DNA from: Novosphingobium sp. EMRT-2
Lineage (GTDB): Bacteria > Pseudomonadota > Alphaproteobacteria > Sphingomonadales > Sphingomonadaceae
Length of the DNA stretch: 64,000 nt
Direction: 5' to 3'
Assembly: GCF_005145025.1 (NCBI RefSeq)
Contig: NZ_CP039699.1
Span: forward strand, 146,226-210,225
This document shows, piece by piece, positions 1 to 64,000 of the stretch (the first letter of the stretch is position 1; every line of letters starts with the position of its first letter). The notes beneath the pieces were generated by a model that did not search any database, had not been told where the DNA came from, and was given only the letters and a program-made list of their open reading frames with translations. A program made the position numbers and the translations under genes.

Positions 1-676
1 CAGCGGGCAATGGCCGCCATCGTCGCGGGAGAAAGATAAGCCTCGGCTCCGGCTTGCTTTCGGTCGGTCTTGCTTGAAGGGATGTGCAACAAACCGGCTC
101 CGTCGCTGTCGGGCCCCTCGATATGCCCGACATCGATCGCGACCAGTTCCGAGCGCCGCGCGGCTGTATCGTAAGCGATGCGCAACATGGCCGCGTCGCG
201 CATCCCCAATTCATCGCGGCGGCAGGCCTTGAGCACATGGGCCAGGCACACGCCAGAGGCGGGACTGTCGAGATCAGCGATGTCGCCCTTGAACCGGATG
301 GCGCGCGCCTGCCTCTGGCGCACGCCGAGATGATTGCGCGCCGCCTTGCGCTCGAACTTGACCAGCGCTGCGGCGGTCGGATCCGTCAACCCTGCCATGC
401 GGTAGGCCCACCCGACATGGACGAGGTAGCGCTCGATCGTGGCCATGGCGCGGGTCTTTACGGACGATGGATCGATCCCGGCAAGCGCACGGATCCAGGC
501 GGCGACGTCGGCGGGTTCGGCCGCACCCGGTACAATCCGGCGTGAGTGGCACCACTGTCCCCACAAAGTCAGGTCCGAGCGGAACGCGCGCCGGGTATTG
601 ATCGACCAGCCCCGCATCGCGGCGTCGAGCAAGGCCTCGTCGATACCGCCACCCGGACGGGTTCCCGTCCCAATCA
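1..676 (-). pseudogene. Tyrosine recombinase/integrase, truncated at both ends
   Basis: Reading the minus strand gives one continuous frame across this segment. It starts with an N-terminal SAM-like DNA-binding region (SINTRRAFRSDLTLWGQW) and leads into the catalytic core, where YDTAARRSELVAIDVGHI carries the first conserved catalytic arginine of XerC/XerD-type recombinases. The usual HxxR and tyrosine motifs would lie beyond base 1, so the C-terminus runs off the window. The 5' end is cut by the Tn3-family transposon: the frame meets a stop inside its inverted repeat and no good start codon remains. It is therefore probably inactive unless an internal ATG is used. The family call is sure; the function (plasmid dimer resolution or island integration) cannot be told from this fragment. 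Confidence 0.75.
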
Positions 677-714
677 GGGGGCGTCACATAAAACGGGCAC
701 AGATATACGCTAAG
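677..714 (+). repeat. Left 38-bp terminal inverted repeat of the Tn3-family element
   Basis: It begins GGGGGCGTCACATAAAACGG and pairs with bases 5107-5144 in inverted orientation with two mismatches. The tnpA stop codon lies inside this repeat, as is common in Tn3-family elements. Confidence 0.9.
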
Positions 715-3688
715 CCTTTTGGGGCACGGTAGCGCCGATCTTTTGGCGCAGCGGCCGTAGCGTGCCGGTCGTTAAGTCATGATCCGTCCAAAGGTAATCG
801 CCGGTCAGATTGATGTGTTGCCAGCCCAGCGGTGACAGATGTTGGAGAAATTCGGCCGGGATTTCCTTTCCTTGCTGCTCCATATGGCGAAGCACCGCCT
901 CGAGGTAGGTCGTGTTCCAGAGGACAATGGCTCCAGCCACCAGATTGAGCGCGGACGCTCGGTGTCCTTGAGCCTGTAGCCCATGGTCGCGTATCCGGCC
1001 GGTGCGGTGAAAGAAGATCGCGCGCTTGAGGGCGTTCTGCGCCTCGCCCTTGTTCAGTTCGCGCGTAGCACGGCGCCGTTCTTCCAGCTTTTCGATCCAG
1101 TCTAGGGTGAAAAGCGTCCGTTCAACCCGGCCTATCTCGCGTAGCGCCAGCGCCAGGCCGTTGGCGCGCGGATATGAACCAAGGCGCTCGAGCATGGTGG
1201 AGGCACTCGTGACTCCGGTCCGGATAGATGTTGCGAGGCGGACGATGTCTTCCCAGTGGCTAGCGATGAGCTGTTCATCAATGGCTTGCGCGGCCATCGG
1301 GGCTATGGTCGGCCCTGGCCGCGCATCGCGGAACAAGTGGAGGCGCCGGGCGGCGATATTGGGAATTCGCGGTGCGAACTGGAACCCCAGCAAATGGCAG
1401 AGCGCGAAAACATGGTCGGAAATGCCGCCGCCATCGGTATGGTGGCGTTCAATCGCAAGTTCGGCACCATGATGCAGCAGGCCGTCAAGGACGTGGGCTG
1501 CCTCGCTCGCACCGGCGGAAATAACCTTGGCATGAAACGGCGCATAGCGATCCGAGACGTGAGTATAGAAGGATACCGAAGGTTCACTGCCCTTGTGGGG
1601 ATTGACAGAACCGGTCGCCTGCGCGCGGCGATCAAGTGGAAAGTTCTGGCCATCGGAACTCGACACATTTCCATCGCCGAACACATTTGACAGCGTCATG
1701 CGATGCTGAGCATCGGCCAACATCGCCAAGGCGGCGCCGTAGCTGTCTTCGCGTAAATGCCATGCCGCAAGCCAACCGAGTTGGCGCTGGCTCACCAAAT
1801 CGCAGGCCTCTGCCATGCGGGCGTGGCCGAGATTGGTGGCGTCGGCAAGAACCGCTGTCAGGACAGTGCGGGGATCATCATGTACGCGGCCCGTGGTGAG
1901 ATGGGTAAAGCATTTCGAGAAGCCGGTCCAACGATCAACCTCCGCCAGCAGGTCAGTAATGCGGATGGCCGGCAAATGGCCATACAAGGGAGAGAGTGCC
2001 CTTTCGGCTTCCTCCGGTGTGATGGCTCGAAGTGGCGATATCCGCAGCTTGCCGCCTGAAAAGTGCACATCTTCGAGCCCGTCCGCTTCCACCTTTGCGT
2101 CCACCTCGGCCAGCCTTCGGGAAAGGAGCGCCTTGCGCTCCTCGAGCCAGACTGCGGCCGTATCGGCGACCGGGACAGGCAATGGACCAGCGGCCCTCAT
2201 AGCAGTGAACACCGGGGTGGAGATAAGTTGCTGCTCCACGGCTCTGTATCGCCGGCTGCCTTCGACCCACACGTCACCCGCTCGCAAGCGGTCCCGCAAC
2301 TCGGCGAGGACACAGAACTCGAAAATACGGCGATCAAGACCGGCTCGGCCAATCCGTCGCCGCCATGCCGGTCGGACGAAACCAAGCGCGGCATCTGCTG
2401 GTAGCTTGCGCAGGCGGCCACTTCCGAGATCGCGCATTGTCGCGATGGCTCGAGCAAGACCCACACAGGCAGGCACCGCACCGAAGGTGAAGCTTGCGAC
2501 GAAGGCCGGGCCGATCTGTCGCAGGATCGGCAGGTTCGATCGCGCGAGTTCGACGGGATCGAGCGGATCGGGACGGACAAGTCGCTTGGCTTCCTCGATC
2601 TCGGAACCGAGATCGTCCCATCCGATAACCTCTTCAATGGCGCTGAGAGGATCTGCACCGCTGTCCCTTGCATCAATGATCGCAGTTCCGAGACGGGCCA
2701 GCAGACGAATTTTGCCATTGATGGTGCGTTTGTCGCGCTTCAGCGCAGCCTCTTCCCGGCGCTCGGCACGCCGGAACATCTGTCCGATCAAACGTTCGAA
2801 CATCATCACGGCATCGTCAGTCAGGGCGATCTGCATTTCGGCAACGGTGGCAGCCAGAATGGCCCGGCGACGGATCGGGTTCAGGACGGATAGATGTTGC
2901 GCAGTGAGCCGCACGCCCTCCTGATTAAGGCGCCGCAGTCGTTCTGGATGGACTGGGGCTACAACTTCAGGCTCCAAGCCGATTGCCCGCAATGTGGACA
3001 ATCGCTCGAGAATTTCCGCGAAGGCACGTCGTCCCGGTCTACCGGGTGGTTGGCGGATCCAGGCAAGAATGCTGATGCGGCCTGCATTGTGCTGCAGCAG
3101 CAGCGAGTCCAGCAGGCCGCATTGCACTGAAGTCAGACTTCCCGTCAGCAGGTTGCCCACGTTCCGCTCGGCATCTAACAGAGCTTTGCTCACCATGCGT
3201 TCCAGGGACGTGATACCGGGCACGATTATCTGCCGGCGGCGGAATTCTTCCATCAGGATCCGCGCGAGATCGATTCCACCGGTCATGGTCAGTGCGATCG
3301 GCAAGAGCCAAGCCTGCAGTTCTGCATGGATCGGACGGCTCAATTGCCGGAAACCGAATACCTCGCGCAGCGTATCGAGTTGCTCATACCGGGTGGGACC
3401 ACGCGTGGCATAATCGGCAAGCGCGTCCGGCTCGACGCCGAGCTGATCCCCGACGAACCTGAGAGGAGCATCAGGGATGAATTCGCCGGGTTTCAGCAAT
3501 CGGCCAGGATATCGCAAGGCGCAGAGCTGCAGCGCAAAACCGAGGCGGTTGTGGGGACGCCTCCGGCTCGTGATGACGCGCAGATCTGCGGAACTGAGCG
3601 TCCAGTATCGCACCAGATCTGGCTCGCTCTCCGGCAAGGCGAACAACTCGGCGTGTTGCGCCTCGATCAGAACAGAGCGGCGGGGCAT
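710..3688 (-). CDS. tnpA: Tn3-family transposase TnpA
   Basis: This 992-residue protein has the length and layout of Tn3-family DDE transposases, which join the 38-bp ends during replicative transposition. The N-terminal half is the DNA-binding part. In the C-terminal half, the segment SVNPHKGSEPSVSFYTHVSD contains the conserved aspartate region, and the protein ends in the typical LGWQHINLTGDYLW tail. An ATG at 3688 (MPRRSVLIEAQHAELFALPE) is preferred over the longer frame reaching 3838. That extension is arginine-rich, overlaps tnpR and matches nothing in the family. The tnpR stop lies only a few bases upstream, so the two genes are probably co-transcribed. No frameshift or internal stop is seen. 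Confidence 0.93.
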   Translation of the reverse strand: MPRRSVLIEAQHAELFALPESEPDLVRYWTLSSADLRVITSRRRPHNRLGFALQLCALRYPGRLLKPGEFIPDAPLRFVGDQLGVEPDALADYATRGPTRYEQLDTLREVFGFRQLSRPIHAELQAWLLPIALTMTGGIDLARILMEEFRRRQIIVPGITSLERMVSKALLDAERNVGNLLTGSLTSVQCGLLDSLLLQHNAGRISILAWIRQPPGRPGRRAFAEILERLSTLRAIGLEPEVVAPVHPERLRRLNQEGVRLTAQHLSVLNPIRRRAILAATVAEMQIALTDDAVMMFERLIGQMFRRAERREEAALKRDKRTINGKIRLLARLGTAIIDARDSGADPLSAIEEVIGWDDLGSEIEEAKRLVRPDPLDPVELARSNLPILRQIGPAFVASFTFGAVPACVGLARAIATMRDLGSGRLRKLPADAALGFVRPAWRRRIGRAGLDRRIFEFCVLAELRDRLRAGDVWVEGSRRYRAVEQQLISTPVFTAMRAAGPLPVPVADTAAVWLEERKALLSRRLAEVDAKVEADGLEDVHFSGGKLRISPLRAITPEEAERALSPLYGHLPAIRITDLLAEVDRWTGFSKCFTHLTTGRVHDDPRTVLTAVLADATNLGHARMAEACDLVSQRQLGWLAAWHLREDSYGAALAMLADAQHRMTLSNVFGDGNVSSSDGQNFPLDRRAQATGSVNPHKGSEPSVSFYTHVSDRYAPFHAKVISAGASEAAHVLDGLLHHGAELAIERHHTDGGGISDHVFALCHLLGFQFAPRIPNIAARRLHLFRDARPGPTIAPMAAQAIDEQLIASHWEDIVRLATSIRTGVTSASTMLERLGSYPRANGLALALREIGRVERTLFTLDWIEKLEERRRATRELNKGEAQNALKRAIFFHRTGRIRDHGLQAQGHRASALNLVAGAIVLWNTTYLEAVLRHMEQQGKEIPAEFLQHLSPLGWQHINLTGDYLWTDHDLTTGTLRPLRQKIGATVPQKA

Positions 3689-3692
3689 CGGG

Positions 3693-4277
3693 TCAGGCCT
3701 TGACCGGTCCCGTCCAGCCAATGCGATCGAGCGTGCCGATGAGGGTCGATCGCGGCACCTTGAATGATCGGCACACCGACGCCTTGCTTGCGCCGGCATC
3801 GAGGGCTGCCGTGATCTGCTCGATCGTTTCCGCGTCAATGCTGGGCGGCCGGCCCCCGCGCCGGCCCCGTCGTCGAGCTGCGACCAAGCCTGCCATCACC
3901 CGCTCACGCGTGAGCGCGCGTTCATATTGGGCGAGCGCGCCGAAGAGCGAAAACAGCAATTCACCATGGGGCGTGCTTGTGTCCATCTGCTCCGTTAGCG
4001 ATCGGAAGGCCACACCTCGATTTTTCAGATCGGTTATGATCGCCAGAAGATTGGTCAATGATCGCCCGAGACGGTCGAGTTTCCAAACGACCAAGGTGTC
4101 GCCGGCCTTCAGGAATTCGAGGCAAGCCTTCAGGCCGGGACGATCATCCCGGGCGCCCGATGCCTTGTCGGAATAGAGATGGCGCTCATCGACACCTGCG
4201 GCGAGGAGGGCATCGCGTTGAAGGTCAACCGACTGACGGTCATCGACCGATGAGACACGCATGTACCCGATGAGCAT
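3693..4277 (-). CDS. tnpR: Serine resolvase TnpR
   Basis: This small serine recombinase (194 aa) resolves the cointegrates formed by TnpA. It starts MLIGYMRVSS, with the nucleophilic serine of the RVS motif at residue 9. The catalytic domain continues through DRPGLKACLEFLKAGDTLVV and the LDRLGRS motif. A short C-terminal helix-turn-helix (SKASVCRSFKVPRSTLIG) follows. The ATG at 4277 is chosen over a TTG nine bases upstream because family members begin at this point. The gene sits directly upstream of tnpA in the same direction, with its res-like region just upstream at 4278-4415. Confidence 0.92.
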   Translation of the reverse strand: MLIGYMRVSSVDDRQSVDLQRDALLAAGVDERHLYSDKASGARDDRPGLKACLEFLKAGDTLVVWKLDRLGRSLTNLLAIITDLKNRGVAFRSLTEQMDTSTPHGELLFSLFGALAQYERALTRERVMAGLVAARRRGRRGGRPPSIDAETIEQITAALDAGASKASVCRSFKVPRSTLIGTLDRIGWTGPVKA

Positions 4278-4415
4278 GTGCGACAAACCCTGAAATTGAT
4301 GTTGTCGCGCACTAGATCAAAGCGACAGGGTTTGTCGTGCAAAATCAACCATGGTTGTCGAGGCGTAGCGTGGTTGCGATGCTACCCTGTCGGACAACAT
4401 GCGTTTTCCGATCAG
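4278..4415. promoter_or_regulatory. res: Putative res site (resolvase binding and recombination region)
   Basis: The stretch between tnpR and the passenger holds several short inverted pairs built on GCGACA/TGTCGC: bases 4279-4310, 4321-4338 and 4353-4398. Tn3-type res sites normally contain three such resolvase dimer sites next to tnpR, so the location and the count both fit. The tnpR/tnpA promoter must also lie here, but no clear -35/-10 pair was singled out. Confidence 0.6.
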
Positions 4416-4480
4416 ATTAGATCCGACCAATGCGCGTCACCAAAAAATCCAGCATCTTTCATGGTGACGCGCAATTTACT

Positions 4481-4864
4481 CTATCGCGTACTTTCGTTGA
4501 AATCGGACCTTAGATGAGCCGTGTCGTAGATGATCGTGATTTTCTGGAATTTTTGCGCATCGGCTGTCAATTCGAAGACGTCGACGCACTCGAACTTGAC
4601 CAGCTTCCCATTCCCCAGCGTCCAGTCGTACTCGAAATGCAGAGCGATCGCTGAGCCAGTGTTGGATTGGTAAAAGACATTCAACAACCGGGTTTCAGAC
4701 CGCGCGGTATCTGCGAACAGCGCCGTGTAGAAGGACTGCGCGTCACGTACACCGTAAAGAGGCGAGGAAACCTGAGCATCTTGCGAAAATAAAGCCAGTG
4801 TGGCGTCAAGATTCCCATCATTAAGCGCGGTCAGGTATCTTTGGCATAATTCTTTGGTAGTCAT
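4481..4864 (-). CDS. SnoaL-like/NTF2-fold protein, transposon passenger
   Basis: This 127-residue protein looks like a nuclear-transport-factor-2 fold (SnoaL-like) polyketide-cyclase relative. It has an N-terminal helix (LCQRYLTALNDGNLDATLAL), then F-x-x-D-A with a small-residue stretch (VSSPLYGVRDAQSFY), and alternating strands to the end. No cofactor site is visible and the substrate is unknown. The start at 4864 has a good ribosome site (AAAGGA, eight bases upstream); a longer frame to 4900 lacks one. It is the only passenger gene in the Tn3-family element. Its flanking DNA has lower GC than the surroundings, which suggests it was picked up from elsewhere. Any link to metal or oxygen stress is unproven. 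Confidence 0.65.
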   Translation of the reverse strand: MTTKELCQRYLTALNDGNLDATLALFSQDAQVSSPLYGVRDAQSFYTALFADTARSETRLLNVFYQSNTGSAIALHFEYDWTLGNGKLVKFECVDVFELTADAQKFQKITIIYDTAHLRSDFNESTR

Positions 4865-5006
4865 ACTTGGTTCCTTTAGAGCCAAGCCGACACGCCTCAT
4901 CGAGTCTCGCCAGCTTGGCGGCCTCGATGAAAGATGGTCTATCCGAGCCGCAATCAGGTGCGGCGATAATAATCTCGATGGGAAAACGGACTGACCATTC
5001 GCCGAT

Positions 5007-5022
5007 TATGCCCGACGGCATA
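5007..5022. promoter_or_regulatory. 16-bp perfect dyad upstream of the passenger gene
   Basis: TATGCC-CGAC-GGCATA is a perfect 6+4+6 inverted repeat about 140 bases upstream of the SnoaL-like gene, inside the transposon. It has operator-like symmetry for a dimeric repressor, but no regulator gene lies within the transposon. Its function is a guess. Confidence 0.35.
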
Positions 5023-5106
5023 TAGCAACGTCAAGGACTGTCATCAGGAGCTCTCATGAGATTTTCTAGTTGAACGACAATCAGGTGTTTTGCGACGCTC
5101 ACCGGC

Positions 5107-5144
5107 CTTACCGTATATCTGTGCCCGTTTTATGTGACGTCCCC
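5107..5144 (-). repeat. Right 38-bp terminal inverted repeat of the Tn3-family element
   Basis: It ends in CCCC at 5144 and is the inverted partner of bases 677-714. The next bases (AGACG) do not repeat the left flank. Confidence 0.9.
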
Positions 5145-5326
5145 AGACGGAGGTGCCCGAACTCCAGTGGTAAGAGCCGCCGTATCGGGGCGATTTCGAG
5201 CACCTGCGCCGTTGGAACTGCTGCGGCAATATTTCGGCCTTGACCTTGGACCATGGTCCTGCCCGTAAGAGGCCTCCCCAATAGCGGTGCCTTTGCGGCG
5301 CGGCACTCCAGATCGATCCGAGGAGT

Positions 5327-5962
5327 ATGGGGAACAAGCGCGTCGTTCACATCGTCGATGACGAAGAGACAATCCGAAAGGCACTGCGATTCACGTTGCG
5401 TACCGCCGGCTTCGCCGTCGAGGCCTACGCTTCGGGGCCGGAGTTTCTGTCGGCCGCGGGTGACGCTAAGAAAGGCTGCGTGATCCTCGACATGCACATG
5501 CCGGATATGGACGGCCTTCAGGTCCAGGTGGAGCTGACGCGACGCGGGATTGATATGCCTGTCGTCATGCTCACCGGCAATGGCGATCCCACGCTCGCCG
5601 TGCAGGCAATGCAGGCGGGCGCTGCCGACTTTCTCGCCAAACCGGTCGAAAAGGCCGCATTGCTTGGCGCGATCGACCGCGCCTTCAGCTCGCTGGAGAA
5701 TATAACCGGGCGTGCCGCAGTACAGGCCGACGCGCTGTCGAAAGCCGCGAGACTGACGCAGCGCGAACGGGCCGTTCTTAGAGGGATTGCGCGAGGCTAT
5801 CCCAATAGCTTTATCGCAGATGAACTCGGTACCACGCCGCGCACGGTCGAGCTGGATCGAGCCAGCCTGATGGTCAAACTGGGAGCCCAAAGTTTGCCCG
5901 ACTTGCTACGGATCGCGTTTGCTGTGGACCTGAACGGATCGCCTGAGGACGATCGCCATTAG
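5327..5962 (+). CDS. FixJ-family response regulator
   Basis: This 211-residue two-domain regulator has a receiver domain at residues 1-120: acidic pair D11/D12, phosphoacceptor D55 in ILDMHMPDMDG, T83 and K105 in FLAKP. A LuxR/FixJ-type helix-turn-helix follows at about 140-200 (LTQRERAVLRGIARGYPNSF). The recognition helix reads RTVELDRASLM where FixJ proteins usually have RTVEVHRA, so its DNA target may differ. GAGGAG sits just upstream of the ATG. No partner kinase gene is adjacent. The FixL at 16.1-17.7 kb, whose own fixJ is broken, is a possible partner. The 180 bases between the transposon and this gene hold nothing recognisable. Confidence 0.85.
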   Translation: MGNKRVVHIVDDEETIRKALRFTLRTAGFAVEAYASGPEFLSAAGDAKKGCVILDMHMPDMDGLQVQVELTRRGIDMPVVMLTGNGDPTLAVQAMQAGAADFLAKPVEKAALLGAIDRAFSSLENITGRAAVQADALSKAARLTQRERAVLRGIARGYPNSFIADELGTTPRTVELDRASLMVKLGAQSLPDLLRIAFAVDLNGSPEDDRH

Positions 5963-5988
5963 GCTTCACCATCCTGCGACATCGGACG

Positions 5989-6387
5989 TTATGCGGATCG
6001 GCCCGTGGCGAGTTCGGCAATGATCGGACAATCCGGCCGCGCGTCGCCGTGGCAGCGTTCGGCGAGATCGACCAGCGTGTCGCGCAGCGCCGTCAGCGCT
6101 GCCGCCTTGCGCTCGAATTCCTCGGCACGGGCCAGCGCAAGCCGCTTCACCTCGCCACTCGCGCGACCCGTATCCGCCCAAAGGCCGAGCAAAGTGCGGA
6201 TCTCCTCGATCGGAAACCCCAGATCGCGCGCATTGGCGATGAACCGCAGGCGATGAAGATCGCGCTCGTCATAGTCGCGATAGCCCGCACCCCGGCGCGG
6301 CGGCGCCGGGATGAGGCCTATCTTCTCATAATGGCGGATCATCCGCTCCGAGACGCCGCTCCGCCGAGACGTCTCGCCGATGTTCAC
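5989..6387 (-). CDS. cueR: CueR/HmrR-type MerR-family copper-responsive regulator
   Basis: This 132-residue MerR-family activator opens with the DNA-binding winged helix ([20 protein letters not shown]) and the GLIPAPPR hinge, followed by a long dimerisation helix. The C-terminal metal loop has two cysteines eight residues apart ([12 protein letters not shown]), the arrangement that gives CueR its two-coordinate Cu(I), Ag(I) or Au(I) site. The start codon overlaps the stop of the upstream copper ATPase (ATGA), so the two are translationally coupled. The regulator is thus made from the promoter it presumably controls. It lacks the features of Hg- or Zn-type MerR proteins. Confidence 0.92.
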
Positions 6388-8741
6388 AGCGCCTTCCGGT
6401 TGAGTCGCAGCGCGTTGGTGACCACGCTGACCGAGGAGAGCGCCATGGCGGCGGCCGCGATGATCGGCGAGAGCAGGATGCCGAACAGCGGATAGAGCGC
6501 GCCCGCCGCCACCGGCACGCCCGCGACATTGTAGATGAAGGCGAAGACGAGGTTCTGGCGGATGTTCGACATGGTCGCCTGGCTGAGCTTACGCGCCCGG
6601 ACGATGCCGGTGAGGTCGCCCTTGAGCAGGGTCACGCCCGCGCTCTCGATGGCGACGTCGGTGCCCGAGCCCATGGCGATGCCGACATCGGCGGCGGCCA
6701 GCGCGGGGGCGTCGTTGACACCGTCGCCGGCCATGGCGACCACCCGCCCCTCGCGCTTGAACTTGGCGACCACGGCGCTTTTCTGATCGGGCAGCACCTC
6801 GGCTTCGACCTCGTCGATGCCCAGGCGCCGGGCGACCGCTTCCGCTGTCGTGCGGTTGTCGCCGGTCAGCATGACCACGCGAATACCCTCCGCCTTGAGC
6901 GCGGCGAGCGCTTCGGGCGTCGTGGCCTTCACCGGATCGGCGATGGCGAAGGCACCGCCGACGGTGCCGTCGATTCCGATGAAGATTGCGGTGGCGCCAT
7001 CGCGTCGCAGTGCGTCGGCCTGGCTGGCGAGCGCCTCAGTCGCAACCCCTTCGTCGGCAAGGAACCGCGCATTGCCGAGGACGATGCGCCGCCCTTCGAC
7101 CGTGCCGAGCGCGCCGCGCCCAGTCGGCGAGTCGAAGTCGATGACGTCGCTCGTGGCGATGCCGCGATCCTTCGCGGCCTCGACGATTGCCAACGCGAGC
7201 GGATGCTCGGAGGCCCGCTCGACCGAGGCGGCAAGCCGCAGCAGTTCGGCTTCGTCGAAGCCGGGCGCCGGCACGATCTGGGTGACGGCAGGCCGGCCTT
7301 CGGTGAGCGTGCCTGTCTTGTCGACGACGAGCGTGTCGACCTTTTCCATTTGCTCGAGCGCTTCGGCGTTCTTGATAAGGACGCCGAGCCCGGCGCCGCG
7401 GCCGACGCCGACCATGATCGACATCGGCGTGGCGAGACCCAACGCGCAAGGACAAGCGATGATCAGCACGGCGACCGCCGCCACCAGCCCGTAGGCGAAG
7501 CGCGGCTCTGGGCCCCAGATACCCCAGGCGATGAACGCGACCACCGCGACCGCGATGACCACCGGCACGAACCAGCCCGACACCTGATCGGCCATGCGCT
7601 GGATCGGCGCGCGCGAGCGCTGCGCCTCGGCGACCATCTGGACGATCCGCGCGAGCATGGTGTCGCGTCCGACCTTGTCGGCGACGATCACCAGCGCTCC
7701 GGTCTGGTTGAGCGTGCCGCCGATCACCGTGTCGGCCTTGGCCTTGGTGACGGGCATGGACTCACCGGTGACCATCGACTCGTCGAGCGAGGAGCGGCCG
7801 TCCTCGACCACGCCGTCGACCGGCACCTTCTCGCCGGGCCGCACGCGCAGGCGGTCGCCGACCGCGACCAGATCGAGGCTGATTTCCTCTTCGTTGCCAT
7901 CGGAACCGATGCGGCGCGCGGTCTTGGGCGCGAGATTGAGCAGCGCCTTGATCGCGCCCGAGGTTCGCTCACGCGCGCGCAGTTCGAGCACCTGGCCGAG
8001 CAGCACGAGGACAGTGATCACCGCGGCCGCCTCGAAATAGACGGCAACCATGCCGTCCTCTCCGCGGAAGGCGGGCGGGAACAGCTGGGGCGCGAGCGTC
8101 GCGACGACGCTGTAGATCCAGGCGACCCCGGTCCCCATCGCGATCAGGGTGAACATGTTGAGGTTGCGGGTCTTGAGCGAGGTCCAGCCACGCTCGAAGA
8201 AGGGCCAGCCCGCCCAGAGCACGACGGGTGTCGCCAGCACGAACTGGATCCATACCGAGATCGACATCGGCACGAGGCGATGGATCGCGGGAAAGAGATG
8301 CGCGCCCATCTCGAGGATCAGCACCGGGAGGGCCAGCATCAGGCCGACCCGGAAGCGCCGTGTGAAATCGACCAGCTCATGGCTGGGGCCGCTGTCGGCA
8401 GTCACGGTCGCGGGCTCGAGCGCCATGCCGCAGATCGGACAGGACCCGGGATGGTCCTGCCGAATCTCGGGATGCATAGGGCAGGTCCAGATCGTGCCTT
8501 CTGGCACCGCGACTGGCGGTGCCGGCGGGCCGAGATAGCGCTCGGGATCGGCGATGAATTTTGCCCGGCAGCCCGCGCTGCAGAAATGATAGCTTTCACC
8601 GCCATGCTCGGCATGGTGCGCAGTGATCGCAGGATCGACGGTCATGCCGCAGACCGGGTCCTTGACGCCAGCCGCTGGTTTCGCAGCGCCGTGGCTGCCG
8701 CAGCAACCGCCGCCATGCGCCGCTCCATGTGTCTCGTTCAT
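6384..8741 (-). CDS. copA: P1B-type copper-exporting ATPase
   Basis: This 785-residue Cu(I) efflux ATPase of the inner membrane has a His/Cys-rich N-terminus. It lacks the usual GMTCxxC metal domain. Instead it has a YHS domain ([10 protein letters not shown], about residues 28-70) and a heavy-metal-binding domain (CPMHP then [10 protein letters not shown], about 90-115). Eight membrane segments follow, with the transport motif CPC in [12 protein letters not shown], the phosphorylation motif DKTGTL and the hinge [16 protein letters not shown]. The start at 8741 has AAAGGAG upstream; a longer frame to 8849 would run into the neighbouring gene. A MerR-type promoter lies just upstream. Confidence 0.95.
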
Positions 8742-8766
8742 CGCCTTGCTCCTTTCGACGCCTGAC

Positions 8767-8797
8767 GATCTAGGGTCTGACACCGTGTCAGGGTCAA
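8767..8797 (-). promoter_or_regulatory. MerR/CueR-type promoter with 19-bp spacer and dyad operator
   Basis: On the minus strand a -35 TTGACC and a -10 TAGATC are separated by exactly 19 bases, the overlong spacer that MerR-family activators need. The spacer holds a perfect dyad, CTGACAC-G-GTGTCAG. The -10 box ends 26 bases before the copA start. Taken with the CueR-like gene in the same operon, this is very probably its operator and gives copper-inducible control. Confidence 0.85.
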
Positions 8798-8848
8798 TAC
8801 GTAATCGCCTAAGCGGACAAATCGGCGGGCCCGTTCGCCTGGCCGCCA

Positions 8849-9523
8849 TCAGCCAAGGTCATTGGCAACCGTAAGGCCGTGGTCCTGCGCCGGTCGATGC
8901 GCCGTAAACAAGTCGATCGCGCCGGTGATGGTCAAAAGCCGAAACGTCTCGGCCACATGCCTGAAGCCGGCCGCCGCGATCAGGCCGGGGAGCACGCCGT
9001 CGGCATTGGGCCGGGTATCATCGATGCCATCGAGCCGCTGCACGGTCAGGCGGAAGGCAAGCCGCATGAAACCCTGCTGGCGGCCATAATCGGCGATCAC
9101 CAGGCGCCCACCCGGGCGCAGCATGGCGAACATGGCGCGCAGGGTTGCCGCCTTCTCCCTGACCGGCATCTGATGCAGCACGAGACTCGACACGACAGCG
9201 TCGGCGGTACCCGGGGCCACGTCCCTGGCAAATCCCTGACGCCAGTCGATATCGGCCCGCCGCACAGCGGCCTTGTGCCGCGCGATGTCGAGCGCCTCGG
9301 CATCGGGATCGAGACCGATCACCTGCGTCCTGGGCTCGGCTTGCTTGAGCATCAGCGCGAAGCTGCCGGTGCCACAGCCGACGTCGACGACCGTCTCACC
9401 GGCTTTGGGCGCCAGGGCGGCGAGCATGGCGGCACGCCACCGCTTCTCCCGCGTCCACAGGCGGATCGCGCGATCATAGTCTTTCGTCGATCCGGTCCCG
9501 AGCGGCGGGGTGTAGGATTGCAT
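8849..9523 (-). CDS. Class I SAM-dependent methyltransferase
   Basis: This 224-residue protein has the Rossmann-like methyltransferase fold. Motif I is [15 protein letters not shown] (residues about 45-60), the acidic ribose-binding strand end is [11 protein letters not shown], and [13 protein letters not shown] marks motif III. It resembles the UbiE/type-11 group, but the substrate cannot be assigned. The gene follows copC and copD on the same strand and ends just before the copA promoter, so it may be the last gene of a copC-copD-methyltransferase unit. Nothing in the sequence ties it chemically to copper. Confidence 0.8.
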
Positions 9524-9559
9524 TGGCTTCTCCCAACGCGAGGCGTCCGAAACGATAAG

Positions 9560-10504
9560 CTACATCGACATGGGCGGCGATAGTGTCCCCAGCCAGGCGA
9601 CGAGCCCGAGAATGACGATCGCAAGACCGCCTTCGACGACGAGGCTCGCGCGCAGCAGCGCCTGCGCCCGTGGCGCGTCCTCTTCCTCGATCGCCTGCGC
9701 AAGTGCCGGGGTCAGGCGATAACGGTTGAGCGCGGCCAGGCCCAGCATGCCGGCGAACAGCAGCAGCTTGGCGATGAGCAGCAGGCCGTAGGTCGACTGC
9801 CCGAGCGAGGCGATGTTGCCCGGACCGACGAGGAACCAGCCGTTCACCGTCCCGGTCAGGATCAGCAGGGCGACGATGATCGTGCCGACGAGGGAGAAGC
9901 CCCGCAACGCTTCCTCGGCGAGCGTGACCCGGTCCATGTCTTGAGCGGCGAGATCGTCGGTTGCGAGCCTGGGAAGTACCAGCGCGAGGAATGCGGCAAG
10001 CGCGCCGACCCAGGCGCCGGCGGCGAGCAGATGGATGAGATCGGCCCCCAGTTGCAGCCAGCCCGCCTCGCCTTCGCCAGCCGCGCCATGCCCACTCCAG
10101 GCGAGGGTCGCGAGTGCGACCGCGCCTGCCAGAGTGGAGGCGATGAAGGCAGGACGGGATTGCCGGCGATAGAAGGGGATGGAGAGCAGAAGAACGAGGA
10201 GCGCGACGAGGCGCGCCTTCAGCGCCGTTCCCATGGACGTGCCGTTGAACAGCTCTGCGACCATGGAAAGATCAGGCTGGGTGAGCGGCAGCCCGGTCAT
10301 GGCCGCTGCCTGCAACGCGAACCCCAGCGCCGACAGCAGGAGGGCGAGACAGGCGAGACCGGCCACCATTGCTACCATCGGCAGATGCCGCTGTACCATC
10401 CGGCCGCCGCCGGGCGCATAGAGCGCGAACAGCGGCAGGCCGAACAACAGGCCGAGATCGACGTAGAGCGCCCAGCGGACGGCGACGAGTGCCACGTCGT
10501 TCAT
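9560..10504 (-). CDS. copD: CopD-family copper import/resistance membrane protein
   Basis: This 314-residue inner-membrane protein has about eight hydrophobic segments. It fits CopD, which works with periplasmic CopC to move copper across the inner membrane. Histidine-containing stretches typical of the family are visible near segment ends (WSGHGAAGEG and ADLIHLLAAGAWVGA). The start at 10504 lies four bases beyond the copC stop, so the two are one transcription unit. Transcription probably begins at the ECF-type motif upstream of copC. Confidence 0.88.
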   Translation of the reverse strand: MNDVALVAVRWALYVDLGLLFGLPLFALYAPGGGRMVQRHLPMVAMVAGLACLALLLSALGFALQAAAMTGLPLTQPDLSMVAELFNGTSMGTALKARLVALLVLLLSIPFYRRQSRPAFIASTLAGAVALATLAWSGHGAAGEGEAGWLQLGADLIHLLAAGAWVGALAAFLALVLPRLATDDLAAQDMDRVTLAEEALRGFSLVGTIIVALLILTGTVNGWFLVGPGNIASLGQSTYGLLLIAKLLLFAGMLGLAALNRYRLTPALAQAIEEEDAPRAQALLRASLVVEGGLAIVILGLVAWLGTLSPPMSM

Positions 10505-10508
10505 GGCG

Positions 10509-10886
10509 TCACTTGACGGTAAAGGCGAGATTGCCCTGGATGCGGTGCGTGTCGGTCGAGACGACGTGCCAGGCGACCTGATAGCTGCCCGCCATGAGCG
10601 GCTTGGCGAGCGTCAGCACGAGCGTCTTGTCGCCTTCGACGGACGTCTTGAAGCCGGTTACCGCCATGCGGTGGTTGGGCATGCCGGGCATGCCGGTCAT
10701 CACGATCTCGGCGCCCGACAGCTTCGGCATCAGACCTTCACTGAAGGTGAGCGTTATACGCGACGGCGCCGGGACGCTGGCGTTGGCGGCGGGCGTCGAG
10801 GACACGAGCTTGGGATGGGCGTAGGCCGGAGCCGAAACACTCAGGCCGACGGCGGCGATGGCTGCGAGGGGCGAAAAGAAGCGCAT
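10509..10886 (-). CDS. copC: Periplasmic copper-binding protein CopC
   Basis: This 125-residue secreted copper chaperone has a signal peptide of about 23 residues ending AYA, so the mature protein starts HPKLVSS. That N-terminal histidine is the usual Cu(II) ligand. A Met-rich loop (SGAEIVMTGMPGMPNHRM) provides the Cu(I) site, and the C-terminal HVVSTDTHRIQG supplies further histidines. The length and motif order match CopC closely. The gene is divergent from the sigma-factor module that starts at 11019 and is first in a unit with copD. GGAGAAT lies before the ATG. Confidence 0.94.
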   Translation of the reverse strand: MRFFSPLAAIAAVGLSVSAPAYAHPKLVSSTPAANASVPAPSRITLTFSEGLMPKLSGAEIVMTGMPGMPNHRMAVTGFKTSVEGDKTLVLTLAKPLMAGSYQVAWHVVSTDTHRIQGNLAFTVK

Positions 10887-10916
10887 TTGGACATTCTCCT
10901 GTCAGTGACATGAGAG

Positions 10917-10942
10917 AATACGCAGCCGCGACCTGCACCCCT
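10917..10942 (-). promoter_or_regulatory. Putative ECF-sigma promoter for copC-copD
   Basis: On the minus strand AGGGG is followed after 15 bases by CGTATT, with CTG directly before the latter. The same pattern occurs upstream of the cnrY-like gene and of the first multicopper oxidase. The spacing suits an ECF sigma factor better than the housekeeping sigma factor. It lies about 30 bases upstream of the copC start. Confidence 0.6.
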
Positions 10943-10968
10943 CGCAATTTTCTTTTTGTTCCCGGACA

Positions 10969-10994
10969 AGGGTTGCCGGACCATCCTGCGTATT
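10969..10994 (+). promoter_or_regulatory. Putative ECF-sigma promoter for the cnrYXH-like operon
   Basis: AGGGT, 15 bases and CGTATT lie 25 bases before the first gene of the sigma/anti-sigma operon, again with CTG before CGTATT. This would be the autoregulatory promoter usual for ECF operons. It is arranged back to back with the copC copy, leaving only 26 bases between the two boxes. Confidence 0.6.
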
Positions 10995-11018
10995 GAGAAG
11001 TGAAGACGGAGAAACATC

Positions 11019-11291
11019 ATGGACCACCTCGACGACATGCTCAGCCGGTTGCGGGAAGCGCCGCTCGATCCCCGGCTTGCCGGGCTGGACAGCCGCGTCA
11101 TGGCCGAGATCGCCCGGCTCCAGGCCATGCCCCGCCTGAGCGCCACGACATTCGGTATCGCCGCGGCAGCAGCCTTGTTCCTGGGAATTGCCGGCTCGGC
11201 CGTGCCTGTGCGGTCGACCGAAGCCGGGCCGATATCGCCCTTTGACGCGCGGCTCGCGCTCGCTCCTTCGACGCTGCTGAGTTCACAATGA
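11019..11291 (+). CDS. Putative CnrY-like anti-sigma factor
   Basis: This 90-residue protein has a hydrophilic N-terminal half (MDHLDDMLSRLREAPLDPRL), one membrane-spanning helix (about residues 45-63, FGIAAAAALFLGIAGSAVPV) and a short periplasmic tail. This is the layout of CnrY/NccY, which hold the ECF sigma factor at the membrane through their cytoplasmic N-terminus. Sequence similarity in this family is weak. The call rests on size, topology and its place as first gene before a CnrX-like and a CnrH-like gene. Its stop overlaps the next start by four bases. GGAGAA lies before the ATG. Confidence 0.65.
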   Translation: MDHLDDMLSRLREAPLDPRLAGLDSRVMAEIARLQAMPRLSATTFGIAAAAALFLGIAGSAVPVRSTEAGPISPFDARLALAPSTLLSSQ

Positions 11292-11728
11292 TGCGCGACC
11301 GCCGGCTCCTGCTCCTCGTCCTGCTGACCTTTGCCGCGGCGATCGCCGGTGTGGTCATCGGCCGCGTCTATGTGGTTCCGGTGCGCCCGGTCGAAAATGA
11401 GCTGCACGAGCTGCTCCATCGCGATCTGAAGCTGGATTCCGCGCAACACAGCCGGCTCGAGACAATCGAGAAGAACTACGCCTTACGGCGTCAAGCGCTG
11501 GAGGCCGAACTGCGCGCCGACAATGCGCGCCTCGCGGAGGCGATCGAAGCGGAGCATGGCTATGGCCCGCAAGTCGCAGCGGCGGTGGATCGCTCGCACC
11601 AGGCCATGGGGGCCCTGCAGAAGGAAACGCTCGAGCACATCTTCGCAATGCGGGCCGTGCTGCGTCCCGATCAGACCGAGAAGTTCGACGACGCCGTAGT
11701 GAAAGCGCTGACGGCCAAGTCCAAATGA
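11288..11728 (+). CDS. CnrX-like periplasmic metal sensor
   Basis: This 146-residue protein has an N-terminal membrane anchor (residues 7-28) and a helical periplasmic domain. The metal ligands described for Cupriavidus CnrX (H42, H46, E63, H119, M123) have counterparts here at a constant offset of two: H40 and H44 in HELLHRDL, E61, and H117 and M121 in LEHIFAMRAVLRP. This is strong evidence for the CnrX/NccX family of metal sensors, which relieve the anti-sigma factor when metal binds. The gene overlaps both neighbours by four bases. Which metal is sensed is not shown: CnrX senses Ni and Co, while the genes around this one handle copper. Confidence 0.85.
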   Translation: MMRDRRLLLLVLLTFAAAIAGVVIGRVYVVPVRPVENELHELLHRDLKLDSAQHSRLETIEKNYALRRQALEAELRADNARLAEAIEAEHGYGPQVAAAVDRSHQAMGALQKETLEHIFAMRAVLRPDQTEKFDDAVVKALTAKSK

Positions 11729-12291
11729 CCGCGTGCCTCCCCGACTGCTCGGACGGGGAGCTCGCGGCTCTGGCGCTTGGAGGCCGGCAAGCGGCCTATG
11801 GCGAGCTGGTCCGCCGGCATCAGGGCTGGGTGCACCGCCTCGTGCGCAGCCATATAGGTGACGGAGAGGAGGCGCTGGACGTCACGCAGGCAAGCTTCGT
11901 CGCCGCCTTCGCCGCACTCAACCGCTATGACGCTGCGCGACCCTTCCAGGTCTGGATGTCCCGGATCGTCATCAACAAATGCCATGACTGGCGGCGCCGG
12001 CGCGCGGTCCGGAACTTCTTCTCCATGGCCCTGCCGCTGGGCGAGGCGGATGACGTCGCCGATGAGGCGCCGCTACCCGACCAGGCAATCGGCGCCGAGC
12101 AGCAACTGGCAGAGGCGATGAAAGCGATCGCCGCCCTGCCCGCCTCTCTCAAAGACACGCTCATCCTGCGGACGATCGACGAGAAATCGGAAGCCGAAAC
12201 CGCCGAGATTCTCGGCATCAGCCAGAAGGCAGTCGAGACCCGCCTCTACCGCGCCCGCGCACGCCTCGCGGAAATGTTGAAGAAAGTTTGA
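11725..12291 (+). CDS. ECF-family RNA polymerase sigma factor, CnrH-like
   Basis: This 188-residue sigma factor has region 2 at about residues 20-95 (AYGELVRRHQGWVHRLVRSH, ending VWMSRIVINKCHDWRRRR). Region 4 lies at about 130-185 (LPASLKDTLILRTIDEKSEA then LGISQKAVETRLYRARARL). There is no region 1.1 or 3, as expected for ECF factors. It is translationally coupled to the CnrX-like gene (ATGA). With the two upstream genes it forms a sigma/anti-sigma/sensor operon. The likely targets are the three promoters of the form AGGG(G/T)-N15-CGTATT, one of which overlaps this gene's own stop codon. Confidence 0.92.
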   Translation: MTACLPDCSDGELAALALGGRQAAYGELVRRHQGWVHRLVRSHIGDGEEALDVTQASFVAAFAALNRYDAARPFQVWMSRIVINKCHDWRRRRAVRNFFSMALPLGEADDVADEAPLPDQAIGAEQQLAEAMKAIAALPASLKDTLILRTIDEKSEAETAEILGISQKAVETRLYRARARLAEMLKKV

Positions 12292-12316
12292 GGGGGATGA
12301 GGCCACGCTGCGTATT
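12291..12316 (+). promoter_or_regulatory. Putative ECF-sigma promoter for the multicopper oxidase operon
   Basis: AGGGG, 15 bases and CGTATT lie at the very end of the sigma-factor gene, 41 bases before the multicopper oxidase start. This is the third copy of the motif. CTG again precedes CGTATT. Confidence 0.58.
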
Positions 12317-12357
12317 TCCAATAGGTCCGCCCTCTTTCTTAAAGCTGAGACAACCGA

Positions 12358-14310
12358 ATGATTTCTGCTCTCGACCGCCGCCAGTTCCTCCGCGGCGCGG
12401 CCCTCGCCGGCGGCGGCGCAGCATTGTCAGCCTGGCTGCCGGCCTGGGCGCAGACGATCTCGCCGGGGATGCGACCGACGCTGCCGACCGTGTCGGGCGA
12501 AGACATCACGCTCACCATCGCCCGGCAGTCGATGACCATCGACGGGCGCAAGTTCCGGGCAATCGGCCTCAACGGCACGGTCCCCGCCCCGCTGATCCGG
12601 CTGCGCGAGGGCCAGCGCGTGCGGCTCAACGTCATCAATCAGCTGGAGGAGGACAGCTCGATCCACTGGCACGGGCTGATCCTGCCGGCCAATATGGACG
12701 GTGTGCCGGGCGTGTCTTTTCCGGGCATCAAGCCGGGATCGAACTACCTCTACCAGTTCCCCGTCGTGCAAAGCGGCACCTACTGGTATCACAGCCATTC
12801 AGGCCTGCAGGAACAGGAAGGCCATTACGGCCCGATCATCATCGATCCCGCCGGTGCCGATCCGGTCGCCTATGACCGCGAGCATGTCATCGTGCTCGCC
12901 GATCACAGCGCGCTCTCGCCGCAGGCGATCTTCCGGCGCCTCAAGGTCAACCCCGGCCATTTCAATTTCCAGCGCCAGACCCTGGCCGGGCTCCTGTCGG
13001 GCAAGGATCAGCCGCTCAAGGACCGGCTCGACTGGGGCCAGATGCGGATGGACCCGGCCGACATCTCCGATGTGACCGGATCCACCTACACCTATCTCGT
13101 CAACGGCCATGGTCCGATGGACAACTGGACCGCGCTCTTCACCCCGGGCGAACGGGTGCGGCTGCGGGTCATCAATGCGTCGGCGATGACCACCTTCAAC
13201 GTCCGCATCCCCGGCCTGCCGCTGACCATCGTCCAGGCCGACGGGCAGAATGTGGTGCCGGTCACCGTCGACGAGTTCCAGATTGGTGTTGCCGAGACCT
13301 ACGACGTCGTTGTCAGCCCAGGCGATGACAAGGCCTACACCCTTGTCGGCGAGGCGATCGACCGCTCGGGCATGGCGCGTGCCACGCTCGCGCCGCGCGC
13401 CGGCATGGCCGGCGAGGTTCCCCCCTTACGCAAACGGCCGCTCGCCGACATGAAGGACATGGGCATGGACATGTCCTCGATGCCGGGCATGGAAGGCATG
13501 GACATGTCGGGCGGCGCTATGCGGGGCGTCGATCCGACGGCCGAGAAGAACGCGTCCGCGCGCCTCGCGACCGGCGCGGCGGCAGCGATGGCGACCATGG
13601 ACAACAGCGCCATGGCGGGCATGGACCATTCGGGGATGGATCATTCCGCGATGAGCGGGATGGATCATGGATCGATGGCCGGCATGGACCACGGCGCGAT
13701 GGGCGCCGATGGCCAGATGGCGGGCATGGATCATGGCGGGCACGCGATGGGTTCGATGAAGATGCGCGACTTCTCGAACGCGCCGCAGGTGAAGCGCGAT
13801 CCGAGCGTCCAGACCATCTCGCCGATGCCCGTCGACCGCACCGGCGAGCCCGGCCAGGGCCTCACCGACGTCGGCCACAAGGTGCTCGTCTACAAGGATC
13901 TGATGGCGCTCGAGCGCAATCCAGACGTGCGCGCGCCGAGCCGCAGCATCGACATCCACCTCACCGGCAACATGGAGCGGTTCATGTGGTCGTTCGACGG
14001 CGAAAAAATGTCGGACCATCACGAGCCGATCCCGTTCATCGAAGGCGAGCGGGTGCGCGTCAATCTCATCAACGACACGATGATGGGGCATCCGATCCAC
14101 ATCCACGGCCATTTCTTCGAGCTGGTGACCGGGCATGGCGACCATGCGCCGCGCAAGCACACCGTCATCGTCCAGCCCGGCGGCAAGGTGAGCTGGGACT
14201 TCACCGCCGACGCGGTCGGGGACTGGGCCTTCCACTGCCATCTCCTCTACCACATGCATGCAGGGATGATGCGGGTCGTGAGCGTGCGTCCGAAGGGAGA
14301 CGCGCAATGA
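12358..14310 (+). CDS. Multicopper oxidase, CopA family (copper resistance)
   Basis: This 650-residue periplasmic oxidase is exported folded by the Tat system (twin arginine in DRRQFLRGAAL). Three cupredoxin domains are visible. The copper ligands lie in IHWHGL (about residue 102), YWYHSHSG (142), HPIHIHGHFFEL (578) and HCHLLYHMHAGM (626). Between about residues 365 and 470 is a Met/His-rich insert made of repeats such as MAGMDHS and MSGMDHG, which probably binds Cu(I). CopA oxidases oxidise and sequester copper in the periplasm. The gene is followed by copB with an ATGA overlap. It differs from the second oxidase at 54-55.7 kb in the length of its Met-rich insert. Confidence 0.94.
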   Translation: MISALDRRQFLRGAALAGGGAALSAWLPAWAQTISPGMRPTLPTVSGEDITLTIARQSMTIDGRKFRAIGLNGTVPAPLIRLREGQRVRLNVINQLEEDSSIHWHGLILPANMDGVPGVSFPGIKPGSNYLYQFPVVQSGTYWYHSHSGLQEQEGHYGPIIIDPAGADPVAYDREHVIVLADHSALSPQAIFRRLKVNPGHFNFQRQTLAGLLSGKDQPLKDRLDWGQMRMDPADISDVTGSTYTYLVNGHGPMDNWTALFTPGERVRLRVINASAMTTFNVRIPGLPLTIVQADGQNVVPVTVDEFQIGVAETYDVVVSPGDDKAYTLVGEAIDRSGMARATLAPRAGMAGEVPPLRKRPLADMKDMGMDMSSMPGMEGMDMSGGAMRGVDPTAEKNASARLATGAAAAMATMDNSAMAGMDHSGMDHSAMSGMDHGSMAGMDHGAMGADGQMAGMDHGGHAMGSMKMRDFSNAPQVKRDPSVQTISPMPVDRTGEPGQGLTDVGHKVLVYKDLMALERNPDVRAPSRSIDIHLTGNMERFMWSFDGEKMSDHHEPIPFIEGERVRVNLINDTMMGHPIHIHGHFFELVTGHGDHAPRKHTVIVQPGGKVSWDFTADAVGDWAFHCHLLYHMHAGMMRVVSVRPKGDAQ

Positions 14311-15494
14311 CCCGCATCCTCACGCCGCTGGTGAGCGCGATCGCCCTTCTCGCCGCCGCACCCGCCTTTGCCCAGGATCATTCGATGCACGACATGCCCG
14401 GCATGGCGCCGCCGGGCGGGGCGCGGCCGGCGCAGGAGAAAAAGAAGGACAAGGCCGCCGCGCCGCGCCCCAAGCCCACTGCCAGGCCGCGCGCTCAGAA
14501 GCCAGCGCCGGACACCATGCCGGCAATGGACCATTCGCAGCACCAGACCACTCCCGCGGCGCAAGCAAATGCGGCCGGTCAGCCGCAATCCACGTCTCCC
14601 GCAATGCCGGAGATGCCGGGCATGGACCACTCCCAGCATCAGGACGGCGCGATGCCCGACATGCCCGGGATGGACCATGCGCAGCATGGCCAGACAGCGA
14701 CGCCGGGAACGCCCGCCATGCCCGGCATGCAAATGACCGGCACCGCACTTCCGGCCGGCAATGCGCCCCCGCCGCCGCCCCCAGGCGACCACTTCGCCGA
14801 TCGGGATTTTCCCGGCGGCGAGATGGCGCGCTCGCGCGACATCATGATGAAGGACAGCGGCGGCAACAATTTCGGGCAGGTGCTGCTCAACCTGTTCGAG
14901 TATCAGGCGCATAGCGGCCGCGATGGCTATCGCTGGGATGGCGAAGGCTTTTACGGCGGCGACATCAACCGCCTCTGGCTCAAGAGCGAGGGCGAAGGCG
15001 AGTTCGGCCGCGGCATCGACAGCGCCGAGGTGCAGGTGCTCTACAGCCGGGCCATCGACCCCTATTTCAATCTTCAGGGCGGTATCCGCCAGGACTTCGG
15101 CCGCGGGCCCGACCGCACCTACGCGACGATCGGCGTCGAGGGCCTGGCTCCTGGCATGTTCGAGGTCGAAGGCGCGCTGTTCCTCTCGACCAAGGGCGAC
15201 CTTCTGGGCCGGGTCGAGGGCTATTACGACCAGCGCATCACCCAGCGCCTGATCTTGCAGCCGCGCGCCGAGGTCAATTTCGCCGCGCAGGATATTCCGG
15301 AGAACGACATCGGTTCGGGGCTGGTCAACATAGAGCTCGGCGCGCGCCTGCGCTACGAATTCAGCCGCCAGTTCGCACCTTACATCGGCGTTTCCTATCT
15401 GCGCAAAGCCGGAGACACGGCGCGGCTGTCGAGGCTTGCGGGCGAGGACGTCCATGCCACCAGCTTCGTCGCCGGCATCCGCTTCTGGTTCTAG
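14307..15494 (+). CDS. copB: CopB-family outer-membrane copper resistance protein
   Basis: This 395-residue protein has a signal peptide ending AFAQ and a long low-complexity region (residues about 24-150) rich in Met, His and Pro, with repeated MDHSQH and MPGMDH units. The C-terminal part (about 165-395) has the strand pattern of the CopB beta-barrel, ending in the FWF-type outer-membrane signature FVAGIRFWF. The start at 14307 is fixed by the ATGA overlap with the upstream oxidase and by the signal peptide; a longer frame to 13986 lies inside the oxidase gene. CopB works with CopA in outer-membrane copper handling. Confidence 0.92.
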   Translation: MTRILTPLVSAIALLAAAPAFAQDHSMHDMPGMAPPGGARPAQEKKKDKAAAPRPKPTARPRAQKPAPDTMPAMDHSQHQTTPAAQANAAGQPQSTSPAMPEMPGMDHSQHQDGAMPDMPGMDHAQHGQTATPGTPAMPGMQMTGTALPAGNAPPPPPPGDHFADRDFPGGEMARSRDIMMKDSGGNNFGQVLLNLFEYQAHSGRDGYRWDGEGFYGGDINRLWLKSEGEGEFGRGIDSAEVQVLYSRAIDPYFNLQGGIRQDFGRGPDRTYATIGVEGLAPGMFEVEGALFLSTKGDLLGRVEGYYDQRITQRLILQPRAEVNFAAQDIPENDIGSGLVNIELGARLRYEFSRQFAPYIGVSYLRKAGDTARLSRLAGEDVHATSFVAGIRFWF

Positions 15495-15584
15495 GATCGG
15501 GACAGCTGATGGCGGGGGCGAACAAGAGAGCGGGGCGTTACACTCATACCCAGGTCGGCCGGCGCCGAGCGAAGGAGATACGCC

Positions 15585-16058
15585 ATGGACCATTCGTCCC
15601 ACATGAACACCCGGAAGATGGGTGCCTATTGGAGCCTTGCCGTTCAGACCGTCATCAGCGGCGTCATCATGTATCTGGTGATGTTCGTCATGATCGACGG
15701 GCTCGACAGCTTCTACAACAACCTCAACATGCTCTACATGACGCTGATGATGGTCGCACCGATGGTGGTGCTGATGATCCTCGCCATGCGACACATGTTC
15801 GTGTCGAAGGCCGCCAACATCGCGCTGATCGCCGCGTCGCTGGTCGCCTTCTTCGGCAGCTTTGCACTCATCCGCACCCAGACCACGATCGGCGACACGG
15901 CCTTTCTGCGCTCGATGATCCCGCATCATTCCGGGGCGATCCTGATGTGCCAGGAAGCAAAGCTCAGCGATCCGGAAGTCATCCGGCTTTGCGAAGCGAT
16001 CAAGCGCTCGCAGCGGCAGGAAATCGACGAGATGAAGGCCATACTCGCGCGGCGCTGA
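15585..16058 (+). CDS. DUF305-related membrane protein
   Basis: This 157-residue protein has a Met/His-bearing N-terminus (MDHSSHMNTRKMG), three hydrophobic segments and a C-terminal stretch with the DUF305 hallmark MIPHHSGAILMC followed by charged helices. DUF305 proteins are common in copper-resistance islands and are thought to bind metal through the paired histidines; no reaction is known. AAGGAGA lies eight bases before the ATG. It is the third gene of the oxidase-copB unit, with a 90-base gap. Confidence 0.82.
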   Translation: MDHSSHMNTRKMGAYWSLAVQTVISGVIMYLVMFVMIDGLDSFYNNLNMLYMTLMMVAPMVVLMILAMRHMFVSKAANIALIAASLVAFFGSFALIRTQTTIGDTAFLRSMIPHHSGAILMCQEAKLSDPEVIRLCEAIKRSQRQEIDEMKAILARR

Positions 16059-16117
16059 GTGGCACGGTCGGGCTACGCCCGGATACGTGCGCCCGGCCAG
16101 GCATGTGAGCCGGGACG

Positions 16118-17653
16118 ATGGTCGACACGAGGCGCGGGCCGGACGAGATTGCCAGGGAGGTGGTGCGGCTTGCGCCGTTGTTCCTGCGACAGGCTGGCGG
16201 CCATGTCCTGACGCTGCTCGATCCTGCCGGGATCGTGCTGAGCTATAATGAAGAAGGCGAGCGTGCCGAATGCTGGCCGCTCGATCGCGTTCTGGGACAG
16301 CCCCACGACCTGTTCTACCCGCCTGACGAGATTGCGGCGCGTCGTCCAGGCGCAGACCTGGCGGCCGCCCTTCACGAGGGCACGCTGGAGCGCGAAGCGT
16401 GGCGGGTCTGCGAGAACGGCGCGGAATATCTCGCGCGCCTGACGATCAGCGCCCTGTTCGAAGGCGACACACATCGAGGCTTCGCCTGCATCAGCCGCGA
16501 TGTCACCGACGAGGCGGCGGTCCGCGCATCGATCGAGACCCGCGAGCAGCATCTGCAATCGATTCTGGCGACGGTGCCGGATGCGATGATCATCATCGAC
16601 GAGACCGGCGCCATCACGTCGTTCAGCGCAGCGGCCCAACGCCTGTTCGGCTACAGCGAAGCCGAGCTCGTCGGCCGCAACGTCTCCTGCCTCATGCCCC
16701 AGCCCGATCGCGACCGGCATGACCAATATCTCGCGCATTATCTGCAGACCGGCGAGCGCCGGATCATTGGCCTCGGTCGCGTCGTGGTCGGCCAGCGCCG
16801 CGACGGCTCGACTTTCCCGATGCAGCTGTCGGTTGGCGAGGCCGGTGAAGACGGGCAGCGGTTGTTCACCGGCTTCATCCGGGATCTCACCGCCAAGGAG
16901 CAGGATGAGCTCAGGCTCAAGGAACTGCAGGCAGAGCTGGTCCATGTCTCCCGGCTGAGCGCGATGGGCACGATGGCCTCGACCCTCGCGCATGAGCTCA
17001 ACCAGCCGCTTGCCGCGGTCGCGCTCTATCTCGAGACGATCCGCGACATGCTCGACGAGCGGGACGACGAACCCTTCGTGTCGCTACGGTCGGTGATGGA
17101 TGATGCGGCACAGGAAACGCTGCGGGCCGGCCATATCGTCCGGCGCCTGCGCGATTTCGTCGCCCGCGGCGAGGTCGACAAGAGCCTCCACGATCTGCCG
17201 CAGGTTGTCGCCGAGGCGAGCGAGCTCGCGCTGGTCGGTACACGCGAGCGCGGCATCCGCAGCTTCTTCGCGGTCGATCCCGCCGCGACGCCGGTTCTCG
17301 TCGACAGGGTGCAGATCCAGCAGGTGCTGGTCAACCTGATGCGCAACGCCATCGAGGCGATGGCGGCGTGTCCTGTTCGCGACCTCAAGGTAGCGACCAG
17401 GTTGCGCCCTGACGGGCTGATCGAGGTGACCGTGGAGGATACCGGCCCCGGCATCGCCGACGAGGTCCGCGAGCAGCTCTTCACGGCGTTCAACTCGACA
17501 AAGGCCGACGGCATGGGCCTCGGCCTCTCGATCTGCCGGACCATCATCGAAGCGCATGGGGGCCGTATCTGGATGGAGCGCCCCGACCGCGGCGGCGCGC
17601 GCTTTCACTTCACGCTGATCCACGCGCGGGCGAAGGAGGAACATGGGGGATAG
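16118..17653 (+). CDS. fixL: FixL-like oxygen-sensing histidine kinase
   Basis: This 511-residue soluble kinase has two PAS domains (about residues 25-130 and 140-260), followed by HisKA and HATPase domains. The second PAS carries the FixL heme signature: H201 in DRDRHDQYL aligns with the proximal heme histidine (H200 in Bradyrhizobium FixL), and R221 in IIGLGRVVVG with the signalling arginine (R220). The phosphoacceptor is H292 in LAHELNQPL. The ATP site shows NLMRNAIEA, DTGPGI and GMGLGLSI. It therefore probably senses O2 and phosphorylates FixJ. The downstream fixJ starts before this gene's stop and is interrupted by an insertion sequence. Confidence 0.93.
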   Translation: MVDTRRGPDEIAREVVRLAPLFLRQAGGHVLTLLDPAGIVLSYNEEGERAECWPLDRVLGQPHDLFYPPDEIAARRPGADLAAALHEGTLEREAWRVCENGAEYLARLTISALFEGDTHRGFACISRDVTDEAAVRASIETREQHLQSILATVPDAMIIIDETGAITSFSAAAQRLFGYSEAELVGRNVSCLMPQPDRDRHDQYLAHYLQTGERRIIGLGRVVVGQRRDGSTFPMQLSVGEAGEDGQRLFTGFIRDLTAKEQDELRLKELQAELVHVSRLSAMGTMASTLAHELNQPLAAVALYLETIRDMLDERDDEPFVSLRSVMDDAAQETLRAGHIVRRLRDFVARGEVDKSLHDLPQVVAEASELALVGTRERGIRSFFAVDPAATPVLVDRVQIQQVLVNLMRNAIEAMAACPVRDLKVATRLRPDGLIEVTVEDTGPGIADEVREQLFTAFNSTKADGMGLGLSICRTIIEAHGGRIWMERPDRGGARFHFTLIHARAKEEHGG

Positions 17654-17792
17654 ACGCATCATTCATCTGGTCGACGACGAGGAGAGCATCCGCAAGGCGG
17701 CGAGCTTTGCGCTCAAGACCGCGGGCTACGACGTCGTGACCTATGCCTCGGGCGTGGAGTTTCTCAAGGAGGCGAAGTCGGCGGCCGTCGGC
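17643..17792 (+). pseudogene. fixJ: fixJ, 5' fragment (split by an IS21-like element)
   Basis: The first 50 residues of a FixJ regulator (MGDRRIIHLVDDEESIRKAA) overlap the end of fixL. The frame breaks at residue 50 (SAAVG) where the insertion sequence begins and resumes at 20416. The acidic pair D11/D12 lies here; the phosphoacceptor lies in the other piece. A 7-bp duplication (CGTCGGC) flanks the insertion, so removing the element restores a continuous reading frame. Confidence 0.93.
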
Positions 17793-17862
17793 TGTAGCGC
17801 GACAAACTGTATGAGGATTGCGCGTCAATCAGGATGAGAATGTGATTGTCACGGCGCGTCGA

Positions 17863-20237
<2,375 letters not shown>

Positions 20238-20415
20238 TCAGGTCCTCCTTCTCGGAAAACCTCATGCATAGCGGCCACCACGACCATCACAGGCACCCCG
20301 CAAAGAGCGCCTCCGGTGTGTCGGGACCGGCTACGGGCTACGCCCTCCGCCGATCCCGACACACCGGATTCCCATCTTGATTGTCGCGCTTTCTCAACCT
20401 GATCGTCGCGCAACA

Positions 20416-20896
20416 CGTCGGCTGCGTCATCCTCGACGTGCGCATGCCCGAGATGGACGGTCTCGAGATTCAGGCCGCCATGGCAGCACGCGGGGTCAAC
20501 ATGCCGGTCATCGTCCTGACCGGCCATGGCGACGTGTCGGTTGCGGTGCAGGCCATGAAAGGCGGCGCGGTCGACTTTCTCGAGAAACCCTTCGAGAAAG
20601 CCGCCCTGCTCGGCGCCGTCAGCCGCGCGTTCGCGCGTCTCGACGATGTCGACCTTCGTACCCTGGAAACGTCCGAAGCAGGGGTGCGGGTCGCTGCACT
20701 GACGCCCCGGGAGCGGGAAGTGCTCGAAAGGCTGGCCAACGGCCTGCCCAACAAGACGATCGCCTATGACCTGGGCTGTTCATCGCGAACGGTCGAGGTC
20801 CATCGCGCGAGCCTGATGGCCAAGCTCGAGGTCCGCAATCTGTCCGAAGCCCTGCGGATCGCCTTTGCCGCGGGCATGGGCCGCAAGCCGAAGTGA
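20416..20896 (+). pseudogene. fixJ: fixJ, 3' fragment with phosphoacceptor and LuxR-type HTH
   Basis: Reading resumes as VGCVILDVRMPEMDGLEIQA, so the phosphoacceptor aspartate, the lysine in FLEKPFEKAA and the whole DNA-binding domain (LTPREREVLERLANGLPNKT then SSRTVEVHRASLMAKL) are kept. Only the first 50 residues are missing. A frame that starts on a TTG at 20381, inside the insertion sequence, runs into this fragment. A shortened FixJ could therefore be made if the element supplies a promoter. Confidence 0.92.
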
Positions 20897-20932
20897 CTGC
20901 GACCTCTACGTAGCGACGGGACGAGGCGCGAT

Positions 20933-21385
20933 ATGCGATCGATGGTGCAATCGTCACACGGGTGTCCGCTTCTCGCAATGCCATCGGTCCGTTCCACCCA
21001 GCATGATGGCAGATACACCATCCTCGTCTCCGACGACGATCCCGGCGTGCGGCGTGGCCTCCAGCTGCTGCTGAGATCGCGCGGCTATGCCGTGTGGGGA
21101 TATACGACCGGCCGCGCGCTGTTGGCCGACCCCCGCGCGAAGGAGGCGGACTGCGTCATCCTCGACTATCGCATGCCCGACATCGACGGATTCGCGATGC
21201 TGCGTCACCTTCGCGAGATCGGATGGTCGGGACGGGCCATCATGATCTCAGGCTTTCACGACACGCTGCTGGCCTCGCGGGCCGCCGAGGCGGGCTTCGA
21301 TCACGTTCTCGCAAAGCCGTTGATCGGCAGGGCTTTGCTCGATGCGTTGGACCGGCACCGCGCCGAGACGCTTCGAAAGCATTGA
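20933..21385 (+). CDS. Single-domain response regulator (receiver only)
   Basis: This 150-residue protein is a CheY-like receiver without an output domain. It shows ILVSDDDPGVRRG with the acidic pocket, the phosphoacceptor in CVILDYRMPDIDG, a serine switch position (MISGFHD) and LAKPL. An N-terminal extension of about 25 residues has no recognisable motif and the start is uncertain. It follows fixL and fixJ at short distance on the same strand. It may act as a phosphate sink or modulator of FixL, as FixT-like partners do in other alphaproteobacteria, but this is only inferred from position. Confidence 0.8.
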   Translation: MRSMVQSSHGCPLLAMPSVRSTQHDGRYTILVSDDDPGVRRGLQLLLRSRGYAVWGYTTGRALLADPRAKEADCVILDYRMPDIDGFAMLRHLREIGWSGRAIMISGFHDTLLASRAAEAGFDHVLAKPLIGRALLDALDRHRAETLRKH

Positions 21386-21446
21386 ACTGTGGCAACCTGC
21401 CCCCGGCGGCCTCAGCCCTGCGCGATGTGGACAGCGGTCAGCGACG

Positions 21447-22415
21447 TCAAAGCCAGTGGTTGCGTTTGAACCGGATGTAGAGTCCGATGCAGACCGCAGC
21501 GATGACGCCGAGGATGACGAAATATCCCCACTGCGTCTTCAGTTCGGGCATATTCTCGAAGTTCATCCCGTAGATCCCGGCAATCGCGGTAGGCACCGCG
21601 AGGATCGCGGCCCAGGCGGCGAGCTGACGCGTGATCGCACCCTGGCGCTGCTGTTCGAGCAGGTGACTCGCCTCGAACACCGAGATCAGGATGTCGCGGA
21701 TGCCGGTGATGGCGCTCTCAACCCGGAGCATGTGATCGAGCAAATCACGGAAATAGGGTTTGGAGGCCTCATCAAGCCGCGGAAGCTGCAGGTTCACCAG
21801 CTTGCGACCGACCTCGAGCATGGGTCCGAGCACGCGTTGGAAGCGGACGAGCTCACGCCGCAGCGTGAAAATCCGGGTCACCTCCTCGCGGGTGAGAAAG
21901 GCTGCAAGCATGCGCTGCTCCATCTTGAGGACGTCCTCCTCGATCGCCTCGACGATCGGGAAATAGCCATCGACGATGAAGTCCAGAATGGCATGGAGCA
22001 CATAGTCCGGGCCCTCGCGCAGCAGGTCCGGCGTGATTTCGAGATGCGCGCGAAGCTCGCTGTGCGAGCGTGCCGAACCCTGCCGAACGGTGATGAGGAA
22101 ATTCTTGCCCAGGAAAATCGCGGTGGAGCCGTAGGCGATATGATCGCCTTCAAGATGTGCCGTCCTGGCGACGATGAACAACTGGTCACCGTAGACGTCG
22201 AGCTTGGAAATCTGGTGGCCGTTGCCGGCATCTTCCACGGCAAGCGGGTGAAGGCCGTAATTTCCGGCGATGTCGGCAAGTTCTGTTTCGCTGGGCTGGG
22301 AGAGGCCGATCCACACAAAGTCATCCTTGGCGATATGCTCGCACGCCGGATCGATCAGGGTCACCGGCCGCAGCCGTTTGCCCTCGTGATAAAGAAAGGC
22401 GGCGACGACGCTCAT
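21447..22415 (-). CDS. corA: CorA-family divalent metal transporter
   Basis: This 322-residue inner-membrane channel is of the CorA type (Mg2+, Co2+, Ni2+). It has a large cytoplasmic N-terminal domain with long helices (RIFTLRRELVRFQRVLGPML), then two C-terminal membrane segments with the signature YGMNFENMPEL and a basic tail (RFKRNHW). An ATG at 22415 (MSVVAAFLYHEGKRLRPV) fits family length; the frame stays open to an ATG at 22472. It lies next to the fix genes but on the opposite strand. Confidence 0.93.
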   Translation of the reverse strand: MSVVAAFLYHEGKRLRPVTLIDPACEHIAKDDFVWIGLSQPSETELADIAGNYGLHPLAVEDAGNGHQISKLDVYGDQLFIVARTAHLEGDHIAYGSTAIFLGKNFLITVRQGSARSHSELRAHLEITPDLLREGPDYVLHAILDFIVDGYFPIVEAIEEDVLKMEQRMLAAFLTREEVTRIFTLRRELVRFQRVLGPMLEVGRKLVNLQLPRLDEASKPYFRDLLDHMLRVESAITGIRDILISVFEASHLLEQQRQGAITRQLAAWAAILAVPTAIAGIYGMNFENMPELKTQWGYFVILGVIAAVCIGLYIRFKRNHWL

Positions 22416-22864
22416 GGCACTTTCCGGTGCCGCCACCTGCGGCGGCGACCGGAAGCCGTGTGCCTCGCCCATTGAGACGCGTGCACAAGCAGGCGCGCCT
22501 CGCCCTTTAACCCCAGTCGCAGGAAGACGAAGGCGGCGCGCAGCAATTCGAGCGAGAGCTTATAGAAGATGCGGCGGAGCGTTGGGTTTCGCAGAAGGCC
22601 GCTCCCGTTCATGACGCGCGTGGCTGGGCGGCGCGCTGCCACATCAAGGGCACGCAGACTGCGAAGGTCCGCGCACCCTTGATTGGCGACCGCGAAGGTT
22701 TTCCTCTCTTGCGATGGTACCAAGCGATTGCCCGTTTGGCGCTTCGGCAATCGTGTCGGATGGCTATACCTAAGTATCGGATAGCGGCGCTGACGACAGG
22801 GGTTGCCGGGCCCCGGTGAGGCGCATCGCACCGCGCGGAGACGAAAGCTGGAAGACGGAAAAGC
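22416..22864. other. Intergenic stretch between corA and the SDR gene, no gene recognised
   Basis: Open frames here are arginine-rich shadows without family motifs. A minus-strand frame ending near the corA start holds a hydrophobic patch (KLSLELLRAAFVFLRLGLKG) but has no convincing start, ribosome site or relatives that I recognise. The corA promoter should lie in the part nearest 22416. Confidence 0.5.
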
Positions 22865-23695
22865 TCAACTGTCGAAAGCGACCGAGCGCGCGAGCGCTTC
22901 CTGGGACTGCAGAAAGGCGAGCCGCGATTGCAGCGCCGCCTGGACAACGCCGAAAGCGTCACCCCCCAGAGTCACGCGCAGCGGCGGATGGTCGCTGGTT
23001 GCGACATCGACGATCGCTTGCGCGATCTTTTGCGGGTCGAGCGTGTAGAGCTCGTTTCCGGCGGTCTCGAACATCTTGCGGATATCGCCGGCGGGCGTAT
23101 CGCGATAGGCGGCGATCTCGCTGGCGAATTGCAGGTTGTGGCTGAAGCTGGTGCGCGCGCCACCCGGCTCGATCAGCGTCACGAACAGGTTGAAGGGTTC
23201 AAGCTCCTGGCGGAGGCATTCGCTGAAGCCCTCCAGGCCCCATTTGGCCGCATGATAGAGACTGCTCGTCGGAAGCGAGCCCTGACCGCTGGCGCTGGAG
23301 ATCTGGATGATCCGGCCGCTCCCGCGCAGGCGCATCGCGGGGACAAAGGCGCGGGTGATGTGGATGGGCGCCATGAGATTGAGCGCGATCTGGCCTTCGA
23401 CCTCGGCGTCCGACATCTCTTCGGTGGCGCCGATCACGCCGCCGCCGGCGTTGTTGACCAGAATATCGACGGGTCGACGCGCCTGCGCCCGGGCCACGAC
23501 CGCAGCAATATCGTCCTTGACCGTGACGTCGAGCGCTTCGACGCGCAGCTGGCTCGGATATTTCGCCGCAAGGTCGTCGAGGCTTTCGGGCCTGCGAGCC
23601 GTCGCGGTAAGGTCGTCGCCCGCGGCCAGGATCAGTTCGGCCAGATGGCGGCCAATGCCGCTGGACGCGCCCGTGAGAAACCAGTGATTGGACAT
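22865..23695 (-). CDS. Short-chain dehydrogenase/reductase (SDR)
   Basis: This 276-residue classical SDR has the nucleotide-binding motif TGASSGIG near the N-terminus, NNAGGG at about residue 85, a serine in ISSASGQG and the catalytic YHAAK. The arginine after the second strand (ATARRPESL) points to NADP(H). The substrate is unknown. GGAG lies upstream of the ATG at 23695, which is preferred over one four codons earlier. It is divergent from a TetR regulator that probably represses it. Confidence 0.92.
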   Translation of the reverse strand: MSNHWFLTGASSGIGRHLAELILAAGDDLTATARRPESLDDLAAKYPSQLRVEALDVTVKDDIAAVVARAQARRPVDILVNNAGGGVIGATEEMSDAEVEGQIALNLMAPIHITRAFVPAMRLRGSGRIIQISSASGQGSLPTSSLYHAAKWGLEGFSECLRQELEPFNLFVTLIEPGGARTSFSHNLQFASEIAAYRDTPAGDIRKMFETAGNELYTLDPQKIAQAIVDVATSDHPPLRVTLGGDAFGVVQAALQSRLAFLQSQEALARSVAFDS

Positions 23696-23710
23696 ATGCT
23701 GCTCCATATA

Positions 23711-23728
23711 TTACCAACTGGTAGGTAA
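23711..23728. promoter_or_regulatory. Putative TetR operator between the SDR and regulator genes
   Basis: The sequence TTACCAACTGGTAGGTAA contains the dyad TACCA-AC-TGGTA and sits between the two divergent starts. This is the position and size expected for a TetR-family operator controlling both genes. Confidence 0.6.
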
Positions 23729-23764
23729 CTTCATATGTGGAATGCGTCAATGCCGGGAGGTGTG

Positions 23765-24331
23765 ATGAAGGAACGAACCAGGCGGAATGCCGCACAGAGC
23801 CGCGAGACGCTCCTGGCTGCAGCGACCGAGGAGTTCGCGTCCCATGGGCTGGCGGGCGCGCGGATCGATCGCATTGCGCAGGCGGCGGGTATCAGCAAGC
23901 CGATGCTCTACACCTATTTCGGGGACAAGGAGGCGCTCTTCGATGCCGCGCTGACGCAGGAAGTGATGGACGCGGCGCAGGCCGATCGCTTCGATCCCAA
24001 TGATCTTGAGGGTTATGCGGGGCGCACCTATGACTTGCTGGTCGAGCGCCCGCGCTTGTGGAGGCTGCTGACCTGGCATCATTTGGAGCGTGGCCAGGAT
24101 GTTCTGATGCTCCCGGCCGGCGAGGTCCTTCTCGGGGAGAAGCTGGACGGGATCGCAGCGGCGCAGGCCGAGGGGCGGATCGTCGCCGACTTCACGCCCA
24201 TGGACGTCGTCCGGCTTGTCGCCGCCCTCACCCAGCTCTGGTGCATGACCGGAGCCGCACGCGACGCTACCGAGCATGCGGCGCGCAGGGCGACGATCAT
24301 GCGAGCGGTGGGGCGACTGCTGCGCGTGTGA
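23765..24331 (+). CDS. TetR-family transcriptional regulator
   Basis: This 188-residue repressor-type protein has an N-terminal helix-turn-helix (GARIDRIAQAAGISKPMLYT then YFGDKEALFDAAL) and an all-helical ligand domain. The ATG at 23765 (MKERTRRNAAQSRETLLAAA) has GGAGGTG immediately upstream and is preferred over the frame start at 23735. It is divergent from the SDR gene with an operator-like dyad between them. The ligand is probably a substrate of the SDR. Confidence 0.9.
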   Translation: MKERTRRNAAQSRETLLAAATEEFASHGLAGARIDRIAQAAGISKPMLYTYFGDKEALFDAALTQEVMDAAQADRFDPNDLEGYAGRTYDLLVERPRLWRLLTWHHLERGQDVLMLPAGEVLLGEKLDGIAAAQAEGRIVADFTPMDVVRLVAALTQLWCMTGAARDATEHAARRATIMRAVGRLLRV

Positions 24332-24538
24332 TCGTGCGAGGCGCGCGTTGCCCGCCCGCGCGCCGATCAGGACACAGCAAGCTCCATCGCACCCCGCGAC
24401 AATACCCGACCGCGAAGATACGGCGGCTCATCTGCTCGCGCTGCCCGTGGGCACGGCGGGCCGAGCGACGATCAGAATTGCGCGGCCACAGCCGAACCGG
24501 AGTGGATCGGCAAGTGAGCCCGTCGCAGCGCGATGACC

Positions 24539-25123
24539 TCAGGTCGCAGGCCTTGATGCGCGACGTTTCGTCAGCAGTCGTTTGAGATCCTTCGCAAGGC
24601 GATAAAACAGAATGACGATCCCGGTGACCACGATGAGCAACGTCGCCGATGCAGCGACAACGATCAGTGGATGGTTGTAACTGCGCGAGGCGCCAAGGTT
24701 CATGATATGGATTTTGTAAAAGAAATCATAGAAGTCCCACAGGTCCGAACGGCGACTGAGCACCTCTCCGGTGAACGGATCCAGATAGAGGCGACTATGC
24801 TCCTTGTCGGCGAAGCTGGCGCGCCACAGCGGCCCGCCGACCTGCGCTTCCTCGGGCGCCGTTTCCTGATAGTCGACCGCCTGCAGCCTGCCGGATCCTT
24901 TGTAGGACATCAGAGCATAGCGCCGAGCGTCTGCCAGACTGATCTCATCGACATTTTCGCCAGTGTAGGCGTTCCACCAGCTTTCGCTTCCGCCCCGCGC
25001 CTTGAGGACCCATATCGGACCGCGCGGCGTATTTTTGAGCGTGGCCTCGTTGAGGTCGGTGTGGCATGCGATCTTCGATCCCATGCGACGGAAAGCGGAT
25101 AGTGCAGACGCCCCCGCCTGCAA
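24539..25123 (-). CDS. PepSY-domain membrane protein, possibly 5'-truncated
   Basis: This 194-residue protein has a PepSY-like segment (SRLYLDPFTGEVLSRRSDLW), a region reading FYDFFYKIHIMNLG and a single membrane helix near the C-terminus (LIVVAASATLLIVVTGIVIL) with a basic tail. Relatives of this kind usually begin with another membrane helix that is not present here, so the 5' part may be lost or in another frame. Such proteins are often found with iron or copper reduction genes. Its direct role here is unknown. Confidence 0.6.
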   Translation of the reverse strand: MQAGASALSAFRRMGSKIACHTDLNEATLKNTPRGPIWVLKARGGSESWWNAYTGENVDEISLADARRYALMSYKGSGRLQAVDYQETAPEEAQVGGPLWRASFADKEHSRLYLDPFTGEVLSRRSDLWDFYDFFYKIHIMNLGASRSYNHPLIVVAASATLLIVVTGIVILFYRLAKDLKRLLTKRRASRPAT

Positions 25124-25200
25124 AATCCCTCGCGAGCTATGGCAAATCCGGCTCGCCGCTGGATGCCCCCGCGCGCCACAAGCGCGCGGGGATCCGGGGG

Positions 25201-25608
25201 TCAGAAGGGCACGTCGTCGTCGAGCTCAGGATCAGGGTCGCCGGCCTCGTCGGACTTAGATTTCGCCCGGCTGAGGAAGTCGATCGTCTCGGCGATGATC
25301 TCGGTGCCGTAGCGCTCGACGCCGTCGCCATCGGTCCATTCGCTGTAATGGATGCGGCCGCGCACCAGCAGCTTCATGCCCTTGGTGCAATGCTCCTGCA
25401 CGGTCTTGCCGAGGCCATTGAACGCGGTGATCCGATGCCATTCGGTGTCCTGGACGCGGTAGCCTTTCTCATCGCGAACGACCTTGCCTTCCGAATAGCG
25501 GGGACGCGAGGTCGCCAGGGTGAAGTGGGTGATGCGGGTCCCGCCCTGGGTGGTGCGGCTCTCCGGATCCATGCCGATATTGCCGGCAAGAATGACGATG
25601 TTCTGCAT
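25201..25608 (-). CDS. ssb: Single-stranded DNA-binding protein
   Basis: This 135-residue protein has an OB fold typical of bacterial SSB (MQNIVILAGNIGMDPESRTT then FTLATSRPRY and TEWHRITAFNGLGKTVQEH). It ends in the acidic DDDVPF tail that recruits partner proteins. The Met at 25608 is preferred over the longer arginine-rich frame to 25782. A second ssb of this type on accessory DNA is common on conjugative plasmids and islands. Confidence 0.94.
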   Translation of the reverse strand: MQNIVILAGNIGMDPESRTTQGGTRITHFTLATSRPRYSEGKVVRDEKGYRVQDTEWHRITAFNGLGKTVQEHCTKGMKLLVRGRIHYSEWTDGDGVERYGTEIIAETIDFLSRAKSKSDEAGDPDPELDDDVPF

Positions 25609-25904
25609 GATCAAATCTCTGTTGCTTCCGTCCGAGGGACCGTCCCTCCGACGAGACCCGGCCAAGACCGGCGGGAGACGAGGGCATCGACGCGCAAGCG
25701 GCGACCCGACCCACAAGGGCCGGAGTGGTGCGGGCAGGCGCGCGAGCGACAACCCGGTCCGGCACCGCGGGGGTTGCCCCACGGCAACCGTCCGGGCTTA
25801 GGGGATCAGTCAGGCGGAGGGCGCTTTCCCTCGGCGCCAGGCAACGGCAGAGCCATGTCGCAACATCGCGATGGGCCGAGCTCAGGACATGGACTGCCCG
25901 CAAT
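25609..25904. other. GC-rich leader upstream of ssb
   Basis: About 300 bases hold no convincing gene. Short inverted pairs (GGGACCGTCCC near 25639; GGTTGCC/GGCAACC near 25770-25790) may form hairpins in the ssb leader. Confidence 0.4.
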
Positions 25905-25923
25905 GACTGGTCCGGTTGTGTAG

Positions 25924-26482
25924 TTAGTTGATCTGCGCCTCTGATACCAGCCTGGGCGGGAGGCGGAGCGTAGCGGAGCCGAGCGGCCAGGCTGGCATCT
26001 TGATCGTCTCCGGGGCCGGTGGTCGATATCCGAGACTGCTGTGGGGCCGTGCTCGGTTGTAATGATCGCGCCACCAGCCGGTGACGATCCGCACCTCCTC
26101 AAGGCTGTAGAAGATTTCGCCGTTGAGCAGTTCATCTCGCAGACGGGCATTGAAGCTTTCGATATAGCCGTTCTCCCATGGGCTGCCGGGCTCGATATAG
26201 AGGGTAATGACGCCAAGCCTGCCGAGTCACTCGCGCACCGCATTAGCGACGAACTCGGGGCCGTTATCGGATCTGATATGCTCGGGCGGCCCATGCTCGA
26301 TGAACAGATCGGTCAGCACGTCAATCACGTCGTTCGACCGGAAGCGCCGCAGCGGCACCATCGCCAGGCATTCCCGGCTGAACTCGTCGATAATGTTGAG
26401 CATTCGGAACTTGCGACCGTTGTGCGTCTGATCCTCGACGAAGTCGTAGGACCACACATGCCGCGATGCTCCGGGCGCAGCC
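25924..26482 (-). pseudogene. IS3-family transposase OrfB, C-terminal part
   Basis: The frame reads HVWSYDFVEDQTHNGRKFRM, then IRSDNGPEFVANAVRE, a TGA stop near 26227, then LGRLGVITLYIEPGSPWENG and YIESFNARLRDELLNGE. This covers the D, D and E catalytic motifs of the rve integrase core. The stop replaces a tryptophan codon. The N-terminal part continues at 29280 beyond the nested element. Confidence 0.88.
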
Positions 26483-26698
26483 TGCGTGGCGACAACTACG
26501 ATGGCCGGTTGAGCGGCAACTATGATGGCCGGTAGGATCGGTTGTCTGGGCTGATCGTAGGGAGGGGCGTAGCCCCGACCGGAGAGCGGACCAGACAACC
26601 GGTGGCGATCTTTTTCCCCTTCTTTCGGGGGGGCTGATCGGGGCTGTGGCGGGCGGTGGTATCGGAACACTCATCGAACAACGAGCGATGGGTTTGCG

Positions 26699-28204
26699 AT
26701 GCCGGGCCACCACATTTCCGATCAGCAGGTATTTCTCTTCATGACCCATCGTCGCCAACACACCCAGGCCGTCGCGGCTGCCAAGGCCGGTATCAGCGAG
26801 CGCAGCGCACGCCGGATCGAGAACGATCCGCAGCTTCCGTCCCAGAAGAAGAAGGAGCGCCACTGGCGCACCCGCGCCGATCCGCTCGAGCCATTCTGGC
26901 CACGCGTCGAGGAGTTGCTCCAGATCGACGGTATCATTGCCGTCACGGTCTTCGAGACGCTCCAGGACGAGTTCGGCGAGGATGCTGTTCCCGATGCGAT
27001 ACGACGAACACTTGAACGCCGGATCGCCCGCTGGCGGGCACTGCACGGCGGCGAGAAGGAGATCTTCTTCCCGCAGCATCATGAGCCCGGTCGGCAGGGC
27101 CTGTCGGATTTCACGGTATGCGACAGTCTCAAGGTCACCGTTGCCGGCGAGACCCTGGCCTATCGCCTTTACCACTTCCGCTTGGCGGCGAGTGGCTGGG
27201 AGCATGCGGCTGTCGTGCTGGGCGGGGAGAGCTTTGCCGCCCTTTCGGAGCACCTGCAGGATGCCTTGTGGAAGCTGGGCGGCGCGCCGGCCGAACACCG
27301 CAGCGATTCCCTGTCAGCCGCCTACAAAAACCTCGACGCCGATGCGCAGCGGGATTTTACCCGAAGCTATGACGAGCTGTGCCGTCATTACGGCATGCTC
27401 GCTACCCGCAACAACCGCGGCGAGGCGCACGAGAACGGATCGATCGAAGGTCCCCATGCCCATCTCAAGCGACGGCTCGATCAGGCCTTACGCCGGCGGG
27501 GAAGCCGCGATTTCGTCAGCATCGAGGCCTGGCGCGAGTTCGTTGAGGCGCAGGTCGCCAGACAGAACCGGCGGCATGCTGCGCACATCGATGCAGAACG
27601 CAGGGTACTCAAGGCGCTGCCCGCAAGGCGAACCACCGATTTCGCCATGGTCACCGTCGATGTCACCCGCAACGGCACCGTCGCCATCGATCGGGTTACC
27701 TATTCGGTGCCTTCCCGCCTCGTCGGACGGCGCCTCAACGCGCATCTCTTTGACGATCGCATTGAGCTCTTCCTCGGTCCGGACAGGGTAATGTCCACGC
27801 CGCGTGTGCGGATCAGCCATCCCCACCGGGGGCACAGCATCGATTTCCGGCACATGATCGGTAACCTGCGCCGCAAGCCTGGTGCGCTGCGCAACCTCGT
27901 CTACCGCGAAGCCCTGTTCCCCGATCACGCCTACCGGCGGGCCTGGCAAGCCTTCGATGCCCAACTCGATGGACGGCAGGCCTGCCGCGATGCCGTCGCG
28001 CTGCTCGATATCGCCGCCAGGGGCGACTGTGTCGACGTGCTGGCCCGGCGGATCGATGAGGCACTCGACAGAGGGCGCTTGCCCGATGTCGATGCGCTCA
28101 GGGACGAGTTCCTGCCAACCGCAAGATCGCAGCGCGATGTCACTATCCCGCCTCCCGATCTGCACAGCTACAACAGCTTGATCGCCAGCGGGGAGGTGTA
28201 CTGA
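26699..28204 (+). CDS. istA: IS21-family transposase IstA (second type)
   Basis: This 501-residue DDE transposase has the same layout as the IstA of copies 1 and 2: a helix-turn-helix (VAAAKAGISERSARRIENDP), the core with LSDFTVCDSLKVTVAGE, and NNRGEAHENGSIEGPHAHLK with the glutamate. A C-terminal domain follows. It is full length without stops. The stop overlaps the istB start by one base (TGATG). Confidence 0.94.
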   Translation: MPGHHISDQQVFLFMTHRRQHTQAVAAAKAGISERSARRIENDPQLPSQKKKERHWRTRADPLEPFWPRVEELLQIDGIIAVTVFETLQDEFGEDAVPDAIRRTLERRIARWRALHGGEKEIFFPQHHEPGRQGLSDFTVCDSLKVTVAGETLAYRLYHFRLAASGWEHAAVVLGGESFAALSEHLQDALWKLGGAPAEHRSDSLSAAYKNLDADAQRDFTRSYDELCRHYGMLATRNNRGEAHENGSIEGPHAHLKRRLDQALRRRGSRDFVSIEAWREFVEAQVARQNRRHAAHIDAERRVLKALPARRTTDFAMVTVDVTRNGTVAIDRVTYSVPSRLVGRRLNAHLFDDRIELFLGPDRVMSTPRVRISHPHRGHSIDFRHMIGNLRRKPGALRNLVYREALFPDHAYRRAWQAFDAQLDGRQACRDAVALLDIAARGDCVDVLARRIDEALDRGRLPDVDALRDEFLPTARSQRDVTIPPPDLHSYNSLIASGEVY

Positions 28205-29013
28205 TGACCCGCACCAAGGACCAGGCCGCCGCCGTGCTGCCTACCCTGCTCAAGGCCTTGCGCCTGCCGAGTATCAACCGCAACTGGAAGCGCCTCACCG
28301 ACACCGCCGATCGCGATGGCTGGCCGGCCGCCAACCTGCTGGCCTCGCTTCTCGAGATCGAGATGGCCGATCGCTCCTCCCGGCGCATCCAGCGCCATCG
28401 CGACCAGTCCGGCTTGCCCGCAGGCAAGACCTTCGCCACCTTCGATTTCGACGCAGCCCCCGGCATCCGCAAACCGCACCTCTTGTCCCTCGCCGCCGGT
28501 GACGACTGGATCGAGAGCGGCGGCAACCTGCTGCTGTTCGGCCAGAGCGGGACCGGCAAGACGCACGCAGTTGCTGCCATTGGTCATGCCCTCATCGACA
28601 CGGGGCGGCGCGTCCTGTTCTGCTCCACCACCGACATGGTCCAGAAGCTCCAGTCCGCGCGCCGCGACCTCAGCCTACCCGCCATGCTCGACAAGCTCGA
28701 CAAGTTCGATCTCATCGTGCTCGACGATCTGTCCTACGTCCGCAAGGACCAGGTCGAGACCAGCGCCTTGTTCGAGCTCATCGCCCACCGCTACGAACGC
28801 CACTCGCTCGCCATTACCGCCAACCAGCCATTTTCGGCATGGGACAACGTCTTCCCTGATCCCGCTATGACTGTCGCCGCGATCGACCGCCTCGTGCACC
28901 ACTCGATCATCATCGAGATGAACGGCGAAAGCTACCGCAAACGTTCCGCCGTCGCCCGTATCAACGCCGGCGATTACGACCCGCCGAATGGCGCCCCGGA
29001 CCGGCCATCATAA
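28204..29013 (+). CDS. istB: IS21-family helper ATPase IstB (second type)
   Basis: This 269-residue AAA+ protein has Walker A GQSGTGKTHAVAAIG, Walker B LIVLDDLSYV and ITANQPFSAW. It is intact. Beyond its stop, bases 29014-29272 form the right end of the element, with repeated AATTGTCGC motifs and no other gene. Confidence 0.93.
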   Translation: MTRTKDQAAAVLPTLLKALRLPSINRNWKRLTDTADRDGWPAANLLASLLEIEMADRSSRRIQRHRDQSGLPAGKTFATFDFDAAPGIRKPHLLSLAAGDDWIESGGNLLLFGQSGTGKTHAVAAIGHALIDTGRRVLFCSTTDMVQKLQSARRDLSLPAMLDKLDKFDLIVLDDLSYVRKDQVETSALFELIAHRYERHSLAITANQPFSAWDNVFPDPAMTVAAIDRLVHHSIIIEMNGESYRKRSAVARINAGDYDPPNGAPDRPS

Positions 29014-29279
29014 TTGTCGCTGGCTTCGCGCTCGGGAGCACCCTTGCTGAGGCAACGGGTAATTGTCGCCAGCGGCAATTACATGCCAACCATCCCATGC
29101 GCTTCAGACCCTCGCTTCCGGCCAGCGTCAGCGACAATTACCCAGCGTCGTAATTGTCGCTCGACGGTTGCTCCCCGCAACAGCAAATGGTAGCCAGAAT
29201 TCACCAACCGGCGCGGCCACCTATCGGCCATCATAATTGACGCCGACCGGACTCCGTAATCGTCGCGCTACACGCAGCC

Positions 29280-29640
29280 GGATGCACGATCCGTCGCCGA
29301 GCCAGAGCCGCCGCCGTTTCGGTTGCCGCTTCGGCACTTTAAGACCCTCCCGCCGCCAGATACGCTCAACCACTGACAGGCTGACCTGCCAGCCCGCCTG
29401 GCCCAGCAAGACATGGATGCGGCGATAGCCATACCGGCCATAGTCCTTGGCCAGCGCGATGATGTCGGCTGTTAGCCGCCGCTCGTCGGCATCATCCTTC
29501 GGTGGATGGCGCTGTGTCGAACGATGCTGGCCCAGAACACGGCAGGTCCGTCGCTCCGATACCGGCAACGCGCGACGGATCTGCTCGATCGCCTCACGGC
29601 GACGGGAGGGACTCAAAAAGTCAGCTTCGACGCCTCTTGC
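29280..29640 (-). pseudogene. IS3-family transposase OrfB, N-terminal part
   Basis: The frame includes ADFLSPSRRREAIEQIRRAL, YGYRRIHVLLGQAGWQVSLS and GLKVPKRQPKRRRLWLGDGS, the HTH_21-type start of IS3 OrfB. It is in the -1 frame relative to orfA, and a run of T residues at the overlap suits programmed frameshifting. It is cut at 29280 by the nested IS21-like element. Confidence 0.85.
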
Positions 29641-29891
29641 AGGATCGCCTTGTCGAGCGCGAGGTCGGCCACCAGCTTCTTCAGCCGCGCATTCTGGCGC
29701 TCCAGATCCTTCATTCGCCGCGCCTGGTCGACCTTCAGCCCGCCATATTCCTTGCGCCACCGATATAGCGTCTGCTCCGCGATCCCGATCTGGCGGCAAG
29801 CCTCCACCGCTGTGCCGCCTCGCCCCACAATCACCTCTACTTCACGCAGCTTCGCTATGATCTGCTCCGGCGTAAACCTCTGACGTCCCAT
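29613..29891 (-). CDS. IS3-family OrfA
   Basis: This 92-residue DNA-binding partner of OrfB has a helix-turn-helix (FTPEQIIAKLREVEVIVGRG then IAEQTLYRWRKEYGG) and a leucine-zipper-like segment (LERQNARLKKLVADLALDKA). It is intact, while its OrfB is broken. Confidence 0.85.
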   Translation of the reverse strand: MGRQRFTPEQIIAKLREVEVIVGRGGTAVEACRQIGIAEQTLYRWRKEYGGLKVDQARRMKDLERQNARLKKLVADLALDKAILQEASKLTF

Positions 29892-29988
29892 ACATTTCTC
29901 CAATTCTCATGCCCAAATGGGCTCTCTTCAGAATTGGACCAGTTTTTCCAAGGTAGACCACTATCCCTCCGTCAGACCGATGCCAGCC

Positions 29989-30114
29989 TCACAGGAGGTT
30001 TCGGGCAACAGCGGCAAGACTGAGTGCAAGCGCGACAAGGCTGGGAATGATGACCGCCGCCCCGCAGATGAAGGCAAGGACGCCCACCCAATTCCAACTC
30101 GGTGCCTGCATCAT
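29989..30114 (-). CDS. 41-residue membrane protein at the end of the cbb3 cluster
   Basis: The minus strand encodes a tiny protein beginning MMQAPSWNWVGVLAFICGAA, with one or two hydrophobic stretches and the C-terminus VARNLL. AAAGGA lies seven bases before the ATG. It follows ccoS by 39 bases in the same direction and ends 46 bases before the IS3 remnant. I do not recognise the family. Its position suggests a small subunit or assembly factor of the oxidase. Confidence 0.6.
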   Translation of the reverse strand: MMQAPSWNWVGVLAFICGAAVIIPSLVALALSLAAVARNLL

Positions 30115-30153
30115 CACTTCGTCCTTTGCCCAATGGTGTCCACACCACCATCC

Positions 30154-30363
30154 TTATCGCAAACGATTTGCCTCGCCCTCGGTTTCGGGGCGCCAATCAT
30201 CAGGTTCGACAAGAGGCTGGTCTGACTTGGCGTCGGTCACGACTCGCTCGGCCGCTCCATCCAGATCATCATACTGCCCGGTGCGCATCGACCAAAGAAA
30301 GGCGCCCAGCCCAGCAAGGCCCATCAGCAGCGCGACCGGCACCAGCCACAGGATCCCGCTCAT
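30154..30363 (-). CDS. ccoS: cbb3 oxidase maturation protein CcoS
   Basis: This 69-residue protein has one N-terminal membrane helix (ILWLVPVALLMGLAGLGAFL) followed by WSMRTGQYDDLDGAAERV, the CcoS signature. CcoS is needed to place heme and copper in the cbb3 catalytic subunit. The start overlaps the ccoI stop by four bases. Confidence 0.92.
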   Translation of the reverse strand: MSGILWLVPVALLMGLAGLGAFLWSMRTGQYDDLDGAAERVVTDAKSDQPLVEPDDWRPETEGEANRLR

Positions 30364-32621
30364 CGGGTAGCGGCCAGGGGAACGAGGGTCGGTGCCGGCG
30401 CTCGCCTGCTAAGCCGTGATCCGCGTGCTGCGGGAATTCGCAGAGAGTTCGCAACGACCGAAATCGACGAAAGCGACATGGCGACGGCAGCAAGCAGTGG
30501 GGTGACATAGCCCGCCATGGCCACAGGAATCACCAAAAGGTTATAACCGACGGAAAGCGCCAGGTTCTGGCGGACACGTTGCCGGGCCGCGCGCGCGATC
30601 TGCACAGCGCGCGGAACCGCATCGAGATCCTGGCCGAGATAAACAATATCCGCGGCCGCCCGACCGATGTCGGCGGCATTGGAAGGAGCCATCGAAACGT
30701 GCGCCGCCGCCAGTGCCGGTCCATCGTTCAGCCCATCACCCACCATCAAGGTCAGGCGCTGACTGTCCGCCAGCGCCTGAAGCCGCTCCACCTTATGCTG
30801 CGGCAGCAATCCGGCACGCCAGTGGGCGATACCGATCGCGTTCGCGAACCCCGACACAGAAGCAATGTGATCGCCCGAAAGCAGTTCGATAGGCAGCCCA
30901 AGCGCGTCAAGCTTGGCCACCGCTTCCCGCGCACTCGTCTTTTCAACGTCCAAGAAGGCAAAATGGCCGGCAAGCTCACCATCGACCGAGAACACGGTCT
31001 GGAAACCGCCACTCTCGCCCGTGCCTGGATTCAAAGCCCAATCGGCACGCCCCAGGCGAAACAGATGGCCGTTCCGCTGGCCCTCCAAACCCCGGCCCGG
31101 CAGCTCGGAAAAACTGTCCAGATCGAGGCCGGACAAGGCGCCGCCGTTGGCGGCAATCGCGCGTGCGACGGGATGGTTGGAACGCGACGCCAGCGCCATC
31201 ACGATTGCGCGATAGGGTTCATCGATGGCGATCTTGCTCACTCGCAAATCGCCATGAGTGAGCGTGCCGGTCTTGTCGAAAATCACGGTATCGACCTGTG
31301 CAAGCCGCTCGAGCGCGCTTCCATCCTTGAGCGCGATGCCGTGCTCGAACAAGCGCTTCGCCGCGGCGACCTGAACCATGGGTATGGCGAGACCAAGCGC
31401 GCAGGGACAGGTCACAATGAGCACCGAAATGGCAATGGTCAGCGCCCGATGCCAATCGCCTGTGTCAAGGAACCACCCGGCAAACACGGCCAAGGCCAGC
31501 GAATGGATGATCGGCGAGTAATAGGCCGCAACACGGTCGGCGAGACGGCGATAGCGTGCTCTGCCCTGCTCGGCCGCTTCCATCATTCGCACCATTTCGG
31601 ATAGAAAGGACCGCGCGCGGCTGTTGGTCACACGCACCTTGAGCGAACCATTGAGATTCAGCATGCCCGAAACGAGCGTGCTTCCCGGTCGTACCGGCAC
31701 CGGCATCGCCTCGCCCGTGACCGCGGCAGTGTCGAGATCGCCCTCGCCCGCAAGGACAAGACCATCCAGCGGAACACGCTCGCCTGGCGCGACGAGGATG
31801 ACATCACCCACCGAGACATCCTCGAGCGGTCTAAAAGCGCGCGATCCATCCGTGCCGATTACATTCGCGCCCGCAGGCGTCATTCGCGTCAGCCCGAGCA
31901 CGGCCGAACGGGCCTTGTCACGCATGGCATGGTCGAGCGTTCGTCCGACAAGCAGGAAAAAGATCAGCGTCACGACCGCGTCGAAATAGGCATGGCGTCC
32001 GAAATGCAGCGTGTCGTAGATGCTGAGACCCAGTGTCAGGACGATGCCGATCGAGATGGGCACATCCATATTGGTGCGTCCCGCGCGCAATGCCGACCAT
32101 GCCGACAAGAAGAAGATGCGCCCCGAAAAGAATACCGCGGGAAGCGCGAGCAGCGCCGAGATGAGATGGAACAGCTGCCGCGTAGCGGGGTCGGCGCCTG
32201 ACCAGACCGACACCGAAAGCAGCATGATGTTCATCGCCGCGAAGCCGGCGACCGCTGTCGCGACGATCAGCCGGCGCTTTTCGGGATCGGCGCGTTCGTC
32301 CGGTTGGCTGAGAAGATTTGCCTCGAAGCCCGCCTCGTTCAGCGTTGCCAGCAAAGGCGGTGCACTCGCGGTTTGCGCTTGCCGCCATGTGACGGTCACA
32401 CGCCGCGTCGATAGATTGACCCGAGCCGCTACGACGCCCTCGAGGTTACCAAGGATGCGCTCGATCTTCGCCATGCATCCGCCGCAATGCGCGGTCGGGA
32501 CCGACAGTTGCGTCCTCATCGTTCCGTCATCCAGCGATTGGCTGGCGAAGATGAGTTCATCGACCGATTGCCCGGTCAATGATGTCGGCGCCTGGACGGC
32601 AGGCATGGCATGGCTGGCCAT
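30360..32621 (-). CDS. ccoI: cbb3 oxidase copper-delivery P-type ATPase CcoI
   Basis: This 753-residue CopA2-type ATPase exports copper slowly for insertion into cytochrome oxidase. It has an N-terminal metal domain with HCGGCMAKIE, eight membrane helices, the transport motif [18 protein letters not shown] and GDGLNDGPALAAAHVSMA. The Met at 32621 (MASHAMPAVQ) is chosen. The frame extends much further upstream, but into the neighbouring gene. It sits between the DUF2189 gene and ccoS, the usual order of ccoGHIS clusters, although ccoG is missing. Confidence 0.93.
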   Translation of the reverse strand: MASHAMPAVQAPTSLTGQSVDELIFASQSLDDGTMRTQLSVPTAHCGGCMAKIERILGNLEGVVAARVNLSTRRVTVTWRQAQTASAPPLLATLNEAGFEANLLSQPDERADPEKRRLIVATAVAGFAAMNIMLLSVSVWSGADPATRQLFHLISALLALPAVFFSGRIFFLSAWSALRAGRTNMDVPISIGIVLTLGLSIYDTLHFGRHAYFDAVVTLIFFLLVGRTLDHAMRDKARSAVLGLTRMTPAGANVIGTDGSRAFRPLEDVSVGDVILVAPGERVPLDGLVLAGEGDLDTAAVTGEAMPVPVRPGSTLVSGMLNLNGSLKVRVTNSRARSFLSEMVRMMEAAEQGRARYRRLADRVAAYYSPIIHSLALAVFAGWFLDTGDWHRALTIAISVLIVTCPCALGLAIPMVQVAAAKRLFEHGIALKDGSALERLAQVDTVIFDKTGTLTHGDLRVSKIAIDEPYRAIVMALASRSNHPVARAIAANGGALSGLDLDSFSELPGRGLEGQRNGHLFRLGRADWALNPGTGESGGFQTVFSVDGELAGHFAFLDVEKTSAREAVAKLDALGLPIELLSGDHIASVSGFANAIGIAHWRAGLLPQHKVERLQALADSQRLTLMVGDGLNDGPALAAAHVSMAPSNAADIGRAAADIVYLGQDLDAVPRAVQIARAARQRVRQNLALSVGYNLLVIPVAMAGYVTPLLAAVAMSLSSISVVANSLRIPAARGSRLSRRAPAPTLVPLAATR

Positions 32622-32623
32622 GT

Positions 32624-33442
32624 CTAGGCCTGCGTGTCTGAGACCGCGCGATAGGCATGCCATGTGGCATGTCCAAGCCACGGGAAGATGACGATGAGGC
32701 CGATCAAGCCCGTAGCCGCGCAGAGTATGAAAAGCGCAAGGACGATGGCGCCCCAGACGATCATCGGCGCAAGGTTGTTCCAGACGAGCGCCGTGCTTGT
32801 TCCCATCGCCGTGAGCGCATCGACCTTGCGATCGAGGAGCATCGGAATGGCAAAAACACTGATCGCAAAAGCGAATGAGGCGAACAGGCCGCCCACCGCC
32901 GTGCCGACGCCGAGAATAATCCATCCCACCGGCTCGGTCAGCAGGAAGGCGGTTATGTGAGGCAGGCCGGGAAAGGGGCGCACGCCGAAGAACAACGCAT
33001 AGATGAGCACCGCGGATCGCATCCACAGTAGCATCAGCAGGCTGAGCAGGACCCCGGTGAAAAGCACCTGCGGGCCCGCCGCCGGTTTCACCAGGAGCAT
33101 TTCGCGCAGCGACGTATCGCGTCCCGCTTCTCGGTTGCGGCTTTTCTCATAGAGTCCGATGGCCAGCAGCGGGGCAATGATCATGAAGCCGGCGAGCGCG
33201 GGAAAAAGAATATAGTCGCGGCCATACAGCGCGAGCATCGCGACAGCAGCGAGAGACAGAAGGAAAATGCCCAGACCGTAGGCCAGGCTCGGCATCGGCC
33301 GATGGAAAAGATCCTGCCATCCGGCCTTGAGCCATTGGAAGCCGATGGAAGCGGGAAGATGGCGCTGAAACCGCGCGCTCTTCGTCTCCTCGATGCCCGA
33401 GGTCTGGCTCAGCAAGCCATAAGAGGGGCTTTTATCGCTCAT
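32624..33442 (-). CDS. DUF2189 multi-pass membrane protein
   Basis: This 272-residue membrane protein has about six hydrophobic segments and a motif GFQWLKAGWQDLFHRPMPSL near the N-terminus, which is characteristic of DUF2189. The function is unknown; such genes often accompany cbb3 oxidases in sphingomonads. It lies two bases upstream of ccoI and 13 bases downstream of the preceding small gene, so it is clearly within the oxidase operon and takes the place where ccoG or ccoH would be expected. Confidence 0.8.
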   Translation of the reverse strand: MSDKSPSYGLLSQTSGIEETKSARFQRHLPASIGFQWLKAGWQDLFHRPMPSLAYGLGIFLLSLAAVAMLALYGRDYILFPALAGFMIIAPLLAIGLYEKSRNREAGRDTSLREMLLVKPAAGPQVLFTGVLLSLLMLLWMRSAVLIYALFFGVRPFPGLPHITAFLLTEPVGWIILGVGTAVGGLFASFAFAISVFAIPMLLDRKVDALTAMGTSTALVWNNLAPMIVWGAIVLALFILCAATGLIGLIVIFPWLGHATWHAYRAVSDTQA

Positions 33443-33455
33443 GTCCCGCTACCTT

Positions 33456-33644
33456 TCAGCATGCCGATTTCGCCGCGCGATACTGCCCGCTCCCGTTCGC
33501 GCGTTCCTTCAAATGTCCCACGCATTCGGGCTGCGAGCGAAAGGCGACGTAGAAAAAATGCGCGTTCGCAAGAACGAACAGCAAAAGGCCTGCTGCCACC
33601 AGCGTCCAGACCAGCCACCGGGATCGGGATCGCATGGCCGTCAT
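33456..33644 (-). CDS. 62-residue membrane protein in the cbb3 operon
   Basis: This short protein (MTAMRSRSRWLVWTLVAAGL) has a single membrane helix followed by FYVAFRSQPECVGHLKERA. The ATG overlaps the ccoP stop (ATGA), so it is translationally coupled to the oxidase. It is too small for FixH/CcoH, whose place it holds, but may do a similar job. I do not know the family. Confidence 0.7.
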   Translation of the reverse strand: MTAMRSRSRWLVWTLVAAGLLLFVLANAHFFYVAFRSQPECVGHLKERANGSGQYRAAKSAC

Positions 33645-34519
33645 CGCTGAGGCGCGCTCAGCGAATGAACATAGAGCGCCAATATCTTGATATCCGAGTC
33701 CGTAAGCCGCTCGTCCCATGTCGGCATATGCCCCTGGCGTCCGCCATGGACGGTCTCCACGATCTGATCGATGTCTCCTCCATAGATCCAACGCGCGTCC
33801 GTCAGATTGGGAGCGCCGACATCGCGCTTCCCGCGCGCATCCTCGCCATGGCAAATCGCGCAATTGGCCATGAAGACCTCGCGCCCCGATACAATCGACG
33901 TCCGATTGGCATTCGTCACGAACTTGGGATGCGACAAGGCGTAGACATAGTTGGCCGCCAGACTGACCTGATCGGCATCGAGTATCCCGTCGCGTCCGAA
34001 CGAGGGCATCTGCGAGACGCGCCCCTGCGGATGCTCCACATTGACCCCAACGCGCATGGTCTGCGCGATCGTCTCAAGGTCGCCGCCCCAGATCCAGTCG
34101 TCATCGGTCAGATCGGGATAACCATAACCCCCCTTGGCATTAATGCCGTGGCAGGCGGCGCAGTTGTCGCCGAACAACCGGTGGCCGGTGCTACGCACGA
34201 TGGTCATGAGCCGGGGGTCGGCCGCGATCTGCTCGAGGTTCTCGCTTTCGATCCGCTTTATCCAGTCGGCCCGTCCCGCCTGCGAATCGACCAGGTGCTT
34301 TTCGACCGAGGTGCGCTGGTCGATGTTGAGAATTCCCTTGGTGTAGGTGTCGCCCAAGGGCCAAGTCGGCATGAGAATCCACCAGGCGAAAGCGAAGAGA
34401 TGGGTGACGATCAGAAAAATCAGCACACCCTTGGGGACCGGCGTATCGAGCTCCTTGATGCCATTCCAGACATGGCCGGTCGTTTCATGACCGCTGACGG
34501 GATCGCGCTCTACGTCCAT
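33641..34519 (-). CDS. ccoP: cbb3 oxidase diheme cytochrome c subunit CcoP
   Basis: This 292-residue subunit has an N-terminal membrane anchor (LIFLIVTHLFAFAWWILM) and two cytochrome c domains with CAACH and CAICH, each followed by a methionine ligand region. It passes electrons from the soluble pool towards CcoO and CcoN. The start overlaps the end of ccoQ by ten bases. Confidence 0.95.
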   Translation of the reverse strand: MDVERDPVSGHETTGHVWNGIKELDTPVPKGVLIFLIVTHLFAFAWWILMPTWPLGDTYTKGILNIDQRTSVEKHLVDSQAGRADWIKRIESENLEQIAADPRLMTIVRSTGHRLFGDNCAACHGINAKGGYGYPDLTDDDWIWGGDLETIAQTMRVGVNVEHPQGRVSQMPSFGRDGILDADQVSLAANYVYALSHPKFVTNANRTSIVSGREVFMANCAICHGEDARGKRDVGAPNLTDARWIYGGDIDQIVETVHGGRQGHMPTWDERLTDSDIKILALYVHSLSAPQR

Positions 34520-34680
34520 GGCTTGTCGTCCTGATCGAGAACGCTTTGTTTGGCTCGGTTGAACTTGCCACGATTGGACGGCCGGAACGTATAAATGAGG
34601 ACACCGATCATCAGACCGATGAGGTAGAACAGCCCCCAGCTTTTCGAGAATGCAACAAGAGCCTCGTGGCTTATGTCCAT
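34510..34680 (-). CDS. ccoQ: cbb3 oxidase small subunit CcoQ
   Basis: This 56-residue protein, MDISHEALVAFSKSWGLFYL, has one membrane helix and the basic FRPSNRGKFNRAK stretch, the typical CcoQ pattern. It starts 15 bases after the ccoO stop. Its presence makes the oxidase operon complete as N-O-Q-P. Confidence 0.9.
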   Translation of the reverse strand: MDISHEALVAFSKSWGLFYLIGLMIGVLIYTFRPSNRGKFNRAKQSVLDQDDKPWT

Positions 34681-34695
34681 GCCTGCCTCCTCATG

Positions 34696-35448
34696 TCATT
34701 TCACCGGCTCTGGCGGCTTCTGCGGCGCGGCCGTATTCTTGTACGGCACGTCGGTCAGCCGGCCGAGAACCTGAAGATAGGCGACGAGCGCGTCCATCTC
34801 GGTGACCTCGGTCGCCACATCGTCGAACACGCGAACCTGCGTTTCTTCGCCATACCGCTCGGTGATACCGGACGAGGTCGAGCTTTCCGGTGTCGCCTGG
34901 TCGAAGGCATCGACGCTCGCATTCTCGATCATGGCATCGGTGTAGGGCACCCCCGCGGCCCGCAGCGCCTTGAGGTGCAAGGGCAGATCAGCGAGGCGCA
35001 AGGGCGTCCGCGCCAGCCAGGGATAGGCCGGCATATTGGAATCGGGCACCACATCGCGCGGATTGGTCAGATGGGCGACGTGCCAGAAATCGGAATATTT
35101 GCCGCCAACGCGGGCGAGGTCGGGTCCGGTGCGCTTCGAACCCCAGAGCATCGGATGGTCATATTTGGATTCGACCGCGAGCGAATAGGGACCATAGCGC
35201 TCAACTTCGTCCTGCAGCGTCCGGATCATCTGGCTGTGACAGGCATAGCATCCTTCGCGCACATAGATGTTTCGCCCCGCCAGTTCGAGCGGCGTGTAGA
35301 GCCGCATGTCTGGCGCCTCCTCGACCGTCTCGTCGATCGTGAAAAGCGGAGCGATCTCGACGAGGCCGCCGACACTGGCAGCCGCGATGATGGCGAGCAC
35401 GAAGCCGATCGCCGAACGTTCGAGCTTGCGATGAAACAGTTCCGCCAC
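34696..35448 (-). CDS. ccoO: cbb3 oxidase monoheme cytochrome c subunit CcoO
   Basis: This 250-residue subunit has one N-terminal membrane helix and a CYACH heme motif at about residue 68 (REGCYACHSQMIRTL). LTNPRDVVPDSNMPAYPWL contains the methionine heme ligand. It starts three bases after ccoN ends. Confidence 0.95.
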   Translation of the reverse strand: MAELFHRKLERSAIGFVLAIIAAASVGGLVEIAPLFTIDETVEEAPDMRLYTPLELAGRNIYVREGCYACHSQMIRTLQDEVERYGPYSLAVESKYDHPMLWGSKRTGPDLARVGGKYSDFWHVAHLTNPRDVVPDSNMPAYPWLARTPLRLADLPLHLKALRAAGVPYTDAMIENASVDAFDQATPESSTSSGITERYGEETQVRVFDDVATEVTEMDALVAYLQVLGRLTDVPYKNTAAPQKPPEPVK

Positions 35449-35451
35449 GGC

Positions 35452-37095
35452 TCAGGCCCTCCCCGCCGCCGTCGCGGCCTGTAGCGGGACGTCGCCTTCG
35501 AACGGCGCCTGGGCCGAGGCGGCGCGAATGGTCCTCCACATATTGTAGGCGCCGATCACAGCACCGATCAGGAACAGAAGGCCGCCGAGCGTACGCGCGA
35601 TGTAATAGGGATACATGGCTCTGAGCGAATCCAGGAAGGAGTAGGCTAGCGTGCCTTCCTCCGTATAGGTCCGCCACATCAGGCCCTGGATGATGCCCGA
35701 GTTCCACATGGCAAAAATGTAGACAAGAGTGCCGGCAAGCGAGAGCCAGAAGTGCCACTCGACCAAGGCGGGCGAATACATCGCCTCGCGCTTCCACAAG
35801 GACGGCACCAGCGTGTAGAGCGAGCCGAAGGTGATGAGCGCCACCCAGCCGAGCGCGCCGGCGTGAACATGGCCAACCGTCCAGTCGGTGTAATGCGAAA
35901 GCGAATTGACGGGCCGGATGGCGAGGAACGAACCTTCAAAGGTCGAGATGCCATAAAACACCGCCGCGACCATCATGAAGCGGAGCGTCGCATCATCGCG
36001 CACGCGGTGCCAGGCGCCGTTCAATGTTAGCAAGGCGTTGCCAGCCGAAGCCCATGACGGCACGAGGAGCATCACCGAGAAGGTCATGCCCAGCGTCTGA
36101 ACCCAGTGCGGTAGGGCGGTATAATGAAGGTGGTGGGAACCCGCCCACATGTAGAAGAAGGTAATGCCCCAAAAGCTCAGGATCGAGAGACGGTAGGAGA
36201 AGATCGGCCGCTGGGCCCGGATGGGCAGGTAGTAATAGAGCATGCCCAGGAAGCCCGCCGTCAGGAAGAAGGCGACGGCGTTATGACCATACCACCACTG
36301 CACCATAGCATCCTGGACGCCCGACCAGATGGTGTAGCTCTTCGCATGGCCCAGCGAGACCGGAATCGCGAGATTGTTGATGATATGGAGTATCGCGACG
36401 ACGAGAATGAAGGCCATGAAGTACCAGTTGGCCACATAAATGTGTGGTTCCTTGCGGCGTGCGAGCGTCCGGATGTAGAGGATGAAGTAGGTCACCCAGA
36501 CGATCACCAGCCAGATGTCGGCATACCATTCGGCCTCGGCATATTCCTTCGATTGGGTAACCCCGAGCAGATAACCGCTGGCCGCGAGGATGCAGAACAG
36601 GTTGTAGCCCACCAGCACGAACCAGGCCGAAAGCTGATCGGGAAGACGCGCCCGCGAGGTCCGCTGCACGACATGCAGCGAGGTGGCGATGAGCGCGTTG
36701 CCGCCAAAGCCGAAGATCACGCCGCTGGTGTGCACCGGTCGCAAGCGGCCGAAGCTCGCCCAGGCACTGTCAAACGTCAGGTCAGGGAATGCCAGCAGCG
36801 CGGCGACCCAGACCCCCACGAACATCGCCACCACCGCCCAAGCCATGCTGGCGATGATGCCGGCCTTGATGGGCTCGTCATAGTAGCTTTGCAAACGGGA
36901 TTTTGGCGGTTCCGGTCCCCAGATGCCGCGGATTACGATGATGGCGCAAATGGCGGCAATGGCCAGGATCAGCCAGCCGTGGATTTCCATTGTGTCCTGA
37001 TTGCCTGCCGCTGCGAGAACGAGGCCGCACAGACCGACGGCAACGGAAATGGCGAGCGCGATCTGGCGTTCGGTCTCGGTCAAGGTCAGTATCAT
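35452..37095 (-). CDS. ccoN: cbb3 oxidase catalytic subunit CcoN
   Basis: This 547-residue heme-copper oxidase subunit I has at least twelve membrane helices. Conserved histidines are in RPVHTSGVIFGFGGNALIAT, WWYGHNAVAF, SHHLHYTALPHW and DWTVGHVHAGALGW, giving the heme b, heme b3 and CuB ligands. It is a high-affinity terminal oxidase for low oxygen. The Met at 37095 is chosen with an upstream GGGGGG stretch as ribosome site; a start at 37125 is possible. It is the first gene of the operon. Confidence 0.95.
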   Translation of the reverse strand: MILTLTETERQIALAISVAVGLCGLVLAAAGNQDTMEIHGWLILAIAAICAIIVIRGIWGPEPPKSRLQSYYDEPIKAGIIASMAWAVVAMFVGVWVAALLAFPDLTFDSAWASFGRLRPVHTSGVIFGFGGNALIATSLHVVQRTSRARLPDQLSAWFVLVGYNLFCILAASGYLLGVTQSKEYAEAEWYADIWLVIVWVTYFILYIRTLARRKEPHIYVANWYFMAFILVVAILHIINNLAIPVSLGHAKSYTIWSGVQDAMVQWWYGHNAVAFFLTAGFLGMLYYYLPIRAQRPIFSYRLSILSFWGITFFYMWAGSHHLHYTALPHWVQTLGMTFSVMLLVPSWASAGNALLTLNGAWHRVRDDATLRFMMVAAVFYGISTFEGSFLAIRPVNSLSHYTDWTVGHVHAGALGWVALITFGSLYTLVPSLWKREAMYSPALVEWHFWLSLAGTLVYIFAMWNSGIIQGLMWRTYTEEGTLAYSFLDSLRAMYPYYIARTLGGLLFLIGAVIGAYNMWRTIRAASAQAPFEGDVPLQAATAAGRA

Positions 37096-37440
37096 GGCCG
37101 ATCTATTTCCCCCCTCATCGGTCATCGCCACGGGCTGACAGCGCAGCAGCAGGTTCGCTCCCGATGGGAACACAGCTCGCGCCGAACCAGCAACACGCGG
37201 GTCGGACGGAAGTTCCCAACTATTGCCCTGCCGTCTCCCGCGGTAAACACCAAAAAATCAGTGGTCAGCGTCGCTCGCCACGCATCGCGGCCGAATTTGA
37301 ACCTGTGTTTGGCGACGGCGCAATGGACTTTTGCCGATCAAGCTCTTGGACCGTTAAGCCTGTGTCCAAGACTGGCTCGACCTCCGTCTCCGATCGGTCA
37401 GGACTGAGCGGCAGCCGCTCTTCAGCATACTGCGGTCGAA
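37096..37440. other. ccoN upstream region, no gene recognised
   Basis: This 345-base gap must contain the ccoN promoter. No perfect FNR/FixK box (TTGAT-N4-ATCAA) was found; only a partial TTGCCGATCAA near 37331 resembles one. Some hydrophilic shadows of open frames occur on both strands but look non-coding. Confidence 0.5.
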
Positions 37441-38229
37441 TCAGCGTATCGCCGCCAGGTATCGTCCGTCGTCGGCACGGAAGAGCACTGACCCATTGCT
37501 GTTGACGGACCATGAGGTCACATCCTGCAGAATGGCCAGGAACCTGGTTTCCTGGTTCCCGAGCGCCGGCACGCAAGCCCGGCGCGTCACGGCGAGCGGT
37601 CCGATCCGAAGCGACTGTTCCTCGATCGAATAGTCGCCGGTGAACCTGTTGCAGCCGGCCGATCCGCTCACTCGGCCGTCTTGCGAAAACTGCACCGTCA
37701 CATTGGATTTGTCGATCAGACCGGTCTGATTGATGTCCTCCACCTTGAATTGCGGGCCGATCAAGCCTGAAGCCGCCGGGCGGTCACCAACGCGAACCAT
37801 ATTGAGCGTCCCCAGATCCTGCTCGAACCGCGTGGGATCGACCGAATGAACCGTATCCGTGGTCCATATCGGGTTGCCCTCGGGATCGGTAATCGTCGCA
37901 CGGACTGCGTAACGCATGTTGGTCTTCAAGTCCTGTTCCTTCACCCTAATCGAAAATGGCAAAGGAACCTGCTGCCCTGCTGTCTCGCGCGTTTCCTTGG
38001 CAATGATCACCGATCTCGCATCGGCGCGCGAAACGTCCAGCAGTCTCACGTTGAATTTCGCGCGGGCGGGCAGAGCGATGCGCTGTCGATAGGATGCGTT
38101 GCCGGTTACGACCTTGTCTCTCAGCTCCGCAATGGGGGCTTGGGGATCGACGTATCGCGCGCCTGTCGCGCAGCCGCCGAGCGCGAGCATGGTCATCGCC
38201 AGTACGGCTGTGAATGGCTTGTTGAACAT
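37441..38229 (-). CDS. META-domain lipoprotein
   Basis: This 262-residue protein has a lipobox (MLALGGC, cysteine at residue 20). A YbaY/DUF4377-like strand-rich region follows (residues about 50-140), then a META/HslJ domain (about 160-262, with GSAGCNRFTGDYSIEEQ). It is probably attached to the outer membrane. HslJ-type proteins are linked to stress or acid tolerance, but the role here is unknown. It lies between the oxidase operon and a membrane gene, on the same strand as both. Confidence 0.78.
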   Translation of the reverse strand: MFNKPFTAVLAMTMLALGGCATGARYVDPQAPIAELRDKVVTGNASYRQRIALPARAKFNVRLLDVSRADARSVIIAKETRETAGQQVPLPFSIRVKEQDLKTNMRYAVRATITDPEGNPIWTTDTVHSVDPTRFEQDLGTLNMVRVGDRPAASGLIGPQFKVEDINQTGLIDKSNVTVQFSQDGRVSGSAGCNRFTGDYSIEEQSLRIGPLAVTRRACVPALGNQETRFLAILQDVTSWSVNSNGSVLFRADDGRYLAAIR

Positions 38230-38478
38230 GGCGTTTCACTTTGCTGTGCGATTGGAGCGGAAGAGAGCAGGTCAGGCGGAACCCATGGCATCGGCAATAA
38301 TGGGAGGGCTTCGAGCGGCAGTCCTGTGGGAATCGACTTCGCATAGGATGGTTCCGAACCACGAACGTCCGATGGCGGGCGGAAGATTGGGCTGGATTGG
38401 CGCGGGCGGCCCCGGCGGATATCTGATCACCTCTTGGGAGACAGCCACTGAATTTTGGAACCACACGAAAAGCGCAGT

Positions 38479-38940
38479 CTAGAACCCGTGGCTTCCCGCC
38501 ACTGCGCCGAGAACCGTGACAGCCGCGATACCCAGCAATATTCGGTGAAGTGTCTCCATTCGGGCAAAATCTGCGGCGGGCTTGACCGATGTCATCATTC
38601 GGCGGTGGAGAAACAGCGGCTCGATCACGAAAAGCATCGCGGCGAACACGGCCCACAGCCCTACCATCGCATGCATCCACCAGAAGCGAAGATCGAAAAA
38701 GCGGTCCCACATCTGCGCGCGATAGATCATCCAGAAGCCGCTCAGTCCTGCCAATAGCACCCAGATGCGCGCCTGCGCCGCAAAGCGCCCCTCCAGTCGA
38801 TGAAAGGCCGCCAGCCGCTCCGCCGGCGGATTGGCGGCGCGCACGGACGGCATCACCACAAGCGTCACGAACGCCACGCCGCCGATCCAGACAAGGACCG
38901 CCAGGACATGAACGGCCCGGGCCAGGATGATGTCGTCCAT
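38479..38940 (-). CDS. CopD-like four-helix membrane protein
   Basis: This 153-residue protein has four predicted membrane helices. Histidines sit at helix ends (LARAVHVLAVLVWIGGVAFV and FWWMHAMVGLW), the pattern of CopD-like or heme-binding membrane proteins. It starts 12 bases after the hmp stop, so it probably belongs to that transcript. The function is unknown; an electron-carrying cytochrome b-like role is possible. Confidence 0.7.
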   Translation of the reverse strand: MDDIILARAVHVLAVLVWIGGVAFVTLVVMPSVRAANPPAERLAAFHRLEGRFAAQARIWVLLAGLSGFWMIYRAQMWDRFFDLRFWWMHAMVGLWAVFAAMLFVIEPLFLHRRMMTSVKPAADFARMETLHRILLGIAAVTVLGAVAGSHGF

Positions 38941-38952
38941 GCCTCCGCTCCC

Positions 38953-40164
38953 TCAGGCCGCGAGCAGTTCGTCGGCCGGGCCGAAGAACTCATAGTGGAT
39001 CCTGTCCGACGGCACACCCGCCAGCGACAGGGTCGAGACCGCATGACGCAGGAACGGACGCGGCCCGCAGATGTAATAGTCCGCTTGTGCGACCGGTGTG
39101 CTGGCGACCAACCATTCATCGGTAATTATGCCGGCCACATCGTAGTCGCTGCCCTCTGTTTCATCCTCGAGCGGGGTCTGGTGAAAATCGGTGATCGCGA
39201 TCGATTGGCCATGGCTCGCCACAGCGCGGACATGGTCGCGCATCGCATGGGTGTCGCGGTCATGCGTGCCGTGGATGTAATGAACCGGCACTTCGGCGCC
39301 GTTCTGAACGAGGGCTTCGAGCATCGCCACCATCGGCGTCAGGCCCACGCCGCCCGACAGCAGTACGACCGGCCGTTCGACATGATCGGCGAGGAAGAAT
39401 TCGCCAGCAGGCGCGGCCACCTTCAGGATCGTCCCGGGTTTCGCCTCGTCGTGCAACCAGCCCGACGCGAGCCCTTGCGGCTCGCGCTTGACCGAAATGC
39501 GATAGGTTTCGCCATTGGCGGCGGCCGAAATCGAGTAGTTGCGCTTGACCGGCGGATGTCCGGGAATTTCGAGCCAGAAGGTAAGATACTGGCCCGGCTT
39601 GTGGCGCATGACGGGGCCGCCGTCGACGGGGCGAAGGACAAAGGAATTGATGACGCTGCTTTCGCGCACAACGTCTTCGACGCGGAAATCGCGCCAGCCG
39701 TTCCAGCCGCCGGCCGCGTCCTTCTGTTCGGTGTAGACGCGCTGTTCCCGCGCGATCAGGATATTGGCGAGAAACCAGTAAGCTTCCCCCCAGGCCCCGA
39801 GGATTTCGTCGGTCGCCGCATCGCCCAGCACCGCCTTGATCGCACCGAGCAGTGCTTCGGCGACGTGCGGATAGTGCTCCGGCAGTATCTGGAGACCGAC
39901 ATGCTTTTGCGCGATGCGCTCGACCGCGGGAGCCAGCGCGCCGAGATTGTCGATATTGCTGGCATAGGCGAGAATGGCGCCGGTGAGCGCGCGCGGCTGC
40001 GAACCGGCGTCACCATGATGCGACTGGTTGAAAAGATCGCGAATGTCCGGGTTCTGGAACATCCTGGAATACATTTCATGCACGATATCCAGACCATGCG
40101 CTTCGAGCGCGGGGACCGTCGCCTTGACGAGCGCGATGGTCTGATCGCTGAGGGGCTGCGACAT
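38953..40164 (-). CDS. hmp: Flavohemoglobin, nitric oxide dioxygenase
   Basis: This 403-residue enzyme oxidises NO to nitrate with O2 and NAD(P)H. It has an N-terminal globin domain (MSQPLSDQTIALVKATVPAL, proximal histidine in IAQKHVGLQ). An FAD-binding domain follows (RNYSISAAANGETYRISVKR), then an NAD domain (PVVLLSGGVGLTPMVAMLEA and CGPRPFL). AAGGAG precedes the Met at 40164. It lies in the group of NO-defence genes next to nsrR. Confidence 0.95.
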   Translation of the reverse strand: MSQPLSDQTIALVKATVPALEAHGLDIVHEMYSRMFQNPDIRDLFNQSHHGDAGSQPRALTGAILAYASNIDNLGALAPAVERIAQKHVGLQILPEHYPHVAEALLGAIKAVLGDAATDEILGAWGEAYWFLANILIAREQRVYTEQKDAAGGWNGWRDFRVEDVVRESSVINSFVLRPVDGGPVMRHKPGQYLTFWLEIPGHPPVKRNYSISAAANGETYRISVKREPQGLASGWLHDEAKPGTILKVAAPAGEFFLADHVERPVVLLSGGVGLTPMVAMLEALVQNGAEVPVHYIHGTHDRDTHAMRDHVRAVASHGQSIAITDFHQTPLEDETEGSDYDVAGIITDEWLVASTPVAQADYYICGPRPFLRHAVSTLSLAGVPSDRIHYEFFGPADELLAA

Positions 40165-40204
40165 AAACTTCTCCTTGTTGGAAGGGATTCGAGTTTCCCG
40201 GCGA

Positions 40205-40480
40205 TCAGGCGCCGGGCGGCTGATCATAGAAATCGACCCGCATTTTCATGGCGCCGATGGGCGTCACGAAGTGCGGCTGCTGCGGCAAGATCAATCCGGG
40301 CCGTTCGGGCGTCAGGACAACCTCCGACGGTGGATCGAGATAGGTCAGCCGAAGCTCACCCTCCAGAACGCGGATCAAACCCCAGACACCCGCCTTGGTA
40401 TCATGGCGTGCCCGCAGGGCGGCCGGGAGCGTGTCCTGATCGAACACCGGCGTCGAACGATAGGGTAGAATGTCAGGCAT
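40205..40480 (-). CDS. DUF1971 domain protein
   Basis: This 91-residue protein is cupin-like in pattern (MPDILPYRSTPVFDQDTLPA then GVWGLIRVLEGELRLTYLDP), matching DUF1971, the family also found at the start of some TehB proteins. It overlaps the upstream globin gene by eight bases and precedes hmp. Such genes are repeatedly seen with truncated globins and NO-response genes; the activity is unknown. Confidence 0.75.
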   Translation of the reverse strand: MPDILPYRSTPVFDQDTLPAALRARHDTKAGVWGLIRVLEGELRLTYLDPPSEVVLTPERPGLILPQQPHFVTPIGAMKMRVDFYDQPPGA

Positions 40481-40910
40481 GGGTGGGTACTCGCCGTTCG
40501 CAATGAATGGACCCGGCCTCGCCGTCAGCGACGCTTGGCCGATCGAGCCGAAAAAACATGGCAAGCTGCAGGCTCTCGGCAATCCGCTTCGCTTTCGCCT
40601 GCAGAGCCGCAGCTGCGTCGGGCGCCATCATCTCGTTTGTCGTACAGTCCCACAGCGCGAGCCAGCGGTCGAAAAGCGCTGGCGTTATCCTCGACCTGTG
40701 CTTCAGGTGCGCTGGCACGGGCTGGCCCTTGTATCGGCCACTGGCGAGCATGACGGATGACCAGAACGCCGCCAGCTTTTCGAGATGTTCCGGCCAGTCA
40801 TCGATCGCGTCGTTGAAAATCGGCCCCAGGTCGGCATCTGCGCGAACGCGCGCGTAGAAGGCGTCGACAAGCTGCTTGAGCGCCTCATCCTTCAGTTCCA
40901 GCTCGGTCAT
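40473..40910 (-). CDS. Group III truncated hemoglobin
   Basis: This 145-residue small globin contains LVDAFYARVRADADLGPIFN and DDWPEHLEKLAAFWSSVML, the pattern of group III truncated hemoglobins, with the proximal histidine region HLKHRSRITPALFDRW. It is probably involved in NO or O2 handling. The Met at 40910 (MTELELKDEAL) is chosen; three weaker starts lie upstream. It is divergent from nsrR. Confidence 0.86.
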   Translation of the reverse strand: MTELELKDEALKQLVDAFYARVRADADLGPIFNDAIDDWPEHLEKLAAFWSSVMLASGRYKGQPVPAHLKHRSRITPALFDRWLALWDCTTNEMMAPDAAAALQAKAKRIAESLQLAMFFRLDRPSVADGEAGSIHCERRVPTHA

Positions 40911-40967
40911 TCGCCCGACTCCAATCATGTATCCCGAATGCATCTATACTTTTCCCTGAAAACATGC

Positions 40968-40983
40968 AAGATGAATACATCTT
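40968..40983. promoter_or_regulatory. Putative NsrR operator
   Basis: AAGATG-AATA-CATCTT is a perfect 6+4+6 dyad in the gap between the globin gene and nsrR. AAGATG-type half-sites are the known core of NsrR boxes. A further half-site, GCATCT, lies at 40940. It would control both divergent operons. Confidence 0.7.
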
Positions 40984-41019
40984 AATGCGACGAGCTGAGG
41001 AAGAGAGTGGGAACGCCCC

Positions 41020-41478
41020 ATGAAACTGACCCTGTTCACCGACTATTCGATGCGCGTGCTGCTCTATCTGGGCGCGCGGCCTGACCGCCTGTGCTCGATC
41101 GGTGAGGTCGCGCAGGCCTACGGAATCTCGCAGAATCACTTGATGAAGGTGGTGAACCAACTCGCACGCAGTGGTGATGTGGAGAGTGTGCGTGGACGGT
41201 CGGGCGGCATCCGCCTGGGGCGGCCGCCCGAAGAGATCAACATCGGCGCACTCATACGCCAGACCGAGGACGGCTTCGATCTCGTTGACTGCGGCGGATG
41301 CGTGGTCGCGCCTGCATGTGGGCTGACGGGCGTGCTGAAGGAGGCGCTCGGCGCGTTCCTGGCGGTACTTGACCGCTATACGCTTGCCGACCTGCTGACG
41401 AAGCGGCGAGATCTCGCGTCGCTCTTCGAGCGTAACGCGGCCGATCGGTTCGAAACCCCTGCGGCGCGAGATGGATGA
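41020..41478 (+). CDS. nsrR: NsrR-type Rrf2 nitric-oxide sensing repressor
   Basis: This 152-residue Rrf2-family protein starts MKLTLFTDYSMRVLLYLGAR, with a winged helix-turn-helix (GEVAQAYGISQNHLMKVVNQ). A cysteine cluster (DCGGCVVAPACGL) can hold the NO-sensitive iron-sulfur centre. The family and the surrounding NO genes make NsrR the best call. It heads an operon ending in the NO reductase. The dyad upstream suggests self-regulation. Confidence 0.9.
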   Translation: MKLTLFTDYSMRVLLYLGARPDRLCSIGEVAQAYGISQNHLMKVVNQLARSGDVESVRGRSGGIRLGRPPEEINIGALIRQTEDGFDLVDCGGCVVAPACGLTGVLKEALGAFLAVLDRYTLADLLTKRRDLASLFERNAADRFETPAARDG

Positions 41479-41520
41479 TTGACGTCTTGGCGCATCGAAG
41501 CCGAAAAGGAGGAACGTGAC

Positions 41521-41730
41521 ATGTTCTGTCCAGAATGTGGTGAACCGGTCGATCCCGCTCCCTTTGACGGTCGTCGCCGCGCGTCGCGGTCATGGATCGC
41601 CGCAGGACTCCAAATCGGCGCGCGATGGGTAAAGGTATTGCGCGCTGGACGCTCCAAGCCGGACCGCACGCGGCAGTCCGCTTGCCCGTCTTGCTCCAAT
41701 CATAAAACCACGAACACGGAAAGGAATTGA
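41521..41730 (+). CDS. Small CxxC zinc-ribbon protein
   Basis: This 69-residue protein begins MFCPECGEPVDPAPFDGRRR and has a second CPSC pair near its C-terminus (QSACPSCSNHKTTN). The two CxxC pairs are likely to bind zinc or iron. GGAGGAA precedes the ATG. It lies in the nsrR operon between nsrR and the cupin; the function is unknown. Confidence 0.65.
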   Translation: MFCPECGEPVDPAPFDGRRRASRSWIAAGLQIGARWVKVLRAGRSKPDRTRQSACPSCSNHKTTNTERN

Positions 41731-41735
41731 ACGAT

Positions 41736-42199
41736 ATGGCCCTTCACCACGCAGCGCCCGGAGAAGTCGTCGATCTCTTGCCCGAGAACGTGACGACACA
41801 TGAAGAACATTCCACAGCGATCGTGAAGGCGGACCATTTGAAACCATCCGGCTGGTGATCCCGAGCGGCACCGAAATGCGCCAGCATCAGGTGCCGGGCA
41901 GCATCATGCTGCATTGCCTCGAGGGCCATGTGAAAGTCGAGCTCAGCGCAAGCTCGATCGAACTGCGGCGTAACCAGTGGGTCTATCTCGAAGGAGGCGC
42001 GCCGCACTCGGTCAAGGGCGCGGAAAACTCTGTGCTGCTTCTGACGATCCTCTTTCCGCCTGTAGAAGGATCACAGGCAAAAGCCGGCGCCGAGACCTTG
42101 GCGGTCGATGCCTATGACGATTGCGACTGTGTCGACCGGTGGGAAGCGGAAGGCGGTCCGGTCGTTCAATCGGATCAGCCTGCCCCCAGGAAGAATTGA
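41736..42199 (+). pseudogene. Cupin-domain protein, frameshifted
   Basis: The gene starts MALHHAAPGEVVDLLPENVT at 41736 and in that frame stops at TGA after GW. If one base is added near 41838 (CATTTGAAACC read as CATTTCGAAACC), the frame continues FETIRLVIPSGTEMRQHQVP into a cupin fold with GSIMLHCLEGHVKVEL and the metal-ligand-like WVYLEGGAPHSVKG. Either the gene carries a true single-base deletion or the base is missing from the sequence. It lies in the nsrR-norB operon. Function unknown. Confidence 0.7.
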
Positions 42200-42277
42200 T
42201 CACGGGCGGCATGATGGCACGGCGCGCAGCGCGCTAGTCGCTTTGCTGTACCGCCTCGTAGCCCATAGGGGAGAACC

Positions 42278-44545
42278 ATGGATCGAACACGTCAGCTCTG
42301 GATTTGGCTTCTATCATTGCTGGCAGTCTCTTTTGCCGTCCTGCTTCTGGTTGGCCGCGACATCAGCATTCAGGCGCCGCCGCTTCCCGCCAAGGTCGTG
42401 ACCGCAAACGGCGAAACCGTCTTCACCCGTGCCGAGATGCAGCGTGGCCGCCAGGTCTGGCAATCTATGGGCGGCATGCAACTGGGCTCGATCTGGGGAC
42501 ACGGCGGCTACGTAGCGCCCGATTGGTCAGCCGACTGGTTGCACCGGGAATCACTGGCACTTCTCGATCTCTGGGCACAGCGGGATCTGGGCGGCGCCTT
42601 TGAGAGTTTAAACGAGGAACACAAGGCGCTCCTCCAGCGGCGGCTGCAAACGGAAATGCGCCGAAACACGTTTGAAGCGAGCACGGATACCATCACGATC
42701 AGCAACGATCGCGCGGTGGCAATCGAGCGGGTGGCAAAGCACTACGTCAATCTGTTCGGCAACGACCCCGCCACGGCCGAGCTGCGCGAAAACTATGCCA
42801 TGAAGAACGATACGGTCCCCGACGCAGGGCACCGAGCCGCCATGACCTCCTTCTTCTGGTGGACGGCCTGGGCGGCCACAACGGAACGACAAGGGCGGAC
42901 GACAACGTATACGAACAACTGGCCGAGCGAGCCGCTGGTCGGGAATCGCCCACCATCAAGTTCATTCATCTGGTCGGCCTTCAGCGTCACCTTCCTGCTT
43001 GCCGGCATCGCGCTGTTGGGTTGGCACCATGCGGTGACGCACGGACGAAGGGAGAAGGAGCACGACCTCCCCGCGAAAGATCCGCTGCGCGAGATCGCGG
43101 TGACGCCTTCGATGCGGGCGACAGCCAAATATTTCTGGGTCGTTCTCGCACTGTTTCTCGCGCAGATCATGCTGGGTGCAATGACGGCCCACTATCAGGT
43201 CGAGGGGCAGCTGGTTTATGGCTATGAAGCGGCCGAGATCCTGCCTTATTCGATCACCCGCACCTGGCACACGCAGCTTGCCGTGCTGTGGATCGCGACA
43301 GCCTGGCTGGGAACGGGCCTCTACATAGCTCCTGCGATCTCGGGCCATGAACCGAGGTTCCAGGCTCTGGGTGCCAACATCCTCTGGGCCTGCCTCCTGA
43401 TTATCGTCGTGGGCTCCTTTGCCGGGCAATGGCTCGCGGTGATGCAGAAACTGGGACTGGAGAGGAACTTCTGGTTCGGACACCAGGGCTGGGAATATGT
43501 CGATATGGGGCGCTTCTGGCAGTGGTTTCTCTTCATCGGCCTGATGCTCTGGCTTGTGCTCGTCGGCCGGGCGCTCTGGCCTGCGCTCAAAGAGAAGTCC
43601 GAATCCCGCCACATCACGATGCTGTTTTTCCTATCCGCCGTAGCCATCGGACTCTTCTACGGTGCCGGGCTGTTCTGGAATGAGCATACAGCGCTCTCCA
43701 TGATTGAATATTGGCGTTGGTGGGTGGTCCATCTGTGGGTCGAAGGCTTTTTCGAGGTGTTCGCCACCGCGGTCATCGCCTTCCTCTTCACGCGCCTCGG
43801 CCTCATTCCGACACCCACCGCCACGGTCGCCGTCTTGTTTGCCACGATCATCTTCATGGCAGGCGGAGTGCTGGGAACGTTGCACCATCTCTACTTCGCG
43901 GGAACCTCGATCGCGGTGCTGGCGCTTGGCGCGAGCTTCTCAGCGCTCGAGGTCGTGCCGCTCGCCTATATTGGCTTCGAAGCTTATGAACACTGGAAGC
44001 TGAGCAGCGCGACACCCTGGATGCAGCGTTATAAATGGCCCGTCATGTTCTTCCTGGCGGTATCCTTCTGGAATCTCGTCGGAGCAGGCCTGTTCGGCTT
44101 CCTCATCAATCCGCCGCTGTCGCTCTATTACATGCAGGGTCTCAATCTGACGCCGCTGCACGGACACACCGCATTGTTCGGCGTATACGGCATGTTGGGC
44201 GTCGGGCTCGTCCTGTTCTGCCTGCGTGGCATGTTGCCGAACCTGATCTGGAACGAAGGCGTGCTGAAGACGAGCTTTTGGTGCTTCAACATCGGCCTTG
44301 CGTTGATGGCGCTCCTGACCTTGCTGCCACTTGGTACGCTTCAGCTGACCGCCGCGATTGACAAGGGCTACTGGTACGCTCGCTCGGCCGAGTTCATGCA
44401 GCAACCGGTGGTCGATCTGTTGGTGTGGCTGAGGGTTCCTGGAGATATCGTCTTTTCTGCCGGGGCGGTAGCGCTCGCCTGGTTTGTCGCCAGTCTTTGG
44501 CTCAGACCCCGGTCTGACGACAGCGAGGCGCAAATTGCACAGTGA
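42278..44545 (+). CDS. norB: Quinol-dependent nitric oxide reductase (qNOR)
   Basis: This 755-residue integral enzyme reduces NO to N2O using quinol. The N-terminal extension (residues about 30-240, replacing the NorC subunit) and about 14 membrane helices mark the single-subunit qNorB form. Ligand histidines lie in TRTWHTQLAVLW, WRWWVVHLWVEGFFEVF, LGTLHHLYF and TPLHGHTALFG; the glutamate in WVEGFFEVF is the one unique to NO reductases. GGGGAGA precedes the ATG. It is the last gene of the nsrR operon. Confidence 0.95.
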   Translation: MDRTRQLWIWLLSLLAVSFAVLLLVGRDISIQAPPLPAKVVTANGETVFTRAEMQRGRQVWQSMGGMQLGSIWGHGGYVAPDWSADWLHRESLALLDLWAQRDLGGAFESLNEEHKALLQRRLQTEMRRNTFEASTDTITISNDRAVAIERVAKHYVNLFGNDPATAELRENYAMKNDTVPDAGHRAAMTSFFWWTAWAATTERQGRTTTYTNNWPSEPLVGNRPPSSSFIWSAFSVTFLLAGIALLGWHHAVTHGRREKEHDLPAKDPLREIAVTPSMRATAKYFWVVLALFLAQIMLGAMTAHYQVEGQLVYGYEAAEILPYSITRTWHTQLAVLWIATAWLGTGLYIAPAISGHEPRFQALGANILWACLLIIVVGSFAGQWLAVMQKLGLERNFWFGHQGWEYVDMGRFWQWFLFIGLMLWLVLVGRALWPALKEKSESRHITMLFFLSAVAIGLFYGAGLFWNEHTALSMIEYWRWWVVHLWVEGFFEVFATAVIAFLFTRLGLIPTPTATVAVLFATIIFMAGGVLGTLHHLYFAGTSIAVLALGASFSALEVVPLAYIGFEAYEHWKLSSATPWMQRYKWPVMFFLAVSFWNLVGAGLFGFLINPPLSLYYMQGLNLTPLHGHTALFGVYGMLGVGLVLFCLRGMLPNLIWNEGVLKTSFWCFNIGLALMALLTLLPLGTLQLTAAIDKGYWYARSAEFMQQPVVDLLVWLRVPGDIVFSAGAVALAWFVASLWLRPRSDDSEAQIAQ

Positions 44546-44657
44546 TCGATCGAGGAGTCCGATGCCGCGCAGTCCCAGCCAACCCTTGCTCGTGGGCTAG
44601 CCACGTTCTGTCGACAAACGCCACACTTGGATGCGAGTTTCGGTGAACCTTTTGTCC

Positions 44658-44873
44658 ATGCGCACCAAACTTCTGTTCGCAGGTCTGGCAGCCGGGTCGA
44701 TGGCTGCTCTATCCTCGCCCGCGATTGCTCAGATGCCGCCCGGCTCACGGGACTGTTCATTCCAGTCGCTATCGCCGGAGGAAAAGTCTCGGTACCAATC
44801 CCGTTACCGGCGCCGCGTGCGCGTCGATGGGCAAGCTTTTGCCGATAATGGCTGTATGAACAGGTGTGCATGA
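44658..44873 (+). CDS. Small secreted protein with two cysteine pairs
   Basis: This 71-residue protein has a signal peptide (MRTKLLFAGLAAGSMAALSS, cleavage near AIA-QMPPG). The mature part is short and basic, with cysteines in RDCSF and in NGCMNRCA. No family is recognised. It lies alone between norB and the debris region. A frame starting at 44631 is possible but lacks a better start. Confidence 0.45.
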   Translation: MRTKLLFAGLAAGSMAALSSPAIAQMPPGSRDCSFQSLSPEEKSRYQSRYRRRVRVDGQAFADNGCMNRCA

Positions 44874-45055
44874 CAGCCTCTGAGCGCAAAGCCCTCCGGC
44901 GTCCCCGCAAGGGCAAAAACTGCCGCGCCGTTTCGCGCCCCGTCACCAGCTTGGACGGATCCATGACAGTTGGCATCGGGCGCAAATGCGACTGACGCGC
45001 TCGATGCCGCACATGGCGATCATGGTGCGTTTCCAGGAGGGGACCAAATCCTACG

Positions 45056-45135
45056 CTAAGAATTTTGGCCAGCGATATTCTTCGCCGGTCAGGGTTATGT
45101 GCTCCCACCCCGCTCCTTACGGAGATCGAATCCAC
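45056..45135 (-). pseudogene. C-terminal tail of a Tn3-family transposase (fragment)
   Basis: The minus strand reads GAGWEHITLTGEEYRWPKFL followed by a stop. This is the conserved C-terminal end of Tn3-type TnpA, comparable with LGWQHINLTGDYLW in the intact transposase at 0.7-3.7 kb, but it comes from a different element. About 25 codons remain; no inverted repeat was found beside it. Confidence 0.6.
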
Positions 45136-45254
45136 TGATCACTGAATTCTGACTTTAGAAACGTTTCTTGAATCGGGATCCATGGATGAAAAGGGGCCGA
45201 CTCTCTGCATTCAGCGAATATTCGAACGCGAAGGCAGAAGGCCGGCCTGATCGA

Positions 45255-45715
45255 TCAGAAGCTGATCGTTGCCGTGCCCCAAAAGCGGCGCCCTTCATCG
45301 AGCATCCAGTTGCCGTCGAGACCATCAAACCGGCCGCGGTCATCGACCGGCACGATCTTGTCGGTGACGTTGAGCACCGCCGCCCTCAGCGCGAAATTCT
45401 CATTGATCGTGAAATTGATGCCGACATCGAAGGTCGTGCTCCCTTCACGGGTGCGGGTGTTGAGCGCGCCGTTGCGGAACCCGCTGAAAGTCTGCTTGCC
45501 CGAGTAGTAGCCGAGCACATAGGCCGCGATCTGCTCGGTCGCTTGCCAGTCCAGGCGAACGTTGGCCATGTGCCTGGGCGTCTTGTCGAGCGGCGTTCCG
45601 TCAAGCGAACTGCCGTCGAAAGCGGGCTCGCCGCCACCCTTCCGGACGGAATCGGTGTAGGTATAATTCGCGGTCAGCAGCAATGCCGGGGTGATCGGCA
45701 GTCTGCCATTCACTT
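45255..45715 (-). pseudogene. TonB-dependent receptor, C-terminal fragment
   Basis: About 153 residues of an outer-membrane receptor barrel remain (ALLLTANYTYTDSVRKGGGE, TPRHMANVRLDWQATEQIAA, LRAAVLNVTDKIVPVDDRG), ending in the terminal aromatic pattern TATISF. The 5' part was removed by the IS21-type element that begins at 45716. The substrate cannot be told. Confidence 0.85.
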
Positions 45716-45884
45716 TGTCAAACGGCGCGCAAACGGGACCCCGTATAGGCGTTGAAGGGGGACCCCCTTTTCGAGATTGAGCGGAGGGTTGATGCCCTGC
45801 GCTGTGTGCGGCGGAGGTCGGGCGTAGCCCGGCCGGAGGCGTACACAGCGCAAGTTCGTTTTGAAGCTGGGGTGAGAGTGGCGG

Positions 45885-46643
45885 CTAACTGCGGTTTTTG
45901 AAGCGCCAGCTGTCGTTGCCGGTCTCGACGATATCGCAGTGATGAGTGACGCGGTCGAGCAGAGCCGTGGTCATTTTGGGATCCCCGAACACGGTAGGCC
46001 ATTCGCCGAAGGCGAGGTTGGTCGTGATAACGACGCTGGTGCGTTCGTAGAGCTTGCTGATCAGGTGGAACAGGAGCTGGCCACCAGAGCGCGCGAACGG
46101 CAGATATCCCAACTCATCGAGCACCACCAGGTCGAGCCGTGAGAGCTGTCCCGCCAGGGTCCCGCCCTTGCCGATCCGGGCCTCCTCTTCGAGGCGTGTC
46201 ACCAGATCGACGGTGTTGAAGTATCGTGCCCGAGCCCCTTTGCGCACGACGTTGGCGGTAATCGCGATGGCGAGGTGGGTCTTGCCGGTGCCCGTGCCGC
46301 CGACGAGCACGATGTTGCGACGCGCCGGTAGGAAGGAGCCATCATGCAGGGAGCGGATCAGTCCCTCGTTGATCGGCGTCCCTTCGAAGCTGAACCGCTC
46401 CAGGTCCTTCACCACCGGCAGCCGCGCGGCCGTCATGCGATATCGGATCGAGGCGGCGTCGCGATGGGTGGCTTCCGCGCGGAGCAGATCGGTCAGGATC
46501 TCCATGGTGGTGCGCTGGCGCTGGAGGCCGGTGGTGACGGCCTCGTCGAACGCGGCCACCATGCCCTTGAGGCCCAGGCCGCGCATTGTGTCGATCATCT
46601 CATGCCGCTGCATCATAGCCTCGCAGTCGGTCATAGCTGGCAC
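45885..46643 (-). CDS. istB: IS21-family helper ATPase IstB (third type)
   Basis: This 252-residue AAA+ protein has Walker [15 protein letters not shown], Walker [15 protein letters not shown] and [20 protein letters not shown]. It belongs to a different IstB subgroup from the two others in the window. It is intact, but its istA partner is broken. Confidence 0.92.
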
Positions 46644-47142
46644 AGTCGGCGATCGGCGGGTGACTCAGCATCCGGTCTTCCGAAGTGACGATGCTATGGG
46701 GCGTCGCCGGCTCGCGGCGACGGGAGAGGATGTTGAGGATCAGGTCGTCGCTGACCGTTCCGCTCGCCAGCGCTTCGCGCACCGCCGCCTCGACCTGCTC
46801 CAGCCATCGGTGAGCACGGCCGAGAGCACCCGCACGAACCTGCGATCCGCCTCATCCCCGTGCCCCAGCCTGCGTCGCAGGCGATGGAGGGATGGCGGCA
46901 ACTCCCAGTCCTGGAACGGCGCGCCGTTGCGCAGGGCACCGGGCTTGTGGGCCAGAACCGGCAGATAATGCCAGGGATCGTAAATGGTGCGGTTCCGCCC
47001 GAAGTGACGCTCATGTTCCCCGACGATCTCTTCGCCGCAGCGGATGACCATCCGGCCCGCATAGGCGCGCACCTGCACCGTGCGCCGCGCCGCCCTGGAC
47101 ATGACCGAAGCGGTTGCGGTCGAAGCTGATGAGGCAGGTGCC
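46600..47142 (-). pseudogene. istA: istA, C-terminal part with two frameshifts
   Basis: Three frames must be joined: LISFDRNRFGH; then VQVRAYAGRMVIRCGEEIVG through YDPWHYLPVLAHKPGALRNG; then VREALASGTVSDDLILNILS through [16 protein letters not shown]. Single bases appear to be missing near 47100 and 46802 (GGCTGGAG where GGCCTGGAG is expected). The stretch continues beyond IS21 copy 2 at 49766. Confidence 0.85.
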
Positions 47143-47212
47143 TGTAGCGCGACAAACTGTATGAGGATTGCGCGTCAATCAGGATGAGAATGTGATTGTC
47201 ACGGCGCGTCGA

Positions 47213-49587
<2,375 letters not shown>

Positions 49588-49765
49588 TCAGGTCCTCCTT
49601 CTCGGAAAACCTCATGCATAGCGGCCACCACGACCATCACAGGCACCCCGCAAAGAGCGCCTCCGGTGTGTCGGGACCGGCTACGGGCTACGCCCTCCGC
49701 CGATCCCGACACACCGGATTCCCATCTTGATTGTCGCGCTTTCTCAACCTGATCGTCGCGCAACA

Positions 49766-49990
49766 CAGGTGCCGGTGACGGCATGCTCGCTCTCATGGAA
49801 GCCATCGAAGGGCGCCAGGATCGGCTGCAGGACAGGCCGCTCCATCTCCAGCGCCTAGGCCACGGTGATATCGCCGCGCTCGGGATGGGTGTGGTGCTCG
49901 GCCCAGCGCCGGCACTCCGCCTTCCTTCTCACGATCTGGCTTTTGAGCCATTCGAGCATGGAATCTTTTGCCATCATGGGCGTCGTCGTC
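49766..49990 (-). pseudogene. istA: istA, middle part with in-frame stop
   Basis: The minus strand reads HTHPERGDITVA, a TAG stop near 49843, then ALEMERPVLQPILAPFDGFH and ESEHAVTGTC, which joins LISFDRNRFGH on the far side of IS21 copy 2. Upstream of about 49990 no further IstA sequence is recognised. Confidence 0.75.
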
Positions 49991-50324
49991 GCTCTCGGCA
50001 GCATCGTCTACCGGGCCAGCATCCGCCGGTCATCAACGTAGGGGTCACGACGGTGGAGCGAGCGGTCGGCTCTTCAAGCCCAACGCGATCGGCTCATTTC
50101 TCGCTCACCAGTCGTGAACTAACGGCAAATTTGTCAGAATTTGAGGGTGAAAGTGATTTATGGCCCTCATTTTTGTTTCAAGCAGCGCCTGCCGAATGCA
50201 TCTCTGCGATTGATGTCTTCTGCAAAAGCTTGTTGGCATCGGATGCTCGCTGATCACACCTAACCCGTAATCGTGCCTCTGGCTGACATACCCGACAAAC
50301 GTATAAGCTCGCCATGCGCGGGCG
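49991..50324. other. No gene recognised
   Basis: Between the istA remnant and the toxin gene there are only short frames without motifs. Bases 50100-50240 are less GC-rich than the surroundings. Confidence 0.4.
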
Positions 50325-50606
50325 TCACCAACCCAATTCCGCGTGCGATCCCAAGCGCACAAGCTGCAAGGTGTCGTCATCGGGCTTGCGGTAAATCAGC
50401 ACGAGGTCGGGCTTTATGTGGCAATCGCGATGGTCGCGCCAGTCGCCGGTCAGCGCATGGTCGCGGTGGCGCGGTTCAAGCGGCTCGTCGGATGCCAGCG
50501 CCTCGATGATCGGGATCAGGTCAGCGTCCAGCGTCTTGGCGTGCTGCCCCTTCTTCTCCCGCTTGTAGTCGCGCTTGAACCGCCCGAAGCGTTCAATCGT
50601 CCGCAT
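50325..50606 (-). CDS. yafQ: YafQ-family toxin (ribosome-dependent mRNA interferase)
   Basis: This 93-residue RelE/YafQ fold begins MRTIERFGRFKRDYKREKKG. LEPRHRDHALTGDWRDHRDC supplies catalytic histidines and DLVLIYRKPDDDTLQLVRLG the C-terminal strand. The pattern H-x-L-x-G-x-W-x-x-x-R-x-C-H-I is typical of YafQ. The gene overlaps the upstream antitoxin by 14 bases. It probably stabilises the replicon or island. Confidence 0.9.
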   Translation of the reverse strand: MRTIERFGRFKRDYKREKKGQHAKTLDADLIPIIEALASDEPLEPRHRDHALTGDWRDHRDCHIKPDLVLIYRKPDDDTLQLVRLGSHAELGW

Positions 50607-50856
50607 TGAGGTCGGCCATCAGGTCGACCACCGTGGCGAACCGCTTGCCCTTTCCCTCGCGCGCTTCCTTCATGGCCTCTATCGTCTCGGCATTGGGCAC
50701 CAGCGGTTCAAACGGCAAGGCCTTGTCGCGGGCAACGCGGGTCAGCATCAGGCGCACGGCATCGGAGACGGTCAGCCCCATAGCAGCCAGCACGGTCGCG
50801 GCTTCCTCCTTCACCGCTCCGTCGATCCGGGTCTGCACAAGAGCGTTTGCGGCCAT
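50593..50856 (-). CDS. dinJ: DinJ/RelB-family antitoxin
   Basis: This 87-residue protein starts MAANALVQTRIDGAVKEEAA, a ribbon-helix-helix domain, followed by GLTVSDAVRLMLTRVARDKA and a C-terminal toxin-binding helix. The Met at 50856 is chosen; GGAAAT lies upstream. It is the first gene of the pair, so it probably represses the operon and neutralises YafQ. Confidence 0.9.
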   Translation of the reverse strand: MAANALVQTRIDGAVKEEAATVLAAMGLTVSDAVRLMLTRVARDKALPFEPLVPNAETIEAMKEAREGKGKRFATVVDLMADLNADD

Positions 50857-51239
50857 GTCGATTTCCTTTCTGCATGACGATGTAATGCAAGCGAACGCAA
50901 AGTGCAATCAGGCAAAGCCCCGGCTATCGACATGGCGACCGGGCTTCGCGTTTTTCACCTTCAATGCTGTGAGTGCCATCGGTTCGGGGCCCTGATCGGG
51001 AATGTTGGGGCCGTTCTCACACTTTCGGTGGGCAAACGGTCCCACAATCGTTCCACATTTTGGGCCAAATTCAGGCAAATCAGGGAGACGACCGCGAACA
51101 ACTTACAAGACAAATCGTTGCTTTTTCAGTGTAGGTAGGGGTAGGGACGCCATCAGCTCGCTTGACACAAGGTTCTACACGCGACAGCGGGGTCCTCTAC
51201 CACCGGGCAATTCTGCAGGATGCTGCAAACCGCGCGATA
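50857..51239. other. No gene recognised between the toxin module and the copper operon
   Basis: About 380 bases hold no convincing coding frame. The first part should contain the antitoxin promoter. The stretch around 51040-51130 is relatively AT-rich. Confidence 0.45.
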
Positions 51240-51677
51240 TCAATGGCGGGCGAAAATTCGCTGACCGGCGCTGCCGAAGGCCACCACCGTATAGGGTTGG
51301 CGGGCAGCGCCTGCCACTTCCATGCCCTCCGAACCGATCGGCATCCCCGCAACCGCAATGCCTTTGACGCCCGCAGGACGGGTCGCCAGCAAGCGCTTGA
51401 CGTCGGATATCGGGACATGGCCCTCGATCATATAGCCATCGACGATCGCGCTGTGGCAAGATGCCAGCGTCCGGGGCATGCCGGCCTTGCGCTGAAGCTC
51501 GCTGCGCGACGCATCGTCACGCATGACGACCTTGCGTCCCAGCTTCGCGCGCACGGCCTGCGCCCACTTCTCGCAACATCCACATCCCGGATCCCGGTGG
51601 ACGACGATATCACTGGCCGCAAGCGCTACGCCGGGCATGGCGAGGAACAGCAAGGCGACGAATAGGCGGGTCTTCAT
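51240..51677 (-). CDS. DUF411 metal-binding protein
   Basis: This 145-residue periplasmic protein has a signal peptide (MKTRLFVALLFLAMPGVALA). The DUF411 core contains HRDPGCGCCEKWA and the later LASCHSAIVDGYMIEGHVP, which supplies cysteine and histidine ligands. DUF411 proteins accompany copper and silver resistance genes. It is the last gene of the second copper operon, 79 bases after the transporter. Confidence 0.88.
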   Translation of the reverse strand: MKTRLFVALLFLAMPGVALAASDIVVHRDPGCGCCEKWAQAVRAKLGRKVVMRDDASRSELQRKAGMPRTLASCHSAIVDGYMIEGHVPISDVKRLLATRPAGVKGIAVAGMPIGSEGMEVAGAARQPYTVVAFGSAGQRIFARH

Positions 51678-51756
51678 GAAATGACTCCCGGAAGAACGAT
51701 AAGCATGGGGCAGAGGCCCCTTCTTTTCTATACGCATCAATGCGCCCCTCCCCTCA

Positions 51757-52998
51757 TCACGCAGATGATTTTACGATGGCGGGCGGCCTCCAGGCTAGCG
51801 GCAGGGACACAAGCAGCGCTAGCGATAGACCACCAATCCCCCACAGAACGAGCGGCTGCGCCCCGGGAGCGACGATGGCTATCGCCAGCGGCGCGAGCGC
51901 CTGCCCGATGCTGGCGGCGGAATGCTGGAAACCGAGCTTCACGCCTGAAGGGGCCCCGCCGCCGCTGATCCAGAAGCTGGTGACCAATCGAAGGGTTGCC
52001 GAGCTCCAGCCGGCAGCAACGATGATCCCACTGAGCTCGGCCATACTCGCGGCGACAGGAAACATGAAAAGTGCCACAGCCAGCAGGCCCAGCGTCAATC
52101 CGGCAAGCCGCCTCGGCACAGTGACCAGCCAATCCAGCTTTGCATGGAAGATCTGTGCCGCCAGCATGCCCAATCCGCAGAGACTGAGCATCCAGGCGAT
52201 CTCTTCGCGGCTCAGCGAAATGGCGCTCCGCGTCACCAGGAGATTGACATGCATCGCCGCCAGCCCGCCGCCCGCGACGATCGTGATAAAAAGCAGGATC
52301 AACGTCGCGCCGAGCGTAGGCGCGGGCAGGTCTCCGCCATCGATGCAAGGTGCACACCAGCGCGGCAGACGCACGGCGCAAAGCGCCGCCCCGACGGCAC
52401 CGATGCCGAGAGCGAGGATCATGAGGGGAGCGCGGGGCAGGATCGCGGCCGAGACCTCCGCCACCAGCGGACCGGCGAGATCGCCCAGAAACACGAAGGC
52501 GGTCAGCCAGGTGAAGCGGCGCGCCTGGTCCGCGCGCCCGCTTGCGGCAAAGCTCGCGCAGAGCAAGCCCAACGGTATGATGGCGGCCGACGCCATCCCC
52601 GCCACCAGACGCAATGCATAAAGCTCAGGCAACCCGACGAGGCCGATCGGCGCGGTCACCAGCGCGAGGATGACCAGCGCTGCGCGCAACATCGCCCGAT
52701 AGTCGACCCGGTCCGCGATCCAGCCCCAGAGCGGCGCCGCCAGCAAGGCTGCCAGGGGATGGACCGCGGTCAGGCTCGCGACATGAAAATCATGAGCGCT
52801 TGACGATAGCGCGCCACGAGCCGGGTCGACCAGTGCCGGAAGGAAGGCGAGAATGGCCGTCTGTCCCGCCGACGCCGCAGCCGCCGCGAGCAACAAGACG
52901 AAAAAGGAGGCCGGCCAGCGACCGTTGGCTTGCGATCCAGCCTTGTCACGCGGCGCGTTCGCGGTCGATCCCTCGAGTGGCCATCCGCGGATCACCAC
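51757..52998 (-). CDS. Major facilitator superfamily transporter
   Basis: This 413-residue protein has twelve predicted membrane helices. The loop APLWGWIADRVDYRAML between helices 2 and 3 fits the MFS signature. The substrate is unknown. It overlaps the copB stop by seven bases, so it is translationally tied to the copper operon and may export a metal chelate or import a copper-related compound. Confidence 0.85.
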   Translation of the reverse strand: MVIRGWPLEGSTANAPRDKAGSQANGRWPASFFVLLLAAAAASAGQTAILAFLPALVDPARGALSSSAHDFHVASLTAVHPLAALLAAPLWGWIADRVDYRAMLRAALVILALVTAPIGLVGLPELYALRLVAGMASAAIIPLGLLCASFAASGRADQARRFTWLTAFVFLGDLAGPLVAEVSAAILPRAPLMILALGIGAVGAALCAVRLPRWCAPCIDGGDLPAPTLGATLILLFITIVAGGGLAAMHVNLLVTRSAISLSREEIAWMLSLCGLGMLAAQIFHAKLDWLVTVPRRLAGLTLGLLAVALFMFPVAASMAELSGIIVAAGWSSATLRLVTSFWISGGGAPSGVKLGFQHSAASIGQALAPLAIAIVAPGAQPLVLWGIGGLSLALLVSLPLAWRPPAIVKSSA

Positions 52999-53978
52999 CA
53001 GGCGCGCAAGCCGATCACCAGCCTGTGTTCGGAAGGCCCTTCCCTGCGCAGGCGACGGAAATCGGCCGTGCCGTCAAATGCGCGCTCCCAGACGAAGCCG
53101 ATATAGGGCGCGAACTTGCGCGACACCTCGTAGCGCAACCGTCCGCTCAGCTCGACATTGCTGAAGCCGCTGCCGAGCTGCCGATCGCTCGACCGCTTCG
53201 AATAGATATTGGTTTCCACCTGCGGCGTAAGGATCAACCGATTGGTGAACAGGACCTCATAGGAGGCCTTGGCGCGCGCCGCGAGACGCCCATCGGTTCC
53301 TACATAGCCGGTGAGCTGGACGTCGAACCAATAGGGCGCCAGTCCCTCGACGCCGGCGGCGAGCCAGGTGGTCGCACCCTTGCCGAGATCCTGCCTGACC
53401 CCGAGCAGCGTGCCCCAGAACGGGTTCTTGCTGTGCCACCACAGCGCCTCGACGCTGCTCTCCGGATCGAGACGTTGGTCGCGGGAGTTCTTGAGCCCCT
53501 GGCTGCGCAGCCAGAGCTTGTCATTGTCCTGACCCTTGGTGACGAGCACGGTCCAGCCCACGCCCTGACCCTCGTTGCCGCTGGTGAACTCGAGCTCATC
53601 CACAAGTATCTTGGGGATCGAGAGCTTGTCGGCCATCTCATAGCCCGGCAGCGTCGAGTTGCGATAGCCGTCGGCATAATCGTCCGAGTTGCGCGCGTCC
53701 GGCGGGGCCTTGCCACCCTGCATCGAGCCCATGTCCATCGTGGCGCCGTTACCGGACGCCTTCGTGTCGGTCATATCCATGCCCGGCATGTCCATGCCCG
53801 CATGCTCCTGAGAGCCTTGCGCGGAAGGTGAGTTTGGATCGGGAGTGGCCGTTTGGGCAGGGGTGGCGGCGGGCGACGGGGGCAAGGCATCCTGCGCGAG
53901 GGCGGGAGCCGTGATCGCCGGCGCCAGGAAGAGGGCAACGCCAAGAGCAATGCCGCGCGAGGGGATAATCCGGATCAT
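52992..53978 (-). CDS. copB: CopB-family outer-membrane protein (second copy)
   Basis: This 328-residue protein has a signal peptide ending ALAQ, a short Met-rich part (EHAGMDMPGMDMTDTKASGN) and a C-terminal barrel ending GLRAWW. The Met-rich region is much shorter than in the first CopB (395 residues). The start overlaps the stop of the oxidase gene (ATGA); the frame's longer extension lies inside that gene. Confidence 0.92.
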   Translation of the reverse strand: MIRIIPSRGIALGVALFLAPAITAPALAQDALPPSPAATPAQTATPDPNSPSAQGSQEHAGMDMPGMDMTDTKASGNGATMDMGSMQGGKAPPDARNSDDYADGYRNSTLPGYEMADKLSIPKILVDELEFTSGNEGQGVGWTVLVTKGQDNDKLWLRSQGLKNSRDQRLDPESSVEALWWHSKNPFWGTLLGVRQDLGKGATTWLAAGVEGLAPYWFDVQLTGYVGTDGRLAARAKASYEVLFTNRLILTPQVETNIYSKRSSDRQLGSGFSNVELSGRLRYEVSRKFAPYIGFVWERAFDGTADFRRLRREGPSEHRLVIGLRAWW

Positions 53979-55681
53979 GCGACCACCACCTCCCGGAACA
54001 TGCCGGCCGCCATGTGATAGAGCAGATGGCAGTGGAAGGCCCATCGGCCCATGGCGTCGGCGGTGACGCGGAAGCTCACCCGCTGGGCGGGCTGGACCAC
54101 GACCGTATGCTTGCGGACCTGGAAGGCGCCGTCCGGGCCTTCGACATCGCTCCACATGCCGTGCAGATGCATCGGATGCGCCATCATCGTGTCGTTGACG
54201 AAGGTGACGCGCAGCCGCTCGTTCGGCTTGAAATGCAGCGGCCGGGAATCGTTGAGCTTGATGCCGTCGAGCGACCAGATGAACCGTTCCATATTGCCCG
54301 TCAGATGCAGCTCGATGTCGCGCTCGGGCTCGCGCGGGTCGGGATCGCCGCCCGGCGTGCGCAGATCGGCCAGCGTCAGCACGCGCCAGCCGCGCCCGCG
54401 CAGCCCGGCGCCGGGATCGTCGAGATTGGTGCGCGGATAGTCGACGCGCATGTCGGTATTGGCGCCATATTCGGTGCGGGCGTGCCGTGCCCTGGCCGGC
54501 ATCTCGGTCATGCCGTGCCCGGCATGCGCGTCGCCTCCCATTGCGCCCATCGTCGCCATCGCGCCCATCATGTCGACCGGCTCGAGCCAGGTCCGGGCAT
54601 CGAGCGGCGGCACGGCTGCCGCCATGCCCGGGGCCGGTGCGATCGTGCCACGCGCATAGCCGCTCCGATCGATCGCCTGCGCGAAGATGGTGCGGGCGCC
54701 GCCCTCGGGCATGGTGAACTCGACGTCGTAGGTCTCGCCCGGGCCGATCCGGAATTCCTCGACCGTGACCGGCTCGACCGGCTGCCCGTCGGTCGATACG
54801 ACCGTCAGCTCGACCCCGGGGATCCGCACGTCGAAGAACGTCGCCGTCCCCGCGCCGACGAAGCGCAGGCGCACGCGCTCGCCGGGCGCGGCGATACCGG
54901 TCCAGTTGCCGGCGGGCGGCGCGCCGTTCATCAGATAGGTGTAGGTCGCGGCAGAGACATCGCTGTAGTCGGTCGGGTTCATCCGCGAGCTGTTCCACAT
55001 CCGCCGCCGCTCGAGCGCCTTGCCCAAGCCCATGGTGCCGACATCCTTGAGGAAATCGCCGGCGGTCGGCTGCGCAAAATTATAGTAGCTGCTCTGCTTC
55101 TTGAGATTGAGGAAGATCTGCAGCGGCGGCTCGTCCGACCAGTCGCTGAGCACGATGCAATAGTCGCGATCGGGCGCCCGCGCCACCGGCGCCTGTTTCG
55201 GCTCCACGATGATCGCTCCATAGAGTCCCGTCTGCTCGGCGAGCGTGTGAGCGTGATACCAGTAAGTTCCGCTCTGGCGGACCTCGAAGCGATAGGTGAA
55301 GGTCTCGCCCGGCGCGATGCCGGCAAAGCTGATGCCGGGCACGCCGTCCATCTCCGCCGGCACGATGATGCCGTGCCAATGGATGCTCGACATCTCCTTG
55401 AGGCCGTTGCGCACACGGAGCGTGACCGTATCGCCTTCGCGCAGGCGCAGGACCGGCGCGGGCACGCTGCCGTTCACGGCAGTCGCAATACGGCGCTTGC
55501 CGGTGAAGTTGACTGGCAGCTCGGCGATCTCGAGGTCGAACTCGGTCCCGCTCAGCTCAGCGGGCAAGGTTGGGGCGGATCGCGCGAGAAGCGCCGGGGC
55601 GAAACCGGCGACCGCGCCGCCGATCGCCAGCCCCTGGACGAAACGGCGCCGCGCGATCGGCCGGATATGTAAGGGAGACAT
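53975..55681 (-). CDS. Multicopper oxidase, CopA family (second copy)
   Basis: This 568-residue Tat-exported oxidase (RRRFVQGLAIGG) has the ligand motifs IHWHGI, YWYHAHT, HPMHLHGMW and HCHLLYHMAAGM. The internal Met-rich insert is short (MMGAMATMGAMGGDAHAGHG), unlike the long repeat in the first oxidase. The Met at 55681 is preferred over the frame start at 55795, which overlaps the upstream gene. It lies between the alcohol dehydrogenase and copB genes in one tight operon. Confidence 0.94.
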   Translation of the reverse strand: MSPLHIRPIARRRFVQGLAIGGAVAGFAPALLARSAPTLPAELSGTEFDLEIAELPVNFTGKRRIATAVNGSVPAPVLRLREGDTVTLRVRNGLKEMSSIHWHGIIVPAEMDGVPGISFAGIAPGETFTYRFEVRQSGTYWYHAHTLAEQTGLYGAIIVEPKQAPVARAPDRDYCIVLSDWSDEPPLQIFLNLKKQSSYYNFAQPTAGDFLKDVGTMGLGKALERRRMWNSSRMNPTDYSDVSAATYTYLMNGAPPAGNWTGIAAPGERVRLRFVGAGTATFFDVRIPGVELTVVSTDGQPVEPVTVEEFRIGPGETYDVEFTMPEGGARTIFAQAIDRSGYARGTIAPAPGMAAAVPPLDARTWLEPVDMMGAMATMGAMGGDAHAGHGMTEMPARARHARTEYGANTDMRVDYPRTNLDDPGAGLRGRGWRVLTLADLRTPGGDPDPREPERDIELHLTGNMERFIWSLDGIKLNDSRPLHFKPNERLRVTFVNDTMMAHPMHLHGMWSDVEGPDGAFQVRKHTVVVQPAQRVSFRVTADAMGRWAFHCHLLYHMAAGMFREVVVA

Positions 55682-55706
55682 GAACTGTACTTTCGCGAAG
55701 TCGGGT

Positions 55707-56732
55707 TCAGGCGAGGTCGAGGACGATCCGGCCCTCGATGTCGCCATGATGCATGCGGGAGAAGACGTCGTTGATGTTCTCCAGCTTGTCTGCATGGACC
55801 GTGGCCTTGACCTTGCCCTCGCCGGCGAACGCCAGTGCCTCGAGCAGATCGAGCCGCGTGCCGACGATCGAGCCGCGCACGGTAATGCCGTTCAGCACGG
55901 TGTCGAAGATCGACAGCGGGAAGTCGCCCGGCGGCAGGCCGTTGAGCGCGACCGTGCCGCCGCGCCGGACCATGCCGAGCGCCTGCTGGAACGCCTTGGG
56001 CGAAACGGCGGTCACCAGCGCCCCGTGCGCGCCGCCAATGGCTTTCTTGAGCGCTGCCGAAGGGTCCTCGCTGCGCGCGTTGACCGTCAGTGTGGCGCCA
56101 AGGCGTGTAGCGAGGTCGAGCTTGCTATCGTCGATGTCGACCGCGGCCACATTGAGACCCATGGCACGGGCATATTGCACCGCCATGTGGCCGAGCCCGC
56201 CAATGCCGGAGACGACCACCCACTCGCCGGGCCGGGCCTCGGTGGCCTTCAGTCCCTTGTAGACGGTGACGCCCGCGCAGAGGATCGGCGCAATGTCGAG
56301 GAAGTCGACATTGTCGGGAAGGTGACCAACATAGTTGGGATCGGCGAGGACATATTCGGCAAAGCTGCCATTGACCGAATAGCCGGTGTTCTGCTGTTCG
56401 TGGCAAAGCGTCTCCCAGCCACCCAGGCAATGCACGCAGTGCCCGCAGGCGGTGTAGAGCCAGGGCACACCGACCCGGTCGCCTTCCTTCACATGGGTGA
56501 CGCCGGCACCAACGGCGGCGACATGCCCGACGCCCTCATGGCCGGGAATGAAGGGCGGGTTGGGCTTGACCGGCCAGTCCCCTTCTGCCGCGTGCAGGTC
56601 GGTATGGCACACGCCGGTTGCCGCAATCTTGACCAGGACCTGCCCGGGGCCGACCGTCGGGATCGGCGCGTCCTCGATGACCAGGGGCTTGCCAAATTCG
56701 CGGACGACCGCCGCCTTCATGGTTTTCGCCAT
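55707..56732 (-). CDS. adhP: Zinc-dependent alcohol dehydrogenase, AdhP type
   Basis: This 341-residue MDR-family enzyme has catalytic zinc ligands in GVCHTDLHA and [12 protein letters not shown]. Four structural cysteines lie in [15 protein letters not shown], and the NAD site in [16 protein letters not shown]. It probably interconverts alcohols and aldehydes with NAD. It lies between the aldehyde dehydrogenase and the oxidase, only 25 bases before the latter. Confidence 0.93.
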
Positions 56733-56758
56733 GTCCGTTTCTCCTTTTAAGCGGGGGG

Positions 56759-58279
56759 TCAGAATAGGCCGAGCGCGTGCTCGTCATAGGAGACGAGCAG
56801 ATTCTTGGTCTGCTGATAATGATCGAGCATCATCCGGTGGTTTTCACGCCCGAAGCCCGATGCCTTGTATCCGCCGAAGGCGGCATGGGCGGGGTACTGA
56901 TGATAGCAGTTGGTCCAGACCCGCCCGGCCTCGATCGCGCGGCCGAGCCGGTAGGCGGTGTTGCCGCTCCGGGTCCAGACGCCCGCGCCAAGACCGTAGG
57001 CGGTGTCATTGGCAAGTGCGATCGCCTCCTCGACCGTCTTGAACGTGGTGACCGACAGGACGGGACCGAAGATCTCCTCCTGGAAGATGCGCATGTGGTT
57101 CTGACCCACGAACACGGTCGGCTGCACGAAATAGCCCTGGTCGAGCGCACCGCCCGGCAGCGCCCTGGCGCCACCGACCAGACACTGCGCGCCCTCGGCC
57201 TTGCCGATATCGATATAGCCCAGGATCTTGTGGAGCTGGTCCTCCGACGCCTGCGCGCCGACCTGGACCGACGGGTCGAGCGGATCGCCCTGGCGGATCG
57301 CGGCGACGCGCGCCACGGCGCGCTCGATGAAGCGGTCGAAGATCGACTCATGGATCAGGGCGCGCGACGGGCAGGTACAGACCTCGCCCTTGTTGAAGGC
57401 GAACAAAGTAAAGCCTTCGAGCGCCTTGTCGAAGAAGGCATCGTCCTCGTCGAGCACGTCCGCCATGAAGATGTTGGGCGACTTGCCGCCAAGCTCCATC
57501 GTCTGGGGGATCAGATGGTCCGCCGCGGCGTGCATGATCTGCTTGCCGGTGACGGTCTCGCCGGTGAACGAGACCTTGGCGATGCGCGGATTGGCGGCGA
57601 TCGCCTGGCCGACGGTCCGTCCCGGGCCGGTGACGACATTGAGCACGCCGGGCGGCAGGATGTCGGCGGTGAGCTCGGCGAACATCAGCAAGGTGAGCGG
57701 CGTCTGGGATGCGGGCTTGATGACGGTGCAGTTGCCCGCCGCCAGCGCCGGGGCGATCTTCCACGCCGCCATCAGCAGCGGGAAGTTCCACGGGATGATC
57801 TGGCCGACGACGCCGAGCGGCTCGCGGAAATGATAGGCGATGGTGTCCGCATCGATCGTCGAGATGCCGCCTTCCTCCGCCCGGATGCAGCCGGCGAAGT
57901 AGCGGAAATGGTCGATCGCGAGCGGCACGTCGGCAGCGCGCGTCTCGCGGATCGGCTTGCCATTGTCGATCGTCTCGGCAAGTGCCAGCAACTCCAGATT
58001 GTCTTCGAGCCGGTCGGCGACGCGATTGAGAATCCTGGCGCGTTCGGCGGGCGCGATCCTTGCCCATTGATCCTTGGCGGCGTGCGCCGCATCGAGCGCG
58101 CGCTCGACATCTTCCGGCGTCGACAGCGCGAACTCTGCGATCTGGGCGCCATTGATCGGGCTCGTGTCGGCGAAATACTCGCCGCCCGCAGGAGCGCTCC
58201 AGCGGCCTCCGATGAAATTATCATAGCGGTGTCGGAAGGAGGCCGCCGCGTTAATGGTCCCGATCGCCTTCTCGAACAT
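56759..58279 (-). CDS. NAD-dependent aldehyde dehydrogenase
   Basis: This 506-residue enzyme has [20 protein letters not shown], the glutamate in [11 protein letters not shown], the catalytic cysteine in [13 protein letters not shown], and a C-terminal [20 protein letters not shown]. It resembles AldB/ExaC-type acetaldehyde dehydrogenases. It heads the operon that continues with adhP and the second copper oxidase. No promoter was recognised in the 252-base gap upstream. Confidence 0.93.
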
Positions 58280-58531
58280 AACCTGACTCCATCTCTATCG
58301 ATGGCCTGACGGAGTAATCTCTTTGCCCGGGTGGCCTATAAGTAAGTTCCGCAGAAGGTAGTCTGGTATCGGGGTCGCGGGCTTGAGGGTCAGACACGCC
58401 AACAGAGCCGATGACTATTCATCGACTCCCGAACCTATTCGCGCACGCCTGATCGGAATTATGCCGAGACAGGCGTTACTCGGCCGAGTCTTCTTTTGGC
58501 GAGGGCGGCGCTTGGCATTCCAATTCTGGCG

Positions 58532-58861
58532 TTACGCCCGGACGCGCTTTAGGCTCACCCAATCGCCTTTCTGAAGCGTCCCGTCCCTCACGCGGAAATG
58601 AGCATAATGGTCGTCGAAAATCTGGTCGACTTCGACATGACCGACAAGACGGCGGTGGCGCGGCGTTGCGTGATAGACTTCGAGTATCTGCCCGATGTGC
58701 GCGCCATCGGCCTTACCCAGGCAGGCCACTGTGCCGCCCGCATCCATACGGACGATCTTGCCGCGCATGAACAAGCTATGGCCGATACCCTGTGCGAGGA
58801 GCGGCGTGCTGCCAAAGAGCAGAAAGCCAACAGCAGCACCGACGCCAAGATGTTTTCGCAT
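58532..58861 (-). CDS. Small secreted protein of unknown function
   Basis: This 109-residue protein has a signal peptide (MRKHLGVGAAVGFLLFGSTP, cleavage near LLAQ). The mature domain contains GKIVRMDAGGTVACLGKADG, then EVYHATPRHRRLVGHVEVDQ and GTLQKGDWVSLK, a strand-rich pattern. I do not recognise a family. It lies upstream of the aldehyde dehydrogenase operon in the same direction. The Met at 58861 is chosen for the signal peptide. Confidence 0.68.
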   Translation of the reverse strand: MRKHLGVGAAVGFLLFGSTPLLAQGIGHSLFMRGKIVRMDAGGTVACLGKADGAHIGQILEVYHATPRHRRLVGHVEVDQIFDDHYAHFRVRDGTLQKGDWVSLKRVRA

Positions 58862-58945
58862 CGCTGTTTCCTCTGTCAAGTCAGACGCTCGGACCCGGTT
58901 TTGAAGGCCGGGAGCACGGGCGACGCTGGGCATCGTCAAAGAACT

Positions 58946-58969
58946 GGCCCGCCGCGGGGGCGGCGGGCC
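58946..58969. terminator. GC-rich hairpin, possible terminator
   Basis: GGCCCGCCG and CGGCGGGCC form a perfect 9-bp stem with a six-base loop, just past the end of the gene at 59006-59405. On the minus strand it is followed by a weak T-run (AGTTCTTTG). Confidence 0.5.
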
Positions 58970-59005
58970 CTCAGCCCCGGGGGTGTTTTATCGGGGCTGG
59001 AAACT

Positions 59006-59405
59006 TCACATGTCGCTCATCGGCTTGTCGGCCATGGGCTTGGCGGTCTTCTTCTTCGCCGCCGGCTTGGCCTTCTTCATCGGCATCTTGCAGCAGCCAC
59101 TCTTCGCCTTACCGGCCATGCCCGAGCCGTTCGATGCAGGCGAGCCGCCGGACATGCCGGCCATCCCGACATGCCCTGTTGATCCTGCTGGGCCGGTTGC
59201 CCCTGCTGCTTCTGCGCGCCGGCCTGATGATCCTTCATCATCTGATCGTGCATCTGCTGCCCGCCATGATCCATGCCCTGCTGGTGGCATGGGCCGGCGC
59301 AGCCTGCGCGGGCGCGGGCGTCGACTGGGCGAGAGCGGTGCCGGCGGCGAAGGTTAGCGTCGCGAAGAGGCTGACGGGCGCCGCGAGAAATGTCGTCTGT
59401 CGCAT
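59006..59405 (-). pseudogene. Secreted Met/His/Gln-rich protein, two frameshifts
   Basis: The first frame gives a signal peptide (MRQTTFLAAPVSLFATLTFA ending ALAQ). With one base added near 59279 it continues QGMDHGGQQMHDQMMKDHQA, and with one near 59163 MAGMSGGSPASNGSGMAGKA and CCKMPMKKAKPAAKKKTAKP. All three parts have matching composition, so the original product was one periplasmic Met/His-rich, Lys-tailed protein, probably metal-binding. Both lesions are single-base losses. Confidence 0.65.
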
Positions 59406-59629
59406 TGAGGGTCTCCGAGTGTTCTTCCTGTTGCCCGATCGACGTTCCGATCCCGGCAATTCCGAAGCTTCAATGCTGCTAGCGAGACGCTGTCTGTATA
59501 CGTAAGTTACGAATCGAAATCCGATCGGCCGTGTGCCTGCTGGAGCAGGCGCGTAAAATGATGATCCGGGATCGATCAAAAATGTGACCCGGCCTGGTTT
59601 TCTCGTCCTGAGACCGGCCAGAAAAGCGA

Positions 59630-59657
59630 TTGGCCCGCCGTGGGAACGGCGGACCAA
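59630..59657 (-). terminator. Rho-independent terminator-like hairpin
   Basis: A 12-bp stem with one mismatch (TTGGCCCGCCGT paired with ACGGCGGACCAA, four-base loop) is followed on the minus strand by CGCTTTTC. It lies about 150 bases downstream of the small gene at 59810-60013 and would end its transcript. Confidence 0.6.
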
Positions 59658-59809
59658 GGCTTCGGTTGAAAGCGGCCATGATCTTGTCCGTCAACCTTGT
59701 CGTCTGATGGAATGATGGCAGGGTCAGCAACCACCGTCCGACCTGTGTGACATGCCGGAGGCGCCGTCCTGGTCCTGCGAATCCCGCATCGCCATTCGAT
59801 GGCCCTGCA

Positions 59810-60013
59810 TCATCTGCCGTGCATCTGCTCCTTACCGTGAGCCATGCCCTGCATGTGGGCAGGATCGGGCTGGGCAGGCGCCGGCCTGGCCTTGAGGGTC
59901 TCCTCAAGATCGGGCATGCCCGGCGGCATCCCGTCCGCCAGCACCGGTCCGGCACTGACGGCGAGGAAGCCGAGAGCTGCGAGCGAAGCGATCATTGCCG
60001 TCTTCTTGCGCAA
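59810..60013 (-). CDS. Small secreted Met/His-rich protein
   Basis: This 67-residue protein has a signal peptide (MRKKTAMIASLAALGFLAVS, cleavage near LADG). Its mature part ends AHMQGMAHGKEQMHGR, so it carries several Met and His residues that could bind copper. The family is unknown. It lies upstream of a terminator-like hairpin and shares an upstream motif (TTACGTATACAG) with the neighbouring gene at 59.4 kb. Confidence 0.6.
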   Translation of the reverse strand: MRKKTAMIASLAALGFLAVSAGPVLADGMPPGMPDLEETLKARPAPAQPDPAHMQGMAHGKEQMHGR

Positions 60014-60241
60014 GTATCCATTCCTTCAAGTCTGGGTTTCCCGTTCGATCGAGCATATGCCCGGTCGATTGTCGCCCCTTCCGGAGCTTGCCCGTGAAAT
60101 GGTGTCACCTTCCGCCTTGCTGTATACGTAATGTGCGAAGTCCGTCTCTGAGATGGCCATAAATTATCGCACTGGCATCGTTGTTGTGCCGATGTGTAAC
60201 TATGGTTCGGACTCGAGAGCAGGACAGGTCGGCAACAGTGA

Positions 60242-61552
60242 CTAATCCATGGCGGCCAGCAGACGCTCGAGAGGAATAGTGGCAAAAGTGGTGAAGCTGT
60301 CAGCAATGGCATAAGGCAGTACCAGCACCCGATTATGTACCATCGCGCCGCAGCTGTAGGCTACGTTTGGCACATAACCTTCGCGCTCATCCATGTCCGA
60401 CCGCAAAAGCGGTAGCTTCGTCCGCGCCAGCAGCTTCGAGGGATCGTCACGGTCCAGCAGGCACGCCCCGATGCAATAGTTCCGAACGGCGCCGACTCCA
60501 TGAGTTACGACCAGCCAGCCTTCGTCGATCTCGATCGGCGATCCGCAATTACCGATCTGGACAAACTCCCAAGGCCAGCGAGGTTCGATGGCTTTCGCTC
60601 CGCCACTCCAGTCGTGAATGTCCGCGGACGTCAGGAACCAGATATTTTCGTTATCCTCGCGCCCAAGCATGGCAAAGTGCCCGGCAATGCGTCGGGGGAA
60701 AAGCGCCATGCCCTTGCTACCGGTGGCATCCCCACGCAGCGGTCTGAGTTCGAATGTCCGGAAGTCCGGCGTGGACAACAACTCCTGCCGGACGGACTGG
60801 CCGCTAAATGCCGTATATGTACCGAAATAGTGGCTCGGCCATCGTCGTCCAGGAAGCGGACCAAGCGAAGGTCTTCGATGCCACCACGCTGGCTGGGGTT
60901 GTCGGAAAGATCACGATCTCCGAGAGATCGTGGCTGCCATCGCACTTGATCCGAATGCCCGCGTCCGGCCCGTCCTCGCCGGAGATGTTTTCAGTCTCCA
61001 GCACGAGCGGCATGGGCTCGGAGGATTGATTGCTATGGTTCCGTCCGCGGCGCAAAACCCGGTGCGAAAGGTGACGGAGGAGATATGCCCCTCGCCCACG
61101 CCTCGCAGGGAAAGAATGAATCGGAGAGAGTTTTCAGGTACAGCAGACTGGTCAGGATGCAGGACGATGCTCGGATTGAAAAGCGCTGCTGCCTCATAGG
61201 AATATTCGTTGCAAAAATGGGCACCGATCAAGAGCGCCTGTTCATGGGTGACCTCGCAATCACAGACGATGATGCCATCAACCTCGTGGAACCGCCGCAA
61301 AAACAGGGACGGAACCTCACGATGCCTTCCCGAGAAATCATCAAGAATGCGTTGCAACTCATCGTGGAGCGATGCTGGGTCGAGCGCCAGGACGCGGTCG
61401 GCGATGCGCTGCGCACGTGGCTGATCCGGTACCGCATATTTATAGGTTTCCGTCGACGGCATATAGGGTCTGATCACTACCCTTGCTGGATTGGGGCGGA
61501 GCAATTCGGGTAGCCGGTTGACAAATTCGGCGGTTGACACTGACTTCTCCAA
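60242..61552 (-). pseudogene. GH130-type glycoside phosphorylase/hydrolase, three frameshifts
   Basis: Four consecutive frames form one protein of about 435 residues. It begins NRLPELLRPNPARVVIRPYM and includes YEAAALFNPSIVLHPDQS and LRFILSLRGVGEGHISSVTF, typical of GH130. It continues MPLVLETENISGEDGPDAGI, then NPSQRGGIEDLRLVRFLDDD, and ends in RLLAAMD. One base seems to be missing near each of 61012, 60902 and 60830. GH130 enzymes act on beta-1,4-mannosides; the substrate here is unknown and no link to metals is seen. Confidence 0.65.
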
Positions 61553-61793
61553 TACAGATCGACCGTGGAGCGTTCACGCAATCGTAAAGATGGTGCTCGG
61601 CATTACCGACTATCGGGTGGCGGCACGAAAGGCTCCGGCGATGGCGGGTGCGATGATTTCCGCCGTTGCCGGATACTCGGACTTTGTGCCACGTGCCATG
61701 ATCGCTGTCCTGGCGTAGTTGTCGGACACACAAGCTGTGACCGGGGGCTCTGGCCTGAACGTGACTATGTGGGGCACGTGCGAAGCGCGCCGC

Positions 61794-62233
61794 TCAGCTC
61801 GACATGTCCGCATCGTTCGGCAGCTCGCCGCGCATTTCTTGCAGGTGGCCGAGCAACGCGCGATCCGCTGGTCCGCGCTATGGCGTCCGCATTCCTCGGC
61901 GCAGCGCTCGCAAGCGTCGGCGCAGGCGCGGCAGACGATGCGGTGCAGGGCAGATTCCCGCAGCATCGAGTTGGCGGTCGCCTGGCACAGTTCCGCACAG
62001 TCGTTCAGCATGGCGATCAGCGACGCCGTAGCTGACGCGCCGCCTTGCTTCGTCAGCCAAGCGGCGGTTTCCAGGCACATGCGGTGCGAAGCCACGCAAT
62101 CGTCGATGCAGTCCGTCATCGACATCGCCATCCCTTCCATTCGATGCTGCTGCGCCGCCGCCGGCACAGCCAGCGTTCCGGCGGCGGCAAGGCCGGCGCC
62201 GGCCATCAGCAATTCGCGTCTCTCGATCATCAT
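61794..62233 (-). pseudogene. Four-helix copper-binding protein (Csp/DUF326-like), frameshifted at its 3' end
   Basis: A twin-arginine-like signal (MIERRELLMAGAGLAAAGTL, ending AAAQQH) leads into a Cys-rich helical domain: MTDCIDDCVASHRMCLETAA, LNDCAELCQATANSMLRESA, CRACADACERCAEECG and ARCSATCKKCAASCR. This is the pattern of copper-storage Csp proteins that hold Cu(I) inside a helix bundle. In the raw frame the protein runs on to 61610, but adding one base near 61808 gives a natural end (MADMSS, stop at 61794). The lesion is therefore at the very C-terminus and the core may still function. GGGAGG precedes the start. Confidence 0.75.
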
Positions 62234-62247
62234 GCACCTCCCATCTG

Positions 62248-62692
62248 CTATCCCTTGAGCGCTGTGCCGCATCCGGCGGCCTCAGCCGTCGCAGGCGACC
62301 CATCCGACGCCGCACGCGCCTTCTCCCGCGCCATCCGGGTTTCCTCCCAGGGCCAGTGGCCGTTGATCTCGACCCCGAGCGAGATGCTCAGGAAGGTCCG
62401 CACCAGCACCAGCCCGGCCAGAACGATGAGATCGTCGAGCGTCGGGTTGATCACCAGCGACTTGACGATGTCGCCGGCGACCAGAAATTCCAGGCCGAGC
62501 AGGATGCTGCGGCCGAGCGCCGAGCGGAACGCGCTATAGGCCTCGGTTCGGTCGCCCGCCCTCGCCCGCCGCGCAAACAGAAAGGTTGCGAGCCCCCGCG
62601 CCGACCAGGATGGTCAGCGTGCCCGCCAGTTCCAGGCCGATCACCGCGAGCCGGAAGAAGGCGCTCAGCCAGTCGGCCTCAATGGTGATCAT
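62248..62692 (-). pseudogene. DUF1622 membrane protein, one frameshift
   Basis: The first frame begins MITIEADWLSAFFRLAVIGL. At a run of five G bases near 62593-62597 the frame changes to FLFARRARAGDRTEAYSAFR, LLGLEFLVAGDIVKSL and INPTLDDLIVLAGLVLVRTF, ending SLGVEINGHWPW plus a tail. This matches DUF1622 (three membrane helices). One extra G would explain the shift. The gene follows the multiheme cytochrome. Confidence 0.7.
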
Positions 62693-63397
62693 ACCAGCCT
62701 CGCTTGCGGATATTGTTGAAGCTGTCGGTGGCATGACAGGCATAGCATTGATCGACGCGCGCCCTTCGATCCGGCTGCGCGCTGCGAGACCATGCTGAAA
62801 TGCTCCATGAAGTGACTCGGCGGCGCTTGTGGCACTCGGCGCACTGCGTCGAATTGACCGATGGATGGCGATAATTGGCGATCTTCCAGCTGTCGTCTGT
62901 GACAACTCGCGCAGTCGGTGCCGAACAGGCCCTGGTGCGGATCGCGGAACGCATGGCAGCTCGCGCAATTGAGCGCGGTCTCGGGGGTCAGGCTTCGAGT
63001 GTTTGTCGACATGCCCGCCAAAGGCTGCCGCCACTTTGCCATGTCGAGCAACGCGGCGTGATCCATGCGGATGATGCCGCGCTCTCCCTCATGTTCGACG
63101 TGGCAGGAGGTGCACTGCGTCGCTTTCGGCGTGGAACTGCGTCGACTGCTTCGTCCCGAAATCCGTGCCCGCATGGCAGGTGAGACAGGTCCGGGTTTCG
63201 ACGCCCTGCCCGGCGTGTGGCAGGCCGTGCATTGGCCGGCGAAGGACTGGTGGCGCTCGAGAGCGGGCCGGCGCTACGAGCTGCGCCACCAGCCGGCATC
63301 CCTCGGCGCGTCCGATCGGCATCCGGATCGCGACCGCGGCGACCATCACCAGCAGGGCTGCGATGAAGACGGCATAGGAAAGACGCTGCCAGCTCAT
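62679..63397 (-). pseudogene. Membrane-anchored multiheme cytochrome c, several frameshifts
   Basis: One N-terminal membrane helix (LSYAVFIAALLVMVAAVAI) is followed by pieces in all three frames that each carry heme motifs: CTACH, CLTCH, CTSCH, CASCH, CASCH, CAECH and CYACH, seven in all. The product would be a roughly 235-residue heptaheme-type electron carrier in the periplasm. At least four small indels separate the pieces. It overlaps the preceding membrane gene (ATGA) and probably takes electrons from it. Confidence 0.65.
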
Positions 63398-64000
63398 AGC
63401 CAGCGCAGCCCGTAATAGATCGCCGCGCCGACGTGGAGCGCGAGCAGCGCGAAGATGAGACAGCCCAGCAGGATGTGCAGGAACCGCCACCGCGCGAACA
63501 GGGTGTTGGTCGCCTCTTCGGCGCGGATCGCGAATTCGGTATCGGCCAGCGCCGCGGCGATCCCCGCCCTGTTCTGGGGGTGCTGGCCCGCGGGCGCATC
63601 CCCGGCGACGAACAGATAGCGCCTCCAGCCCGACAGCGGCGCGCTGCGGTATCGGCCTGCGCCGGCGCCGCCGGCTCCTCAAGGAAGGCGGCGCGAAGCG
63701 AGGCCAGTTCCGACCTGCGTCCGCGCAGCGCCCGACCAAGCTGGGCAAGCAGGTAGCGGCCGATGAAGCCGGTGATGACCGTCATCAGCAGGAGGACGGT
63801 CAGAAGCAGTCCGACCGGGCTTTCGAGCTTGTGCGCGGCGTGGACCAGACCCAGGATCGGCGCCAGCACGCCGGCATAGATGTGGATGGCGAGCAGGGTA
63901 GGCTTGCTGACGAGCCGGGAGAGCGCCTTGTCGACCCAGGCGATGTGCTTGGCCGCGACATAGGGAAGCGTCAGCAGCATCAGCACGAGCGCTGCGATCC
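63394..64000 (-). pseudogene. Cytochrome-b-like membrane protein, partial, one frameshift
   Basis: The gene enters from the right edge, so its N-terminus is outside the window. It has membrane helices with histidine pairs (LLAIHIYAGVLAPILGLVHA and LLLTVLLLMTVITGFIGRYL), a loop, then after a frameshift near 63645 APLSGWRRYLFVAGD and a last helix (RWRFLHILLGCLIFALLALH then VGAAIYYGLRWL). This arrangement fits a heme b membrane subunit. One base seems to be missing at the shift. It is coupled to the multiheme cytochrome. Confidence 0.65.

Follow-up and report, generated by a model that had tools for sequence, protein, structure and literature searches.

A CnrYXH-like ECF module and a recurrent candidate promoter motif associated with copper-handling genes on a plasmid-like contig of Novosphingobium sp. 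EMRT-2

Introduction

CopRS is the usual regulator of CopABCD copper-handling systems, whereas nickel and cobalt are the metals with which CnrX-type sensors have been associated. A 64-kb stretch of DNA from Novosphingobium sp. EMRT-2 (G000:C5:146226-210225, hereafter the window), part of a 210 kb contig (C5) of a 4,770,198-base genome, carries a complete CopABCD structural set, recognised by family searches, together with genes resembling a membrane-sensor ECF module of the CnrYXH type. This raises the question of what controls these copper genes and which metal provides the signal.

A preliminary description of the locus had identified three copies of a two-block motif, AGGG(G/T) and CGTATT with a conserved spacing of 15 bases, one copy each upstream of the anti-sigma gene, copC and copA. 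Here we analyse the cassette, the motif and their relatives. Gene families, the fold and ligands of the sensor, and the motif with its conservation beside the module were all computed.

Results

Organisation of the cassette

Two gene series diverge from a common region (Table 1). On the plus strand the order is anti-sigma, sensor, sigma, copA, copB, DUF305; on the minus strand, reading outward, it is copC, copD, methyltransferase, P-type ATPase and MerR-family gene. The methyltransferase gene is possibly a member of the copD operon. It lies between copD and the ATPase gene; its relatives lie directly behind a motif copy in three other loci (L192, L201, L205). A 5.7 kb query covering the cassette matched 51 plasmid records, mostly from sphingomonads (32 with at least 80% coverage), and for this reason C5 is regarded as plasmid-like. 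CnrCBA-type efflux genes are absent after the sigma gene, where copA, copB and DUF305 are found instead; since the module is unlinked to such efflux genes, we do not class the cassette as a Cnr/Ncc determinant.

Several other genes surround it. A FixL-like histidine kinase gene lies just past the cassette (16118-17653) and a response regulator gene on its other side (5327-5962); in another locus, L218, a motif copy is followed by a kinase-like ORF. IstB/IstA-like transposition genes, which we take to be IS21-type, occur at 17863-20234 and 48079-49584. The larger Ist-like gene is present twice in the window, with a predicted protein identical over most of its length.

Table 1. Features of the window (coordinates of the 64-kb stretch).
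Feature	Coordinates	Strand	Basis and remarks
MerR-family gene, after ATPase	5989-6387	-	
P-type ATPase (copper)	ORF 6384-8849, likely start 8741	-	
Class I methyltransferase, behind copD	8849-9523	-	family search
copD	9560-10504	-	NF033808, 285.1 bits vs cut-off 195
copC	10509-10886	-	NF033814, 132.1 bits vs cut-off 95
P1, CGAGGG-N15-GCGTAT, predicted ECF promoter of copC-copD	10918-10944	-	11/12 match; predicted start ~10910
P2, CAAGGG-N15-GCGTAT, predicted autoregulatory promoter of the anti-sigma/sensor/sigma operon	10967-10993	+	10/12; predicted start ~11001
Putative membrane anti-sigma, 90 aa, one TM, C-terminal LAPS[TS]LL	11019-11291	+	role from position and topology
CnrX-like periplasmic metal sensor	11288-11728	+	PF13801
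ECF sigma factor, 188 aa, 39% identical to CnrH	11725-12291	+	
P3, TGAGGG-N15-GCGTAT, predicted promoter of copA-copB	12289-12315	+	12/12; predicted start ~12323
copA multicopper oxidase, Tat signal	12358-14310	+	TIGR01480, 814.7 bits vs cut-off 478.95
copB outer-membrane copper protein	14307-15494	+	PF05275
DUF305 membrane protein	15585-16058	+	PF03713
DUF411 metal-binding-type periplasmic protein	51240-51677	-	PF04214 (queried as 51240-51680)
P4, TGAGGG-N15-GCGTAT before the DUF411 gene	51730-51756	-	12/12; predicted start ~51722
Second cop cluster, ALDH-AdhP-copA-copB-MFS-DUF411	51240-58279	-	

The candidate promoter motif in the window and the genome

The pattern AGGGK-N15-CGTATT occurs exactly at 10917-10942 (-), 10969-10994 (+) and 12291-12316 (+), as first described, and its chance level in the window is a mean of 0.00 in 100 dinucleotide shuffles. 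These are its only exact copies in the whole genome. When one mismatch is allowed, 33 places are found in all against 51 for a reversed control pattern, so the near-matches represent background; with up to two mismatches the window holds 12 matches where 14.4 are expected, and only the exact copies therefore exceed chance. A comparable density at random sites, which would have spoken against the motif, is thus not observed.

Comparison with relatives redefined the motif. It extends further than originally drawn and reads TGAGGG-N15-GCGTAT (footprinted consensus tGAGGG-N15-GCGTAt). The triplet CTG does precede CGTATT in all three copies, as had been stated, but relatives fix the G alone and CTG was rejected as a motif element. 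Four sites in the window were retained on this basis (P1-P4, Table 1); their starts were placed about 8 nt past GCGTAT, by inference from CnrH promoters. P2 is the weakest copy in the window. The TGA of P3 also terminates the sigma reading frame, and these bases are consequently not independent evidence. The bare core, GAGGG-N15-GCGTA, is found at five places in this genome (four on C5 and one on the chromosome) against six for a control; a chromosomal regulon in this genome is therefore unsupported.

The sigma factor and the mapped CnrH promoters

The best match of the sigma factor in the PDB is CnrH (107.4 bits, 39% identity over 183 aa), followed by SigW (60.4 bits). The preliminary description thus correctly placed an ECF sigma gene among the motif copies, and this gene is CnrH-related.

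On plasmid pMOL28 of C. metallidurans CH34 (L181), CAAGGGGG...CCGTAT stands before cnrY and GAGGGG...CCGTAT before cnrC. Primer extension located the cnrY and cnrC starts 24 and 25 nt upstream (23 and 24 in a table of the same paper; PMC9045368), and CCGTAT ends about 7 nt (±1) before these published starts. In the register used for the window, 16 bases separate the two blocks at cnrC; at cnrY, where a G-run leaves the register open, the distance is 15 or 16. A spacer of 16 also occurs at three sites on a Caulobacter plasmid (L182). In the window, a CnrH-type promoter motif precedes both the anti-sigma gene and the target operon, with a spacer of 15 against 16 at cnrCp. The window motif is thus linked to the two mapped CnrH promoters, which carry a motif of the same kind, and it may be used by the sigma factor encoded in the window.

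Could the two blocks instead form the operator of a copper repressor or activator, or a housekeeping promoter? P3 does contain TTGAGG, which resembles a sigma-70 -35 box, and FixL- and MerR-type regulator genes lie nearby. The motif is however non-palindromic and its spacing fixed, it tracks the CnrH-type sigma gene across divergent loci, and the mapped CnrH promoters fit it, all of which makes such an origin very unlikely. The ECF-type promoter motif that had been proposed from the window is supported both by its resemblance to the two CnrH promoters and by its retention at the same sites in divergent relatives.

Conservation of the motif with the module

Of 396 genomes from the order, 152 encode sensor homologues; among 426 relatives in named genomes, the best 80 were retained. 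Sites were scored in 28 representatives with less than 85% sensor identity, out of 110 pooled loci, by seeking TGAGGG-N-GCGTAT, with 12 to 18 bases between the blocks, at any position in the stretches that precede copC, copA and the anti-sigma gene. P1 could be scored in 20 loci, P2 in 28 and P3 in 24, the remaining loci having no detected gene or ending too early; the P2 region was placed by its offset from the sensor where the anti-sigma gene was undetected (at least L059, L062 and L064). With a spacing of 15, at least 10 of the 12 bases match at every site (20/20, 28/28 and 24/24 for P1, P2 and P3), and at least 11 in 19/20, 23/28 and 24/24. The six other spacings gave no match at 11 bases in 432 tests and 14 in 432 at 10. 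This comparison between spacings is the fair control, since the consensus was drawn from part of the same loci. Each base of GAGGG and GCGTA carries close to 2 bits of information, and spacer positions mostly carry 0-0.8 bits.

Near-identical cassettes on many sphingomonad plasmids might suggest that the three motif copies merely accompanied a recent spread of plasmids, reflecting shared ancestry instead of constraint. In the representatives below 85% sensor identity, though, the blocks are fixed while the spacers vary, and the motif is still present near sensors of only about 45% identity. We consider this explanation most improbable.

Across the order, at least one exact consensus copy is found in 122 of the 152 sensor-bearing genomes (299 matches, 8 for the control) and in 46 of the 244 genomes with no sensor match (52 matches, 14 for the control). 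The association is strong (Fisher p 1.2e-34, from hand-transcribed counts and with shared ancestry ignored). The 30 sensor-bearing genomes lacking an exact copy reflect a count of exact copies alone. A sensor profile, which did match G000 and G005, retrieved nothing from the 46 motif-bearing, sensor-less genomes (0/46), although an empty answer is weak evidence by itself. Two of these 46 were inspected. In L226 (G053, 3168-5741), the motif pair is retained at copC and copA, and an anti-sigma-like ORF is still present, with copA directly after it and no sensor or sigma gene between them; in L216 (G209, 3894-6242), copC and copA face one another with the motif pair and nothing between. These may be relics or cases of other control.

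Beyond these, a copA-type match is in view in all 26 non-Cupriavidus loci examined (partial in L182) and a motif of at least 11/12 with spacing 15 or 16 in 25 of them; these loci were hand-picked, some for an already known motif match. The exception is L208 (L208/L275), where no motif of at least 11/12 was found beside the sensor and copA. The module is rare outside the order (10 of 385 class genomes, including the present genome and one of the same family).

The sensor and the putative anti-sigma factor

The best solved relatives of the sensor are NccX and CnrX, and CnrX entries also top the structural list (VIA-align). All five CnrX metal ligands are kept: H40, H44, E61, H117 and M121 correspond to CnrX H42, H46, E63, H119 and M123. 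Among 138 aligned sensors, many of them near-identical, H40 is retained in 136, H44, E61 and H117 in all 138, and M121 in 137.

The product of the first gene of the operon resembles CnrY in length (90 against 95 residues), in its transmembrane segment (46-64 in both) and in gene position, and its C-terminal LAPS[TS]LL is fixed in 22 relatives. It has no Pfam family, BLASTP gave no match to CnrY and hhalign a probability of 0.5%, so that neither program detected homology to CnrY. On position and topology it is a putative anti-sigma factor. The operon is therefore CnrYXH-like, as previously suggested, in its sigma factor and, by sequence and fold, in its CnrX/NccX-like sensor, but not detectably in its anti-sigma factor.

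Sensors beside copper genes and beside nickel pumps

Two further sensor positions, H104 and M107, are shared by 136 of the 138 aligned sensors. The exceptions, with E and A, are two Cupriavidus sensors beside cnrCBA; NccX likewise has E and A, as do both of two further nickel-pump-linked sensors (L266 and L276). Fifteen copper-clade sensors in added stretches all have H/M; these include L182, L183 and three places already in the 138-sensor alignment under other locus ids. In a tree of 47 rows, a split with 100/100 support sets the 4 nickel-linked sensors apart from the remaining 43; the branch leading to L266 is long. Because this is a single evolutionary split, the link between residues and metal is a correlation. 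H90 was dropped from the copper signature, being R, P, Q, N or D in several copper-clade sensors.

One genome (G1078) combines a nickel-pump-linked sensor with four copper-clade sensors, two of the latter with no copA in view. Near a contig end of this genome (L269:247-1758) two near-identical sensor genes are inverted relative to each other; both encode copper-clade H/M sensors and have a P-type ATPase gene, but no copA, in view.

Further candidate targets and the copper ATPase

P4 lies 39 kb away from the cassette, immediately after the end of an MFS gene, with 52 nt separating it from the DUF411 start codon (ATG); its 27 bases recur identically at C5:6080-6106. The DUF411 gene is part of a second cop cluster, whose ALDH, copA and copB genes were named from the sequence and annotated plasmid matches, and which matches 43 plasmid records (30 with at least 80% coverage). 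No site besides P4 reaches 10/12 between 50500 and 60500. On plasmid pF1 of S. yanoikuyae, the DUF411 gene of the same cluster is likewise preceded by the motif, and 8.5 kb contain no second site of at least 10/12. P4 is present in one of the four scored representatives with a DUF411 gene in view, and also in other related loci (e.g. L156, L157, L159 and L174); on the former count we rejected it as a fixed feature.

In stretches fetched for sensor or motif matches, the genes behind core-matching motifs were labelled by BLAST as copA (20), copC (10), anti-sigma (7), P-type ATPase (4), DUF411 (2) and DUF305 (1); 39 genes were unlabelled and four sites had no ORF. Reading of the unlabelled sequences by eye suggested anti-sigma-like, DUF2231-like, TonB-receptor, TolC-like, methyltransferase and Met/His-rich periplasmic proteins, several others being uninformative. 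The single regulon of copC, the anti-sigma operon and copA envisaged at the outset is supported in its membership, but its extent was drawn too narrowly, since it would also take in the distant DUF411 gene.

An ATPase gene lies on the copD strand, at most 1.5 kb away, in 60 of the 72 loci reaching far enough. In the window the start of the copper P-type ATPase gene is preceded by an apparent MerR/CueR-type promoter (8767-8797, minus strand; TTGACC-19-TAGATC with a 7-1-7 dyad, CTGACAC-G-GTGTCAG, recognised by eye). Given this promoter, control from P1 is less likely than separate MerR/CueR-type control, although read-through is possible. Two branches are likely: one in which CueR and the ATPase deal with cytoplasmic Cu(I), and another in which the ECF module responds to periplasmic metal.

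Discussion

A proposed self-amplifying, autoregulated regulon

The reading that we favour, with a probability of about 0.88, is that the motif copies are ECF promoters of a self-amplifying, autoregulated regulon. At rest, the one-TM protein would hold the CnrH-like sigma factor at the membrane while the CnrX-like sensor monitors the periplasm with its five conserved ligands. Metal binding would be relayed to the anti-sigma factor, perhaps via its conserved LAPSTLL tail, and the freed sigma factor would drive its own operon from P2, copC-copD from P1, copA-copB from P3 and the DUF411 gene from P4. In this scheme promoter activity, sigma dependence, the role of the anti-sigma factor, the metal and the signal path are what we infer. 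Several observations weigh against it: the anti-sigma factor shows no detectable relation to CnrY, 30 of 152 sensor-bearing genomes have no exact consensus copy, L208/L275 has no motif of at least 11/12, two genomes without a sensor retain the motif pair, P4 occurs in one of four representatives with DUF411 in view, and the bare core is no more frequent in this genome than its control, although four of its five places are on C5. The idea of a self-regulated regulon with conserved spacing, already present in the preliminary description, draws support from the CnrH-type sigma factor, the CnrX-type sensor and the recurrence of the motif at spacing 15.

Which metal?

We lean towards copper as the main inducer, its role as the physiological signal being suggested by the copper genes that are targeted, with nickel or cobalt as likely cross-inducers. 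Alternatively, the sensor of this ECF regulon could, like CnrX, respond chiefly to nickel or cobalt, and the cop genes would then be raised within a nickel or general divalent-metal response. All five CnrX ligands are indeed kept, including the methionine with a signalling role in CnrX (Met123; PMC7689651), and 10 mM Ni raises copA, copB and a separate copC in Sphingobium sp. ba1 (PMC5557971). Yet the downstream genes are copper-handling, the operon has no nickel efflux pump, and copper-clade sensors form a separate clade differing at two fixed positions from those linked to nickel pumps. We therefore regard a primarily nickel- or cobalt-reading sensor as rather unlikely.

The authors of the ba1 study state that, to their knowledge, a role of these proteins in nickel adaptation was unreported, and the nickel-induced copA/copB cluster (IL54_0078-0083) has the same gene order as the second cop cluster of the window (PMC5557971). 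By analogy, a CnrX-type sensor driving the motif promoter would explain the nickel induction in ba1; the rest of the second cluster is not explained by the motif, as only DUF411 carries it there.

Relation to known systems

The module shares with CnrYXH/NccYXH of Cupriavidus the gene order anti-sigma, sensor, sigma, a CnrH-related sigma factor, the CnrX fold with its five ligands, and promoter blocks (G/A)AGGG and CGTAT about 7 nt before the start. It differs in that the next genes are copA-copB and copC-copD instead of cnrCBA, in its spacer (15, compared with 16 at cnrCp and 15 or 16 at cnrYp), in a sensor with H104xxM107 in place of ExxA, and in an anti-sigma factor with no detectable relation to CnrY. 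The structural genes CopA, CopB, CopC and CopD are those of CopABCD/PcoABCD, but we propose that an ECF module takes the controlling role that the CopRS/PcoRS two-component systems have there. An ECF sigma factor set over copper genes, including a multicopper oxidase, has a precedent in CorE of Myxococcus xanthus (PMC10141476). CorE has its own Cys-rich C-terminal sensing extension, whereas the sigma factor described here, proposed to act with a separate membrane sensor, ends ...ARARLAEMLKKV and has no Cys-rich tail. Searches of open-licence PMC papers listed no account of copper genes under a CnrYXH-type module, and an earlier mention elsewhere is possible.

Overall, the sequence comparisons support a CnrYXH-like ECF module that appears to be wired to copA/copB, copC/copD and DUF411 in place of a nickel pump. 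More tentatively, at a little under even odds, these sensors may represent a sister branch within the CnrX family that senses copper and is common among sphingomonads, with members in some other Alphaproteobacteria; it would provide a further periplasmic copper-sensing route beside CopRS/CusRS-type kinases and CorE. Such a branch would have kept the CnrX site, with an added fixed His-Met pair (H104xxM107) setting copper selectivity or reshaping signal transfer to an unrelated-looking anti-sigma factor. It would govern a wider regulon in which the oxidase, copC/D and DUF411 are joined, in certain relatives, by P-type ATPases, TonB receptors and a TolC-type channel. If the branch does read copper, it offers natural sensor pairs, even within the single genome G1078, for understanding how one ligand set discriminates between metals. 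The raised cop expression of Sphingobium sp. ba1 under nickel would also receive an explanation that can be tested, and the copper regulons of sphingomonads could be predicted with a short promoter rule.
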